Assembly: GCA_029820045.1 (NCBI GenBank)
Contig: JALGVE010000019.1
Coordinates: 1 to 45,874, forward strand
DNA length: 45,874 nucleotides
Direction of reading: 5' to 3'
Source: Candidatus Zipacnadia bacterium
Lineage (GTDB): Bacteria; Armatimonadota; Zipacnadia; Zipacnadales; UBA5352
Position numbers and translations under genes: made by a program. Positions 1 to 45,874 of this stretch are shown here, in pieces (within the stretch, counting starts at the first letter, position 1; the number at the start of each line of letters is the position of its first letter). The notes under the pieces are model-generated. The model did not search any database and was not told where the DNA came from. It worked only from the letters and a program-made list of their open reading frames with translations.

Positions 1-837
1 GTCATCGAGGTGGGGGAGAGGGTCGTCAACCTCAAGGAAGGCGACCATGTGCTGCGGGCCTGCGCGGTCTATCCTGGCGAGAGGTTAGGCGAGTTCTCCT
101 CCGGCTGGGGCGGCTTCGCTGAGCTGGGCCTGGTGACGGACCGCGAGGCGCAGATCGCCGACGGGATAGAGCCAACCGCCTACGCCCGCTTCCAGCAGGT
201 CGTGCCCGCCGAGATGAGCCCGGCCGACGCCACCATGCTCATCACCCTCAAGGAAACCCTGAGCTGGCTGCAGGACCTCGAGGTCAAGCCCGGAGATGAC
301 GTCCTGGTCATCGGCGACGGCTCGGTGGGCCTGAGCTTCGCGCACTGGGCGAAGGTGCTCGGCGCGGGGAGCGTCGCGGTCGCCGGCCACCATGAGGACC
401 GGCTGGAGCGGGCCCTCCGCATCGGCGCGGACCTGGCGATCAATACCGGGGAGCAGGACCTCGCGGCAGCTTTGCTGTTGGCCGGCGGGCCGCCGAAGTT
501 CCACGTGGTCATTGATTGCGTGGGCGGGAGCGAGAGCCTGCATCAGGCGATGAGCTTAGTGGCGCCGGGCGGGACGGTCAGCCCCTACGGGACGCAGCCG
601 CGCGAGAAGTATCCGGTGGACTTCGGGGTGGGGGGCGGTAGCTACAGGATACAGTTCGCGTACGGGGGAGAGGGGCGCGCGCACGAGCAGATGCTGGACG
701 CGGTGAGGCTCGGGCTGGTGAAGCCGTCCGACTACTACTCCCATGAGATGCCCTTCGAGGAGATTGTCGAGGCCGTTGAGATGCTAAGGTCGCGAGAGGC
801 GCTGAAGGTGGTGCTGACGACGGGGAATGGGGAATAG
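1..837 (+). CDS. Zinc-type alcohol dehydrogenase (MDR family), 5' truncated
   Basis: The reading frame is open from the first base, so the N-terminal part lies outside the window; about 278 C-terminal residues remain. A Rossmann fold is visible: GDDVLVIGDGSVGLSFAHWA carries the GxGxxG-like turn (GDGSVG), followed by the second strand with an acidic end (HHEDRLERALRIGAD). The stretch HVVIDCVGG is the family's usual VxDxVGG segment. The protein is therefore a medium-chain dehydrogenase/reductase, NAD(P)-dependent, acting in the cytosol on a polyol, alcohol or similar substrate that cannot be named because the catalytic zinc ligands are in the missing half. It ends with TAG at 835-837, followed by a hairpin. 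The next genes are on the other strand, so it probably closes a transcription unit. Confidence 0.85.
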   Translation, partial: VIEVGERVVNLKEGDHVLRACAVYPGERLGEFSSGWGGFAELGLVTDREAQIADGIEPTAYARFQQVVPAEMSPADATMLITLKETLSWLQDLEVKPGDDVLVIGDGSVGLSFAHWAKVLGAGSVAVAGHHEDRLERALRIGADLAINTGEQDLAAALLLAGGPPKFHVVIDCVGGSESLHQAMSLVAPGGTVSPYGTQPREKYPVDFGVGGGSYRIQFAYGGEGRAHEQMLDAVRLGLVKPSDYYSHEMPFEEIVEAVEMLRSREALKVVLTTGNGE

Positions 838-901
838 GGAATGGGCAATGGGGAACGGGGAACGGCATCTGCAGGGCGATGACCTTGAGAGTTGGTCAGT
901 A

Positions 902-923
902 GGACAGGTGCCCTCACCTGTCC
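902..923. terminator. Hairpin downstream of the dehydrogenase gene
   Basis: Perfect 9-bp arms GGACAGGTG/CACCTGTCC enclose a 4-nt loop, 65 nt past the dehydrogenase stop codon. The right half (GCCCTCACCTGTCCG) recurs at 943-957. There is no U-tract, so intrinsic termination is possible but unproven. Confidence 0.4.
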
Positions 924-1053
924 GAAATGCCGCTAGAGAGGCGCCCTCACCTGTCCGCCGTGCGACCCTTACGCGCGGGGAGCTTGGGGCAACATGGGGC
1001 CAGTCCCCCCACGGCCATCTGTGCCCGCGACAAGCGGGGGGGAGCTTAAGGCA

Positions 1054-1077
1054 GCGGGGCGCGAGGGCGCGCCCCGC
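1054..1077. terminator. Strong GC hairpin between convergent genes
   Basis: Ten-bp perfect arms (GCGGGGCGCG and its complement) flank an AGGG loop. The hairpin sits between the plus-strand dehydrogenase and the 3' end of the minus-strand winged-helix gene, where a bidirectional stop would be useful. There is no T-run on either side, so it may only be an mRNA-stabilising hairpin. Confidence 0.4.
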
Positions 1078-1093
1078 CACAAGTATACCTGCG

Positions 1094-1468
1094 TCACTCC
1101 AACTCGATGACCTTCATCCAAGGCGGAGGGGCCAGGGGAGCGAGGCGCAATCCCTGCGGCGTCTCCTCCACCAGCAAAGGTGGGCCGTCAGCCAGATGGT
1201 ACTTGCCGGCACGCCTCTCGATGTCATGCCCTCGCCCACGCAGAATGGAGAGCTCGCGCTGCACGTGCCGAGGAGCGATGCGCAGTTCGCGCGCGAGTTC
1301 CTCTAGACTGCGGGGCCGCCTCTTGAGCAGGCCCCAGATCCAGACGGGGATGCTCTTTTCCGGATCACCCAGGCTTCTGGGCCCGAACGGGCCCGTCTCG
1401 GGCCGCCAGCGGGGATCATCATCCTCCGGCTCCTCCTCGAACTCCAGTCGAATGTATGTGACACCCAT
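1094..1468 (-). CDS. Small winged-helix-like protein A (tandem paralogue)
   Basis: 124 aa. The start is well supported: AGGAGGGAGG lies 7 nt before the ATG. The N-terminal 40 residues are acidic and proline-rich. Residues of about 40-95 look like a helix-turn-helix with a wing (IPVWIWGLLKRRPRSLEELA, then ELRIAPRHVQRELSILRGRG and the wing-like HDIERRAGKYHLAD), resembling the HTH_11/BirA-type fold. The tail has a VEET...GLRLAP motif shared with the next gene. A DNA-binding or regulatory role is inferred from this fold only; no named family is recognised. It lies 74 nt downstream of its paralogue on the same strand and is probably co-transcribed with it. Confidence 0.7.
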   Translation of the reverse strand: MGVTYIRLEFEEEPEDDDPRWRPETGPFGPRSLGDPEKSIPVWIWGLLKRRPRSLEELARELRIAPRHVQRELSILRGRGHDIERRAGKYHLADGPPLLVEETPQGLRLAPLAPPPWMKVIELE

Positions 1469-1542
1469 CTCCAGTCCTCCCTCCTGTGTGACTCATGCGA
1501 GCCTGGCTGCCATCTCCCGTCCTTGCCGCTCGTTTGCCCTCT

Positions 1543-1914
1543 TCAGGAAGCATCGGCGAGTTCCCTGATCCCCCGCCTGATTGGCGCGAGTCTGAGGCCC
1601 GAGCAGGTCTCCTCTACCTGCAGCGGAGAATCGTCAATCAAGTGGTACTGTCCGCCGCGCCTCTCAATATTCTGACCGTGCCGCCGCAGAGTCAAGATCG
1701 CCTGATGGATCTCGTGCCGCGTGGTGCGCAGTTCCATGGCCAGTTCCTCTGGGCTGCGCGCATCGGCTTTCAGCAGCTCCCAGATCAAGATGCGCATACT
1801 CTTGGGCGGCTCGGTCGGCTCCTGGCCCGGGTACCGTCCTACCTTTGGTCGCCACGGCGCCCACTCGTCATCTCGCTTCTTCTTTGATGGCATCTCGATG
1901 TACGTGATTGCCAT
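1543..1914 (-). CDS. Small winged-helix-like protein B (tandem paralogue)
   Basis: 123 aa. Two in-frame ATGs follow GGAGGGAGG; the second (1914) is placed 9 nt after it and begins MAITYIE, matching MGVTYIR of protein A, so it is preferred. It shares with A the TYI start, a WRPxxG motif, a PxKS..xxIWxLLK helix, a RSxEELAxELR helix, the wing IERRxGxYHL and the tail VEETxxGLRLAP. The two N-terminal linkers differ completely (basic here, acidic in A), so the DNA-binding core is conserved while the tail diverged. It lies 154 nt downstream of the heparinase gene on the same strand, so it could belong to that transcript or have its own promoter. Function unknown; a sequence-specific regulator is likely. 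Confidence 0.7.
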   Translation of the reverse strand: MAITYIEMPSKKKRDDEWAPWRPKVGRYPGQEPTEPPKSMRILIWELLKADARSPEELAMELRTTRHEIHQAILTLRRHGQNIERRGGQYHLIDDSPLQVEETCSGLRLAPIRRGIRELADAS

Positions 1915-2068
1915 CGAATGCATCCTCCCTCCAGGCGTATCTGGTAAGTTGCCTACTACCATCACGCCTGTTAGACAGAGGAAGCGACTAAAAAGTTCCA
2001 CATTCTGCCCGGGGGCCGCGTATAGTAGTAAGATACTTCCGCCCGCGCAGGGCAACAATAGCTCTCGC

Positions 2069-4699
2069 CTACGGCTTCGCCTCAACCGGGCGGCCCGCCA
2101 AAGTCAACCCCTCGCCCTCTACCAGCGCGCAGGCAAGGGGCTGGCCGTTTGCGTCCACCCGTAACATCCCCGCGCGACACGTGGCAGACAGACTCACCTC
2201 GGGGACCTCAAATTGCCGCTGCTCATCCGCCATCAGCAGGTAATCCGTATGATCCTCGAAGGCCACCTCTATCGCTGCGGCCGAGGCAGAGGGAGCGGCC
2301 AGCGCCAGCTCGCGCGCCTGCACGGGCAAAGGTTCGTCCCGGAACGGAAGCAGCAGTGTCACGTAAGAGGCCGGCAGCGGGCCCTGCCGCCGAATCCGCA
2401 GCACCGGCCGCCGTTCGCGCTTCGTATAGGCGTAGGAGACCCAGCCCTCAATCTTCTCCATCTGCGCACCCTCAAGCCGCAGCGGCAGCATCATCAGGCC
2501 AGGGCCGGCCTTGGTGATAGCGGTGGCCGTATTGTCGTCAATGGTCAGCTCGCCGGGCGCGCACTGGAAGTGCTGGTCCACGGTGTGCTCGCCCTCGCCG
2601 GAGACCGTGTCGAGCAGCGCCCAATAGGAGGGCCCGGTCTTCAGACCGGCCCGCTTGACGAAGAGCACGCGCCGCCGGGAGGTGATCTCTGGGTAGCCCT
2701 GGTGCCAGCCATCGGCGTAATCGAGGAGTTCCTCCGAGTGCCAGCACTCCAGGTGGCCGGGGGAGCGATCCTGGTTGGCCTCGTCAACGCTGAGCGTGGA
2801 GTGCGAGCTGGTGCGCGCGTGCTCAGCGCGGCCCTCGCCGTAGTAGAGGTAGCTGCCGGAGTCAGGCAGAAGCGTAGCGCCGTAGGCGTAGACGATCACC
2901 TGCAGGTTATCGGGCTGCTGGTGGCCGCCACCCCAGGGCGCGGTGTCAAACAGCAGCCAGCGGGCGTCCCTATCAAGCCAGGCTGACCGCATGATGTGAT
3001 AGCTCGCGTAGGGGAAGCTGTGACTGACCTCGGCCGGCGGGACGCCCTCGGCGCCCTCGGACAGCAGCCAGCGCATGTCCTCGCGGCCGAAGAAGTCGCG
3101 GCCGGTCCTGAGATAGCCGCCCACGCTGCCCGGCCAGGCGTCACCTAACATCGGGACGGTGCCGTCCGGCTTGCTCAGATACATCAGATACTCGTGCATC
3201 TTCTCCACGCGCTGCATGTAAGTCTCGGGCACCTCCAGGCCCGCCTCCTTCACCATCTGCGCGATGGACAGGAAGCTGCGGGCCACGCCGCCGTGGTAGC
3301 TGGGCGTCAGCTCCACCTGGGCGCCGTCGGGGTAGACCTGCGCGTCAATCTCGCCCAGTATCCGCGTCCAGGCCGTGTCTTTCCAGCTCTGCGCGTTCTT
3401 GAACTCGGGGAGGAACAGGCCGGCCGTCAGCAGGCCGCGGCTCTCGGCGAGCCCCCAGTTGCTGCCTGAGTGAAAGCGGCCCTGGGGCATAAGATACTCC
3501 GCGTGCTCGGCGAGGGAGTTAAGCATCGCCACCTGGTCCTGGGGCGTGAACTGCGGGGCGTCAATGAAGGAGACGTACACCGTCAGCCAGGTGCCGATGC
3601 GGCCGCCGGTCTCGAGCGTGCGCCAGGACCAGGACGTCCCCGGCGGGTTATCGGCGATCCAGTCGCCCAGCAGGGCGACCCACTTCTCGGCATATTTCGC
3701 CTCGCCGGTCGCCAGGTAGGCCGCGGCAAGCGCCCGCCAGGCGGAGTGACGGTTGAACTGCCACGGCCACTCCCGGTCGCCGACGGGGTTAAAGGACCAG
3801 TCAATCGGCTCGGGGACGTGAATGAAGCCGTAACTGCCCTGCCCGACGAAGTTGTTCTCGAGCGCCATGTCGGCCTCTTCCAACTGGCGAGCGGAGACCG
3901 TGTGCTCTTCCCCGCGCGCCGGCGCGTAAGGATAGCGAGGCTCCTGGCGTTCCTGGTAGTACTTCACTACCTCCGCGCAGGCGCGTTCCTCATCTTGCGC
4001 CTGCCACGCCGCCTTCGCCTCCTCCAGGCCTGGGTAGTCCAGATTCAGGCGATCGAAGAAGAGCTTAACCAAGGGTACCCACTCCTCGATGGTAATACGC
4101 AGGTCCCGCAGCTTGCACCATTCCTCAGTAGTGTGCAGCCCGCCCCAGGCAACGCCGACATACATCTCCCGGCCGCGGAAACGCAACAATTGATGGGCAA
4201 AGGCGGTGCGCGCCTGCTCAGACACCCCGACAGGCTCCGGCACATCGTCCCCGAGATAAGAGTGCGCGCTGAACACCACGGCAACCTGCTCGCGGTCGCC
4301 CTTCTCAAACACACACTCCGTCTCCGGGCCGGCGCCGAGCGCCTCGAACTGCTCCGGCGTCATCGCCACCAGGTCCACCATGCCGCAGCGGTTGTCGTTG
4401 GCACAGAAGGTCGCGTAGGAGAAGCCGAGCGTCAGCGAGTCCTTCTCCGGCACGGTGACTTTCTTCAGGATGAAGATGTGCCCGCGGGCATTCTCAGCCT
4501 CCGGGTCCTCGTCAATATCCACGTCCAGGCCCGCTTCCGCAGGATCACCGGAGAGGCTCACCTCCCAGGTAGGGTAGTGGCCGGCCTTATCGGCGTCGGA
4601 GGTGCGCGCCCGGCGGACCTGCCAGGGCCCCAGAGCCTCCTGCGCGACCATCGGCATGCACACCCCGAGCAAGAATAAGCAAGCAGTTACAGCGCGCAT
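2069..4699 (-). CDS. Secreted heparinase II/III-family polysaccharide lyase
   Basis: 876 aa. The start at 4699 gives a signal peptide (MRAVTACLFLLGVCMPMVAQ) with GAGGGTG upstream; a longer open frame to 4885 lacks a signal and is rejected. An N-terminal beta-rich region of about 230 residues is followed by an all-helical alpha/alpha-toroid. That carries SNWGLAESRG near residue 411 and VELTPSYHGGV near residue 465, the Asn and Tyr-His region typical of heparinase II/III and related alginate lyases. A C-terminal beta-sandwich has WGGGHQQPDNLQVIVYAYG near residue 590 and SSHSTLSVDE, both hallmarks of Hepar_II_III. It should eliminate uronic-acid polysaccharides outside the cytoplasmic membrane; the exact substrate is not deducible. 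It is divergent from a sugar isomerase gene, which fits a catabolic pair. Confidence 0.88.
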   Translation of the reverse strand: MRAVTACLFLLGVCMPMVAQEALGPWQVRRARTSDADKAGHYPTWEVSLSGDPAEAGLDVDIDEDPEAENARGHIFILKKVTVPEKDSLTLGFSYATFCANDNRCGMVDLVAMTPEQFEALGAGPETECVFEKGDREQVAVVFSAHSYLGDDVPEPVGVSEQARTAFAHQLLRFRGREMYVGVAWGGLHTTEEWCKLRDLRITIEEWVPLVKLFFDRLNLDYPGLEEAKAAWQAQDEERACAEVVKYYQERQEPRYPYAPARGEEHTVSARQLEEADMALENNFVGQGSYGFIHVPEPIDWSFNPVGDREWPWQFNRHSAWRALAAAYLATGEAKYAEKWVALLGDWIADNPPGTSWSWRTLETGGRIGTWLTVYVSFIDAPQFTPQDQVAMLNSLAEHAEYLMPQGRFHSGSNWGLAESRGLLTAGLFLPEFKNAQSWKDTAWTRILGEIDAQVYPDGAQVELTPSYHGGVARSFLSIAQMVKEAGLEVPETYMQRVEKMHEYLMYLSKPDGTVPMLGDAWPGSVGGYLRTGRDFFGREDMRWLLSEGAEGVPPAEVSHSFPYASYHIMRSAWLDRDARWLLFDTAPWGGGHQQPDNLQVIVYAYGATLLPDSGSYLYYGEGRAEHARTSSHSTLSVDEANQDRSPGHLECWHSEELLDYADGWHQGYPEITSRRRVLFVKRAGLKTGPSYWALLDTVSGEGEHTVDQHFQCAPGELTIDDNTATAITKAGPGLMMLPLRLEGAQMEKIEGWVSYAYTKRERRPVLRIRRQGPLPASYVTLLLPFRDEPLPVQARELALAAPSASAAAIEVAFEDHTDYLLMADEQRQFEVPEVSLSATCRAGMLRVDANGQPLACALVEGEGLTLAGRPVEAKP

Positions 4700-4867
4700 A
4701 CAATCACCCTCGATGGCTGCGGATGTCGCTGTCTGTAGACTTCCGCACGGAACGCCGGAGTCCTGGTCTTGCAGGGTCTTGGAGACATCGCCAAGAAGGT
4801 CGCCCGCGGGCAGCGGCGAAGGCTTGAGTGACAGGAGATGAGGCCGCGACTGCCGGAGGCTGGATGA
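4700..4867. promoter_or_regulatory. Divergent intergenic region, lyase/isomerase
   Basis: A 168-nt spacer separates the outward-facing lyase and isomerase genes and must hold both promoters. I see no convincing -35/-10 pair on either strand. The isomerase SD (CCGGAGG at about 4854-4860) is clear. Confidence 0.45.
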
Positions 4868-5674
4868 ATGAAGCTGGCATATCACACCACAGTCATCGGT
4901 GAGCCTCAGCCACTGGCGGAGCTGGTCCCCGTAATGGCCGAGGCCGGGCTGCCAGCCATCGAGGCGGCCTCTGCAACGGTCCGGTGGTTCAAGCCCGATA
5001 TCGAGGAGCAGCTCGACAGGGCGCGCGACGCCCTCGCGCTCACCGGGCTGGAGCTCTACTCAGTGCACGCGACTTTCGACGAGGAGTTGGACTGGAGCAA
5101 CCCCGACGAAGAGAACTGCGAGTTGGCGCAGGGGATGATGGGCTCGGTAATCGAGTGGAGCGCGGAGTTGGGGGCGCGCATTGTCGTGCTGCACCCGGGC
5201 AGGATCGCCGAGGGGGAGACGGACGCTGGCTATGTTGAGCGGCTGGGCAACAACATCGCGCCTCTGGTGATCACCGCCGAGACTGAAAAGATAACGCTGG
5301 CCCTGGAGAACATGCCCTACGAGCGCGAGCACACCGAGGTGATGGCCCAGGTCGCGCGCCTGCTCGCCAGCGAGCGGCTGGTGGTCTGCCTGGACACGGG
5401 GCACGCGCATATCAACGAGGGCCTGCGCAGGGCCCTGGAGGTCGGCGGAGAGCAGATAGGCCACATCCACTTGCACGACAACGACGGGAAGAGCGACCAA
5501 CACCTCCTGCCGGGGGAGGGGAACATCAACTGGCGGGATTTCATGCCCTTCATAGGCCCTGAGAGCGAGTTTCAGGGGGCGGTCGTACTGGAGGCGCACC
5601 GGCCGGAGAGCGTCAGCCTGGCGGAGCTGCATGAGAAGATGTGTGACTTCGTGGAAGGGAGAGGAATGGGCTGA
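4868..5674 (+). CDS. Sugar phosphate isomerase/epimerase (xylose isomerase-like TIM barrel)
   Basis: 268 aa, the usual size of the AP_endonuc_2 TIM-barrel family. The start at 4868 has GGAGG 8 nt upstream; an ATG at 4864 is out of frame. Metal-binding residues of the family are visible in order: Glu in LALENMPYE, Asp and His in VVCLDTGHAHI, His in HIHLHDNDGKSDQHLLPGEG, and Glu in VVLEAHRPE. The LHDN...LPGEGxINW signature is strong. It is a cytosolic divalent-metal enzyme that isomerises or epimerises a sugar or sugar acid; the family is too broad to name a substrate. Its position opposite a heparinase-type lyase suggests it handles a released uronate-derived sugar, which is inference. Confidence 0.88.
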   Translation: MKLAYHTTVIGEPQPLAELVPVMAEAGLPAIEAASATVRWFKPDIEEQLDRARDALALTGLELYSVHATFDEELDWSNPDEENCELAQGMMGSVIEWSAELGARIVVLHPGRIAEGETDAGYVERLGNNIAPLVITAETEKITLALENMPYEREHTEVMAQVARLLASERLVVCLDTGHAHINEGLRRALEVGGEQIGHIHLHDNDGKSDQHLLPGEGNINWRDFMPFIGPESEFQGAVVLEAHRPESVSLAELHEKMCDFVEGRGMG

Positions 5675-5685
5675 CCTCATTCGCA

Positions 5686-5704
5686 CTCGGGCCTTCCAGC
5701 CCGA
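5686..5704. repeat. Half copy of hairpin family A
   Basis: TCGGGCcttccaGCCCGA forms a 6-bp stem in the short gap between the isomerase and the next gene. It matches one stem of family A and is probably a degenerate single unit. Confidence 0.5.
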
Positions 5705-5727
5705 CCATAGACGCTCCAAGGAGAGGA

Positions 5728-6765
5728 ATGAGTAACATGACCAGGCGAATCGTCGCAGCTTTGGCCATACTGCTCATCACCGCCGCGAGCGTACACGCGC
5801 AGGACCTCGACGGCAAGGTGCTGCTGCGCTACAAGTGGAATGCCGGGGAGGAGGTGACGCTCAAGGTCGCCAATGTCTCTGAGGGCGACATGCTGACGAC
5901 TGACATGACCAAGGAGCCGCCCGAGGAGACGGACATGTACATCAAGACCGTCAATTCAATGCCCTTGTATCAGACCATCGAGGCCGTGGACGAGGAGGGC
6001 AACGGCACGATCGCGTACCAGATGGGCATAATGGAGATGGACATCACCGCCGGCGACAAGCCCCCACAGCACATAATCATGGACCCGGTCGCAAAGACCA
6101 TGACCGTGAACGGCGAGCCGACACCGATGCCCAAGACCGGACTGGGCTACTTCGGAGGCTCATTTCGGATGGTCATGACCCCGCTGGGCGAGGTGCTGAG
6201 CTTCGAGGCGCCGGAGGCGGAAGGCAACCCGTCGGACATAATGGGGCTGTCGCCGAGGCAGTTCGCCCAGATGGCGCGGGCCTCGCAGATGCAGTTCCCC
6301 GCCGAGCCCATCCGAGAGGGCTACAGTTGGGCGCAGACGGTGGACCTGAGCGCGCCGCAAGCCGCTCAGGAGGGCGGGGATGCCGAGGCCGAGGCGGCAG
6401 AGGCCGCGCCCATGACCATGACGATGGTCTACACCCTGGTGGGCTTCGAGACCGTGGGCGAGGTCGAGTGCGCGAAGATAGAGATCGTGGGCGCGATGGA
6501 CATGACCATGACCGTCTCGCCGCCGATGGAGAACGCGGACCTCACGGTCCAGATGGGGCCGGCGCACTTCAGCATGAGCGGTTTCACCTACTTCGACCCG
6601 GAAGCCGGCTGCGTTGTCAAGACGGAACTCAACCAGATCATGGACCTGCAGCAGGAAACCCGCGGGCAAGTGAAGGCCGGCGGGCAGACCCATGACATCA
6701 ACATGATCACGACCACCGAGGGCTTCAGGCAACATACCCTCGTTACGCGGGAGCGTGAGGAATAG
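5728..6765 (+). CDS. Secreted protein of unknown function
   Basis: 345 aa. AAGGAGAGGA immediately precedes the ATG. Residues 1-25 form a Sec signal peptide ending VHAQ. The mature part is rich in Met, Glu and Thr, and many beta-strands are predicted by alternation (MTMTMVYTLVGFETVGEVEC, then KIEIVGAMDMTMTV). A low-complexity Ala/Glu linker (near residues 213-228, EGGDAEAEAAEAAP) splits it into two halves. Two Cys lie at about residues 249 and 292. The layout resembles secreted proteins of the LolA/LppX or DUF6263 type that carry a hydrophobic ligand, but I do not recognise a definite family. It is separated by 54 nt from the isomerase and could be on the same transcript. Confidence 0.75.
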   Translation: MSNMTRRIVAALAILLITAASVHAQDLDGKVLLRYKWNAGEEVTLKVANVSEGDMLTTDMTKEPPEETDMYIKTVNSMPLYQTIEAVDEEGNGTIAYQMGIMEMDITAGDKPPQHIIMDPVAKTMTVNGEPTPMPKTGLGYFGGSFRMVMTPLGEVLSFEAPEAEGNPSDIMGLSPRQFAQMARASQMQFPAEPIREGYSWAQTVDLSAPQAAQEGGDAEAEAAEAAPMTMTMVYTLVGFETVGEVECAKIEIVGAMDMTMTVSPPMENADLTVQMGPAHFSMSGFTYFDPEAGCVVKTELNQIMDLQQETRGQVKAGGQTHDINMITTTEGFRQHTLVTREREE

Positions 6766-6782
6766 GGGATGCCGAACGACAG

Positions 6783-6831
6783 CCTCACCCCCGGCCCCTC
6801 TCCCTCGCAACGGCCGCTCGGGAGAGGGGCC
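6783..6831 (+). repeat. Repeat family C copy
   Basis: CCTCACCCCCGGCCCCTCTC ... GGGAGAGGGGCC: CCCCTCTCCC-type arms around a short GC loop, directly after the stop codon of the secreted protein gene. Confidence 0.75.
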
Positions 6832-6924
6832 AACAGCATAAAGGCGCGACGGAGAAGCGGGTAGCTATGCGACGTTGCGCCCCCCTGTCTTCACTGCCTG
6901 GCTTTACCTCGCATAAGATATATT

Positions 6925-6946
6925 ATGTCATGTGAATACATGACAT
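6925..6946. promoter_or_regulatory. Operator-like inverted repeat in an AT-rich island
   Basis: Perfect 8-bp arms ATGTCATG/CATGACAT are separated by TGAATA, next to GATATATTATG. Base composition is sharply more AT-rich than the surroundings. No flanking gene starts here, so the role is unclear. Confidence 0.35.
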
Positions 6947-7040
6947 CGTTGCCCAAGGCACTGTCGTGTGAAGTCACGCTGCCTCGTGAACCGATGCCGC
7001 TCCTGTACCGCAGCGCGCGATTCGCGAGTGCAAACGCGAA

Positions 7041-7118
7041 GTCGGGCTTCCAGCCCGACACCGTTCGACATTGCCGAACGGGAAGAGACTGACGAGTCGG
7101 GCTAGGAAGCCCGACCTA
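7041..7118. repeat. Repeat family A, paired hairpin
   Basis: Stem 1 GTCGGGCTTCCAGCCCGAC at 7041-7059 and stem 2 GTCGGGCTAGGAAGCCCGAC at 7096-7115 are near reverse complements, with a spacer of 36 nt and a CCTAC end. Confidence 0.75.
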
Positions 7119-7143
7119 CGCGGGGGTCAACTCGGCGCCGCTG

Positions 7144-8133
7144 TTAGCGCCTCGCCGCCCGTTCGATCGCCTGCAAGTTGCGGGTTGGAGTCGTCAGCGG
7201 CACTGCACACTCCGGGGCGATGATCTCAATCCCCGCCCGCAAGCACACCGCCACCTCATCGGCTACATCCTCCGGCGTCCCCGCAAGTAAGGTCTGCGGG
7301 TTGTTGATGTTGCCCATCAGCGCAATGCGATCCCCCGCCAGCCAGCGAGCACGAGCAGCGGGCACCTTGGACTCAAAATGAAAGCACGCCAGGCCGGTGC
7401 GGGAGATGTACGGGATGCGGTCAGCGGTGTCACCGCAAATATGTAAGATAACCGGGCACGGAATGTCCCGCGCCAACTCCCGGTGCAGTTGCCAGAGGAA
7501 GTCGCGATAGATCGCCGCCGAGACCAGGTCGCCCGTGGCGTGGTCGGCTAAGGTCATGACGTCGGCGCCGGACTGTATCTGCGCGCGGGCGAAGAACACC
7601 GGCAGCGGCATCAGCGCCCGCAGGATACGATGCACCTCATCCGGGTCGTCGAGCGTCATCACCAGGAACTCCTCAATGCCGAAGAGGTGATAGGCCAGCG
7701 TCCAGGGCCCGAAGACCTTGCCCACCAACGCCACGTCCGGGAAGCGCTCGCGCAGGATGCGCAGGGCATCCAGCACCACCACCATCGCCGGATGCTGGAG
7801 CAGGTCTACCGGCAGGCGGATGTCATCAGCGCTGCGACAGGGGTGAACCGTCGCCTCCGGCATGAGGTCGCGGCGGCCCCAGTCCACTTCGCAGCCGAGC
7901 GCATCCGCCTCGTGCTGCACCGAGAACACGGGCGCGATGGTGTCGTAACCGAGGACCTGATGGCCCGCCGCCGCCAGTCCTGCCATCTTCTCGGCATCCA
8001 GGTGGGCCTCCGGGAACTCGCAGCCAGTCCTCTCCATCAACTCCACCGTGGCAATCGAGACAGCATTGCCAACCGCCGGAAGGTCGGTAGGCTCTCGCCC
8101 TACGGCAGCGAGCATTCTCTCCCTGGGCGTCAC
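7144..8133 (-). CDS. MtaA/CmuA-type zinc methyltransferase (uroporphyrinogen decarboxylase superfamily)
   Basis: About 329 aa from a GTG at 8133 (VTPRERMLAAV), which matches the usual TPRER start of the family and has AAGAAGG upstream. A GTG at 8142 and an ATG at 8190 are alternatives. Zinc ligands typical of the methylcobamide:thiol methyltransferase branch are present: His-x-Cys in ILHICGDT and a distal Cys in IIAPECAVPLTTPTRNL. GKVFGPWTLA and LMGNINNPQTLL are further family motifs. True uroporphyrinogen decarboxylases lack the HxC...C set, so this is a methyltransferase moving a methyl group from a corrinoid or methyl donor to a thiol. No corrinoid protein or MtaB/MtbB homologue is nearby. 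It is transcribed away from a formyltransferase gene. Confidence 0.85.
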   Translation of the reverse strand: MTPRERMLAAVGREPTDLPAVGNAVSIATVELMERTGCEFPEAHLDAEKMAGLAAAGHQVLGYDTIAPVFSVQHEADALGCEVDWGRRDLMPEATVHPCRSADDIRLPVDLLQHPAMVVVLDALRILRERFPDVALVGKVFGPWTLAYHLFGIEEFLVMTLDDPDEVHRILRALMPLPVFFARAQIQSGADVMTLADHATGDLVSAAIYRDFLWQLHRELARDIPCPVILHICGDTADRIPYISRTGLACFHFESKVPAARARWLAGDRIALMGNINNPQTLLAGTPEDVADEVAVCLRAGIEIIAPECAVPLTTPTRNLQAIERAARR

Positions 8134-8378
8134 GGTGGGCACCCCTTCTTGGACATCCGCTGCGTCGAAGGACCGTCGTTCGAGGTGCATATTCCCCGCA
8201 AGCGGCAAGAAGACTTCTTGGAACGACGGGGAATAGGGTACGGCAGAGGCGAGGGACGAGCAACAGCAACGGCCGCCCGGTCTCAGGAGGCACGGGGCTG
8301 CCCCAGGGCAGGACCGCGCACGGCCGTCGGGGCAAGAAGCTGCCCGCTCGCGGCCCGAAGCCGTGAACGACACACGAC

Positions 8379-8406
8379 CGCCGACAAGAATGTCGGCGCC
8401 CCTGTA
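8379..8406. repeat. Repeat family B, single hairpin
   Basis: CGCCGACAAGAATGTCGGCG, with 8-bp stem and CCCCTGTAG flank, is the reverse-complement orientation of the left stem seen at 25 and 27 kb. Confidence 0.7.
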
Positions 8407-8432
8407 GTACACGTTGGCCCTTGTTTGTCGCC

Positions 8433-8479
8433 GAAGTCGGAGGTCCGAGGTCCGAAGTTGGAGGTCCGAGGTCCGAATG
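8433..8479 (+). repeat. GGTCGG-type repeat, doubled, before the formyltransferase
   Basis: Two copies of a (GGAGGTCCGAGGTCCGAA)-like unit lie in tandem. The last GGAGGT is about 19 nt before the ATG at 8485, in sense orientation. Similar units precede several genes of the polysaccharide block. Confidence 0.6.
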
Positions 8480-8484
8480 CTACC

Positions 8485-9234
8485 ATGCGCATAGTCATCA
8501 TCGCACAGGATGAGCCATTCGCCGTGCCAGTCCTGCTGGAGGAGTTCGTCGCCAGGAAGGCCGAGGATGTCGCCGCCATCGCCATCGCCCCACCCACCTC
8601 CGCCCGCGAGAGCTTCATACAATTGCTCCGACGATGGTGGCAAGTGTTCGGGCCGCTCACCTTCCTGAAGTATGCACTTCGCTACCTGCGGCATAAGCTC
8701 GGCGGCCCGCGCGTGCAAAGCATCGCGCGCCGATGGAAACTCCCGCTCATTTCCGCGCCCGACATCAACGCCCCGGAGTTCCTCGACAGGCTGCGCGAGC
8801 TTCAATGCGACCTCATCATCTCGGTCGCCTCGCCGCAGATATTCCGGCGTGAGCTGCTGGAGCTGCCACGCCACGGCTGCATCAACGTCCACTCCGGTCC
8901 CCTGCCGCGCTACCGCGGCCAACTCCCCACGTTCTGGGCCCTCTTCAACCACGAGCCTGAGACCGCCGTGACCGTGCATTACATGAACGAGCGGGTGGAC
9001 GACGGGGCTATCATCCTGCAGAAGGCTATACCCATCACCGAGGGCGAGACCCACGCGAGCCTGATGCGGCGCTGCAAGCGCGTCGGCGGGAAGCTTCTGG
9101 CCGAGGCGGTAGACCTCATCGAGGCGGGGAAGGTGGTTGCGTTGCCGAATCCGCGAGAGGAGGCAACGTACTACTCCTTCCCTACGGCCGCCGAGGCGCG
9201 GGAGTTCCGGCGAAAGCGTGGGCGATGGGTGTGA
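8485..9234 (+). CDS. Formyltransferase-family protein (Fmt/GART fold)
   Basis: 249 aa. The N-terminus MRIVIIAQDEPFAVPVLLEE starts the Rossmann-like formyltransferase fold; a longer in-frame extension is antisense to the methyltransferase gene and is rejected. The catalytic signature is intact: CINVHSGPLPRYRGQLPTFW contains the Asn and His of the active site, and the Asp is in ERVDDGAIILQ, followed by ITEGETHASLMRRC. This set binds N10-formyltetrahydrofolate and moves the formyl group to an amine. At 249 aa it lacks the C-terminal tRNA-binding domain of methionyl-tRNA formyltransferase (about 310 aa), so a sugar- or small-molecule-N-formyltransferase is more likely. The SD is not canonical; the only GGAGGT is in the repeat upstream. 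Confidence 0.83.
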   Translation: MRIVIIAQDEPFAVPVLLEEFVARKAEDVAAIAIAPPTSARESFIQLLRRWWQVFGPLTFLKYALRYLRHKLGGPRVQSIARRWKLPLISAPDINAPEFLDRLRELQCDLIISVASPQIFRRELLELPRHGCINVHSGPLPRYRGQLPTFWALFNHEPETAVTVHYMNERVDDGAIILQKAIPITEGETHASLMRRCKRVGGKLLAEAVDLIEAGKVVALPNPREEATYYSFPTAAEAREFRRKRGRWV

Positions 9235-9569
9235 TTACGGCTTAGAGCTTTGTGAGGGGGGACAGCCTTTTGCGACAGGTTCCAACGACTGCCTCACCCG
9301 CGGCCCCTCTGCCGCGTCCCGCCCAGGAGCGGGACTTGGGAGAGGGGAGAACGACAGGTGGCTACGGACTTCCGTGCCGTTGCCTGCCTGGCCCGCCCTG
9401 CTTCCTGCCTCCGCGGTACGGAGTCGGAGCAGTAGCTCCAAGCTACCAACGACATGACGCCCGTCGTTAGCCATTGCCCTTTGCCCGCCGTTAGCACGGA
9501 ACAAATCGGCCCCCAGAGTTTTCCTTACATAGTAACGGGGGGAAGGTCGCGTAACCAGGAGGGAAGACT
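9235..9569. other. Intergenic region with family C and a degenerate family A unit
   Basis: 335 nt. It contains a family C repeat (9292-9350) and a degenerate A-like half (GTCGGAGCAGTAGCTCC, about 9421-9437). No supported gene. A strong SD (AGGAGGG) lies just before the next ATG. Confidence 0.6.
9292..9350 (+). repeat. Repeat family C copy
   Basis: CCTCACCCGCGGCCCCTCTG ... GGGAGAGGGGAG with an internal CCCGC/GCGGG stem. Confidence 0.75.
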
Positions 9570-10829
9570 ATGCGTGTTCGCAGGATCTTGTTGGTCTCCA
9601 GCGTGATGGCGTTGATGTTGGCCTTTCTAGTTCAGTGCCCCCAAGTGTCGGCTCAGTTCGACCCGGCCCCGGGCGAGAAGGCGGCGCAGGCGCCCGCAAA
9701 GGACACGCCGGCCCCCGGTGAGGAGGGGCAGCCAGCGGATAAGCCCGCCGCTGAGCAGGAGAAGCCGGCGGAAGAGGAGGCGCCCGCGGAGGAGGCGCTG
9801 GAGCCCGCGCCGGCCAACTTCGACTTCGAGACGGAGGAGCTTGGGCCGTACTGGTTCAACACGGCCCAGGATGGAGCCATGACCATCACCCGCGAAGCTG
9901 CCAACATCAGGGAGGGCCAGGGCGCCCTGGAGTTCACATACACTCCCTCGGAGGGAGCCTTCGCCCTGATAGGCGCAACGCCGATCAAGCCGGAGGCCCA
10001 GCCAAGGTCGCTCAAGTTCAGCTTCAAGACCGACGAGGTCTCGGCGATCCTCTACGGCGTCAATGAGCAGGACGGCTCCAGCTACCAGGGATACTGCTAC
10101 AGTCCCGGCGGGGCGTGGGAGGACGTGCTGGTGGACCTGGGCGAGCTGATGCTGTCGCAGGACACGGAGGACGAGAACGGTCACCTGGACCCGGACCAGA
10201 TCAACACAGTGATCGTGGCGGACCTCTGCAACCTGCCCGGAGAGCTGGGGCGAGCACTGGGCATCAAGCGCGGTACGCAGCACATGTGGCTGGACAATGT
10301 GAAGTTGACGGTGCAGCCGGCGCCAAAGCGCTCCTCGCAGGCCGCCGATGGCACCACCGTCGTTGACGACTTCACCGCCAACCTGGTCTCGGCCCTGCCT
10401 GTCGGCGCGCCAGAGATGACGATAGTGCCAGGAGCACGCCCCGGGGACCGGGCCCTCAAGGTCGGCTACCGGCTGGGCGGGCATCGCTGGGTGGGCTTCG
10501 TGCGTGGAGTCAGCTACCTCGATCTCTCCCACAGCAACGAGTTCTGCCTCTCTCTAATCGCGGCGCAGGAAGCGCGGTTGGTCGCTGTGCTGGAGGAGCG
10601 CGATGGCTCGAAGTACGAGACCAACGTGGCGCTCGACCCGGCCGACGGCTGGCACGTCGTAGCCTTGCCGATCGCCGACTTCACGCTAGACCCGAAGACC
10701 CAGGACGAGAACGCGCAGCTTGACCCGGATCAAATCCGCGTCGTCATCCTGGTCGTTGACACCTTCAACGCCTCGGTTGACGAGCAGGGGCAGGGGTCAT
10801 ATACTGTCAGCAAGCTATACTTCCGGTAA
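9570..10829 (+). CDS. Secreted protein with two carbohydrate-binding-like beta-sandwich domains
   Basis: 419 aa. AGGAGGG sits 7 nt before the ATG. Signal peptide residues 1-29 (ending VSAQ), then a Pro/Ala/Glu-rich linker to about residue 85, then two related domains of about 160 residues each (88-248 and 262-419). Both domains have the segment DENxxLDPDQIxxVI (DENGHLDPDQI at 201-211 and DENAQLDPDQI at 379-389), an acidic loop that could bind calcium, and a C-terminal strand with aromatic residues. The fold resembles CBM-type or CIA30-like jelly rolls. It is probably exported and may bind glycans; enzymatic residues are not evident. The next gene, also secreted and beta-rich, lies 242 nt downstream on the same strand. 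Confidence 0.75.
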   Translation: MRVRRILLVSSVMALMLAFLVQCPQVSAQFDPAPGEKAAQAPAKDTPAPGEEGQPADKPAAEQEKPAEEEAPAEEALEPAPANFDFETEELGPYWFNTAQDGAMTITREAANIREGQGALEFTYTPSEGAFALIGATPIKPEAQPRSLKFSFKTDEVSAILYGVNEQDGSSYQGYCYSPGGAWEDVLVDLGELMLSQDTEDENGHLDPDQINTVIVADLCNLPGELGRALGIKRGTQHMWLDNVKLTVQPAPKRSSQAADGTTVVDDFTANLVSALPVGAPEMTIVPGARPGDRALKVGYRLGGHRWVGFVRGVSYLDLSHSNEFCLSLIAAQEARLVAVLEERDGSKYETNVALDPADGWHVVALPIADFTLDPKTQDENAQLDPDQIRVVILVVDTFNASVDEQGQGSYTVSKLYFR

Positions 10830-11071
10830 CGGCAGCAAGAAGCTACGGGGGCCAAGCACCGAGGAACGGATAACGACTCGAGGGATGTCGTCTGTAGGCC
10901 GCAGCTCCCGCTCTGACTGCGCCGAGCTGCATGACTGACGAGTCGGGGCAGGAGCCGCCTTCGCCAAGGCTTCGGTGCCCAAGGCTGTAGCCTACGCGGG
11001 CATTCCTGCTGTCGTTGTTTTTTTGTCCTGCCCTCAGGCCGGATCCCCGCCATTACGGGGGGCGCATACTT
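10830..11071. other. Intergenic region with degenerate hairpins
   Basis: 242 nt. It holds a degenerate family A element (GAGTCGGGGCAGGAGCCG ... GTAGCCTACGCGGG, about 10939-11001) and a GCCTTcgccAAGGC stem. No gene seen. Confidence 0.5.
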
Positions 11072-13768
11072 GTGCGTACGCCGACGTCAGACCTGCCGCG
11101 GTTCATCCCCGCTGTTATCGCTGTTATCTGCCTGCTCCTCTCGCCCCTGCCTGCTCACGCGCAGAGCTGGCAGTTCCCGCTGGGCGAGGAGACCACGCCA
11201 GATGAGTTCGACCTGGTCTTCACCCTGAAGGCCCCCAGCCCCTGGCCGGCCGCAGCCCGTCTGCAGGTCGCCCTCTGCATGCGCGACGAGAGCCACTTCT
11301 ACTACGCGGACTTCTCCGGCGGCAAGGTCTCACTAGGGTACTCCGCTAGCGGCAAGCGCTTCGCGCTCTCAAGGCCGGTCGCCCTTGGCAAGGCTGAAAC
11401 CTACGAGGTTTGCATCCAGCGGCACGCGAGCCTGCTTCAGCTAGTCTGCGACGGGCGCCGCCTCGCCACCGCCTACCACGACCGGCTGCGCGGCGGTAAG
11501 GTGGCGATCACCGCGAGCGGTGAGGTGGCGGTGGATGAGTTGACCGCCCAGCCCATCGGCGAGATACACTTCGACGACGACTATACGCGCAGCCCCGACG
11601 ACGCCGGCGAGTGGGAGCTGCTATCAGGCGAGTGGAAGGGCAGCGGTGAGAGCATCGAGCGCCCGAAGCCGGAACTATCGGCCAACCCCTTCTCGTACCA
11701 TGTCCATGCGGAGGGCAAGGCCCTTGCGGTGACCGGCTACGACTTCTGGAGCGGCTACCGCCTGCGGGCGGCGGTCAAGCCGGCGGCCGAGGGCGCGGTC
11801 GGCCTCGCGTTCTACCTGACCAACCCGGACAACTACTACCTGCTCCGGTGGTCGCACGTCGGCGCGGCGGAGGGCCCGGCGGGCGGGCGCCTACAACTAG
11901 TAAAGGTCCAGGCTGGCTCGTGGAGTGTGCTGGCGGAGGAGGTTGACTTCCCCTACCGGATTGATCAGTGGTACGACCTCACAGTCACCGTGGCGGATGG
12001 CCAACTTGAGGCCTACGTTGACGGCCGCAGCCACCTTGCGGCTCGCGACAACACCTTCGTGCGTGGGCGGATCGCCCTGTTCGCAGAAGATTGCGACAGC
12101 GCGTACTTCGATGACGTGCAGGTGCGCGGCTACGACTGCTTCTCGGAGGACTTCTCCTCTGCCGACGTGACCAAGGGCAGATGCCAGCCGAGACGCGGGC
12201 GCTGGCAGGTCAAGCGCCAGCACCTCTACGGCGCGGGGCAGGCGAGCAGTGGCCAGGCGTACCTGCTCGCCGGCGACCCCACCTGGAGCGACTACGTCGT
12301 CAATGCCAAGGTCAAGCTCAAGAACGCGCAGCGGGTCGGCATCGTCTTTTGCTATGACGGCCCGGCGAACCACTACCTGCTGCGCTGGGGCCGCACGCAG
12401 GACGGCCAGGGCCTGCGTGAGCTCGTGCGCGTCGCCGACGGGAAGGAGGAGGTGCTCGCGACCGCGCACTTCTCGCCGAACCCCGTCCGCTTCGAGGACA
12501 TACGAGTGGTCAGCCACCGCGGCCACATCGCGCTCAGCACCGATGGCCGGCTCGCCCTGGAGGCCGCAGACACCGCCTTCACCCGCGGCCAGGTCGGCCT
12601 CTACGTGGAGGGCGATCAGCAGGCCTGCTTCGACAATCTGACGGTGCGCTTCCCGCAGGCCCCACCTCTACCCCCTCCGATCACCAAACAGTTCACCAAG
12701 GAAGAGACCATGGTGAACTGGGCCTCCCCGCAGGCCTCATGGGTCAAGCTGAAGGACGGCGCGTTCCGCTACAGCCTACCGATCTTCACCGACTTCCGCG
12801 CTGACGTGCATCTCAAGAAGCTCACCGAGGAGAAGGGGAAGCTCGAACTGTTCATCGGGGCCGACGACCAGCTCAAAGGCGGGGCCCGGCTGACCGCGAG
12901 CGCCGAGGGCGGCATGCTCAAGGCCGAACTCTCAGTTGGCGACGCGCTGGTGGCAAGCGGCGAGGCGCACAGCGACTCCGCCGCGCCGACCCTCGTAGTC
13001 GAGCGCCAAGGGGACACGGTGCTGGCCTCGCTGGAGGACCCGGGCGGCGAGTCGCTTCTGCTCGCGCAGCAGGCGGGCGGCGCGGTCGGCGGCAAGTACG
13101 TGGGCTTCAAGCGCGGGGGGCTCTCCCCCACCGCAGGCCGCATCCAGGTGCGCAGTAGGGGTATCCTTGATCATACCTTCAGCGGCGCCCCGACGGGCTG
13201 GCAGTCTGGGAAGGGCCTCTGGGAGGTGTACGATCGCTGGCCTTGCTTCCGCGGGTGGTCGTGGTTCGGTGGGCGAGACGAGAGCGGCGACCCGAAGAAC
13301 CCGACCCTGTGGTGCAAGGACACCTGGGCCGGCGAGATGGTGCTGCAGGTCTGGTCCGGACTGATAATGGACATGGACCATGAGCCGGGGTACTCGGACC
13401 CGAGCGATCTTAACGTGACCATCTGCGCTGATGGCAAGAACCTGTGCAGTGGCTACAGCTTCATCTATGCCGGCGACCACAACAAGCGCGCCAAGATACT
13501 CCGGAAGGATACAGTGGTTGCGGAGACGGACAAGGGAGTTTTCATCAATCCCATCAGCCCCAACCCCAAGTTCCATCGTCACTGGTTTGAGACGCGCATT
13601 CACAAGGTCGGGGGCCACATCGAGTACTACGTGGACGACAAGCTCCTGCTAAGCTACGATGACCCCGATCCTCTGCCCGGCGGCAGCGTCGCGATCTGGA
13701 GCTACAACAACGGCATCCTGATCTCGCGGGTGAGGATCACTGCGGAGCAGAGGGTGAGAGGCGGCTAA
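11072..13768 (+). CDS. Large secreted multi-domain ConA-like (LamG/DUF1080-type) protein
   Basis: About 898 aa from a GTG at 11072, giving an N-terminus VRTPTSDLPRF then a hydrophobic core and an AHAQ cleavage site; a TTG at 11015 is a poorer alternative. The mature protein is a string of jelly-roll modules separated by short linkers. The recurring theme is an aromatic-rich strand pair such as NYYLLRWSHVG and NHYLLRWGRTQDG, a DGR(S/L)xLAAxDxxFxRG(R/Q)(I/V)(A/G)L segment (GRSHLAARDNTFVRG and GRLALEAADTAFTRG), and a closing YFDDVxVRG or CFDNLTVRF. The last 200 residues form a distinct sandwich with FRGWSWFGG and NPKFHRHWFETRIHKVGG. It resembles 3-keto-disaccharide hydrolase/LamG domains, but a catalytic site is not recognisable. 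An extracellular glycan-binding role is likely. Confidence 0.78.
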   Translation: MRTPTSDLPRFIPAVIAVICLLLSPLPAHAQSWQFPLGEETTPDEFDLVFTLKAPSPWPAAARLQVALCMRDESHFYYADFSGGKVSLGYSASGKRFALSRPVALGKAETYEVCIQRHASLLQLVCDGRRLATAYHDRLRGGKVAITASGEVAVDELTAQPIGEIHFDDDYTRSPDDAGEWELLSGEWKGSGESIERPKPELSANPFSYHVHAEGKALAVTGYDFWSGYRLRAAVKPAAEGAVGLAFYLTNPDNYYLLRWSHVGAAEGPAGGRLQLVKVQAGSWSVLAEEVDFPYRIDQWYDLTVTVADGQLEAYVDGRSHLAARDNTFVRGRIALFAEDCDSAYFDDVQVRGYDCFSEDFSSADVTKGRCQPRRGRWQVKRQHLYGAGQASSGQAYLLAGDPTWSDYVVNAKVKLKNAQRVGIVFCYDGPANHYLLRWGRTQDGQGLRELVRVADGKEEVLATAHFSPNPVRFEDIRVVSHRGHIALSTDGRLALEAADTAFTRGQVGLYVEGDQQACFDNLTVRFPQAPPLPPPITKQFTKEETMVNWASPQASWVKLKDGAFRYSLPIFTDFRADVHLKKLTEEKGKLELFIGADDQLKGGARLTASAEGGMLKAELSVGDALVASGEAHSDSAAPTLVVERQGDTVLASLEDPGGESLLLAQQAGGAVGGKYVGFKRGGLSPTAGRIQVRSRGILDHTFSGAPTGWQSGKGLWEVYDRWPCFRGWSWFGGRDESGDPKNPTLWCKDTWAGEMVLQVWSGLIMDMDHEPGYSDPSDLNVTICADGKNLCSGYSFIYAGDHNKRAKILRKDTVVAETDKGVFINPISPNPKFHRHWFETRIHKVGGHIEYYVDDKLLLSYDDPDPLPGGSVAIWSYNNGILISRVRITAEQRVRGG

Positions 13769-13888
13769 CGGCGGCGGCACGAGCCGCGCACAGTTCTCTA
13801 GGGCGCCGCCAGCCCCGCAACATGGAGGCAATCCCCCGACCGCCATCCGTCCCTCGCATACGCGCGAGCAGCTTCGAGAACGTTCAGA

Positions 13889-13907
13889 GGGTGGGGCTTC
13901 AGCCCCG
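13889..13907. repeat. GGGGCTTCAGCCCC hairpin
   Basis: Palindrome-like GTGGGGCTTCAGCCCCGCC; its relative GGCGGGGCTGAAGCCCCGC is found at 45640-45658. Confidence 0.55.
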
Positions 13908-14054
13908 CCGTGCCCTGCATTTCGCGAAAGCAAGGCCCTCATCTGTCCCAAGTCTCCCTCACCACAGAACACGGACGGCTGATCAACGCCCGTTGGGCGG
14001 GGTGTCCTACTGCTCCCCGCGCCCTCGCACTTTCCTTGCTAACACCCGCTTGAA

Positions 14055-14196
14055 TGCCGACCTCTGACTTAACCCCTGTTTCGCATACCCATTTGCTCAA
14101 TACCGACCGCTCTCTTAACTAATACCGACCCTCGACCTAAGTCTAAGTGTACAATACTGACCAGGGACTTAAGCCATACCGACCGTTGACTGTAGG
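14055..14196. repeat. Five-unit degenerate array of the GGTCGG motif
   Basis: Five copies of TACCGACC-nnn-GACTTAA (minus strand TTAAGTC-nnn-GGTCGGTA) begin at 14055, 14101, 14123, 14155 and 14177, 22-46 nt apart. The core TACCGACC is exact in three and has one mismatch in the others. Single copies with the same orientation relative to transcription lie in front of genes at 21.7 and 26.9 kb. Confidence 0.65.
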
Positions 14197-14267
14197 CGGT
14201 GCGTTCAAAGCGAAGGCCTGTATAGGGTTTCACGCGGGGGAACTGGAGGCATATGACGTACACATAA

Positions 14268-14300
14268 GAAAACACAACATCAGGGAGCCTGTGTTGCACA
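14268..14300 (-). terminator. Weak terminator-like stem after the last GT gene
   Basis: Read on the minus strand, AACACA and TGTGTT form a 6-bp stem followed by TTCTT, just past the stop codon of the glycosyltransferase gene. Weak stem; low confidence. Confidence 0.3.
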
Positions 14301-14301
14301 C

Positions 14302-15564
14302 TCATCCTCTCGAGGCAAGGGCATGCTCCTCGTAAATGTCAGTAATCTGGCTCACTACACCTCGGAGGGACCAGCTCTCTGGAGCAAATCGCTCTAACAT
14401 GCAAGCGCTCATCCGCTCACGGAGTAAGCGGTCTGAGGACAGTTCCTCAAGGCGCTGCGCGAGAGCGTCTACATCACGCGAGGGTACTATGTAGCCGGTC
14501 TCACCGTCGTCCACCATCTCTCTAGCACCCTCGACGGCGAAGGTGACGATAGGCTTGCCGAGGGCGGCGCTCTCCACCATGACCTTAGGGAGGCCCTCCC
14601 ACAGAGAGGTGAAGGCGAATATGTCGAAGGTAGCCATGACCTCGGCGATGTCATTGCGATAGCCGGTAAAGATGACTTGCCCGTTTAGCTGAGCCCGGTC
14701 TACCTGGTTCTGAAGGTCTCCGCGTTGGTCGCCCTCCCCAACGATGAGGAACTTGACGTTCCGGTGTTTTGGCGCGAGGCGCTTGGCGGCCTCAATGTAG
14801 TAGTCGAAGCCCTTGCGTTTCTCCAGTCGCGCCACCTTGCCGATGACCACGTCGTCTGGAGCCACTCCAAGCGACTCGCGCACCCTCGCCAAGTCGGCGG
14901 CGGTAAGTTCCCGCGCCTGGAGGAAGGCCTCCAGGTCGGCAGGATAGTGGATGACGTGGTACTGCTCCGGACGTCCGATGTACTGTGCAAGATAGCTCTC
15001 CGCGAGGTCATTGCCAACAGGTATGATAGTGTCGCACCAGCGAGCGGCAAGGTGTTCGAGTGAGATGTAGAACCTGCGGGTCGGCCAAGACATGGTCGGC
15101 GGGAACGTGGTACCGTGTAGGTGATGGATGACATAGGGCGTGCGCGCGAGGCGAGCAGCCAGGCGGCCAAGGAAGCCGGCCTTGGCCGTGTGAGTGTGGA
15201 CGATGTCGTATTGCCCGTCCTTGATGGTTCGATAGATGGAGCGGAGGGCGGGGATGTCATAGAGGGGGTTTATCTCGCGTACCAGCGACGGGATGAAGAT
15301 AAGGCTATTGACGTCTTTAGGGACGTGGATACGTTGGAGTTCTGATTGCCCGCCAACCATTAGATCGATCGCGAAGCGCTCATGATCGAGGTTGGCAATC
15401 AAATCGAGGACGACGCTATCCGCACCGCCGCGGATGAGGCGAGTGATAATGTGCAAGACGCGATAGCGGTCTGGCGCACGCTCTATGCTCACACCGGTGC
15501 TCTTCCCTGCGGGCTTAGTCATACCTTCTACTGGGCGAGATACTCGCCCATGCCTATAGACCAT
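14302..15564 (-). CDS. Glycosyltransferase family 4 (GT-B fold)
   Basis: 420 aa from an ATG at 15564 whose first 11 nt overlap the upstream O-antigen ligase stop region; an ATG at 15522 (MTKPAGKSTG) is an alternative. The N-terminal Rossmann half contains YRVLHIITRLIRGGADSVVL, the usual GG-A acceptor loop, and DIVHTHTAKAGFLGRLAARL. The C-terminal half has IGKVARLEKRKGFDYYIEAA and the EX7E-like nucleotide-sugar site VESAALGKPIVTFAVEGAREMV. This is a retaining GT4 enzyme on the cytoplasmic face of the membrane, adding a sugar to a lipid-linked glycan. It is the last gene of the polysaccharide block and is only distantly related to the three GT4 paralogues upstream. Confidence 0.9.
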   Translation of the reverse strand: MVYRHGRVSRPVEGMTKPAGKSTGVSIERAPDRYRVLHIITRLIRGGADSVVLDLIANLDHERFAIDLMVGGQSELQRIHVPKDVNSLIFIPSLVREINPLYDIPALRSIYRTIKDGQYDIVHTHTAKAGFLGRLAARLARTPYVIHHLHGTTFPPTMSWPTRRFYISLEHLAARWCDTIIPVGNDLAESYLAQYIGRPEQYHVIHYPADLEAFLQARELTAADLARVRESLGVAPDDVVIGKVARLEKRKGFDYYIEAAKRLAPKHRNVKFLIVGEGDQRGDLQNQVDRAQLNGQVIFTGYRNDIAEVMATFDIFAFTSLWEGLPKVMVESAALGKPIVTFAVEGAREMVDDGETGYIVPSRDVDALAQRLEELSSDRLLRERMSACMLERFAPESWSLRGVVSQITDIYEEHALASRG

Positions 15565-16912
15565 CTGGTGGGGCCTCGGTTTCGTGCGCAGGGGGGGGCG
15601 CGTTCACGATTTCGTACGCAGCGGAGCCCAGGGCGGCGGCGAGGTAGATAGGAATAGAGCGCAGGAGTATCTGGAACTGGGCATAAAAGATCATCGCTAC
15701 GAAGCAGGTGAAGATGGCCGCAACCAGCGAGGCGCCGCGCATGTCGCCTGCCGCAAGGCGGTTGCGGAAGGCCGCAAGCGTGCGCGCGGCGACAGCCAGC
15801 AGGAAGATGATGTAGACGCTCAGCCCCACGACGCCCACCTCAGCGCCAACAGCCAGGAACAGGTTGTGCTGCTCGAAGATACTGTGGTAGCCGTAGACAT
15901 CCCTGATCCAGATGGTGGGGCCAGCGACCCCCAGGCCCAGCAGGGGATGCGTCCGGAAGGCTTCGAGGCCGGCCATGTACAGGATCATGCGGTCATTCTG
16001 CGCCCAGGCCTCGAGGGTCGCGCTGCCCACATAGGGGATGGTGGCCAGGCGGCCGGCGTAGCCCGGGACCAGCATCATGACGAGAATGCCAGCGAGGAGC
16101 GCAAGCACGAGCAGGCGAGTGTAGAGACGATGGCGCCATCCGATGAGGGCCAGGTAGACCACGAGAATCACGCCGACCCCGAGAGGCCCCGCACGGCGGA
16201 AGCTCACTATGATTGTCGTGAGGTTCACGAGGATACCCAGCCCACCCAGGCATCTCTCAGTGCGGTTGCGCCCCCACAGGAAGTAATGGATGGCGAAAGG
16301 CAGGAACAGCAGCGCCCAGCACGGATAGATGGTGATCCACGAGATGGTGGCTGTGCCCGCGACGCCGCCGACGCTGAGGGCCGGGGCAATCCTCTCCTGG
16401 ACGGTGCCAGCGAGGTTGAAGAGGGCCGCCACGAAGAACAGATAGCCCCAATGGTGCAAGTCGTCCCAGGTAAGGGTGAAGGCCAGGATCAGGAAATAGA
16501 CGCCAACATACTGGAAGGTGCGGATGGCGAAGGGGAGGCCGAAGGCGGGGTCATACGCCCAGGCAAGCGAGATGAGACCAAGCACGCCGAAGAGCGCCAG
16601 TATCTTCAGGGGGGGGTCTATGCGGATGAAGCGGGCGCGCGGACGGCTCAACAGGCCGACCGCAAACACGTAGAAGGCCAGCAGCATGAGCAACTTGGAG
16701 ACTTCGATGTCCCAGCTCATGAACCGTCCCTCGCCGCGCGTCTGGCCCCAGACAACCAAGGCATTGCGAGCATAGCGGGAAACGCGCGAGAGGACCGCCA
16801 CAAGTAGAACCAGGAGGCCAAGGGAGAGCCGGTGGCGCGCGCCGCGCGCCGCCCCCATGTCCGAGTCGCTAGCTGCTTCGGATGGGAATGAGCTTGTTCC
16901 CTCGGCGGCCAT
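15554..16912 (-). CDS. O-antigen ligase/polymerase family membrane protein (Wzy/WaaL-like)
   Basis: 452 aa with about 11-12 hydrophobic spans. A long extracytoplasmic loop before the last three spans contains the PF04932-type signature: NDRMILYMAGLEAFRTHPLLG, LGVAGPTIWI and FEQHNLFLAVGAEVGVVG (H-N-x-FL...GxxG). This loop carries the conserved Arg and His used by ligases and polymerases to move undecaprenyl-linked glycan. The start has CCGAGGTC 8 nt upstream, inside a GGTCGG-type repeat. In a Wzx/Wzy-type pathway it would polymerise flipped repeat units in the periplasm; alternatively it ligates the chain to an acceptor. The 3' end overlaps the next GT start by 11 nt. Confidence 0.85.
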   Translation of the reverse strand: MAAEGTSSFPSEAASDSDMGAARGARHRLSLGLLVLLVAVLSRVSRYARNALVVWGQTRGEGRFMSWDIEVSKLLMLLAFYVFAVGLLSRPRARFIRIDPPLKILALFGVLGLISLAWAYDPAFGLPFAIRTFQYVGVYFLILAFTLTWDDLHHWGYLFFVAALFNLAGTVQERIAPALSVGGVAGTATISWITIYPCWALLFLPFAIHYFLWGRNRTERCLGGLGILVNLTTIIVSFRRAGPLGVGVILVVYLALIGWRHRLYTRLLVLALLAGILVMMLVPGYAGRLATIPYVGSATLEAWAQNDRMILYMAGLEAFRTHPLLGLGVAGPTIWIRDVYGYHSIFEQHNLFLAVGAEVGVVGLSVYIIFLLAVAARTLAAFRNRLAAGDMRGASLVAAIFTCFVAMIFYAQFQILLRSIPIYLAAALGSAAYEIVNAPPPAHETEAPPDGL

Positions 16913-16915
16913 GAG

Positions 16916-16933
16916 TTAGACCTCGGATTACGG
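16916..16933 (-). repeat. GGTCGG-type motif overlapping an SD
   Basis: On the minus strand CCGTAATCCGAGGTCTAA; GAGG lies 8 nt or so before the ATG of the O-antigen ligase gene. Confidence 0.5.
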
Positions 16934-16947
16934 CAAACGGAAGGCTG

Positions 16948-17007
16948 CCTCACCCCCCGGCCCCCTCTGCCGCGTGCCTGCTGCGCAGGCCCTTGGGAGA
17001 GAGGAAG
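16948..17007 (+). repeat. Repeat family C copy
   Basis: CCTCACCCCCCGGCCCCCTC ... GGGAGAGAGG with an inner CCTGCTGCGCAGG stem, next to the 3' end of the first GT4 paralogue. Confidence 0.75.
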
Positions 17008-17016
17008 TGAGGCGCG

Positions 17017-18087
17017 CTAGAGCAGCTTCTCGAACTCGGCGCGGAAGCGGCGGCCAATGGCAAGCGCCGAGAACTTCTCGGTCACCATGCGGCGGCCCTC
17101 CTCGCCGAGACGCCGACCATGCGCCCTATCATATAGCACCCGCTCCAGGAGCGCCAACCCCTTGGCTCTCTCTGTGTGCGCGGGCAGCACGTGGCCGTTG
17201 ACGCCTGGCTCCAGGTTCTCGAGGAGCGGCTCGTACTCATTCACGATCACCGGCTTCGCGCAGGCCCAAGCCTCGAAGAGCACGTTCGGGCAGGCATCAA
17301 AGAGCGAGAGGTGTGCGAAGGCATCGCTGCACTGGTAAAGCTTCTCGATCTCGGCCAGGTGCCCCGGCAGGATGAGGCGGGGATGATCGAGCACCTCGCG
17401 GTTGCGCTGGTGAAACTCGGGAAACAGGGGGCCGTCGCCCGCTATGACGACGGCCGCATCATCGTGAGCCTCGACGAGCTCGCGCAGCAGCGGCAGGTAA
17501 AGTTCAGTGCCCTCCAGCTTCTGCACGTACTGGAAGGTGTTGACCAGACAGAGAAGGTGCGGATAGTCAAGGCCGAGTTCGCGCTTCAGGGCATCGGGAT
17601 CATCAACAGGAGCGAACCTCTGGGCGTCAACAGGCAGCGGGATGGCAGCGACCCGATCGGGGTCAAGCTGCACATGGCGGAGCGCGGACTTCCGGAGGGA
17701 CTCCGAGACCGGGATCACGAGCGTGGCACGGCGCAGCATCCTGTGGAGGGCGTCCTGCCGGAGCAGATGGGAGCGCCAGTTCGCGTGCCCCTGGGCATCG
17801 AAGTCTTGGACCTCCTGCCAGGGATCACCGCGGAGGCGGACCGCGATCGGCCGTCGGCGCGCGCTCAGCGCCAGCACAGTAAAGGCGGCAATGCGGCTCC
17901 AAAGGTCGGTGAGCAGCACGTCCGCGTCATCGAGGGCGCCGGCGAGCAGGGAGCGGCCAGCCGCCGATAACTGACCTGGCAGGCTCTGATGGCGCTGCGC
18001 AATGGTGCGTACCTCAATGCCGACAGCGCGCAGCGGCAGTTCGATCAAATGTGGCCTCATGCCGGCGGGAGCAAAGAGTACTTTCAT
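17017..18087 (-). CDS. Glycosyltransferase family 4, paralogue 1
   Basis: 356 aa. The start MKVLFAPAGMRPHLIELPLR matches paralogue 2 almost residue for residue. GT-B architecture: N-terminal half with DADVLLTDLWSRIA, linker with LRRATLVIPVSESLRKSALR, and C-terminal donor half with GHLAEIEKLYQCSDAFAHLS, SLFDACPNVLFEAWACAKPV and IVNEYEPLLENLEPGVNGHV. The acceptor loop (LFEAWACAKPVIVNEYEPLL) takes the place of the EX7E motif, with E and E retained. Cytosolic, membrane-associated sugar transfer onto a lipid-linked oligosaccharide is expected. No SD is evident. A family C repeat lies at each end of the gene. Confidence 0.87.
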   Translation of the reverse strand: MKVLFAPAGMRPHLIELPLRAVGIEVRTIAQRHQSLPGQLSAAGRSLLAGALDDADVLLTDLWSRIAAFTVLALSARRRPIAVRLRGDPWQEVQDFDAQGHANWRSHLLRQDALHRMLRRATLVIPVSESLRKSALRHVQLDPDRVAAIPLPVDAQRFAPVDDPDALKRELGLDYPHLLCLVNTFQYVQKLEGTELYLPLLRELVEAHDDAAVVIAGDGPLFPEFHQRNREVLDHPRLILPGHLAEIEKLYQCSDAFAHLSLFDACPNVLFEAWACAKPVIVNEYEPLLENLEPGVNGHVLPAHTERAKGLALLERVLYDRAHGRRLGEEGRRMVTEKFSALAIGRRFRAEFEKLL

Positions 18088-18110
18088 GGGCAGGAGTCCC
18101 GTTGACGGCG

Positions 18111-18170
18111 CCTCACCCCCCGGCCCCCTCTCCCGCGGGCCTGCTGCGCAGGCCCTTGGTAGAGGGGGAG
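18111..18170 (+). repeat. Repeat family C copy
   Basis: CCTCACCCCCCGGCCCCCTC ... GTAGAGGGGGAG, inner CCTGCTGCGCAGG stem identical to the copy at 16948. Both sit right after the stop of a GT4 paralogue. Confidence 0.75.
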
Positions 18171-18179
18171 TAAGGCGCG

Positions 18180-19250
18180 CTAAAGCAGTCTCTCCAGGGC
18201 CGCCCGTAAGAGGCGGCCGAGAGTATCCTGGGAGAGTTCGCGCACGACCATCTCCCGGCCTGCCTCGCCCAGCTCGCGCCGATGCTCCGCATCATAAACC
18301 AGCCGCTCGAACACCGGCAATGCCTCGCGCGCGTCAGCCTCATTTCCCACCACATACCCGTTCTCTCCGGGGCGCAAGCTTTGCAGAAGAGGCGCGTAGT
18401 CGTTCACCACGACCGGCGTCTCACAGGCCCAGGCTTCGTACAACACCCTCGCCCAGGAGTCAAAGAAGGAGAAATGCGCGAGCACATCGCTGCACTGGTA
18501 GAGTCTCTCTATGCTGTGGAGGTGGCCGGCCATGAGCAAGCGGGGATGCTCCAGCAAATCGCGGTGGCGGCGCTCGAAATCGGCCCGCAGAATACCATCG
18601 CCTGCGATGACCACGGCGACGTCAGGATGCCGCTCGACAAGCTCCCTCAACACCGGCAGGAAACGCTCCAGCCCTGAGACCTTCTGGAGGAACTGAAAGG
18701 GCATCACCAGCGAGATGATGTGCTCATATTCGAAGCCCAGTTCGCGCTTGATGGCCTCGCGGTCCAGGGCCGGCGTGAAGCGCTCTGCGTCTACGGGGAG
18801 CCGGATGGGAGTAATGAGCTTGGGATCAACCCCTGCGTTGCGCGCAATCGGCTCCTTGAGGGCCTCCGAGATGGGCAGGATGGCCGCGGCCCGGCGATAG
18901 AACCAGTTCTGCAGGCCGGGGTCGAGCAGATTGCGCACCAGTCCACCGCGACCCTGCATGCGCATGTCCTCCGCCTCGCGCCAGAGGTCGCTGTGCGGCC
19001 GCAGCACCAGAGGCCACCTGCGCAGGAGCGCTGGCGCGAGCGGCAGCATCGCCAGGCTGCTGCACATGTCGCAGAGGAGGATGTCGGCGCGGGTGAAGAG
19101 GCCGGCCGCGAGGCTCCTGCCCGCCAGGCTCAAGCGAGCCAGCGCGCCCGGCGGGCGGAAGCGCACCGTTCTTACTTCGACGCCCACCGCGCGCAGGGGG
19201 CCCTCGGTCTGCTCCGCGCGCCAGCCGGCGGGAGCGAACAGTACTTTCAT
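18180..19250 (-). CDS. Glycosyltransferase family 4, paralogue 2
   Basis: 356 aa, exactly the same length as paralogue 1. N-terminus MKVLFAPAGWRAEQTEGPLR; C-terminal donor site SFFDSWARVLYEAWACETPV and VVNDYAPLLQSLRPGENGYV. CGGAGCC is 7 nt before the ATG. Shared with paralogue 1: the ISEALKEPIARNAGVDP-type inter-domain segment, GHLHSIERLYQCSDVLAHFS, and a LGEAGREMVVREL end. Role as for paralogue 1: sequential additions by three related enzymes, or specificity variants. The identical length, matched downstream repeat and gene order point to tandem duplication. Confidence 0.87.
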   Translation of the reverse strand: MKVLFAPAGWRAEQTEGPLRAVGVEVRTVRFRPPGALARLSLAGRSLAAGLFTRADILLCDMCSSLAMLPLAPALLRRWPLVLRPHSDLWREAEDMRMQGRGGLVRNLLDPGLQNWFYRRAAAILPISEALKEPIARNAGVDPKLITPIRLPVDAERFTPALDREAIKRELGFEYEHIISLVMPFQFLQKVSGLERFLPVLRELVERHPDVAVVIAGDGILRADFERRHRDLLEHPRLLMAGHLHSIERLYQCSDVLAHFSFFDSWARVLYEAWACETPVVVNDYAPLLQSLRPGENGYVVGNEADAREALPVFERLVYDAEHRRELGEAGREMVVRELSQDTLGRLLRAALERLL

Positions 19251-19543
19251 CTTTGGCTCCGGGCAGAGGGGCGAGGATCGCGCGGGTCAGCGTAGTGGTT
19301 CGTTGCGAGGGCGTGGTGGGCCTTCAAGGTGGTGGAGGAGAAACGCAGGCAGCAAGCACCTGACAATGACAAGGGCAGGTAGAAGCGCAGATAGCCTGAG
19401 CGGGTTTGTAGGTCGGGCTTTCTAGCCCGACTCGGCAGTCGTTTCTGCCAGAGTCAATGGCGTCGGGCTAGAAAGCCCGACCTGCGGCGATACCCCTGGA
19501 TTCGAGTGTGGGGCTGCAGCGCAGAGTGAGTTCTCCGGCCTTC
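19251..19543. other. Intergenic region with a paired family A element
   Basis: 293 nt. The paired A element spans 19408-19486. The rest (19251-19407) shows no gene or clear signal. Confidence 0.6.
19408..19486. repeat. Repeat family A, paired hairpin (best copy)
   Basis: Stem 1 GTCGGGCTTTCTAGCCCGAC (19412-19431) and stem 2 GTCGGGCTAGAAAGCCCGAC (19462-19481) are exact reverse complements. GTAG at the left end and CCTGC at the right give near-matching ends. Confidence 0.85.
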
Positions 19544-20623
19544 CTACAGGACACCCTCCAACGCCTCCGCCAGGCGCTGGCCGACGACCTCAGGCGCGAA
19601 GGTCTGAGTCACTAGCTTGCGGCCCCTCTCCCCCATCGTGCGCCGCAGTTCCGCGTCGTCAAGCAATCTGTTGAAGATCGGCAGGCACTCGTGAGGATCA
19701 GCGTTGTTGGCGACCACGTAGCCGGTTTCGCTCTCGCGGAGGTGCTCGGTCAGCGGGGGATAGTCGTTGACTACCACGGGACGCGCGCAGGCCCAGGCCT
19801 CCAGCGGCACGTTCGGACAGGCGTCCAGGAAGGAAAAGAAGGGCACAAAGTCGCTGCACTGATAGAGCCTTTCTATCCTGTCCACGTAGCCGGCGAGGAT
19901 CAAACGCGGGTGATTGAGCAGATCGCGGTTGCCAGCCATGAAGTTCGGGCGCACGTCGCCATCGCCGGCGATAACGACCGCTGTGTCCTCGCGCTGCTCC
20001 ACTAGGGCCCTCAGCGCTGGCAGAAAGCGCTCGACCGCGGCGACCTTCTTGAGGAAGGTGAAGTTCGTGACCAGCGCGACGATATGCTCGTGCTTGTAGC
20101 CCAACTCGCGTTTGACAACGGCAGGGTCGCGGGCGGGGCGGAAGCGCTCGGTATTGATAGCGATGGGAACGGGGATCATCCGGTTGGGGTCCACGACGAT
20201 GTGCTCCAGGAGCATCTGCTTGAGGGTTTCGGAGACTGGAAGGATCGCGGCGGCGCTTCGGAAGCAATCCTCGAACAGCTCGACGGCCCAACGGCTTCCG
20301 GCCAGGCCCAGTTCGCCGCGGAGGCGCAGGTCCTCGTGCTCCTGCCACCAGTCGCCGCGCGGGCGGAGGACAAAAGGCCGACCGCGCAGGCTGGCTCCAA
20401 GGCTGGCGGCGACGGCGGGGAAGGTCATGACCATGTCGGTGAGCACGACGTCGGCGGTGGAGATGGCAGTGCGGGTGAGGCCGGCGATGGCGTCGCGCAG
20501 GAGTTCCCCCTTGTGGGGGGTGTCGCTGGCCACACACATCTCGACCTCGACGCCGACCCGCTGGAGGGGCTCAGCGATCTTGACGCGGGCCCTCCGGGCC
20601 GCCGGGGCTATGAGCACTCTCAT
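19544..20623 (-). CDS. Glycosyltransferase family 4, paralogue 3
   Basis: 359 aa. N-terminus MRVLIAPAARRARVKIAEPL; donor site FSFLDACPNVPLEAWACARP and VVVNDYPPLTEHLRESETGY. It shares DADVxLTDM-type, ILPVSETLKQMLLEHIVVDP and RIERLYQCSDF motifs with the other two. Its ATG (20621-20623) overlaps the TGA of the upstream GT2 gene as TGATG, so translation is probably coupled, and GAGGGTG is 8 nt upstream. It is the most diverged of the three, consistent with an older duplication. Confidence 0.87.
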   Translation of the reverse strand: MRVLIAPAARRARVKIAEPLQRVGVEVEMCVASDTPHKGELLRDAIAGLTRTAISTADVVLTDMVMTFPAVAASLGASLRGRPFVLRPRGDWWQEHEDLRLRGELGLAGSRWAVELFEDCFRSAAAILPVSETLKQMLLEHIVVDPNRMIPVPIAINTERFRPARDPAVVKRELGYKHEHIVALVTNFTFLKKVAAVERFLPALRALVEQREDTAVVIAGDGDVRPNFMAGNRDLLNHPRLILAGYVDRIERLYQCSDFVPFFSFLDACPNVPLEAWACARPVVVNDYPPLTEHLRESETGYVVANNADPHECLPIFNRLLDDAELRRTMGERGRKLVTQTFAPEVVGQRLAEALEGVL

Positions 20624-21666
20624 CAGGCGGCACCCTCGTTCAGTTCCGCCTCGATGCGCTTGAGCAGCCGGTAGCGGCGTATACTGCCGAACAGTCCCCA
20701 GGCCTTGACGAGACGCCCGAGGTAGACCATGCGCTGGTATTGCGGGAACAGCTTAGCGAAGAGCGGCCAGCTCAACCGAGGGAGGCGCCGAAGCAAGCTG
20801 AGGCCGGGCGGTAGCGCGGGCAGGGCATCGAGCTTGGCGATGGTCTCCCGGGCCAGGTTCTCGTCCCCTCCGGAGAGGAGAATCAGGGTGGTGGCCTGCG
20901 CTATCTGGTACGCGGTAAGAAGGCTGTGCTCGCGGCGGTCAAGGAGCTGGAGAGTGTCCGGGGAGTTCTTTGCAGGGTCGAGCTTAGCAAGGGTGCGCAG
21001 TCGGCCCTCGAGGATGCCCCGCGTTTGGCTGCGGGTGGATCGGCTGCCCGGGCGGCGATGATGAATGTAGAGGGGCTCGTCAAGGCAGTACAAAGTGTAT
21101 CCGCGGTACATCATTCTGCAGAGGAGATCGAGGTCCTCGAAGAATTGCTGGCTCAGGTCGTAACCGCCGACGTCCAGGAGGACCTGACGAGGGAGGACGA
21201 TGGAGTTAGCCATCGGGTGGCGATCGCTGAAGATGTCGGCGACGGACGACTGCCAGATGCGCTGGGGGGCCGGGTTATGAGCGAGGTAGCGCTCGGAGCC
21301 GGCCAGGCGCCAGCCGTTGGTGCCCAGGATGTCTATCTCCGGGTGCTCACGAAGGACCTGCACTTGCCGCTGAGCCTTCTCCGGGGCCCACTCATCATCG
21401 GAGTCGAGGAACCCGATGAGTTCGCCGGAGGCGACGCGTACGCCGGTGTTGCGCGCCGCGCATGGGCCCGCGTTCTCCTGCTCAACATATGTCACCTGGG
21501 GATACTGTCGCTGGACGAGATCGGCGGTGTCATCGGTAGAACCGTCGTTGATGACCACGATCTCGATGTGGTCGTAGGTCTGGGCGAGGAGGGAATTGAT
21601 GGCCCGGCTCAGGAGATGCGCGTTGTTGTAGGTGGGGATGACGACACTGAGCAGAGGCGAAGTCAT
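20623..21666 (-). CDS. Glycosyltransferase family 2 (GT-A fold), polysaccharide block
   Basis: 347 aa from ATG at 21666. Canonical GT2 features: LSVVIPTYNNAHLLSRAINS, VINDGSTDDTADLVQ (nucleotide binding), QENAGPCAARNTGVRVASGE, and the DxD-type FLDSDDEW that binds the metal-nucleotide complex. GGYDLSQQFFEDLDLLCRM is the later conserved ED segment. The C-terminal 120 residues are helical and of unknown role. The enzyme is cytosolic and inverting. The stop codon overlaps the next GT start (TGATG). The SD region is a GGTCGG-type repeat (21675-21692) with weak spacing. Confidence 0.9.
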   Translation of the reverse strand: MTSPLLSVVIPTYNNAHLLSRAINSLLAQTYDHIEIVVINDGSTDDTADLVQRQYPQVTYVEQENAGPCAARNTGVRVASGELIGFLDSDDEWAPEKAQRQVQVLREHPEIDILGTNGWRLAGSERYLAHNPAPQRIWQSSVADIFSDRHPMANSIVLPRQVLLDVGGYDLSQQFFEDLDLLCRMMYRGYTLYCLDEPLYIHHRRPGSRSTRSQTRGILEGRLRTLAKLDPAKNSPDTLQLLDRREHSLLTAYQIAQATTLILLSGGDENLARETIAKLDALPALPPGLSLLRRLPRLSWPLFAKLFPQYQRMVYLGRLVKAWGLFGSIRRYRLLKRIEAELNEGAA

Positions 21667-21674
21667 GGTAAGAG

Positions 21675-21692
21675 TACCGACCTCGGACTTAC
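21675..21692 (-). repeat. GGTCGG-type motif upstream of a GT2 start
   Basis: Minus strand GTAAGTCCGAGGTCGGTA ends 8 nt before the ATG at 21666. Confidence 0.6.
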
Positions 21693-21845
21693 TGATCTTT
21701 GCATGATTGCAGCACAAGCTACGTTCACACAACCCGCCTCCCGAGGGCGTGCAGACGCTGTAACGTCGGGCCTTGGCAGGCACGACGGCTCGTTTGCGCC
21801 GAGAATATCAGTAGGGACATCTCACTGACGGCAAAGGCAAATCGC

Positions 21846-21860
21846 AGAGATGCAGAGAAC
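21846..21860 (+). repeat. Repeat family D copy
   Basis: CAGAGATGCAGAGAA, one mismatch to the consensus CAGAGACGCAGAGA, about 50 nt before a family A pair. Confidence 0.5.
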
Positions 21861-21910
21861 GGCAACGGCATGTCCAGGTTAACGGCAATGGCAGGACTTG
21901 GTTGTTGTTT

Positions 21911-21988
21911 GTAGGTCGGGCTTTCTAGCCCGACTCCTTCCGTTGGCGGGATGAATCAACGGCGTCGGGCTAGGAAGCCCGATCTACG
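21911..21988. repeat. Repeat family A, paired hairpin
   Basis: GTAGGTCGGGCTTTCTAGCC begins stem 1; GTCGGGCTAGGAAGCCCGAT forms stem 2; ends GTAG/CTAC. Confidence 0.8.
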
Positions 21989-22008
21989 AACGGCAAGGGC
22001 CCTCTGTC

Positions 22009-22090
22009 GTTCGCCCCTCTGCCTCCCGCCCATCCGCGCCCGTTGCGCGGGACAGGTCGGGCGGGAGGGAGAGGAGCCGGGGGTGAGGCG
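22009..22090 (-). repeat. Repeat family C copy, inverted
   Basis: Arms CCCCTCTGCCTCCCGCC / GGGCGGGAGGGAGAGG, closing with CCGGGGGTGAGG; opposite orientation to the copy at 18111. Confidence 0.7.
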
Positions 22091-22093
22091 CCG

Positions 22094-23284
22094 TTACCTC
22101 CGTGCCTCCGTTAGCGCCCAAGCCAGGTGGCCGAGCGTTGCACCGAGATTCCGGCGGGCCCCTCTCCCCAGCCATGACAACCCGCTGGCCACCCTTCGAT
22201 CCCTCAGCCGATGCAGCCCCAGCGCAGCATAGATCGAGGCCGCCCGCGAACTGCTTCGGCTGCCAGCGCCCTGACCGGTGGAGGCCAACGCCTCAACGAG
22301 CTCGACGATCTCAGCAGCGGTCGGCAGCTCCTCTGCGGATCGCGCGGCATGGGCCTGTTCCCAACTGCGGATGGCGCCACCTGCCGACTGCCCGAAGGCG
22401 TAGTCCCCCGGCAGGGCCTCGGCCGTGCGAATGACCTCGAACAGCTCTCTCCCGAAGGCGTCCCACGCAAGCTGCTCTGCCCGCAGCAGAACGAGCTGGC
22501 AGCTTGCCGACAGCAAGCTGCGCGCCAGCAGAGGCCGGTGTTGCTGCTTCTCGGGCGGGAGCATGGTGAGAAGTTTCTGCATTGTGCGCCGCCGCGCCTG
22601 GAAGTGCTTGCCTCGCTGACGGTCGCTGTGGGTCTTCCGGCCCGGGTGCTCGCGCACGAGCATCAGCGGCTCGCGCAGGTATACCGCCGGATAATGCAGC
22701 GCCACGCGCAGGAAGAGGTCGGTGTCCTTGCCCGTGGGAAGCTCCTCGTCGAAGAGCCCCAGCTCATCGAAGGCGCGCCTGCGCAGGATCACGCAGGTCT
22801 CTGTGATGACGGCCTGCCGCAGGAAGAGGGCGAAGTTGTCGCCGGTGCGGCCCCGGTCGGTGCTCCTGTGGATCTTCCCGGTGTTTTGGCCGTCGGCGCT
22901 GGCCTGCAGGCAGGCGCAGTAGGCAAGCGCGCAATCAGGATGCTCCTCGAGCGCGGCCATCTGCTTCTCGAGCTTGGTGGGAAGCCAGAGATCATCGTCG
23001 TCCATGAGAGCGATGTATTCCCCGCGCGCGGCGCGAACGGAGGTGTTGCGGGCGACGGCGGGCCCCTGGTTCTCCTGGTATATGTAGGTCAACCGGTCGC
23101 CGTAGCGCTCCTGGATGACGCGCCGAGTATCGTCGGTGGAGCCGTCGTCAACTACCACGACCTCGAAGTTGGGGTAGGTCTGAGCGAAGACGCTGTCGAG
23201 GGCCTCGATCACCATGCCCGCGCGATTGTAGGTGGTCACCGTGACAGTGACCAGAGGGGCATCGGCGGCGTTAGTGTCGGTCAC
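22094..23284 (-). CDS. Glycosyltransferase family 2, second copy in the block
   Basis: About 396 aa if begun at a GTG (23284) with GGAGGTCGCA directly before it; an ATG at 23338, 2 nt after the upstream stop codon, would add 18 residues but has no SD. GT2 signatures: PLVTVTVTTYNRAGMVIEAL, VVDDGSTDDTRRVIQ, QENQGPAVARNTSVRAARGE and the metal-binding LMDDDDLWLPTKL. GLFDEELPTGKDTDLFLRVA is the conserved later acidic motif. The C-terminal third is Arg/Leu-rich and helical and may contact the membrane. An inverting transferase adding a sugar to a lipid-linked intermediate is expected. Downstream of the phosphodiesterase pair on the same transcript. Confidence 0.88.
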   Translation of the reverse strand: MTDTNAADAPLVTVTVTTYNRAGMVIEALDSVFAQTYPNFEVVVVDDGSTDDTRRVIQERYGDRLTYIYQENQGPAVARNTSVRAARGEYIALMDDDDLWLPTKLEKQMAALEEHPDCALAYCACLQASADGQNTGKIHRSTDRGRTGDNFALFLRQAVITETCVILRRRAFDELGLFDEELPTGKDTDLFLRVALHYPAVYLREPLMLVREHPGRKTHSDRQRGKHFQARRRTMQKLLTMLPPEKQQHRPLLARSLLSASCQLVLLRAEQLAWDAFGRELFEVIRTAEALPGDYAFGQSAGGAIRSWEQAHAARSAEELPTAAEIVELVEALASTGQGAGSRSSSRAASIYAALGLHRLRDRRVASGLSWLGRGARRNLGATLGHLAWALTEARR

Positions 23285-23285
23285 T

Positions 23286-23303
23286 GCGACCTCCGAGTTA
23301 GGA
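23286..23303 (-). repeat. GGTCG-type motif serving as SD of a GTG start
   Basis: Minus strand TCCTAACTCGGAGGTCGC, 1 nt before the GTG at 23284: GGAGGT is 4 nt from the start codon. Confidence 0.55.
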
Positions 23304-23340
23304 GCATTGAGTCGGCGCCGTTCCCCCTGACTCTCCATCG

Positions 23341-24930
23341 CTAGAGATAGCCCAGGTCGCGCAGGCGTTGCTCGACCTTCTTCTGCTCCTCGTCCGTATA
23401 GGCCTCGCCAGCGTCGTCGCGCGGGCCCTCCCAGGCCTCGCCACCCTCTACGCGCTTTTCGGGCATATCTATGATGGTCTGACCATCGAGGTGGGCGGGC
23501 GCCGGCAAGGACAGCAGTGACAGGACCGTGGGCGCTATGTCCGCCAGCCCCGGATGCTCCAGGCTGACAGAAACCTCTCGGGAGGGGACTTTGCAGGCGA
23601 AAATGCCATCCGCGCGGTGGGTGCCCTCGCGGTAGGCCATGTCGCTGCCTAGGGCGCGGAGGTCCTGCGGGCTCAGGAAGGGCCTGTCCACGTTGCCGGG
23701 GATGGTCGTACGGTCAAGCGCAAAGCCCTGAGGGCTCCCCAGGACATCGGGTCCCAAGCCGGTGTGCGGTCCGGAGTAGTAATCTGCGGCGGCGAAGGCG
23801 CCAAGATCCTTCTCGCCGGAGAACGGGTTGTCCACGTGATTGAGCGCCTCGACTATCTCGGAGGTGACTTTGTGGTAGTCGCCCGGCGGCACAGACCCTC
23901 GCGCCTCGCGGCCCTCCAGGTTGATGCGCACACACAGGTAAGGCCCGGCCTGATAGGCGCGGGTCTCGCTGGGCTCAAAGGGCAGCCCGGCGAAGCGCTT
24001 CCTGATTTTCTTCTGCCGGCCCTGGGATAAGAAGGGTCGCACCAGGGTGTGATAGCCCTTACGGAGGGCGGACTTGACAGAGGCGCCCTGCCCGGCGGGC
24101 CTGGGGACTTGAAGGAAGCCGAGTTGCGCGAGTAAGGCGTTTACGTCGAGGAAGCCGCTCACCGGGCCGGCGCCGTGGTCCGAGAGCACCATCACCGCCG
24201 CGTCCTCGCCCGCGAGCGCCATCAACTCTCCCAGGAGCCGGTCAGCCTGCTGGTACGTCCACAGCACCAGGTCCTCGATCTCCCCGCAGGTGCGGCCCTT
24301 CATGAAGAAGTGCTGCACGTGATCCACGTAGTTGACAACGGTGATGAAGACATCCACTGGATGCTTCTCGAGCAGATAGACGGCCGCCTTACGGCGGGCC
24401 TCCACCTGGCGCTTAAGGGCGTCGAGGTCGTAGCCCTGCTCGTCGCGCCTGAGAGGAGCGATCACATAATCCGGGACGACGCGCTCAAGCTCCTCAAAAA
24501 GCTCGCGGGGATAGAACATTGAGCGGTCAAACTCCACCGCACCCATCTCGCCGCTGACCATGTAACCATTGAACTCGTTGGGCGGGTACGTCATGGGGAC
24601 GTTGTACACGCCGACGGACAGGCCGAGTTCACCAAGTTGCTCCCAGAGCGCGGGGGCGCGCCGATCCAGGTTGCTCACGGGGCGGTGTCGGTAGTTCGTG
24701 TCATAGGAGGAAAGGCCGAACATGCCGTGCTTGCCCGGGTTGACGCCGGTCATTATGGTCGGCCAGGCGCAGCCGGTGATGGGCGGCACGATGGAGCGCA
24801 GCCGCGCCCGGCAGCCGTCGCTGGTGAGTGCGGCCAGGTTGGGCAGTAGCCCGGCCTCCAGCCACGGGTCCATAAGGTCCCAGGTGGCGGAGTCAATGCC
24901 GAAGATGAGGAGCTTGGGATGGTTGGGCAT
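23341..24930 (-). CDS. Type I phosphodiesterase/alkaline phosphatase superfamily protein, paralogue 1
   Basis: 529 aa from ATG 24930 with GGAGA 6 nt upstream; a longer open frame runs into repeats. The fold's metal and catalytic residues are all visible: Asp13 in IFGIDSATWD, the probable nucleophile Thr52 in PPITGCAWPTIMTGVNPGKHG (first 20 residues of that motif), Asp and His in VVNYVDHVQHFF, VMVLSDHGAG, and His in EGTHRADGIF. The C-terminal tail ends RLRDLGYL. There is no signal peptide, so it acts in the cytoplasm. In the NPP family such enzymes cleave or transfer phosphodiester groups; in this operon a nucleotide-sugar or phosphate-bearing glycan is a plausible substrate (inference). Confidence 0.85.
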   Translation of the reverse strand: MPNHPKLLIFGIDSATWDLMDPWLEAGLLPNLAALTSDGCRARLRSIVPPITGCAWPTIMTGVNPGKHGMFGLSSYDTNYRHRPVSNLDRRAPALWEQLGELGLSVGVYNVPMTYPPNEFNGYMVSGEMGAVEFDRSMFYPRELFEELERVVPDYVIAPLRRDEQGYDLDALKRQVEARRKAAVYLLEKHPVDVFITVVNYVDHVQHFFMKGRTCGEIEDLVLWTYQQADRLLGELMALAGEDAAVMVLSDHGAGPVSGFLDVNALLAQLGFLQVPRPAGQGASVKSALRKGYHTLVRPFLSQGRQKKIRKRFAGLPFEPSETRAYQAGPYLCVRINLEGREARGSVPPGDYHKVTSEIVEALNHVDNPFSGEKDLGAFAAADYYSGPHTGLGPDVLGSPQGFALDRTTIPGNVDRPFLSPQDLRALGSDMAYREGTHRADGIFACKVPSREVSVSLEHPGLADIAPTVLSLLSLPAPAHLDGQTIIDMPEKRVEGGEAWEGPRDDAGEAYTDEEQKKVEQRLRDLGYL

Positions 24931-25212
24931 TCTTGTCTCCAGACGAACAGTAAGGGCAGATATACCGCAGAGACGCAGAGAGCGCAGAGAACGACTATCA
25001 AGGGAAACTACGAACGACGGGCAATCGCCACAGACGCAGACAACGATAGCGCGGAAGGGCCAATAACGCTTATCTACAGGGGCGCCGACATTCTTGTCGG
25101 CGGCCGTTTGTTCTGCCACTATCCGTTGGGCCTTGCGCGACAAGAGTGTCGCGCCTCCTGTAAGGGTCGCCTGGCCGTTTGTCGTTTCGCTTTGCCCTTG
25201 GCCGGCCGTTCC
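24931..25212. other. Intergenic region with composite D+B element
   Basis: 282 nt between the two phosphodiesterase genes, filled almost entirely by a D repeat (24966-24990) and a paired B element (25074-25171). Confidence 0.7.
24966..25171. repeat. Composite repeat D+B, copy 1
   Basis: D: CAGAGACGCAGAGAGCGCAG. B: stem 1 CGCCGACATTCTTGTCGGCG (25083-25102) and stem 2 GCGCGACAAGAGTGTCGCGC, with ends CTACAGG/CCTGTAAGGG. Confidence 0.8.
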
Positions 25213-26907
25213 CTACAGGTACCCCAGGTCCTTGAGCCGTTTCTCTACCTTCGCGGCGTCCTCCTCGGAATACGCCCCTTCGGGCGGGGTCGCGGGGCCG
25301 GCCTGCTTCGTTGGCGGCCAGAAGCCCTCAGGCAGGTCGGCGACGCCGGTGTCAGGCAGGTCCAACAGCACCCGGCCATCCATCTCGGTTAGCGCCGGCA
25401 AGCCCAGGAGCGCGAGCGCCGTCGGAGCTATGTCCACCAGCGTCGGATCCTCCACGACTATTCGTGGCCTGGGGCCTGGCGTCTTGCAGGCGAAGATGCC
25501 GGTCATGCGATGGGTCCCCGGCACGCCCGCCTTGCCCGGATAGCCGGGCCAGATGTCCTCGCCACGCAGAAACGCGCGCTCAGTGTTGCCCGGTATGTTG
25601 CGCAGGCTCAGCGCCGCGTCCTGAGGGGCGCCCAGGATGTCGGGCGCCCACTGCATGTGCGGCCCGTGGTAAAGCTCGTCGGCCGCGTGCGCGTCCAGGC
25701 CCCTGTGCTTGGTGAACGGGTTCTCGACTGCGTTTAGTTCCATGATGAGTTGATCGCGGACCCTCTGAAAATCCTCTGGCGCAACCTGGCCCTCCCGCTC
25801 GCGCCCCTGGAGGTTCAGGCGTATTGACAGGTACGGCCCTGCCGAGTAAGCGAGCGTGCGCGACCAGTCTATCGCCTCCGCCAGGTCGCCGAACTGCCGG
25901 AGCGCCTGCTCCGCCATGTTCGTCCGCTGAGCCGCGCCGCCGGAAGCTGTGTCGCGGCGCAGGCGGGCCTTGAGGTGGTGCTTGACGCTGGTCGGGAGGA
26001 GGCGGCCGAGCCGCCCTCTCCCCCACCTCAGCGCCGATGAAATGCCCTGCTTCATTTTGCGTGAGGCCGGCAGCGCATGATACCTCAGATAGCCCATCTG
26101 CGCCAGCAGCGCGTTGAGGTCGAAGAAGCCCTCCACGGGCCCCGCGCCGTGATCCGAGAGCACGATGACGCTGGTGTCCTTACCACAGTGGCTGAGCACC
26201 TCGCCCATGAACTCGTCGGCGGCGCGGTAGCCCCACAGCAGGATGTCCTCGATCTCCCCGCAGCGGCGCTCGCTGGCGAAGCGGTGCTGGAGGTGGTCCA
26301 CGTAGTTGATGACGGTGATGAAGACATCGGTCGGATGATGCTCCAACAGGTAGGCGGCGGCGCTGCGGCGTGCGTCCACCTGCGCCCGGAGCGCCTCCAG
26401 GTCGAACTCGGCTCCGTGGCGTCTGTGCACCGGAGCTATCTCATACCTGGGGACGACCTTACGAAGCTCCTCGAACAGCTCCGGGGGCTGGAACATGGAC
26501 TCATCGTAGGCGACTGCGCCCATCTCCCCGCTGACCATGTAGCCGTTAACCTGGTTCGGGGGATAGGTTATCGGCACATTGTAGACGCCGACCGAAAGGC
26601 CGCGCGCGGCCAGGATGTCCCAGAGGGCGGGCGCGCGCCGGTCGGCGTTCGAGATGAGGCGGGGCAGATAGTCGGCCTCGAACCTGACGAAGAAGGTGAG
26701 GCCGTGCTTGCCCGGGTTTGCGCCGGTCATGATGGTGGGCCAGGCGCAGGCGGTGCTCGGCGGAATGACGGAGCGCAGCGGGCTGCGGCAGCCCTCGGCG
26801 ATGAGGGAGGCGAGGTTGGGGAGTTCGCCGGTCTCCAGCCAGGGGTCCATGCGGTCCCAGGTGGCGGCGTCAATGCCGATTATTGCGAGTTTCAGGGGGT
26901 TAGGCAT
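25213..26907 (-). CDS. Type I phosphodiesterase/alkaline phosphatase superfamily protein, paralogue 2
   Basis: 564 aa. Clear paralogue of the previous gene: MPNPLKLAIIGIDAATWDRM at the start, nucleophile Thr52 in PPSTACAWPTIMTGANPGKH, metal sites in VINYVDHLQHRF, VIVLSDHGAGPV and GTHRMTGIF, and the tail VEKRLKDLGYL. It has an additional 35-residue Arg-rich insert (around residues 290-330, LRWGRGRLGRLLPTSVKHHL). GGAGGTCGG from a GGTCGG-type repeat lies about 10 nt before the ATG. It is cytosolic. Two non-identical copies adjacent in one operon suggest two phosphoryl steps or two substrates. Confidence 0.85.
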   Translation of the reverse strand: MPNPLKLAIIGIDAATWDRMDPWLETGELPNLASLIAEGCRSPLRSVIPPSTACAWPTIMTGANPGKHGLTFFVRFEADYLPRLISNADRRAPALWDILAARGLSVGVYNVPITYPPNQVNGYMVSGEMGAVAYDESMFQPPELFEELRKVVPRYEIAPVHRRHGAEFDLEALRAQVDARRSAAAYLLEHHPTDVFITVINYVDHLQHRFASERRCGEIEDILLWGYRAADEFMGEVLSHCGKDTSVIVLSDHGAGPVEGFFDLNALLAQMGYLRYHALPASRKMKQGISSALRWGRGRLGRLLPTSVKHHLKARLRRDTASGGAAQRTNMAEQALRQFGDLAEAIDWSRTLAYSAGPYLSIRLNLQGREREGQVAPEDFQRVRDQLIMELNAVENPFTKHRGLDAHAADELYHGPHMQWAPDILGAPQDAALSLRNIPGNTERAFLRGEDIWPGYPGKAGVPGTHRMTGIFACKTPGPRPRIVVEDPTLVDIAPTALALLGLPALTEMDGRVLLDLPDTGVADLPEGFWPPTKQAGPATPPEGAYSEEDAAKVEKRLKDLGYL

Positions 26908-26912
26908 CCGAG

Positions 26913-26936
26913 TACCGACCTCCGACTACCGACTAA
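26913..26936 (-). repeat. GGTCGG-type motif upstream of paralogue 2
   Basis: Minus strand AGTCGGTAGTCGGAGGTCGG, with GGAGGT about 10 nt before the ATG at 26907; the unit is partly doubled. Confidence 0.6.
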
Positions 26937-26952
26937 CGGCAACGGCGAACGG

Positions 26953-27120
26953 CCACAGAGACGCAGAGAACGGCAAGGGCGAAGGGCGAATGACGTTTAT
27001 CTACAGGGGCGCCGACATTATTGTCGGCGGCCGTTTGTCGTTTGGAGCTTCGAGCCGCGAGCCGGCAGCCCCAAGGGCCTCGCGCGACAAGAATGTCGCG
27101 CCTCCTATAAGGGCCGCCTG
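26953..27120. repeat. Composite repeat D+B, copy 2
   Basis: D: CAGAGACGCAGAGAACGGC. B stem 1 GCCGACATTATTGTCGGC, stem 2 GCGCGACAAGAATGTCGCGC, ends CTACAGG/CCTATAAGGG. Confidence 0.8.
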
Positions 27121-27135
27121 GCCGTTAGCCGTTGC

Positions 27136-28674
27136 CTATTCCCGATTGCCTGCCGTCAGGAGCTTCCTTCTCAGAGCCGCCAGCACCTCGCGATCATCGT
27201 CCTCAAGCCCCAGCAATATCACGACTACTACATAAGCGATGGCGAAAGCCACCACCGGCAGCGTCAGGTCCCACCAGACTGGTTCCATCTTGAGAAGCAG
27301 CAACGGGCAAGTTATCACCGCAGCCAGCAGCGGCTTGACGACCTTGCGCGTGTAGGCCGTCATTCGGTGCAGATACCAAAGCTCTGCACCCCGCACCACG
27401 TTCACTGTGGCCGTCGCCACCGTCGCGCCCAGGGCCATCCCGAAAAGTCCGTAGCTGCTAGTGAGGAGTATGCACAGTGCTACGTTTACCACCGCCAGGG
27501 CGGCATTGTTCGCCGCCACCAGCCACTGACGGCCCGACATCGCCAGGGCCCGGCCCGCATTGCCTACCGAGGCGTTCACTAGCTGGCCCAGGCACAAGAG
27601 CTGCAGCACAAAGGCGGCATCCACGGCCTCGGGGCGGAAAACCCACATGATGCTCTTGGCCTTGAAGATAGCGATGAGCATCACCGGGAAGGTCATATGA
27701 TAGACCCAGCGGGCAGAGGTCTGGAACATCTCGCGCAGTTCCGCCATCTTCCCGCGATGGTGCAGGTCAGCGATGATGGGGCTGAAGATGGTCCCTATCG
27801 AGGTGAGGCCGAAGGAGCCGAGGGTCGCCACGCGGCTGGCGGCCCCGTACTTGCCCCATTCGGCCAGTTTGAGCCAGCGTGCGCCGACCAGAGGGTTAAT
27901 ACGGTACATGCCGAACTGCGACAACTGGGCAAGAAGCAGCGGCAAGGCGAAAAGCTGTACCTGGGCGAAGTCGTAGTAGCGCAGGTCGGCGAAGGAAAGG
28001 CCCCCGAACACACGCACGACGCCTGCCAGGGTGACCGCCGCCCCGGCGGTAGATGCCACCAGGAGCGCGAAGCCCGCGCCCACCGGGCCCAGCCTGAGCG
28101 GCCCACACAGAACGATCACGCCCGCCAAGGTAATGAACCTGCCCAGCAGGTTCGCCGCCACTTTGTAGACTACGGTGCGCCTGGCGACGGTAGCCTGGGC
28201 AAGGAGGGACGCCATGAGCATCGCTGGCAGGGCGAGCGCCAACATGCGCAGCACCGGGCCCATGTCTGCCCTGTGGGCAACGAGGATGCTCACTTCTTCG
28301 GGCCAGATGACCACCACGGTGCTGGCGGCGCAGCCCAGAGCCAGCGAGGTGACGAGGGTGCCGGTTACCACTGCCCGGGCATGCTCGGGCCGGGCCTCGC
28401 CATCGTAGATGCCGACGTAGCGGGCGATCGCGCTGGGATAGCCCAGCCTCAGGATGAGGCCCAGTATCTCGACGGACCTCTGGCTGACCGTGAAGAGACC
28501 GTATCCAGCCATGCCAAGCAGGCGCGTCATGACCGGCCCGGCGATGAGGGCAATGAGTTGCTGGGCTAGCTGGCCGAGCAGGTCGAGGCCGCCGCCTTTG
28601 GCGACGGCCCGCAGTTCGCGGTTGTAATGCGCCTGCCTGGGGTCTTTATCTGCGCCGCGCGGCGTGTCAGCCAT
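27136..28674 (-). CDS. Wzx-type polysaccharide flippase (MOP superfamily)
   Basis: 512 aa with about 12-14 hydrophobic spans, the size and topology of polysaccharide biosynthesis proteins (PF01943/PF13440). Family landmarks: LLGMAGYGLFTVSQRSVEIL in the first repeat, with a following LGYPSAIARYVGIY, and the second-half counterpart GQLVNASVGNAGRALAMSGR followed by NNAALAVVNVALCILLTSSY. The role is to move lipid-linked repeat units from the cytoplasmic to the periplasmic face for polymerisation by the O-antigen ligase/polymerase of this block. There is no clear SD. It follows the nucleotidyltransferase gene on the minus strand. Confidence 0.87.
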   Translation of the reverse strand: MADTPRGADKDPRQAHYNRELRAVAKGGGLDLLGQLAQQLIALIAGPVMTRLLGMAGYGLFTVSQRSVEILGLILRLGYPSAIARYVGIYDGEARPEHARAVVTGTLVTSLALGCAASTVVVIWPEEVSILVAHRADMGPVLRMLALALPAMLMASLLAQATVARRTVVYKVAANLLGRFITLAGVIVLCGPLRLGPVGAGFALLVASTAGAAVTLAGVVRVFGGLSFADLRYYDFAQVQLFALPLLLAQLSQFGMYRINPLVGARWLKLAEWGKYGAASRVATLGSFGLTSIGTIFSPIIADLHHRGKMAELREMFQTSARWVYHMTFPVMLIAIFKAKSIMWVFRPEAVDAAFVLQLLCLGQLVNASVGNAGRALAMSGRQWLVAANNAALAVVNVALCILLTSSYGLFGMALGATVATATVNVVRGAELWYLHRMTAYTRKVVKPLLAAVITCPLLLLKMEPVWWDLTLPVVAFAIAYVVVVILLGLEDDDREVLAALRRKLLTAGNRE

Positions 28675-28726
28675 TGCCGGGTGGCCCGTTTCGTGCTGCG
28701 ATGGTTGGGGCGAACGGCAACGTCCG

Positions 28727-28780
28727 CCTCACCCCCGGCCCCTCCCCCTCACAACGGCAGTTCGGGGGAGGGGAGTAACG
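28727..28780 (+). repeat. Repeat family C copy
   Basis: CCTCACCCCCGGCCCCTCCC ... GGGGGAGGGGAG, in the gap between nucleotidyltransferase and flippase genes. Confidence 0.75.
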
Positions 28781-28805
28781 ATAACTGCGCGTCGTTGCTT
28801 GCCCT

Positions 28806-29663
28806 TTACGTCCAGGCGGCGATTTCTCCCTCTGCCGACCTGCCCTCAATCCGCCCGGCGCAGTATACCAGGCTGTCTTTGATGGCGCAATTGATCAACT
28901 CTCCCGAGCCGAACACCAGGGAGTTCTCGATCTGGCAGTCATGCGTTCGGACCTCGATGCTGCTGTCGCTGGATGCGGCCTGAGGCGGGCGTAGCTCCCT
29001 CATGACCCGGAGCACGCCGCTAACGCCCTCATGGTCGCCGAACTGAAGCCACGGGCCCTGCATCTGCACCGCGCGCACCTCTGCGCCGCTGCGCATCAAC
29101 TCCTGTACGCCCTGGAGCACCCGCAGCTCGTTCCTCATGGGAGCCAGGCCGTCGAGCATCTCATAGATGGCTGACGAGAATCGAAATGTGCCCGCGTCCA
29201 CGAAGGAGGAGTCGGCCCACAATTCCTCCACGATGAAGCCGTCGCGCATCAAGACCCCCGTGTGGTTCTCCGCATCCGGGACCTGGATCACCGTGAGGAC
29301 CGCATCTGCCGGGGCATGGAGGATCTGAGTGAGCGTCTCGCACGGCGGACAGGTGTCGGCCAGGAGCACGAGGAAGGGATCGCTCAGCATGTCGCGCGTC
29401 TGCAGCAGGGCATCTCCGGTGCCCATCGGGCGGTCCTGGTGGACGTAGCGCAGGGCGATATCGCCGTGAGCGTTGCCAAGGTGGCGCTTGATCTTGTCAT
29501 CGGCGTCTATGACGATGATAGCCTCGTCTACGAAGCCCTGGAGATTGTCCAGAAGATAGTCAATAAAGGGCTTGCCCCAGAAGGGGATGAGCGGCTTAGG
29601 AACGTGTTCGGTAACGGGCCGCAGGCGCTCGCCGCGGCCAGCAGCCAGGAGTACGCCTTGCAA
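28806..29663 (-). CDS. Sugar-nucleotide pyrophosphorylase (nucleotidyltransferase)
   Basis: About 285 aa. The SD decides the start: TTGGAGAG is 8 nt before a TTG at 29663, giving MQGVLLAAGRGERLRPVTEH; a GTG at 29672 is only 1 nt from the SD. The signature GxGxRLxPxTxxxPKPLIPFWGKP is intact, with the catalytic Lys in PKPL, followed by the metal Asp region VLLADTCPP. The C-terminal 60 residues contain short hexapeptide-like steps (TDxxIENSLVFGSGELINCA, KDSLVYCAGRIEG), a rudimentary left-handed beta-helix. It activates a sugar-1-phosphate with an NTP; sugar not assignable. With the phosphomutase at 31.7 kb it would supply NDP-sugar for the block. First gene of the minus-strand block. Confidence 0.85.
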   Translation of the reverse strand: MQGVLLAAGRGERLRPVTEHVPKPLIPFWGKPFIDYLLDNLQGFVDEAIIVIDADDKIKRHLGNAHGDIALRYVHQDRPMGTGDALLQTRDMLSDPFLVLLADTCPPCETLTQILHAPADAVLTVIQVPDAENHTGVLMRDGFIVEELWADSSFVDAGTFRFSSAIYEMLDGLAPMRNELRVLQGVQELMRSGAEVRAVQMQGPWLQFGDHEGVSGVLRVMRELRPPQAASSDSSIEVRTHDCQIENSLVFGSGELINCAIKDSLVYCAGRIEGRSAEGEIAAWT

Positions 29664-29734
29664 TGAGTTCACTCTCCAACAGCAACAACGAAACCAACGA
29701 CAGCCTACGACAACAGCAAGCAAGCAGTCGGCCT

Positions 29735-29861
29735 GCAGGTCGGAACAAGAGGTCCGACGCGTTAATCGTTTGCACAGCAGGCAACGGCGTGGGAGCAAGA
29801 GTTCCGAGCTACGGTGGGCAACTGGGTCAACGGCGTCGGAGCAGGAACTCCGACCTACGAG
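29735..29861. repeat. Repeat family A, diverged paired copy
   Basis: GGTCGGAACAAGAGGTCCGA and GTCGGAGCAGGAACTCCGAC, 73 nt apart, with ends GCAGG/CCTACGAG. Stem sequence changed from GGGC to GGA type, but the pairing is kept. Confidence 0.6.
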
Positions 29862-29913
29862 GAGCCGCCGCCGCCGTGAGCCCCTTGGTCGTAGCTCGCG
29901 GCTGACGGATGCC

Positions 29914-29941
29914 TTTGCCCTTTGCCCGCCGTACTATATAA
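29914..29941 (+). promoter_or_regulatory. Sigma-70-type promoter of the wzz-like/phosphomutase genes
   Basis: TTGCCC (29914-29919), 16-bp spacer, perfect TATAAT (29936-29941). Start of transcription would be near 29948, leaving a leader of about 100 nt. Confidence 0.6.
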
Positions 29942-30046
29942 TGCGTGCGCGGCGCGGCGAGAGAGGTGCCGCGCCACTTGTGCAGGAAAATATCACAGTG
30001 ACCGGTGGCTGTCAACCTGAGCGCTGCGAGCCAGGGACCTGAAACA

Positions 30047-31441
30047 ATGGAACAACTGTCATTCGCCGACCTGATGAACACCATCCGCAAGCAGTGGGTG
30101 CTCATAGCAGGCATAACAGTGCTCGTCATGTTACTCGCCGGCGCCAGGGTATACTTCCTTATCCCCCAGGAGTGGTCCGCCGCTACCACGATCATCTTTG
30201 AACGCCAGGACGAGCGCTCCCCGAGCAGCCTCGCGGAGCTGATGTACGGTGGCTCGATGTTCCGGGGCCAGGGCATATCAGGCACCTTCAAAGCGGTGCT
30301 ACGCAGCCGCAAGATCCGGGAGCGGGTGGCGGAGAAGCTGGACCTGCCCAGGGTCCTGGGGCTGAAGTCCATTCGAGCCGCGGCGGGAAGGCTGGCCCCG
30401 CTGTACGAGATTGAGATGACCGCGAGCGGAATCATGACCATCCGCACCAAGTGGGAGGGCCCGCCCAAGGGCCTCTCGGGTGGGGCTGAGGGGGACGAGG
30501 CGCCGAAGCTGGCCGCGGAGCTGGCGAACACCCTGGTGGAAGCCCTGGGAGAGTTCCTCAATGAGGCGGACTACTCGCGCGCAACCCGGCAGCGCAAGTT
30601 CCTGGAGGAACAACTGGCACAGATAGACGGTGAGTTGTTGGAGGCGGAAGACGCCTTGGTCGCATACGCCAGTGAGCACAGGATGGTAAGCCCCTCAACG
30701 CAGTCGGGCGCGGCCTTCACCGCGTACAACGACCTGCGGCAGCGCGAGTCGAACCTGCGCGTCAACCTGCAGGGCGCGCAGGAAACCGAGCAGGAGGCCT
30801 TGGCCCAACTCAACGCGCGGGAGCGTATGGCCATTTCCTCCGTCTCCGAGACCCGCAACCCACGCATTGACGGGCTGCAGAAGCGGATTCTCGACCTGCA
30901 ACGCCAGATAGCCCAGCAGACCGAGGTCGAGGGGAAGTCGTACGAACATCCGGATGTGCAGCGCCTGCAAACGGAGCTCGATGAGGCGAAGAAGCAACTG
31001 GCCGACGAGGTCAGCAAGGACATGTTCACCAGCGCCCGGCAGTTGAGCATTGACCCGAGCTACGCGAAGCTGGTGGCGACGGCGCTCTCTAAGCAGTTGG
31101 AGCGCTCCGGTCTGGAAGCGCAGCTAGACGCCGTGCGCGCGGAGAAGGAGCGCGCCCTGGCGGAGCTGGGCGCCATGCCCTCGCTCTCGGCGCAGTACGA
31201 TCACCTGCAGAGACAGGTGCGGCTTAAGACCGAGCAATACAGCCGGCTGTCGGAAAAGTACGAGGCGGCGCGGCTGGCCGAGGCGGCCAGCCACGATCAG
31301 TTCAGTGTTCTCGATGCTGCTATTGAGCCACACGGGCCCAGCGGCCCCTCCTTCATCAGGAGTGTGCTGGCGACGGGGTTCGTGACCTTTGTGCTGGTGA
31401 CGATGCTGGCGTTCTGGCGCGAAGGCCGGCGCGGCGGCTAA
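30047..31441 (+). CDS. Wzz-type chain-length/co-polymerase protein (GumC-like)
   Basis: 464 aa from ATG 30047 (AGGGA 9 nt upstream); a GTG at 30005 lacks an SD. N-terminal membrane span at about residues 16-40 (WVLIAGITVLVMLLAGARVY) followed by the Wzz domain (IPQEWSAATTIIFER). A long periplasmic alpha-helical coiled coil covers residues of about 160-400, rich in Glu, Gln, Arg and Lys, with heptad-type Leu. A second membrane span lies near the C-terminus (FIRSVLATGFVTFVLVTMLA). There is no Walker A motif, so it lacks the tyrosine-kinase domain of BY-kinase fusions. Its role is to control polymer length and bridge the inner membrane to the SLBB exporter. It is followed by the phosphomutase gene. 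Confidence 0.86.
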   Translation: MEQLSFADLMNTIRKQWVLIAGITVLVMLLAGARVYFLIPQEWSAATTIIFERQDERSPSSLAELMYGGSMFRGQGISGTFKAVLRSRKIRERVAEKLDLPRVLGLKSIRAAAGRLAPLYEIEMTASGIMTIRTKWEGPPKGLSGGAEGDEAPKLAAELANTLVEALGEFLNEADYSRATRQRKFLEEQLAQIDGELLEAEDALVAYASEHRMVSPSTQSGAAFTAYNDLRQRESNLRVNLQGAQETEQEALAQLNARERMAISSVSETRNPRIDGLQKRILDLQRQIAQQTEVEGKSYEHPDVQRLQTELDEAKKQLADEVSKDMFTSARQLSIDPSYAKLVATALSKQLERSGLEAQLDAVRAEKERALAELGAMPSLSAQYDHLQRQVRLKTEQYSRLSEKYEAARLAEAASHDQFSVLDAAIEPHGPSGPSFIRSVLATGFVTFVLVTMLAFWREGRRGG

Positions 31442-31447
31442 CGACTG

Positions 31448-31515
31448 CCTCACCCCCCGGCCCCCTCTCCCGCGCGCCTTCCGGCTCTGACCGGAAGGCT
31501 CTGCGGAGAGGGGAA
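31448..31515 (+). repeat. Repeat family C copy
   Basis: CCTCACCCCCCGGCCCCCTC ... GGAGAGGGGAAG with an inner CCTTCCGG/CCGGAAGG stem. Confidence 0.75.
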
Positions 31516-31572
31516 GTAAAACGCCGGAGGCGAGAGGCGGACAACAGCGCGGACCTCGCCAGCGACCTGTCG

Positions 31573-31633
31573 TTCCCCCCCTCTCCCAAGCGGCGCCGTT
31601 TGCCGCGCCGGAGAGGGGGCCGGGGGGTGAGGT
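31573..31633 (-). repeat. Repeat family C copy, inverted
   Basis: CCCCCCCTCTCCCAAGCGGC ... CCGGAGAGGGGGCCGGGGGG, just before the phosphomutase gene; faces the copy at 31448. Confidence 0.75.
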
Positions 31634-31669
31634 GGCTGTTGGCCTCGGATCTTCACAGGGAGGAAGTAA

Positions 31670-32995
31670 ATGCTACTTTACTGCTTCCGCGGCATCGCAA
31701 ATGAGGACCTTACTCCGACAACTATGGCTAGGTTGGGCGGCATCGCCGCCTGTCACTTCCGACGGGAGGGCCTCGGGGAGATCTCCATCGCCGGCGACTA
31801 CCGGGTCTCGACCCCGGCGCTCAAGAGCGCTCTGATAGGCGGGCTGTTGGGCGGGGGCATGACCGTCTATGATTGCGGCAACCTCCCCTCCGGCGTCATC
31901 GCCGCGTGGGGCAAGCACACCGCCCTGCCAAGCTGCATGATCACCGCCTCGCATAACCCTCCCGAATGGAACGGCGTGCAGTTCATGGAGCCGGACTCAC
32001 ATATCTGGTCGCCGGAACTCGAGGCCACGGCCAAGGCCGCGCTCGAGGAGCCTTTCTCCTGGCCCAGGTGGGAGCAAGGCGGCAATCTCGAGCGCCGCGA
32101 CGATGTGCTGGAGCAATACCTCGGCTGGGTCGAGGAGATGGCAGACGCGGTCGGGAGCCTCAAGGTGGTGCTCGATCCCGGCGGCGGCGTGGGACATCCC
32201 GCTGCCGAGCTGCTCCTGGAGCGGCTGGGCATGGAAACCGTGGTCATCAACGCCGAGCCTGATGGCCTCTTTGAGAGGCGGCCCTCGGAACCACGTGAGG
32301 AACACCTTGACGAGCTCGCGGAGGCGGTCCTGGCACATAGGGCTGACCTGGGCCTGGCCTTCGATGGGGATGCGGACCGGCTTGCGGTCTTGGATGATCG
32401 GGGTAACTACGTGCGGGCGGACTACATCATCGAACTGCTCTGTCGAACGCAGGTGGAACCGGGGCCGTGCGTGTTCAATGCTGGAGTGAGCCTGCTAACC
32501 GTCGCTGCTGTCGAGAAGCTGGGCTTCGAGATTACGCCGTGCCGCTGGGGGCAGACCTTCCTGGCGCAGGAGATGAAGAACATCGGCGCAGTGTTCTCTG
32601 CCGAGCCGGATGGGCACTTCGCCTATCCCGCCCTGTCCCTGCGTGGAGATGCGCTCGCGAGCGCGGCGCTGCTATGTGCGGCGCTTACCCACGAGGCTCG
32701 GCCGCTGAGCGAGATCATCGCCGAGATGGCGACCATCAATATTCTTAACGTGCGGATCGAGTGGGAAGACGACCTGCTGAACTACGCGGAGCAGGTGCAG
32801 GAACTCATCGAGCGGGAGTACGATAGCGTGCTGCGGGTGCACGACCGGCTGCTCATCGGCACGGACGAGCACCGCAAGCTCATCGTGCGGCAAAGTCCCT
32901 TCGATGCGACCTTGCGCATGTCGGCGGAGAGCTACGGGGAAACGACCGTAGAGGAAATGATAGAGCAGGTTAGGGCGGTCATAACGCCCAGGTAA
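31670..32995 (+). CDS. Phosphomannomutase/phosphoglucomutase family enzyme
   Basis: 441 aa. GGGAGGAAG is 7 nt before the ATG. The four-domain phosphohexomutase fold is evident: active serine in MITASHNPPEWNGVQF, the metal loop LAFDGDADRLAVL, the sugar loop SAEPDGHFAYPALSLRGD, and the C-terminal phosphate loop near VRQSPFDATLRMSAESYG. The sugar loop reads AEPDGHF where family members often have GExSGH, so substrate preference may differ. It interconverts hexose-6-phosphate and hexose-1-phosphate in the cytosol and feeds the nucleotidyltransferase at 28.8 kb. Transcribed with the Wzz-type gene 228 nt upstream. Confidence 0.88.
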   Translation: MLLYCFRGIANEDLTPTTMARLGGIAACHFRREGLGEISIAGDYRVSTPALKSALIGGLLGGGMTVYDCGNLPSGVIAAWGKHTALPSCMITASHNPPEWNGVQFMEPDSHIWSPELEATAKAALEEPFSWPRWEQGGNLERRDDVLEQYLGWVEEMADAVGSLKVVLDPGGGVGHPAAELLLERLGMETVVINAEPDGLFERRPSEPREEHLDELAEAVLAHRADLGLAFDGDADRLAVLDDRGNYVRADYIIELLCRTQVEPGPCVFNAGVSLLTVAAVEKLGFEITPCRWGQTFLAQEMKNIGAVFSAEPDGHFAYPALSLRGDALASAALLCAALTHEARPLSEIIAEMATINILNVRIEWEDDLLNYAEQVQELIEREYDSVLRVHDRLLIGTDEHRKLIVRQSPFDATLRMSAESYGETTVEEMIEQVRAVITPR

Positions 32996-33001
32996 CGACT
33001 A

Positions 33002-33064
33002 CCTCACCCCCGGCCCCTTTCCCGCTCCCGCCTTTCAGGCGGGCTTGGGAGAGGGGGGAACGAC
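33002..33064 (+). repeat. Repeat family C copy between convergent genes
   Basis: CCTCACCCCCGGCCCCTTTC ... GGGAGAGGGGGG with CCCGCCTTTCAGGCGGG inside; placed between the ends of the phosphomutase and exporter genes, where it may terminate both. Confidence 0.75.
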
Positions 33065-33104
33065 AATCAGTTGTGCCGTTGCCGTCCCCCGCCTTAGTTG
33101 GGCC

Positions 33105-36100
33105 TTACTTGAACACCATGTACCCGGTTACGAAGGTCCCGATCAGGCGCAGGACCCGCTCGAGGGTGGTCGCAGTGCGTATCTTGCGGAAGATATGCTT
33201 GGAGGGCACCAGAATTGCGTCACCGGGCCTGACCTCCAGGTTCGCCGTGTAGGGCTGCACCCGGCCGTTGGCGCGGATGATCACCAACCGCTGTATCCAG
33301 CCGTCGTCGGTGGCGCCTCCCGCCTCCTTCAGGTACTCGAGGGGCCGCTGGTCGGGAACGTAAGCGACCGCACCTGGCCTTACGACCGCGCCCAGGACGG
33401 TGACCGTGGTCGGCAAGGTCGGCACCACCACCACATCTCCCTCCATCAACGGGAAGTCAGCCTCCTGACCGTTGCTGGAGACCAGCGCCTCCCCGTCAAC
33501 GGGTACTGCGCGCACCCAGCCTGTAGTCGTCAGTTCGCGTGGAGGAATGACGACCGCGGTCGCGTCCTGGGAGGTAAACACGCGGGCGAGACCGCGGGTG
33601 ATGGACTCGCCCAGCGCTGAACTCTGCGCCGCTTTCTGCATCGTCTGCTGTTCCATCTCGCGGTTGAACATGGACATGACGTGCGCGAGGTCCTCGTCCT
33701 GCTCATCTCCAATGATGGCCTTGCGCAGGCGGTAAAGCACGATGCCGTTGGGGTTTGCGTCCGGAAGCAAGCCCTCGGCACGCTGGAGAAGCTTCCAGAT
33801 GGTGTCAGGCTCCTCAGCGGTCTCCCTGAGCGCGTAGGAACCCGGGCGCCCCACTCGTCCCTTAATGGTGACGGTCGGCGGCTTCGCGATGAGGTCGCCG
33901 GCGCCCAAGACCGCGATGTGATCATTATCGCCGAGCACGGGGTCCGGCTCGACCTCGAAGCCGTCCGCAGTGCGTCGCAGCTTGAGGTACTGAGGCTCAA
34001 CCGTGCCGCGGGCGCCGCCGGGCGTGTACTCCACGTCGTCCGCGGCCCTGTCAGAGAGCCCGCCGGCGGCGAGAATGGCGTCGGATACGCGCATGTGCTG
34101 GTAACGGTCGAACACGCCGGGGTTCTCGACGAAGCCGGCGATCTCCACCTGGCTGGGTGGGGCGACGTTGGCGCGGTCATAGACGACGAGAACATCGCCG
34201 CGCGAGAGTGCCAGGTCGGCCTCCGTCTCGCCGGCCAGCGCGGCGGCAAGGTTCAGTGACAGGACTTCGCGGCGCTGGTCAGAGCCTATGCGAAGGATGG
34301 TGGCCCGGTCTACATAGGCGTTCTCGGCGGGGCCGCCGGCCTGGCGGACCAGGTCTGAGACCTTCATGCCTTTCGTCCAGGCAACGATGGAGGGATACAA
34401 GACGGCGCCCTTGACCTCCACCTCCATGGGCGGCTCGACCCGGTCCTCGGAGTAGATGATGACGCGGTCACGCGGCCGGATCGTGAGGTTCTGGGCGCTA
34501 TCACCGGCGAGCGCCGCGGCCAGATCGAAGTTGGTGAGCTCGTAATCCAGCTCCTTGTTGAGCCGCCAGAGGGCCGCGGTCTCGGTGTGCGCGGACTCGT
34601 CAAGGCCCTGGGCGGCGCTGATGAGGTCGCTGATGGTCATGCCCTCGAACACCTGGTAAAAGCCTGGGCGGCGGACCGCGCCGGAAAGCTCCACCACGTT
34701 GTCGGGGTTCTCCAGCACCGGCTGCACCACGATCAGGTCGCCATCCTGGAGGGGCAGGCCCGCGCCCTCGACGCCCTTGCCGGGCACTTTGAGGTCCAGG
34801 ACCTGGCGCTGCGAGCGGTCGGTGACACGCCAGACCTGGATATTCTGGGCGTAGCCGGTGGGCGCAAGGCCGGCCGCCAGGTCCAGGGCCTCGGCAAGGG
34901 TCGTCGGACCGTCCAGCTCGTAACGCGCCGGACGGCGCACCTCGCCGGAGACGCCCACCATCGCCTGGACTGGCGGGATGAAGATCGTGTCCTCAGGCTC
35001 AAGCGCGACATCGCCGGCCTCATCGCCCTGGAGCAGGTAGTCGTAGAGGTCTATCACCAGCGGCTGCTCGCCCTTGCGCAGCAGCTTGATGCCCCGCAGC
35101 GCGCCGATGTCGGAGGGCCCGCCAGCGGCATAGAGGGCGGAGAAAAGCGTGGCCGCGCCGCTGAGGACATACTTGCCGGGCTTGCGCGCATCACCGGTGA
35201 CGCGGACCTCGATGACACGGGTGCGAGCGAGAGCGACGCTGATGGAGGCGCGGTCGAAGAAGCGGCGATAGCGGCGAGTGAGATCATCGCGCACCTGCGC
35301 CAGGCGCTGGCCGCCAACCGTGACCTCGCCCAGCAGGTTGAGGTAGACCTTGCCCTTGGCATCGAGGGCCACGACGGTGTTGATGTGCTCGATGGCGTCG
35401 GTCCAGACCCTGACCTCTATCTCATCGCCCGGGCCCAGGGTGTAAGTTGGAGGCACTGCTTGGGCGACTGTCGGTCGGCCCTCCTCTGGCGGAGCCTCGG
35501 AGGGCGGGGTGGGGAGGTTAGGACGCTCCGGAGCGGCGAAGATGTCAAGACCAAAGCGGGGAAGCTGGGCAAAACGCTCGGCGGCGGTCAGCTCAACCGT
35601 AGGGGTGACAATCTCCGGGGCGGATGGTGGCGGTGGGGCGGCGCTGACGCGGCCGACCTCCACGGCGCAGTCCGGGAAGATCAGCCGATACGCGGCAGCG
35701 ATATTGTGCTGAATGTCCTCCAGGCGTTGGCCCGCGACATGCAGCTCGCCCACGCGAGGCAAGGAGATGGCGCCTTGGGCGGAGACTATCGCCTGGGTGT
35801 TCGCGTGCTCCTCTTCGCCGGTGAAACAGCGTACCTGGAGCACGTCGCCGGGGTTGACGGTCCCACCTGCCGGCGTCTGCGGAGGGGCTGCTCCGGTGGC
35901 TCCCTCCCCCACCTTGGGCTTCTCCGGTCGGCTGACTGATAGGTTGACCGTGCAGCCGGGGTAGATTTGCTGGTAGCGGGTGCGCAACTCCTCTCGCAGC
36001 ATCTGAATACCGCGCCCGGCCATGGGGACGGCCCCCAGCCCGGGCAGCTCCATGGCGCCGTTGGGCAATACCGCGCCCTGCACGTGCACGTGCATCTCCT

Positions 36101-36254
36101 CATGGGTGAAGCAGCGCACGGCCACTTCGTCACCGGGCTGGATGATGCCTGTCGAGGCGGTTTCTAGCGGCGCCTGGGCGACCCCGGGAGTGACGCCGAG
36201 AATGAGCGTGGTCGCCACGAATGTAAGGACGAGCGTGGTCTTGCGCAAGGTCAT
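33105..36254 (-). CDS. Greatly expanded SLBB-family polysaccharide export protein (Wza-like)
   Basis: 1049 aa from ATG 36254 with GAGGTG upstream. Signal peptide (residues 1-28, ending GVAQAP). Three Poly_export-type domains: 37-110 (IIQPGDEVAVRCFTHEE), 132-203 (TVNPGDVLQVRCFTGEE) and 270-345 (TLGPGDEIEVRVWTDAI). Domains 1 and 2 each have a Cys pair (48/101, 143/196) absent from domain 3. Seven SLBB units start near 347, 433, 521, 612, 703, 795 and 951, each with a (V/I)xGxVxxPGxY turn. A short amphipathic or hydrophobic C-terminus follows (LERVLRLIGTFVTGYMVFK). Wza has one export and two SLBB domains, so this is an extended version: a periplasm-spanning channel for the polymer. No lipobox is seen. 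Confidence 0.87.
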   Translation of the reverse strand: MTLRKTTLVLTFVATTLILGVTPGVAQAPLETASTGIIQPGDEVAVRCFTHEEMHVHVQGAVLPNGAMELPGLGAVPMAGRGIQMLREELRTRYQQIYPGCTVNLSVSRPEKPKVGEGATGAAPPQTPAGGTVNPGDVLQVRCFTGEEEHANTQAIVSAQGAISLPRVGELHVAGQRLEDIQHNIAAAYRLIFPDCAVEVGRVSAAPPPPSAPEIVTPTVELTAAERFAQLPRFGLDIFAAPERPNLPTPPSEAPPEEGRPTVAQAVPPTYTLGPGDEIEVRVWTDAIEHINTVVALDAKGKVYLNLLGEVTVGGQRLAQVRDDLTRRYRRFFDRASISVALARTRVIEVRVTGDARKPGKYVLSGAATLFSALYAAGGPSDIGALRGIKLLRKGEQPLVIDLYDYLLQGDEAGDVALEPEDTIFIPPVQAMVGVSGEVRRPARYELDGPTTLAEALDLAAGLAPTGYAQNIQVWRVTDRSQRQVLDLKVPGKGVEGAGLPLQDGDLIVVQPVLENPDNVVELSGAVRRPGFYQVFEGMTISDLISAAQGLDESAHTETAALWRLNKELDYELTNFDLAAALAGDSAQNLTIRPRDRVIIYSEDRVEPPMEVEVKGAVLYPSIVAWTKGMKVSDLVRQAGGPAENAYVDRATILRIGSDQRREVLSLNLAAALAGETEADLALSRGDVLVVYDRANVAPPSQVEIAGFVENPGVFDRYQHMRVSDAILAAGGLSDRAADDVEYTPGGARGTVEPQYLKLRRTADGFEVEPDPVLGDNDHIAVLGAGDLIAKPPTVTIKGRVGRPGSYALRETAEEPDTIWKLLQRAEGLLPDANPNGIVLYRLRKAIIGDEQDEDLAHVMSMFNREMEQQTMQKAAQSSALGESITRGLARVFTSQDATAVVIPPRELTTTGWVRAVPVDGEALVSSNGQEADFPLMEGDVVVVPTLPTTVTVLGAVVRPGAVAYVPDQRPLEYLKEAGGATDDGWIQRLVIIRANGRVQPYTANLEVRPGDAILVPSKHIFRKIRTATTLERVLRLIGTFVTGYMVFK

Positions 36255-36306
36255 AAACACCTCAGGGCGCAGCAGAGGCTGGAGGCCGTCCTCTAGCGTC
36301 CATCGC

Positions 36307-36336
36307 ATTGTAGCAACTTGGTGCGGGGCTGGTCAA
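36307..36336 (-). promoter_or_regulatory. Sigma-70-type promoter of the exporter gene
   Basis: Minus strand TTGACC (36336-36331), 18-bp spacer, TACAAT (36312-36307); predicted transcription start about 46 nt before the ATG. Confidence 0.6.
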
Positions 36337-36362
36337 CAGCCGCAGCGCCTCGCGCGTCTCCC

Positions 36363-36710
36363 CTACTCCTCCCGCAGTGCGTCCGCGACGGCCCCGAGGT
36401 CCTCCAGGGCTGCGTCCAAGGCGTAGTTGGCGATGGCGGACTTGCTGGTCTTGACACCATGCTCTGTGAGCAGAAGGAAGCGGGCCTCCTCAAGACGGTA
36501 GAGAACGGAGCGGGTAAGATAGAGGGTGACGGGGTACTTCGGTTCGTCTTCGGTAGGCGGCGCCGGAGATGGCTGCGGCTCCTTGCGAGCACCTTGCTTC
36601 TTTAACGTTGTACCGGGTTGCCGTTTTAACGGCTTACCCTCATCCGGCTCCGGTTGGGCCGGTGCGTCGTCGAAGAAGACGTCCTCGGGTATCTCTGGCC
36701 TCTTACGCAC
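36363..36710 (-). CDS. Ribbon-helix-helix partner protein of ParA
   Basis: 115 aa. AGGAGGT is 7 nt before a GTG at 36710, which overlaps the parA stop codon region by 8 nt. An N-terminal half of about 50 residues is disordered, charged and proline-rich (DDAPAQPEPDEGKPLKRQPG). The C-terminal part PKYPVTLYLTRSVLYRLEEA begins a ribbon-helix-helix: a beta-strand VTLYL then two helices ending SKSAIANYALDAALEDL. This matches centromere-binding proteins of type Ib partition systems (ParG-like), with an N-terminal flexible tail that stimulates ParA. Small, cytosolic and probably dimeric. It would bind the repeats around 37.5-37.6 kb and repress its own promoter (inference). Confidence 0.75.
   Translation of the reverse strand: MRKRPEIPEDVFFDDAPAQPEPDEGKPLKRQPGTTLKKQGARKEPQPSPAPPTEDEPKYPVTLYLTRSVLYRLEEARFLLLTEHGVKTSKSAIANYALDAALEDLGAVADALREE
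36601..36633. repeat. Iteron-like sites inside the RHH gene
   Basis: TTTAACGTTGTACCGGG (36601-36617) repeats 16 of 17 bases of 37575-37591, and GCCGTTTTAACGGC (36620-36633) adds a second partly palindromic unit. Confidence 0.5.
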
Positions 36711-37455
36711 GCTTGAGGACCTCCTTGGCCAGCTCCCGGTACGCCTGGGCGGCCGGGCTGTGGGGTCTAAGGTGAATGAGCGGCTCCGCCGCGACGGTAG
36801 CATAGTCGAAAGCCACGGTGCGGGGAATGACAGCGTCGAAAACGAGATCGCCGAAGTGGTCGCTCAGGCGCTGCTTGACCTCCTGGGCGTGGCGTGTGCG
36901 AGCGTCATACATGGTGAGCAGCAGGCCCAGGACGCGCAGCTTCTGATTGCTGCGGTCCTGCACGCGCTCGACGGTGCGCAGTAGTTGGCGCAGGCCCTGC
37001 ATGGCAAGGTAGGAGGTCTGCACCGGGATCAGGACCTCGTCGGCGGCGGTGAGGGCGTTGATGGTCAGAAAGCCGAGGCTGGGGGGGGTGTCTATCAGCA
37101 CCACGGTGCGCTTAGCGAGCCCCTGGAGCTTCTGAGCGAGGCGCTGCTGGCGGGCATGGGCGGAACTCAGCTCAACCTCAGCGGCGGCGAGCGCAGATTC
37201 TGAGGGCACAACTGCCAGGTTGTCCCACCGCGTCATGAGCATAAGGTCCCGCAGTTGGATGTCCGGCGAGAGCAGCAGGTCGTGGGTGGATAGCTCCACC
37301 TCCTCGACACCGGCGATGGTGGTCAAGTTCGCCTGGGGATCAGCGTCCACCAGGAGGACGCTCTCCCCCACCTCGGCCAGCGCCGCGCCCAGGTTAAGGA
37401 CGCTGGCGGTCTTCCCCACGCCGCCCTTCTGATTCGCCACGGCGATGACGCGCAT
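36703..37455 (-). CDS. parA: ParA-family partition ATPase (small, type Ib-like)
   Basis: 250 aa with no N-terminal DNA-binding domain. Deviant Walker A: ANQKGGVGKTASVLNLGAAL; Walker A' VLLVDADPQANLTT; Walker B VVLIDTPPSLGFLTINAL. A later IPRTVAFDYATVAAEPLI segment is typical of ParA/Soj. It forms an ATP-driven gradient on nucleoid DNA that moves a centromere-bound partner. The start codon follows AGGTGG by 5 nt. It is the first gene of a two-gene operon with the RHH protein, under the promoter at 37517-37545. Confidence 0.88.
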   Translation of the reverse strand: MRVIAVANQKGGVGKTASVLNLGAALAEVGESVLLVDADPQANLTTIAGVEEVELSTHDLLLSPDIQLRDLMLMTRWDNLAVVPSESALAAAEVELSSAHARQQRLAQKLQGLAKRTVVLIDTPPSLGFLTINALTAADEVLIPVQTSYLAMQGLRQLLRTVERVQDRSNQKLRVLGLLLTMYDARTRHAQEVKQRLSDHFGDLVFDAVIPRTVAFDYATVAAEPLIHLRPHSPAAQAYRELAKEVLKRA

Positions 37456-37516
37456 CGGCCCACCTGCCTTTGTCAGTCCTCACGCGGAGTTGCTCCGCTT
37501 GGACGCTGCCAGCGTT

Positions 37517-37545
37517 ATCCTACCGGCTTAACGGCTTCCTGTCAA
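37517..37545 (-). promoter_or_regulatory. parA promoter with an operator-like spacer
   Basis: Minus strand perfect TTGACA (37545-37540), 17-bp spacer, TAGGAT (37522-37517). The spacer contains GCCGTTAAGCCGG, related to the repeats at 37571-37620, so binding there would block transcription. Confidence 0.6.
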
Positions 37546-37570
37546 CCCCGCTTGCAGTTCAAAGCCTGAG

Positions 37571-37620
37571 GCCGTTTAACGTTATACCGGGCCCATTAAG
37601 CCCGCTTAACGTTAAACGGC
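37571..37620. repeat. Candidate partition centromere (parS/parC-like inverted repeat)
   Basis: Left arm GCCGTTTAACGTTATACCGG and right arm ending GCTTAACGTTAAACGGC: 14 bp pair perfectly. Each arm holds the palindrome TAACGTTA (37577-37584 and 37607-37614), centres 30 bp apart. It lies 26 bp upstream of the parA -35. No T-run, so not an ordinary terminator. Confidence 0.55.
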
Positions 37621-37653
37621 TTTAGGGTATTGCCGACATGACGACTTGTGCTC

Positions 37654-37677
37654 ACAGAGACGGAGTATCTCAGAGAC
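37654..37677 (+). repeat. Repeat family D copy (degenerate)
   Basis: CAGAGACGGAGTATCTCAGA, overlapping the end of the permease gene. Confidence 0.35.
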
Positions 37678-38908
37678 GGCGCAGGGCGGCGGCCGGGTCG
37701 AGCGAGGCGGCGCGGCGGGCGGCGGCGAGGCCAGCCAGGCCGCCGATAGTGAGCGCGAGCAGGATGGCCAGGCCGAAGATGAGGGGGGAGGGCTGGATGG
37801 TGAGAGGGAGGGAGAGTGGGGGAGAGGTGGTGGAGCAGGGGGGGTAGGAGCTGAGGGCATCGGGCAACTGCAGCCGAGCGATGCTGCCGTAGACGTAGGC
37901 GACGATCCAGCCGCTTATAGAGCCGAACACTCCGCCCAGCAAGCCGCCGATGAGGGCCTCGAACAGAAACAGGCGCCCGACCTCGGCGTCCCGCCAGCCG
38001 AGGGCCTTCATGAGGCCGACCTCGTTCGTTCGGGAGGTCACGGAGCTTACAGCGCCCAGCAGCACGAGCAGGAGGACGAAGGCGAGTGCGATAACGGCGA
38101 CGCCTACCAGGGCAAGCTGGTTCACACGGGCGAGGGCTGCGGTCCCTGCGTCAACTTGGGTGGCGGTGGTTATGCTGACATTGGGGCCTATGAGTTGAGT
38201 GGCCATGTCGGTGACGGCCTGGGCATACCGAGTATGCTTGAGCGCCAGGAAGATGGTGTCTACGACCTCGCCTTGACCGAGCATCTGCTGGGCGATCTTG
38301 AGCGGGATGAAGGCCTCGGCGCTGGCGACGCGCGCGGTCTCCCCGAGGTCAACCGTGCCCACCACCTCGAACTCATGCACTGGCCCCAACGGAATCTTAT
38401 CACCGACCTGGGCGCCGATGGCCTCAGCGTAGTCTGTGGTGATTATGGTATGGTAGTCATCCGGCCCCACCAGGTAGCGCCCGTTGACGATCGCGCAGCA
38501 CTTTTCGTCCTCATGCCTCTCGGCGAGCCGCACGGGCCCAAGCTGCCTGATATCCGGGTCCATGCCGGTTACGACGGTGGGGTGGCCTTCGTGGAAGGCC
38601 CACAACTCCAGCACGCCGGAGGCCTGCTCTACACCGGGCTGGCTGGCCAGCTTCTCCACGACCTCGCTTGGGATGGCGGCCAGGTCCTTGGGTATTTTGA
38701 CGGGCGCGAAGGGGCAGGGCTTGACGCGCTTTTGCACTATCATATCGGCCCCGGCGGCGCCCAGGGAGTCCTGCACGGCCCCGCGCACGGACTCGGTGAT
38801 GGCGAGCACGGCCACGAGCAGGGCGACGCTGATGGCCACGCCCAGCACGTTCAGGGCGCTGCGGGTGCGACGGCGTATGAGTCCCTTCCAGGCATATCCC
38901 AGCAGCAT
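37670..38908 (-). CDS. FtsX/MacB-type ABC transporter permease, without an ATPase gene nearby
   Basis: 412 aa from ATG 38908 (GAGG 6 nt upstream). Architecture: a first membrane span (SALNVLGVAISVALLVAVLA), a periplasmic MacB_PCD-like domain of about 190 residues (ADMIVQKRVKPCPFAPVKIP), then three C-terminal spans of the FtsX core including TNEVGLMKALGWRDAEVGRL. Between spans 3 and 4 there is an unusual Pro/Ser/Thr/Leu stretch (YPPCSTTSPPLSLPLTIQPS). Family members act with a MacB/LolD-type ATPase in lipoprotein release, export or division signalling. No ATPase gene is adjacent, so the partner must be elsewhere or outside the operon. Confidence 0.83.
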   Translation of the reverse strand: MLLGYAWKGLIRRRTRSALNVLGVAISVALLVAVLAITESVRGAVQDSLGAAGADMIVQKRVKPCPFAPVKIPKDLAAIPSEVVEKLASQPGVEQASGVLELWAFHEGHPTVVTGMDPDIRQLGPVRLAERHEDEKCCAIVNGRYLVGPDDYHTIITTDYAEAIGAQVGDKIPLGPVHEFEVVGTVDLGETARVASAEAFIPLKIAQQMLGQGEVVDTIFLALKHTRYAQAVTDMATQLIGPNVSITTATQVDAGTAALARVNQLALVGVAVIALAFVLLLVLLGAVSSVTSRTNEVGLMKALGWRDAEVGRLFLFEALIGGLLGGVFGSISGWIVAYVYGSIARLQLPDALSSYPPCSTTSPPLSLPLTIQPSPLIFGLAILLALTIGGLAGLAAARRAASLDPAAALRRL

Positions 38909-39068
38909 AAGGAACCTCGCTGTTATCGTAGAGGCAGACGCCCTTGTCTGCTCAACTTGATGTCGTCGCCAGGCAGGGCGTTCCAGGCGGCTTCGTAACT
39001 CTTTACGCATAGTTCAACGCTGTCGCATGGTCTCCTTGTTCCCGGCGGCGGGCAAAGGGCAACTACTG

Positions 39069-39118
39069 CCTCACCCCCTGCCCCTCTCCCTCGCAACAAC
39101 GGCTTGGCAGAGGCGAGA
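39069..39118 (+). repeat. Repeat family C copy
   Basis: CCTCACCCCCTGCCCCTCTC ... GGCAGAGGCGAG; first of a duplicated module. Confidence 0.7.
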
Positions 39119-39125
39119 ACATGGA

Positions 39126-39149
39126 GGGGCCGGTCGCCTGACCGGCCCA
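39126..39149. repeat. GC hairpin, copy 1
   Basis: GGGCCGGTC/GACCGGCCC arms with loop GCCT, preceded by GGAG; the same hairpin recurs at 39279-39302. Confidence 0.6.
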
Positions 39150-39222
39150 TGTGTCAGGCCCTCGGGAAAGGAACCTCCGGTGCGGGCGCGAATGTTAACG
39201 TGTGCGGGATAGAAGGACGGCG

Positions 39223-39271
39223 CCTCACTCCGGCCCCTCTGCCTCGCAACGGCGGCTTGGGAGAGGGGAGA
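39223..39271 (+). repeat. Repeat family C copy
   Basis: CCTCACTCCGGCCCCTCTGC ... GGGAGAGGGGAG; second of a duplicated module. Confidence 0.7.
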
Positions 39272-39278
39272 GGATGGA

Positions 39279-39302
39279 GGGGCCGGTCGCCTGACCGGCC
39301 CA
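39279..39302. repeat. GC hairpin, copy 2
   Basis: Same stem-loop as at 39126-39149, both preceded by ATGGAGG. Confidence 0.6.
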
Positions 39303-39329
39303 CACGTATTGCCTATCCGAGGTGTAGCC

Positions 39330-39905
39330 ATGAGCAAGTGGAAGACGGCAATCGTTGTGATTGCGCTCCTGGCAGCGATTGCTCTGGTGAACTATGCTGT
39401 CAAGATGGACCCAAAGCAGCTCGCGGCCAGAGGTGTCGGCACGGATCATCATCACCATCATGAGGAGAACAAAGAAGAGGAGCCCAAGCCAGCCGAGAAA
39501 CTGGACGTCATCGGGCCGGAGGACGCGGCGGTCAAGCTCGATGTCTTCTACGAGGATGACAATGAGTGCATGTCAGAGTTTGAGCCGCTGATGAAGAAGA
39601 TCGCAGAGCAGTACGCGCCGAACGTACGGGTGGAGTTCAAGCCAACGCGCGTGGAAGAGAACCGCGAGCGTGCGGACGAGCTGCGGCTGGGCTGCGCCTC
39701 GGGCATATCCATCAATGGAGACGTGGTGAAGAGTGTGCCCGGCGTCGGCAAGCTAGGCCTGGTGGCCTTCCGCGGCCCACCGGGCCAGAAAGACTACGAC
39801 GAGACCATGCTGCGTAAAGCCATCGAGCACGAGCTGGAGACCAAGGGCGTCAAGTTCACGCCGCCTCCACCTGAAGAGCAGCCACCGACCGCCCACGAAC
39901 ACTAG
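39330..39905 (+). CDS. Membrane-anchored, His-rich protein, possibly thioredoxin-like
   Basis: 191 aa from ATG 39330 (GAGGTG 6 nt upstream). An N-terminal uncleaved-type anchor (KTAIVVIALLAAIALVNYAV) is followed by a His cluster (TDHHHHHEENKEEE) that could bind metal. Residues of about 60-165 suggest a thioredoxin-like fold: strand KLDVFYED then NECMSEFEPLMKKIAEQYAP, strand NVRVEFKP, and a later GCASGISINGDVVKSV. The position of a CxxC is taken by ECMSEF with one Cys, and a second Cys is at GCASG, so oxidoreductase chemistry would be atypical. Proline-rich tail ending AHEH. Function unknown; it faces the periplasm. Confidence 0.65.
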   Translation: MSKWKTAIVVIALLAAIALVNYAVKMDPKQLAARGVGTDHHHHHEENKEEEPKPAEKLDVIGPEDAAVKLDVFYEDDNECMSEFEPLMKKIAEQYAPNVRVEFKPTRVEENRERADELRLGCASGISINGDVVKSVPGVGKLGLVAFRGPPGQKDYDETMLRKAIEHELETKGVKFTPPPPEEQPPTAHEH

Positions 39906-39908
39906 CAC

Positions 39909-39964
39909 GACACGTGTCACCACGGAGACTCCCCGATAGGAGTGGCGACATTCCCATCGCCGAC
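39909..39964. repeat. Palindrome and degenerate family B hairpin
   Basis: GACACGTGTC (39909-39918) is a perfect 10-bp palindrome; GGCGACATTCCCATCGCC (about 39943-39960) is a degenerate B stem. Confidence 0.45.
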
Positions 39965-39994
39965 GGCTTCGGACCAGTGACGGCTCTTTCTTTT

Positions 39995-40043
39995 TCTCCC
40001 CTCTCCCAGGCCGCCGTTGCGAGGGAGAGGGGCCGGGGTGAGG
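39995..40043 (-). repeat. Repeat family C copy, inverted
   Basis: TCTCCCCTCTCCCAGGCCGC ... GAGGGAGAGGGGCCGGGGTG, upstream of the initiator gene. Confidence 0.7.
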
Positions 40044-40104
40044 CGGCTGTTGCCGTTTGCCGCCAGGGAGGAATTGGTGGCCCGCTGGAGAAACTCACTG
40101 AATA

Positions 40105-41568
40105 GTGCCTACATCGGGATCACGGAAAAAGAGAAGCAAAGCGTCACTTCGCCAAGGCATCCCGCTCCGGGTAGGCCGCGACGAGATGAACCTGGCGGAG
40201 TTCCCCTTCGCACTGCTGGCCGATCGCCATCCTAAGGGCGTTGATACCGTCGTCTTCAGCGACACCGTCACCGGCCCCGACCGCGAGCAGGTCGAGCGCA
40301 TCTGGACCGTGACCGGCTCCGACGAGTTCGGCCTGCCCCTGGCGAGCGATGAGCTGGTTTACGTGGCCCTGATGGAGGTCACTAAGGAGCAGGGCTTCCG
40401 CAACCGCACTATCTACATCACACGCTACAACCTCATCAAGCGCCTGGGCTGGCCGGACAAGGGCGGGAGCTACACGCGGTTGCAGGACGCGCTGGACCGG
40501 CTGCTGGGCGTCACCATCAAAGCCGAGCGCGCGTTCTGGGACAACAAGAAGCACCGCTACGTGGATGTGGGCTTCCACATCATTGACGATTACGCGATCT
40601 ACGATGAGCAGCCCGGCCGCAAGGCCCGGGTGGGGAAGAGGCGCCTGCCCTACAGCTACGTGAGCTGGAACCAGGTAATCTTCGCCAGCTTCCAGTCTGG
40701 TTACATCAAGCACCTGGATACGGCATTCTACTTCGGCCTGCACTCGGCGCTGTCGCGGCGGCTGTATCGCTACCTGGATAAGAAGCGGTATGACGGCAAG
40801 CCGCAGTTCAGAATCGGCCTGCGCAAGCTGGCCTTCGAGAAGCTGGGGATGAGTCGCAACTACTACCCCAGTCACATCAAGCAGGAACTAGCCCGCGCCC
40901 ATGCGGAACTGACCGAGCAGGGCTTCCTGCGGGGCGCTGAGTATCAGCCTCGCCGGGGTAAGCGCGATGACCTGGTTGTCTATCGGTTCACTTCGCGCAA
41001 GTACATGGTGGAGGAAAAGGTAGAGGACAGCAAGCGCAATGAACTCGTTGAGCTACTGGTGGCGGAGGGGGTTACGCGGTCGGTGGCCGACGAGCTGGTG
41101 GCCGAATACGGCGAGGAGGCGCGGGTACAGCTCAAGTACTTACCCTTCCGCGCGCCGCGCGATGCGGCGGCGGTGCTGGTGCAATCTATCCGCGGGCAGT
41201 GGGAGCCACCTGCCTCCTATCTGCAGGCGCGCAAGGAGCGGCAGGAGGTTGCCACAGCCCAGCGCGAGCAGGAGCAGTTCATTGCGGTGGCTCGCCAGCG
41301 ACAGCTTGCTGACGCCATCGAGCGTCAAGCGGCCGACGCGGTGCTGGCGGCCCTGCCTGCGCGGGCGCGCCAGCGGATCCTTGAAGAGGCGCGGGAGCGA
41401 TTGGCCCTCGAAAATCCCCTGGTCGCAGGCGCTCCCGACTCGGCCGCCTACGAGGCCATCCTCAACGAGAACATGCGGGAGATGGCGATTGCTGAGCACC
41501 CGGCGCAGTTCAATGAGCAGCGGACGGCGTTATGGGCCCGGGCGGACGGCGTCGAGGACGACCTCTGA
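40105..41568 (+). CDS. Plasmid-type replication initiator protein A (RPA family)
   Basis: 487 aa from a GTG at 40105; an ATG at 40186 (MNLAEFPFALL) is the conserved family start and an alternative. RPA/TrfA-like landmarks: NLAEFPFALLADRHPKGVDT, IWTVTGSDEFGLPLASDELV, YITRYNLIKRLGWPDKGGSY with LDRLLGVTI, then SWNQVIFASFQSGYIKHLDT, LSRRLYRYLDKKRYDGKPQF and KLAFEKLGMSRNYYPSHIKQ. These belong to two winged-helix domains that bind replication-origin iterons. The C-terminal 140 residues are helical and Arg/Gln-rich. It would open an origin for replication. Its position 2.7 kb from the ParA operon suggests a cryptic or integrated replicon. No iterons are obvious beside the gene. Confidence 0.82.
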   Translation: MPTSGSRKKRSKASLRQGIPLRVGRDEMNLAEFPFALLADRHPKGVDTVVFSDTVTGPDREQVERIWTVTGSDEFGLPLASDELVYVALMEVTKEQGFRNRTIYITRYNLIKRLGWPDKGGSYTRLQDALDRLLGVTIKAERAFWDNKKHRYVDVGFHIIDDYAIYDEQPGRKARVGKRRLPYSYVSWNQVIFASFQSGYIKHLDTAFYFGLHSALSRRLYRYLDKKRYDGKPQFRIGLRKLAFEKLGMSRNYYPSHIKQELARAHAELTEQGFLRGAEYQPRRGKRDDLVVYRFTSRKYMVEEKVEDSKRNELVELLVAEGVTRSVADELVAEYGEEARVQLKYLPFRAPRDAAAVLVQSIRGQWEPPASYLQARKERQEVATAQREQEQFIAVARQRQLADAIERQAADAVLAALPARARQRILEEARERLALENPLVAGAPDSAAYEAILNENMREMAIAEHPAQFNEQRTALWARADGVEDDL

Positions 41569-41643
41569 ACGGCTAACGGCCGCCAATCGGCAGCGGGGGA
41601 TGGGCAATCGGCGAACCTACAACGGCAGAAACCCTGTCGTTCG

Positions 41644-41669
41644 CAGGTCGGGCTTTCTATCCCGGCTCC
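41644..41669. repeat. Family A, single stem
   Basis: GCAGGTCGGGCTTTCTATCC, closing CGGCTCC; one stem of the paired element, slightly decayed. Confidence 0.6.
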
Positions 41670-41713
41670 TTGCGCCGAAGCCTGGAGGCGGCTAACGGCC
41701 CCTATCTGTGGTT

Positions 41714-41770
41714 TTCCCCTCTCCCAGGACGCGTCCTCTGCGTCGCGGGAGAGGGGCCGGGGGTGAGGCG
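41714..41770 (-). repeat. Repeat family C copy, inverted
   Basis: TTCCCCTCTCCCAGGACGCG ... GCGGGAGAGGGGCCGGGGGT. Confidence 0.75.
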
Positions 41771-41832
41771 GCTGTTGTCGCACAACCCCAATGGGAGTGC
41801 CCATCCCGCCCAAGGGCCGGATCGCCGAGACC

Positions 41833-41863
41833 CTGCCCGACAAGAATGTCGGGCCTCCTGAGA
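41833..41863. repeat. Family B, single hairpin
   Basis: GCCCGACAAGAATGTCGGGC with a CCTCCTGAGA end; stem changed from GCGC to GCCC but pairing kept. Confidence 0.65.
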
Positions 41864-41873
41864 TGTAGCCTCC

Positions 41874-41903
41874 TTGACTCCCCACCCCCAGCCAACGCAT
41901 AAT
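41874..41903 (+). promoter_or_regulatory. Sigma-70-type promoter of the lipoprotein gene
   Basis: TTGACT (41874-41879), 18-bp spacer, CATAAT (41898-41903). Predicted leader of about 72 nt. Confidence 0.6.
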
Positions 41904-41981
41904 GACAGTAGACGCAAGTAACCCCCAGTCGGCCTGACCACTATCCCCACCGACCTTTACTTCACCACCAGGAGGAAAACA

Positions 41982-42731
41982 ATGAAGACCAGGCACAGCA
42001 GCCTCACCCTTATCGTAGTGCTGGTGGCCGTTCTCGCTTTGTATGTGAGCGGCTGTGGCAAGAAAGAAGCGGCGCCCACCGGGCAGGCCATGTCTCCCCC
42101 GACCAGCACGAGCGCTCAACCCACGGTAGAGCAGCCAACGACGGAGAAAGCTTCTGAGGGCGCCTCGGCGGGCGGCATTGGCGACAAGCTCAGCAAGCTG
42201 CTTGCCTCGGCCAAGCCACCATCCAGCTATGAGATGAAGATCATTCCGCCGTCCGGCCCGGACCAGAAGCCCATGAGCGCTCTGTTCAAGATGGTCGACC
42301 GGAAGCCTGTAAAGGCTAAGATGATGAACCCGGATGGCGAGGGCTGGATACTCACAGACTACGAGGCAAAGGCAATGTACATGTACAATGCCAAAGAAGA
42401 CAAGATCATAAAGATGCCGGTCAAGATGAACGAGCAGGGCAAGGTTGCCGCGCCCGCCGACTTCGTGGACAGCAGTGCTAAGGTCACGGGCGCGGATACT
42501 GTGGACGGCGTGAAGTGCTGGGTCTACTCGACCACCGCGGGCGGCAACTCGGAGAAGGTGTGGATAGGGAAGAAGGACGGCCTGCCCCGCCAGGTTGAGA
42601 GCAACGATGGCATCATCAAGTTCGAGTATTTGCGCATCAACTCTGTGCCTGATAGCGAGTTTGAACTGCCGTCGGGCGTAGAGGTCATGGACATGCCCAC
42701 AATGCCCGGCACTCCGCCGAGAGGAAACTAA
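41982..42731 (+). CDS. Lipoprotein of LolA/outer-membrane-lipoprotein-sorting type fold (putative)
   Basis: 249 aa. AGGAGG is 6-7 nt before the ATG. Signal peptide with lipobox LALYVSGCGKKE, cleaved before the Cys and lipidated. A Pro/Ser/Thr linker (to about residue 65) precedes a beta-rich domain that resembles the incomplete barrel of LolA/LolB or DUF4412 proteins: SYEMKIIPPSG, LFKMVDRKPVKAKMMNPDGE, GWILTDYEAKAMYMYNAKED, KCWVYSTTAGGNSEKVWIGK, and LPRQVESNDGIIKFEYLRIN. Members bind lipid or report on outer-membrane status. Anchored in a membrane facing the periplasm. The next gene is 161 nt downstream on the same strand. Confidence 0.72.
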   Translation: MKTRHSSLTLIVVLVAVLALYVSGCGKKEAAPTGQAMSPPTSTSAQPTVEQPTTEKASEGASAGGIGDKLSKLLASAKPPSSYEMKIIPPSGPDQKPMSALFKMVDRKPVKAKMMNPDGEGWILTDYEAKAMYMYNAKEDKIIKMPVKMNEQGKVAAPADFVDSSAKVTGADTVDGVKCWVYSTTAGGNSEKVWIGKKDGLPRQVESNDGIIKFEYLRINSVPDSEFELPSGVEVMDMPTMPGTPPRGN

Positions 42732-42802
42732 GGGGAACGGCTACGACCCGGCAACGGGGAAGCCCTTCTGCATGCCCTTCGGGTGCTTATGGCTTCACGA
42801 CC

Positions 42803-42866
42803 GTTCTCCCCTCTCCCAAGTCCGGCCCAGCGGGCGGGACGCGGGAGAGGGGCCGGGGCTGAGGCT
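42803..42866 (-). repeat. Repeat family C copy, inverted
   Basis: TTCTCCCCTCTCCCAAGTCC ... GCGGGAGAGGGGCCGGGGCT. Confidence 0.75.
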
Positions 42867-42892
42867 GCCGTTGTCGCGGAGCCGTTCAGACT

Positions 42893-43531
42893 ATGCCTGA
42901 TGAGCAACTCACAGAAGAACAAGCGCCAGCCTCGCGGTCCGGGTTCTGCTCGGGCTGCGCGGTTGGCGGCGCGCTGCTGCTCGTAGGAGTCATCGCGCTG
43001 GGCATCGGCGTGCGACGCGCGCCGGAGAAGTTCCCCGGCTTTGTCCGCACGGTCTTTGGGGCAAAGGACGCCGGCGGGACAGAGGCTGGCGGTGGCCTCA
43101 GCCCGGAGCTGATCAAGGCAGCGCGCGGCGTCAAGCCGACCGTCGAGGTGGTGTTGAAGGAGGACGATATCAACGCTTACCTGGCGGCGAACCCAAAGGC
43201 GATCGGCTTGCCGAAGGGCTTCGAGGCGCCGCAGGTGGCTTTCCGGGAGGGGCTGGTAGCGGTAAGTGTCCGCACCAAGATGGTGGTGACGGTGCGCGTG
43301 CACGTGGCCATGAGGCCGGAAGTGAGGGACGGCCGCATCAGCCTGAGCGTGGTGAAGGTCAGGGCGGGAGGCGTGTCACTACCTGGGGAGTTCCGGCAGC
43401 AGATTCAGAGACAGGCGGAGGCGCTGCTAGCCGAGCGCGTCAAGACCGCGGGCTTCGAGCCCAAGTCGGTCGAGGTGGGGGAGGGAGAGCTAAAGGTATC
43501 GGGCCAGTTGAAGCCGGCTGGCGATGCCTAG
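42893..43531 (+). CDS. Single-span membrane protein with periplasmic YpmS/DUF2140-like domain
   Basis: 212 aa. A short cytoplasmic N-terminus with two Cys (SGFCSGCAVGG) is followed by one membrane span (ALLLVGVIALGIGV) and a periplasmic domain. That domain shows LKEDDINAYLAANPKAIGLP, a strand GLVAVSVRTKMVVTVRVHVA, VRDGRISLSVVKVRAGGVSL, and an amphipathic FRQQIQRQAEALLAERVK. The pattern (DIN-x-YL then alternating strands with a GGVxLP turn) resembles the YpmS/DUF2993 lipid-binding folds, but I am not certain. The SD is weak. Function unknown. Confidence 0.65.
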   Translation: MPDEQLTEEQAPASRSGFCSGCAVGGALLLVGVIALGIGVRRAPEKFPGFVRTVFGAKDAGGTEAGGGLSPELIKAARGVKPTVEVVLKEDDINAYLAANPKAIGLPKGFEAPQVAFREGLVAVSVRTKMVVTVRVHVAMRPEVRDGRISLSVVKVRAGGVSLPGEFRQQIQRQAEALLAERVKTAGFEPKSVEVGEGELKVSGQLKPAGDA

Positions 43532-43552
43532 CGGCCAAGGCAAACCCCCGAG

Positions 43553-43724
43553 AGGCGCAGAGCCCAGAGAACCGCAGAGAATCGCCGGCGGCGGCAAAGG
43601 GCGTCTAGTCTCCTCTATGGGCGCCTACATTCTTGTCGGCGGTCGTCTGTCCTTCCGTCATTATCCTTCGCCCACCGCTACCCGCTGGGTCTTGCGCGAC
43701 AAGAATGTCGCGCCTCCTGTTATC
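43553..43724. repeat. Composite repeat D+B, copy 3
   Basis: D: CGCAGAGCCCAGAGAACCGC (43556 onward). B: stem 1 TACATTCTTGTCGG (about 43626-43639), stem 2 GCGCGACAAGAATGTCGCGC (43694-43713), end CCTCCTGT. Same D-B spacing as at 25 and 27 kb. Confidence 0.75.
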
Positions 43725-43736
43725 TGGCCCCTGCCC

Positions 43737-45368
43737 TCACAGGTTGAAGGCATTGAGAATATCGGGATGCAGCCCATTGAAGCTGTGCAGGTGGTCAAGC
43801 CGTTCGCGCCGTAGCTCTTCCACGTAGGCGTCAATCTGCTCCTGCGTATAGTACTTGCTCGTCTCGAAGCGGCTGAGGTCCACGCCCTCACAGACCGCAG
43901 GCACCTGTGTGCCCCAGTGAGGTTCATCCTCCCACTCGATCTCCTCGCGCACTATGCCCCGAATAATGGCCGCCATCTCCGGTATCTCTACCCGATCCAC
44001 CGTCTGCACCTCCACCTTCTCGCCGCGGTCGTTGGTCTCGATGATCTCGCCCACCCCACCAGTGTTCAACTGATAGCACTGGATCTTGTCCGGGTGATTG
44101 GAGATGAACTCGTAGAAGCGGTTACCCTCGTGGGCCTCATCGCCACAGATGAAGGGGTTGGTGCCGACTACACGGATGGACTCGCCCACGCGCGTCGGGT
44201 CGCTGCCGGTGGTGTGAACGGACTCGCCCAGCATGAACGCGGCCGCGCCCTGCGCTGGGGTCAGCTTGGCGACCGGCGGCAGTATGGTGTTGCGGCGCGT
44301 GATGAAAGCGATGACCAGCGCATCCAGCTCCTCGACCGGCGGCAGGTTAATGCTCGGGCTCGCCAGCTCGCCGAGGTCCGCGCGCTGAATGACTGCCCGG
44401 CCATTGCCAGTGAGCACTTCATCGCTCATGTAGACACGGCCGAGGTAGTCCACCATGACATTCTCGAAGATAGTTCTGGGGCTCTTCGCTGCCTTGTAGA
44501 GGATAGGCTGGGAGCCATCCTCGAGGCTGTCGGTCTTGATGAAGAGGCCGTTCTCGCTGCCCAGGGCGCTGCCATCGGGTTTGAAGAAGACCACGTCATC
44601 CTGGACCAGATGGACCTCCTCGCCCTCGCGGTCGAGGTCGTGGGTATGCCCCGCATGTGTGGTCTTGCCGGTGGCGGTGAGGCCGAGCAGGAGCATCCCG
44701 TAGCGCTTCAGCTTGCCATTGCTGGTGCGCGCGGTGATGAGCTTGGCCCCGGCGTGCAGGCCTAGCATCCCCCGCGCTTTTGCGAACCACATCGCCATAC
44801 GCAGGAAGCCTTTTTTGGCTTCGCCAAAGTAGTCGGTGCCCAGGACGTAGGTGACGCCGATCTCGGGGAAAACCAGGGCCTGGCGGTCCTTCTCCTGCCA
44901 CTCCGGTATATAAACCAGGTTCATCTCCGGACCGCGCGCCAGGCGCGGCTCATACATCGTCTGATACCACATATAGGAGAGGCGGATGGAGTCCTTGCGA
45001 TGCGTGGAGACATACATGGTGCAGTGCGGCGCGAACTCGTGGTTGCTGCCCATGGCGCGCGCGGTGCAGACTATTGGACAGTGCTGTATGTACCTGTGGA
45101 CCTTATCGAGCGTCTGCGGCAGTTCACGGATGATACGCTGCTGATCCGGGTTAGGGTTCTTGTCGAGGAGGTCTGGCGGGCCGAGGATGACCGTGCGATC
45201 CTTGCTGCGATTGCGCACCGAGCTCGAGAAGTTGACGCTGCCGAACTCGGTGCGAACCCCGTAGTGCTCGGCCATGCGTCGGAGCTGGTCGCCGTCAGGA
45301 CGCCCCACATTGTCCTGATCACGCAACTGCTCGATAACGCGGATTATGTCGTCATAGTACGCACGCAT
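43737..45368 (-). CDS. pckA: ATP-type phosphoenolpyruvate carboxykinase, divergent branch
   Basis: 543 aa. P-loop GLTATGKTTH (usually GLSGTGKTT), with Lys and Thr retained. Upstream VLGTDYFGEAKKGFLRMAMW keeps GTxYxGExKKG, and LGLHAGAKLI replaces MHCSAN but keeps the metal-binding His. The kinase-2 segment VQDDVVFFKPDGSALGSENG retains the Asp pair. NGRAVIQRADL and SPRTIFENVMVDYLGRVY supply Arg residues for substrate contact. The enzyme converts oxaloacetate and ATP to PEP, CO2 and ADP in gluconeogenesis, or runs in reverse. GAAGGA precedes the ATG; a promoter lies at 45463-45491. Catalytic residues appear complete despite divergent motifs. Confidence 0.87.
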   Translation of the reverse strand: MRAYYDDIIRVIEQLRDQDNVGRPDGDQLRRMAEHYGVRTEFGSVNFSSSVRNRSKDRTVILGPPDLLDKNPNPDQQRIIRELPQTLDKVHRYIQHCPIVCTARAMGSNHEFAPHCTMYVSTHRKDSIRLSYMWYQTMYEPRLARGPEMNLVYIPEWQEKDRQALVFPEIGVTYVLGTDYFGEAKKGFLRMAMWFAKARGMLGLHAGAKLITARTSNGKLKRYGMLLLGLTATGKTTHAGHTHDLDREGEEVHLVQDDVVFFKPDGSALGSENGLFIKTDSLEDGSQPILYKAAKSPRTIFENVMVDYLGRVYMSDEVLTGNGRAVIQRADLGELASPSINLPPVEELDALVIAFITRRNTILPPVAKLTPAQGAAAFMLGESVHTTGSDPTRVGESIRVVGTNPFICGDEAHEGNRFYEFISNHPDKIQCYQLNTGGVGEIIETNDRGEKVEVQTVDRVEIPEMAAIIRGIVREEIEWEDEPHWGTQVPAVCEGVDLSRFETSKYYTQEQIDAYVEELRRERLDHLHSFNGLHPDILNAFNL

Positions 45369-45462
45369 AGCTCACTTGTCCTTCGACAGCGCAAGAGCGC
45401 AAAGGCGGGCATTCTGCGGGGGGGAACCGGCGGTTCGCCCCCGTCATGAGAACTGACGCGAA

Positions 45463-45491
45463 ATTATACTATTCCAGGGACGACAGCACAA
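45463..45491 (-). promoter_or_regulatory. Sigma-70-type promoter of pckA
   Basis: Minus strand TTGTGC (45491-45486), 17-bp spacer, perfect TATAAT (45468-45463). Predicted leader of about 88 nt. Confidence 0.65.
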
Positions 45492-45551
45492 CACCTTCTT
45501 CAGATAGCCAGGAGCATCGGTTTTAGAGTAAGTTGGCTTGTGAGTGTAGGG

Positions 45552-45660
45552 CGGGGCACGGCGGCTAGCAAAGCCGTGCCGTACGGAGGGCAGGACTTCA
45601 GTCCTGCCGGACGTTGCCGTTCTGAGGCGTCTCTGCCTGGCGGGGCTGAAGCCCCGCTCC
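45552..45660. repeat. Cluster of three palindromic hairpins
   Basis: GGCACGGC/GCCGTGCC stem, then GGCAGGACTTCAGTCCTGCC (a perfect 20-bp palindrome at about 45590-45609), then GCGGGGCTGAAGCCCCGC (about 45641-45658). Confidence 0.65.
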
Positions 45661-45784
45661 CAGTACAGACAGAGGAAATAGGGGAAGTGAAGGCCAAGGG
45701 TATGCAGTGTGGTGGGGGTTCCCCCACCACACCGCGCGAGCCAGGTCGCCGGCAGGGCCTGCCCCTCCAACGGCTCCCGGCCCG

Positions 45785-45810
45785 CGTAGGTCGCGCTTCC
45801 TAGCCCGACT
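45785..45810. repeat. Family A, degenerate single stem
   Basis: GTAGGTCGCGCTTCCTAGCC then CGACTC, one stem of the A pair with two changes. Confidence 0.5.
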
Positions 45811-45874
45811 CTCAATGCGGCGCGACACAGGTCCCGGCCCTACTCAGAAGACTTCACACCCACCAGCCAGCTAA

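Follow-up and report, generated by a model that had tools for sequence, protein, structure and literature searches.

The parA gene described here is followed by an overlapping gene for a putative ribbon-helix-helix (RHH) protein, and this arrangement raises the question of whether the pair forms a complete partition locus and, if so, which sequence serves as its centromere. Our study addressed this in the window, i.e. the whole stretch of DNA analysed (45,874 nucleotides), and in 41 genomes of the order to which it belongs (Candidatus Zipacnadia/WS1, Armatimonadota). An earlier note on this DNA had placed a partition locus at 36703–37620, a span that takes in parA and the upstream site without the second gene. 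The two genes of the operon are as follows.

36703–37455, minus strand: parA, encoding a 250-aa Soj-like ATPase with a deviant Walker-A motif (KGGVGKT) and without an N-terminal HTH
36363–36710, minus strand: open reading frame of the RHH-like partner (115 aa), conserved as the partner in the operon

The parA product matched PF13614 over residues 1–175 (E 2.9e-52), with Walker A at residues 9–16, and the closest solved structure was Thermus Soj 1wcv (E 4e-50). As the earlier note had held, this is a small ParA-type ATPase without an N-terminal HTH, the kind that characterizes type Ib systems. The partner gene has a GTG start and overlaps the parA stop. The operon was present in 24 of the 41 order genomes, with two par loci per genome in G025, G032 and G038, and gave one weak match among 250 other genomes of the phylum; the partner family is thus near-restricted to the order. 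Named relatives of the RHH protein came from five MAGs of Candidatus Zipacnadia/candidate division WS1, a class within Armatimonadota (PMC10290634). The host group consists of uncultured sediment bacteria. A canonical ParABS system was ruled out for this operon, as the only ParB_N match in the same genome lay at G000:C124, a separate locus away from the operon, and the window held no canonical parS (TGTTTCACGTGAAACA) with up to 3 mismatches allowed. The separate ParB_N locus makes parA-RHH a second ParA system.

The sequence upstream of parA and within the partner gene contains four features that bear on the centromere.

37517–37545, minus strand: sigma-70-type parA promoter (TTGACA-17-TAGGAT), inside the upstream array
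37565–37626, no strand assigned: imperfect inverted repeat containing the TAACGTTA palindrome twice, specific to this genome
37521–37639, plus strand: upstream 8-bp array found by a held-out cyclic HMM, spanning the promoter and the inverted repeat; candidate centromere/operator
36593–36647, plus strand: intragenic 8-bp array in the RHH gene (codons 22–40), found by the held-out HMM

The promoter and the palindromes were both found as previously described. The promoter has 10/12 matches, compared to an average of 0.1 promoter-like sites in shuffles of the region, and its spacer holds GCCGTTAAGCCGG. The TAACGTTA copies lie at 37577–37584 and 37607–37614, with centres 30 bp apart, within an inverted repeat whose 20-nt arms (37565–37584 and 37607–37626) are 90 % complementary, 14 nt of them perfectly. 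Base composition predicts 0.15 exact TAACGTTA copies in the window, and no other pair at 30 bp occurs in the 2.6-Mb, 59.6 %-complete genome. The earlier note had taken this pair to be the site and had proposed looking for it upstream of parA in related genomes. No orthologous upstream region contained TAACGTTA pairs at 30-bp spacing, one relative (L110) having two copies 181 bp apart; the note had itself named such an absence as refuting, and the pair was rejected as a conserved site. The conserved element is instead an 8-bp array. Relative to this array the phase of the second palindrome is shifted by 2 bp from that of the first, and as array units the palindromes read GTTTAACG TTATACCG and CTTAACG TTAAACGG.

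The array consists of direct repeats of a unit resembling TTATACCG and was present ahead of parA in each of the 24 loci whose upstream sequence could be read. A plain MEME-like EM on 8- and 16-mers, without phase, collapsed to composition, so a cyclic HMM was used instead, and this converged from differing starting points to the one unit. Autocorrelation upstream of parA, pooled across 16 loci, gave Stouffer z values of 10.6, 9.9 and 8.0 at lags 8, 16 and 24, with z ≤2.3 at all other lags. The cyclic-model gain was 725 nats at period 8 versus 115–275 at other periods between 5 and 12 (the second best being period 12, a multiple of codon length), versus 19–30 nats in regions picked at random from the same contigs and 78 in shuffles. 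The arrays, of which TTTTACCG TATTCCTG CCTTGCCG TATGGCCG GTTGACCG TTATACCG in L114 is an example, diverge in sequence between loci but keep the 8-bp period and the core CCG. They measure 100–290 bp. In relatives, a proximal block spanning the promoter is usually accompanied by another one at about −250 to −450; sigma-70 promoters (≤3 mismatches) overlie the proximal array in most orthologous loci. Loci L108 and L129 (G020 and G015) encode a diverged partner type (KATFYLY...KPQRSEIVSRALRL) beside ParA and RPA; 8-bp arrays are found there as well.

With the window's own family held out of training, the cyclic HMM found exactly two arrays across the entire 45.9 kb, both at the parA-RHH operon, while 100 shuffled windows yielded 3 segments of ≥40 bp and none of ≥54 bp. 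Phased units in the upstream array include GCTTAACG, GTTTAACG and TTATACCG. The intragenic units are CTTTAACG TTGTACCG GGTTGCCG TTTTAACG GCTTACCC, and array model R1 scored this array at 17.2 bits (E 2.4e-4 in the window). The window taken alone shows a modest autocorrelation at lag 8 (z 2.1 upstream and 3.3 intragenic). With L117, L122 and L123 the window shares a third block, located in the 5′ portion of the RHH gene; its upstream block is single, since an ABC-transporter permease gene has its end at 37670. The upstream copies of the motif are in the sequence as the earlier note described them; the 8-bp periodicity and the third copy, inside the RHH gene, had been overlooked.

Searching all 41 whole genomes with the sequence-only array model placed 16/16 matches with E<0.001 on par contigs, and at E<0.05 matches occurred in 18 of 24 RHH-positive genomes versus 0 of 17 RHH-negative genomes (p 7e-7). 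Most matches at par loci are training loci, and the informative parts are the match in the window's own genome and the absences. That genome lay outside the training set, and its only R1 match was the intragenic array. Two loci were without an 8-bp array: L105, where the same genome has its canonical ParA, and L103, an RPA locus without RHH. It is the RHH gene that the arrays track, rather than ParA or the replication initiator gene on its own. An extra array was seen at G025:C158:7131–7176, on the same contig as the rep-par module of L113, which adjoins flagellar genes (FliM, FlgI, FlgA) and sigma-54. Tandem repeats away from par also matched the array model at G022:C114:82794–82900 and G022:C116:10–135 (E ~0.002), and these may be unrelated.

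The 115-aa partner comprises an N-terminal RPEIPEDVFF motif, an unstructured linker and a C-terminal RHH-like domain. Across the family, the N-terminal motif is RPEIPEDVFF or KPKLPxAADFF, followed by a variable linker, and the domain consensus is VTFYLPxxLLxxLExxRxxLLxEHxxKxSRSQI. The protein had no family match in Pfam, NCBIfam or PHROGs, and no relatives among 72,556 plasmids or 50,697 phage records. Its AlphaFold (AF2) model is confident over residues 58–115 and of low confidence over residues 1–50, with an unstructured N-terminus and, in the last ~58 residues, a predicted extended strand-like segment followed by helices (a two-helix core). The earlier note had called this second gene RHH. 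The overlapping partner gene is there, but support for the fold from profile and Foldseek scores is weak: RHH_1 matched two of 25 family members at E ~0.02 (the window's own protein having no Pfam match), hhalign to RHH_1 proteins scored 14.3 compared to a marginally lower maximum of 13.9 among 40 column-shuffled controls, and the best Foldseek match, the RHH ParB of pCXC100 (PDB 3no7), was non-significant (E 2.1). Foldseek with a second predicted model of the partner gave no convincing match, and a PDB profile search detected no sequence similarity between pCXC100 ParB and the RHH-like protein. Taken together, the sequence and the models suggest that the partner is likely to have an RHH fold.

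The earlier description of the locus also overlooked an additional gene.

40105–41568, plus strand: RPA-type replication initiator (PF10134), putative rep counterpart to the par module

The match to PF10134 (E 6e-14, 52.5 bits) exceeds the Pfam gathering score of 27. RPA-type initiators were present in 16 of the 41 genomes, 14 of which have RPA on the same contig as the par operon and 0.1–6.1 kb from it; nine RHH-positive genomes are without RPA. Dispersed repeats of ~60–75 bp (CCTGCCCCTCTCCCTCGCAAC ... GGCCGGTCGCCTGACCGGCC), both direct and inverted, lie between par and RPA in the window at 39075–39302 and 39981–40045. In one genus, intergenic arrays with a period of 10 or 11 bp (TCTGCCGTTG / GCAGCACAACG units) occur on contigs carrying RPA/par (L116:450–700, 1800–2010 and 5200–5420; L111:60–480 and 3080–3230; L103:90–180).

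We consider it probable that this is a type-Ib-like partition module with an RHH protein acting on 8-bp arrays, most likely segregating a replicon started by RPA. Comparison across genomes gives good support to a type-Ib-like parA-RHH operon in which one motif would serve as both centromere and operator; the earlier note's partition reading persists, without the paired palindrome as its motif. By analogy with pSM19035 and TP228 (PMC9499535, PMC5016525, PMC7308502), RHH dimers would occupy one 8-bp unit after another, covering the array in a protein–DNA superhelix, the partition complex. The N-terminal RPEIPEDVFF tail may then engage nucleoid-bound ParA-ATP and stimulate ATP hydrolysis, and array-bearing DNA would follow the ParA gradient. 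Binding to the upstream array would also repress parA-RHH, because this array covers the −35/−10 region, and the intragenic array would supply a second binding block.

An autorepressor with arrays that are operators only, leaving ParA to position something else or persist as a relic, is unlikely: it would account for the proximal array overlapping the promoter in most loci and for the loss of RPA in nine RHH-positive genomes, but arrays of 100–290 bp are far beyond promoter-operator length, they are often joined by further blocks, one at −250 to −450 and one in the RHH gene, and a replication initiator accompanies the operon. Plasmid origins typically carry iterons, and RPA lies close to par in 14 genomes, as would be expected if the arrays were RPA iterons forming a replication origin rather than RHH sites. 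However, this is very improbable, as arrays are found upstream of parA in the RPA-less L097, L099, L100, L126, L127 and L128, are located at the parA promoter, and are lacking both at the RPA-only locus L103 and beside RPA in the window, where no typical iterons were seen upstream of RPA either. It is scarcely credible that the 8-bp pattern is a neutral tandem repeat or an artefact of codons or composition, for although coding DNA yields a period-3 signal (visible at period 12) and some unrelated tandem repeats fit the array model (G022:C114 and C116), 8 is not a multiple of 3, the period and core CCG persist while sequences diverge among loci, and neither random regions nor shuffles gave a comparable gain.

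The partition module proposed here can be compared to known systems, in which RHH centromere-binding proteins target contiguous short repeats overlapping promoters (PMC9499535, PMC5016525). The delta-omega system of pSM19035 similarly has an HTH-less ParA, an RHH protein and contiguous direct repeats over promoters, in several blocks (PMC9499535), and its ParA activation needs at least four contiguous repeats (PMC9499535, PMC5016525). Its delta and omega genes are transcribed separately (PMC5016525), whereas parA-RHH is one overlapping operon in Zipacnadia, and its repeat unit is the 7-bp WATCACW, compared to an 8-bp TTATACCG-like unit. An omega/parS-type site was ruled out, as no WATCACW heptads matched near par and period 7 gave no signal. 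TP228 (ParF-ParG-parH) differs from the Zipacnadia system in box sequence and protein family, and parH has direct and inverted repeats. The TP228 boxes are spaced ~8 bp from box to box. The two systems are alike in having ParA with an RHH protein that carries a flexible N-terminal tail. In TP228, as proposed for Zipacnadia, centromere and operator lie ahead of the operon and consist of the same short boxes, separated by AT-rich spacers (PMC7308502, PMC5016525). The pCXC100 centromere has direct repeats only (PMC5016525). Archaeal SegAB, a chromosomal system, also pairs ParA with an RHH protein through overlapping genes and has sites upstream of and within the operon, although SegB sites are 13-bp palindromes spread over the chromosome (PMC12284271), whereas the window's own genome has its phased 8-bp arrays at the par locus only. 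Judged by its sequence, the locus is probably a partition module of a known type (type-Ib-like), with a repeat unit and protein family that differ from known systems. The partner would represent a putative new family of centromere-binding proteins, outside Pfam, NCBIfam and PHROGs, for which an 8-bp recognition unit can be defined; within reach of the searches made, the earlier note's statement that the site sequence had not been described still holds. An array within the gene of its own predicted binding protein is unusual and would show how a centromere can constrain a protein linker.

The module probably serves a second replicon (chromid or megaplasmid) or an old plasmid integrated in the chromosome. 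This suggests that an uncultured Armatimonadota class has either a second partitioned replicon or a rep-par module that has been domesticated, neither being described in the literature searched. The 697 kb of par/RPA-linked contigs contained no tRNA, versus 5 tRNA clusters in 540 kb of control contigs from the same genomes (p ~0.016), a difference that is suggestive of a secondary replicon but non-decisive. Terminal overlaps were looked for as a sign of circular contigs, and none were found. The surroundings of par/RPA are chromosome-like (PEPCK, polysaccharide export and flagellar genes) or contain restriction-modification genes, and the gene order PEPCK / RPA / small hypothetical / par / SLBB is common to the window and L110, which belongs to another family. 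These data fit a chromid, and an old chromosomal integration is likewise possible. More tentatively, and with less confidence than in the partition module itself, Zipacnadia may carry an ancient chromid kept by the RPA initiator and an undescribed ParA-RHH system, with an 8-bp centromere that reaches into the RHH coding sequence and dictates part of the protein linker.

The window also contains the following gene beyond RPA.

43737–45368: PEPCK gene

A distant PEPCK-like gene (~25 % identity to that of the window) lies near par in L102, L115, L117, L122 and L124. Restriction-modification or defence-like genes adjoin or separate par and RPA at L118:1627–5026, L119:44–1912, L120:9502–11337 and L111:4113–6300, the defence-like genes near par/RPA including Type ISP, N6 methylase, GmrSD and AAA_15 with DUF4435. 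Elsewhere in the window, translations at 14302–30000 read as a polysaccharide biosynthesis cluster, with glycosyltransferase, O-antigen-ligase-like, flippase-like and nucleotidyltransferase ORFs.
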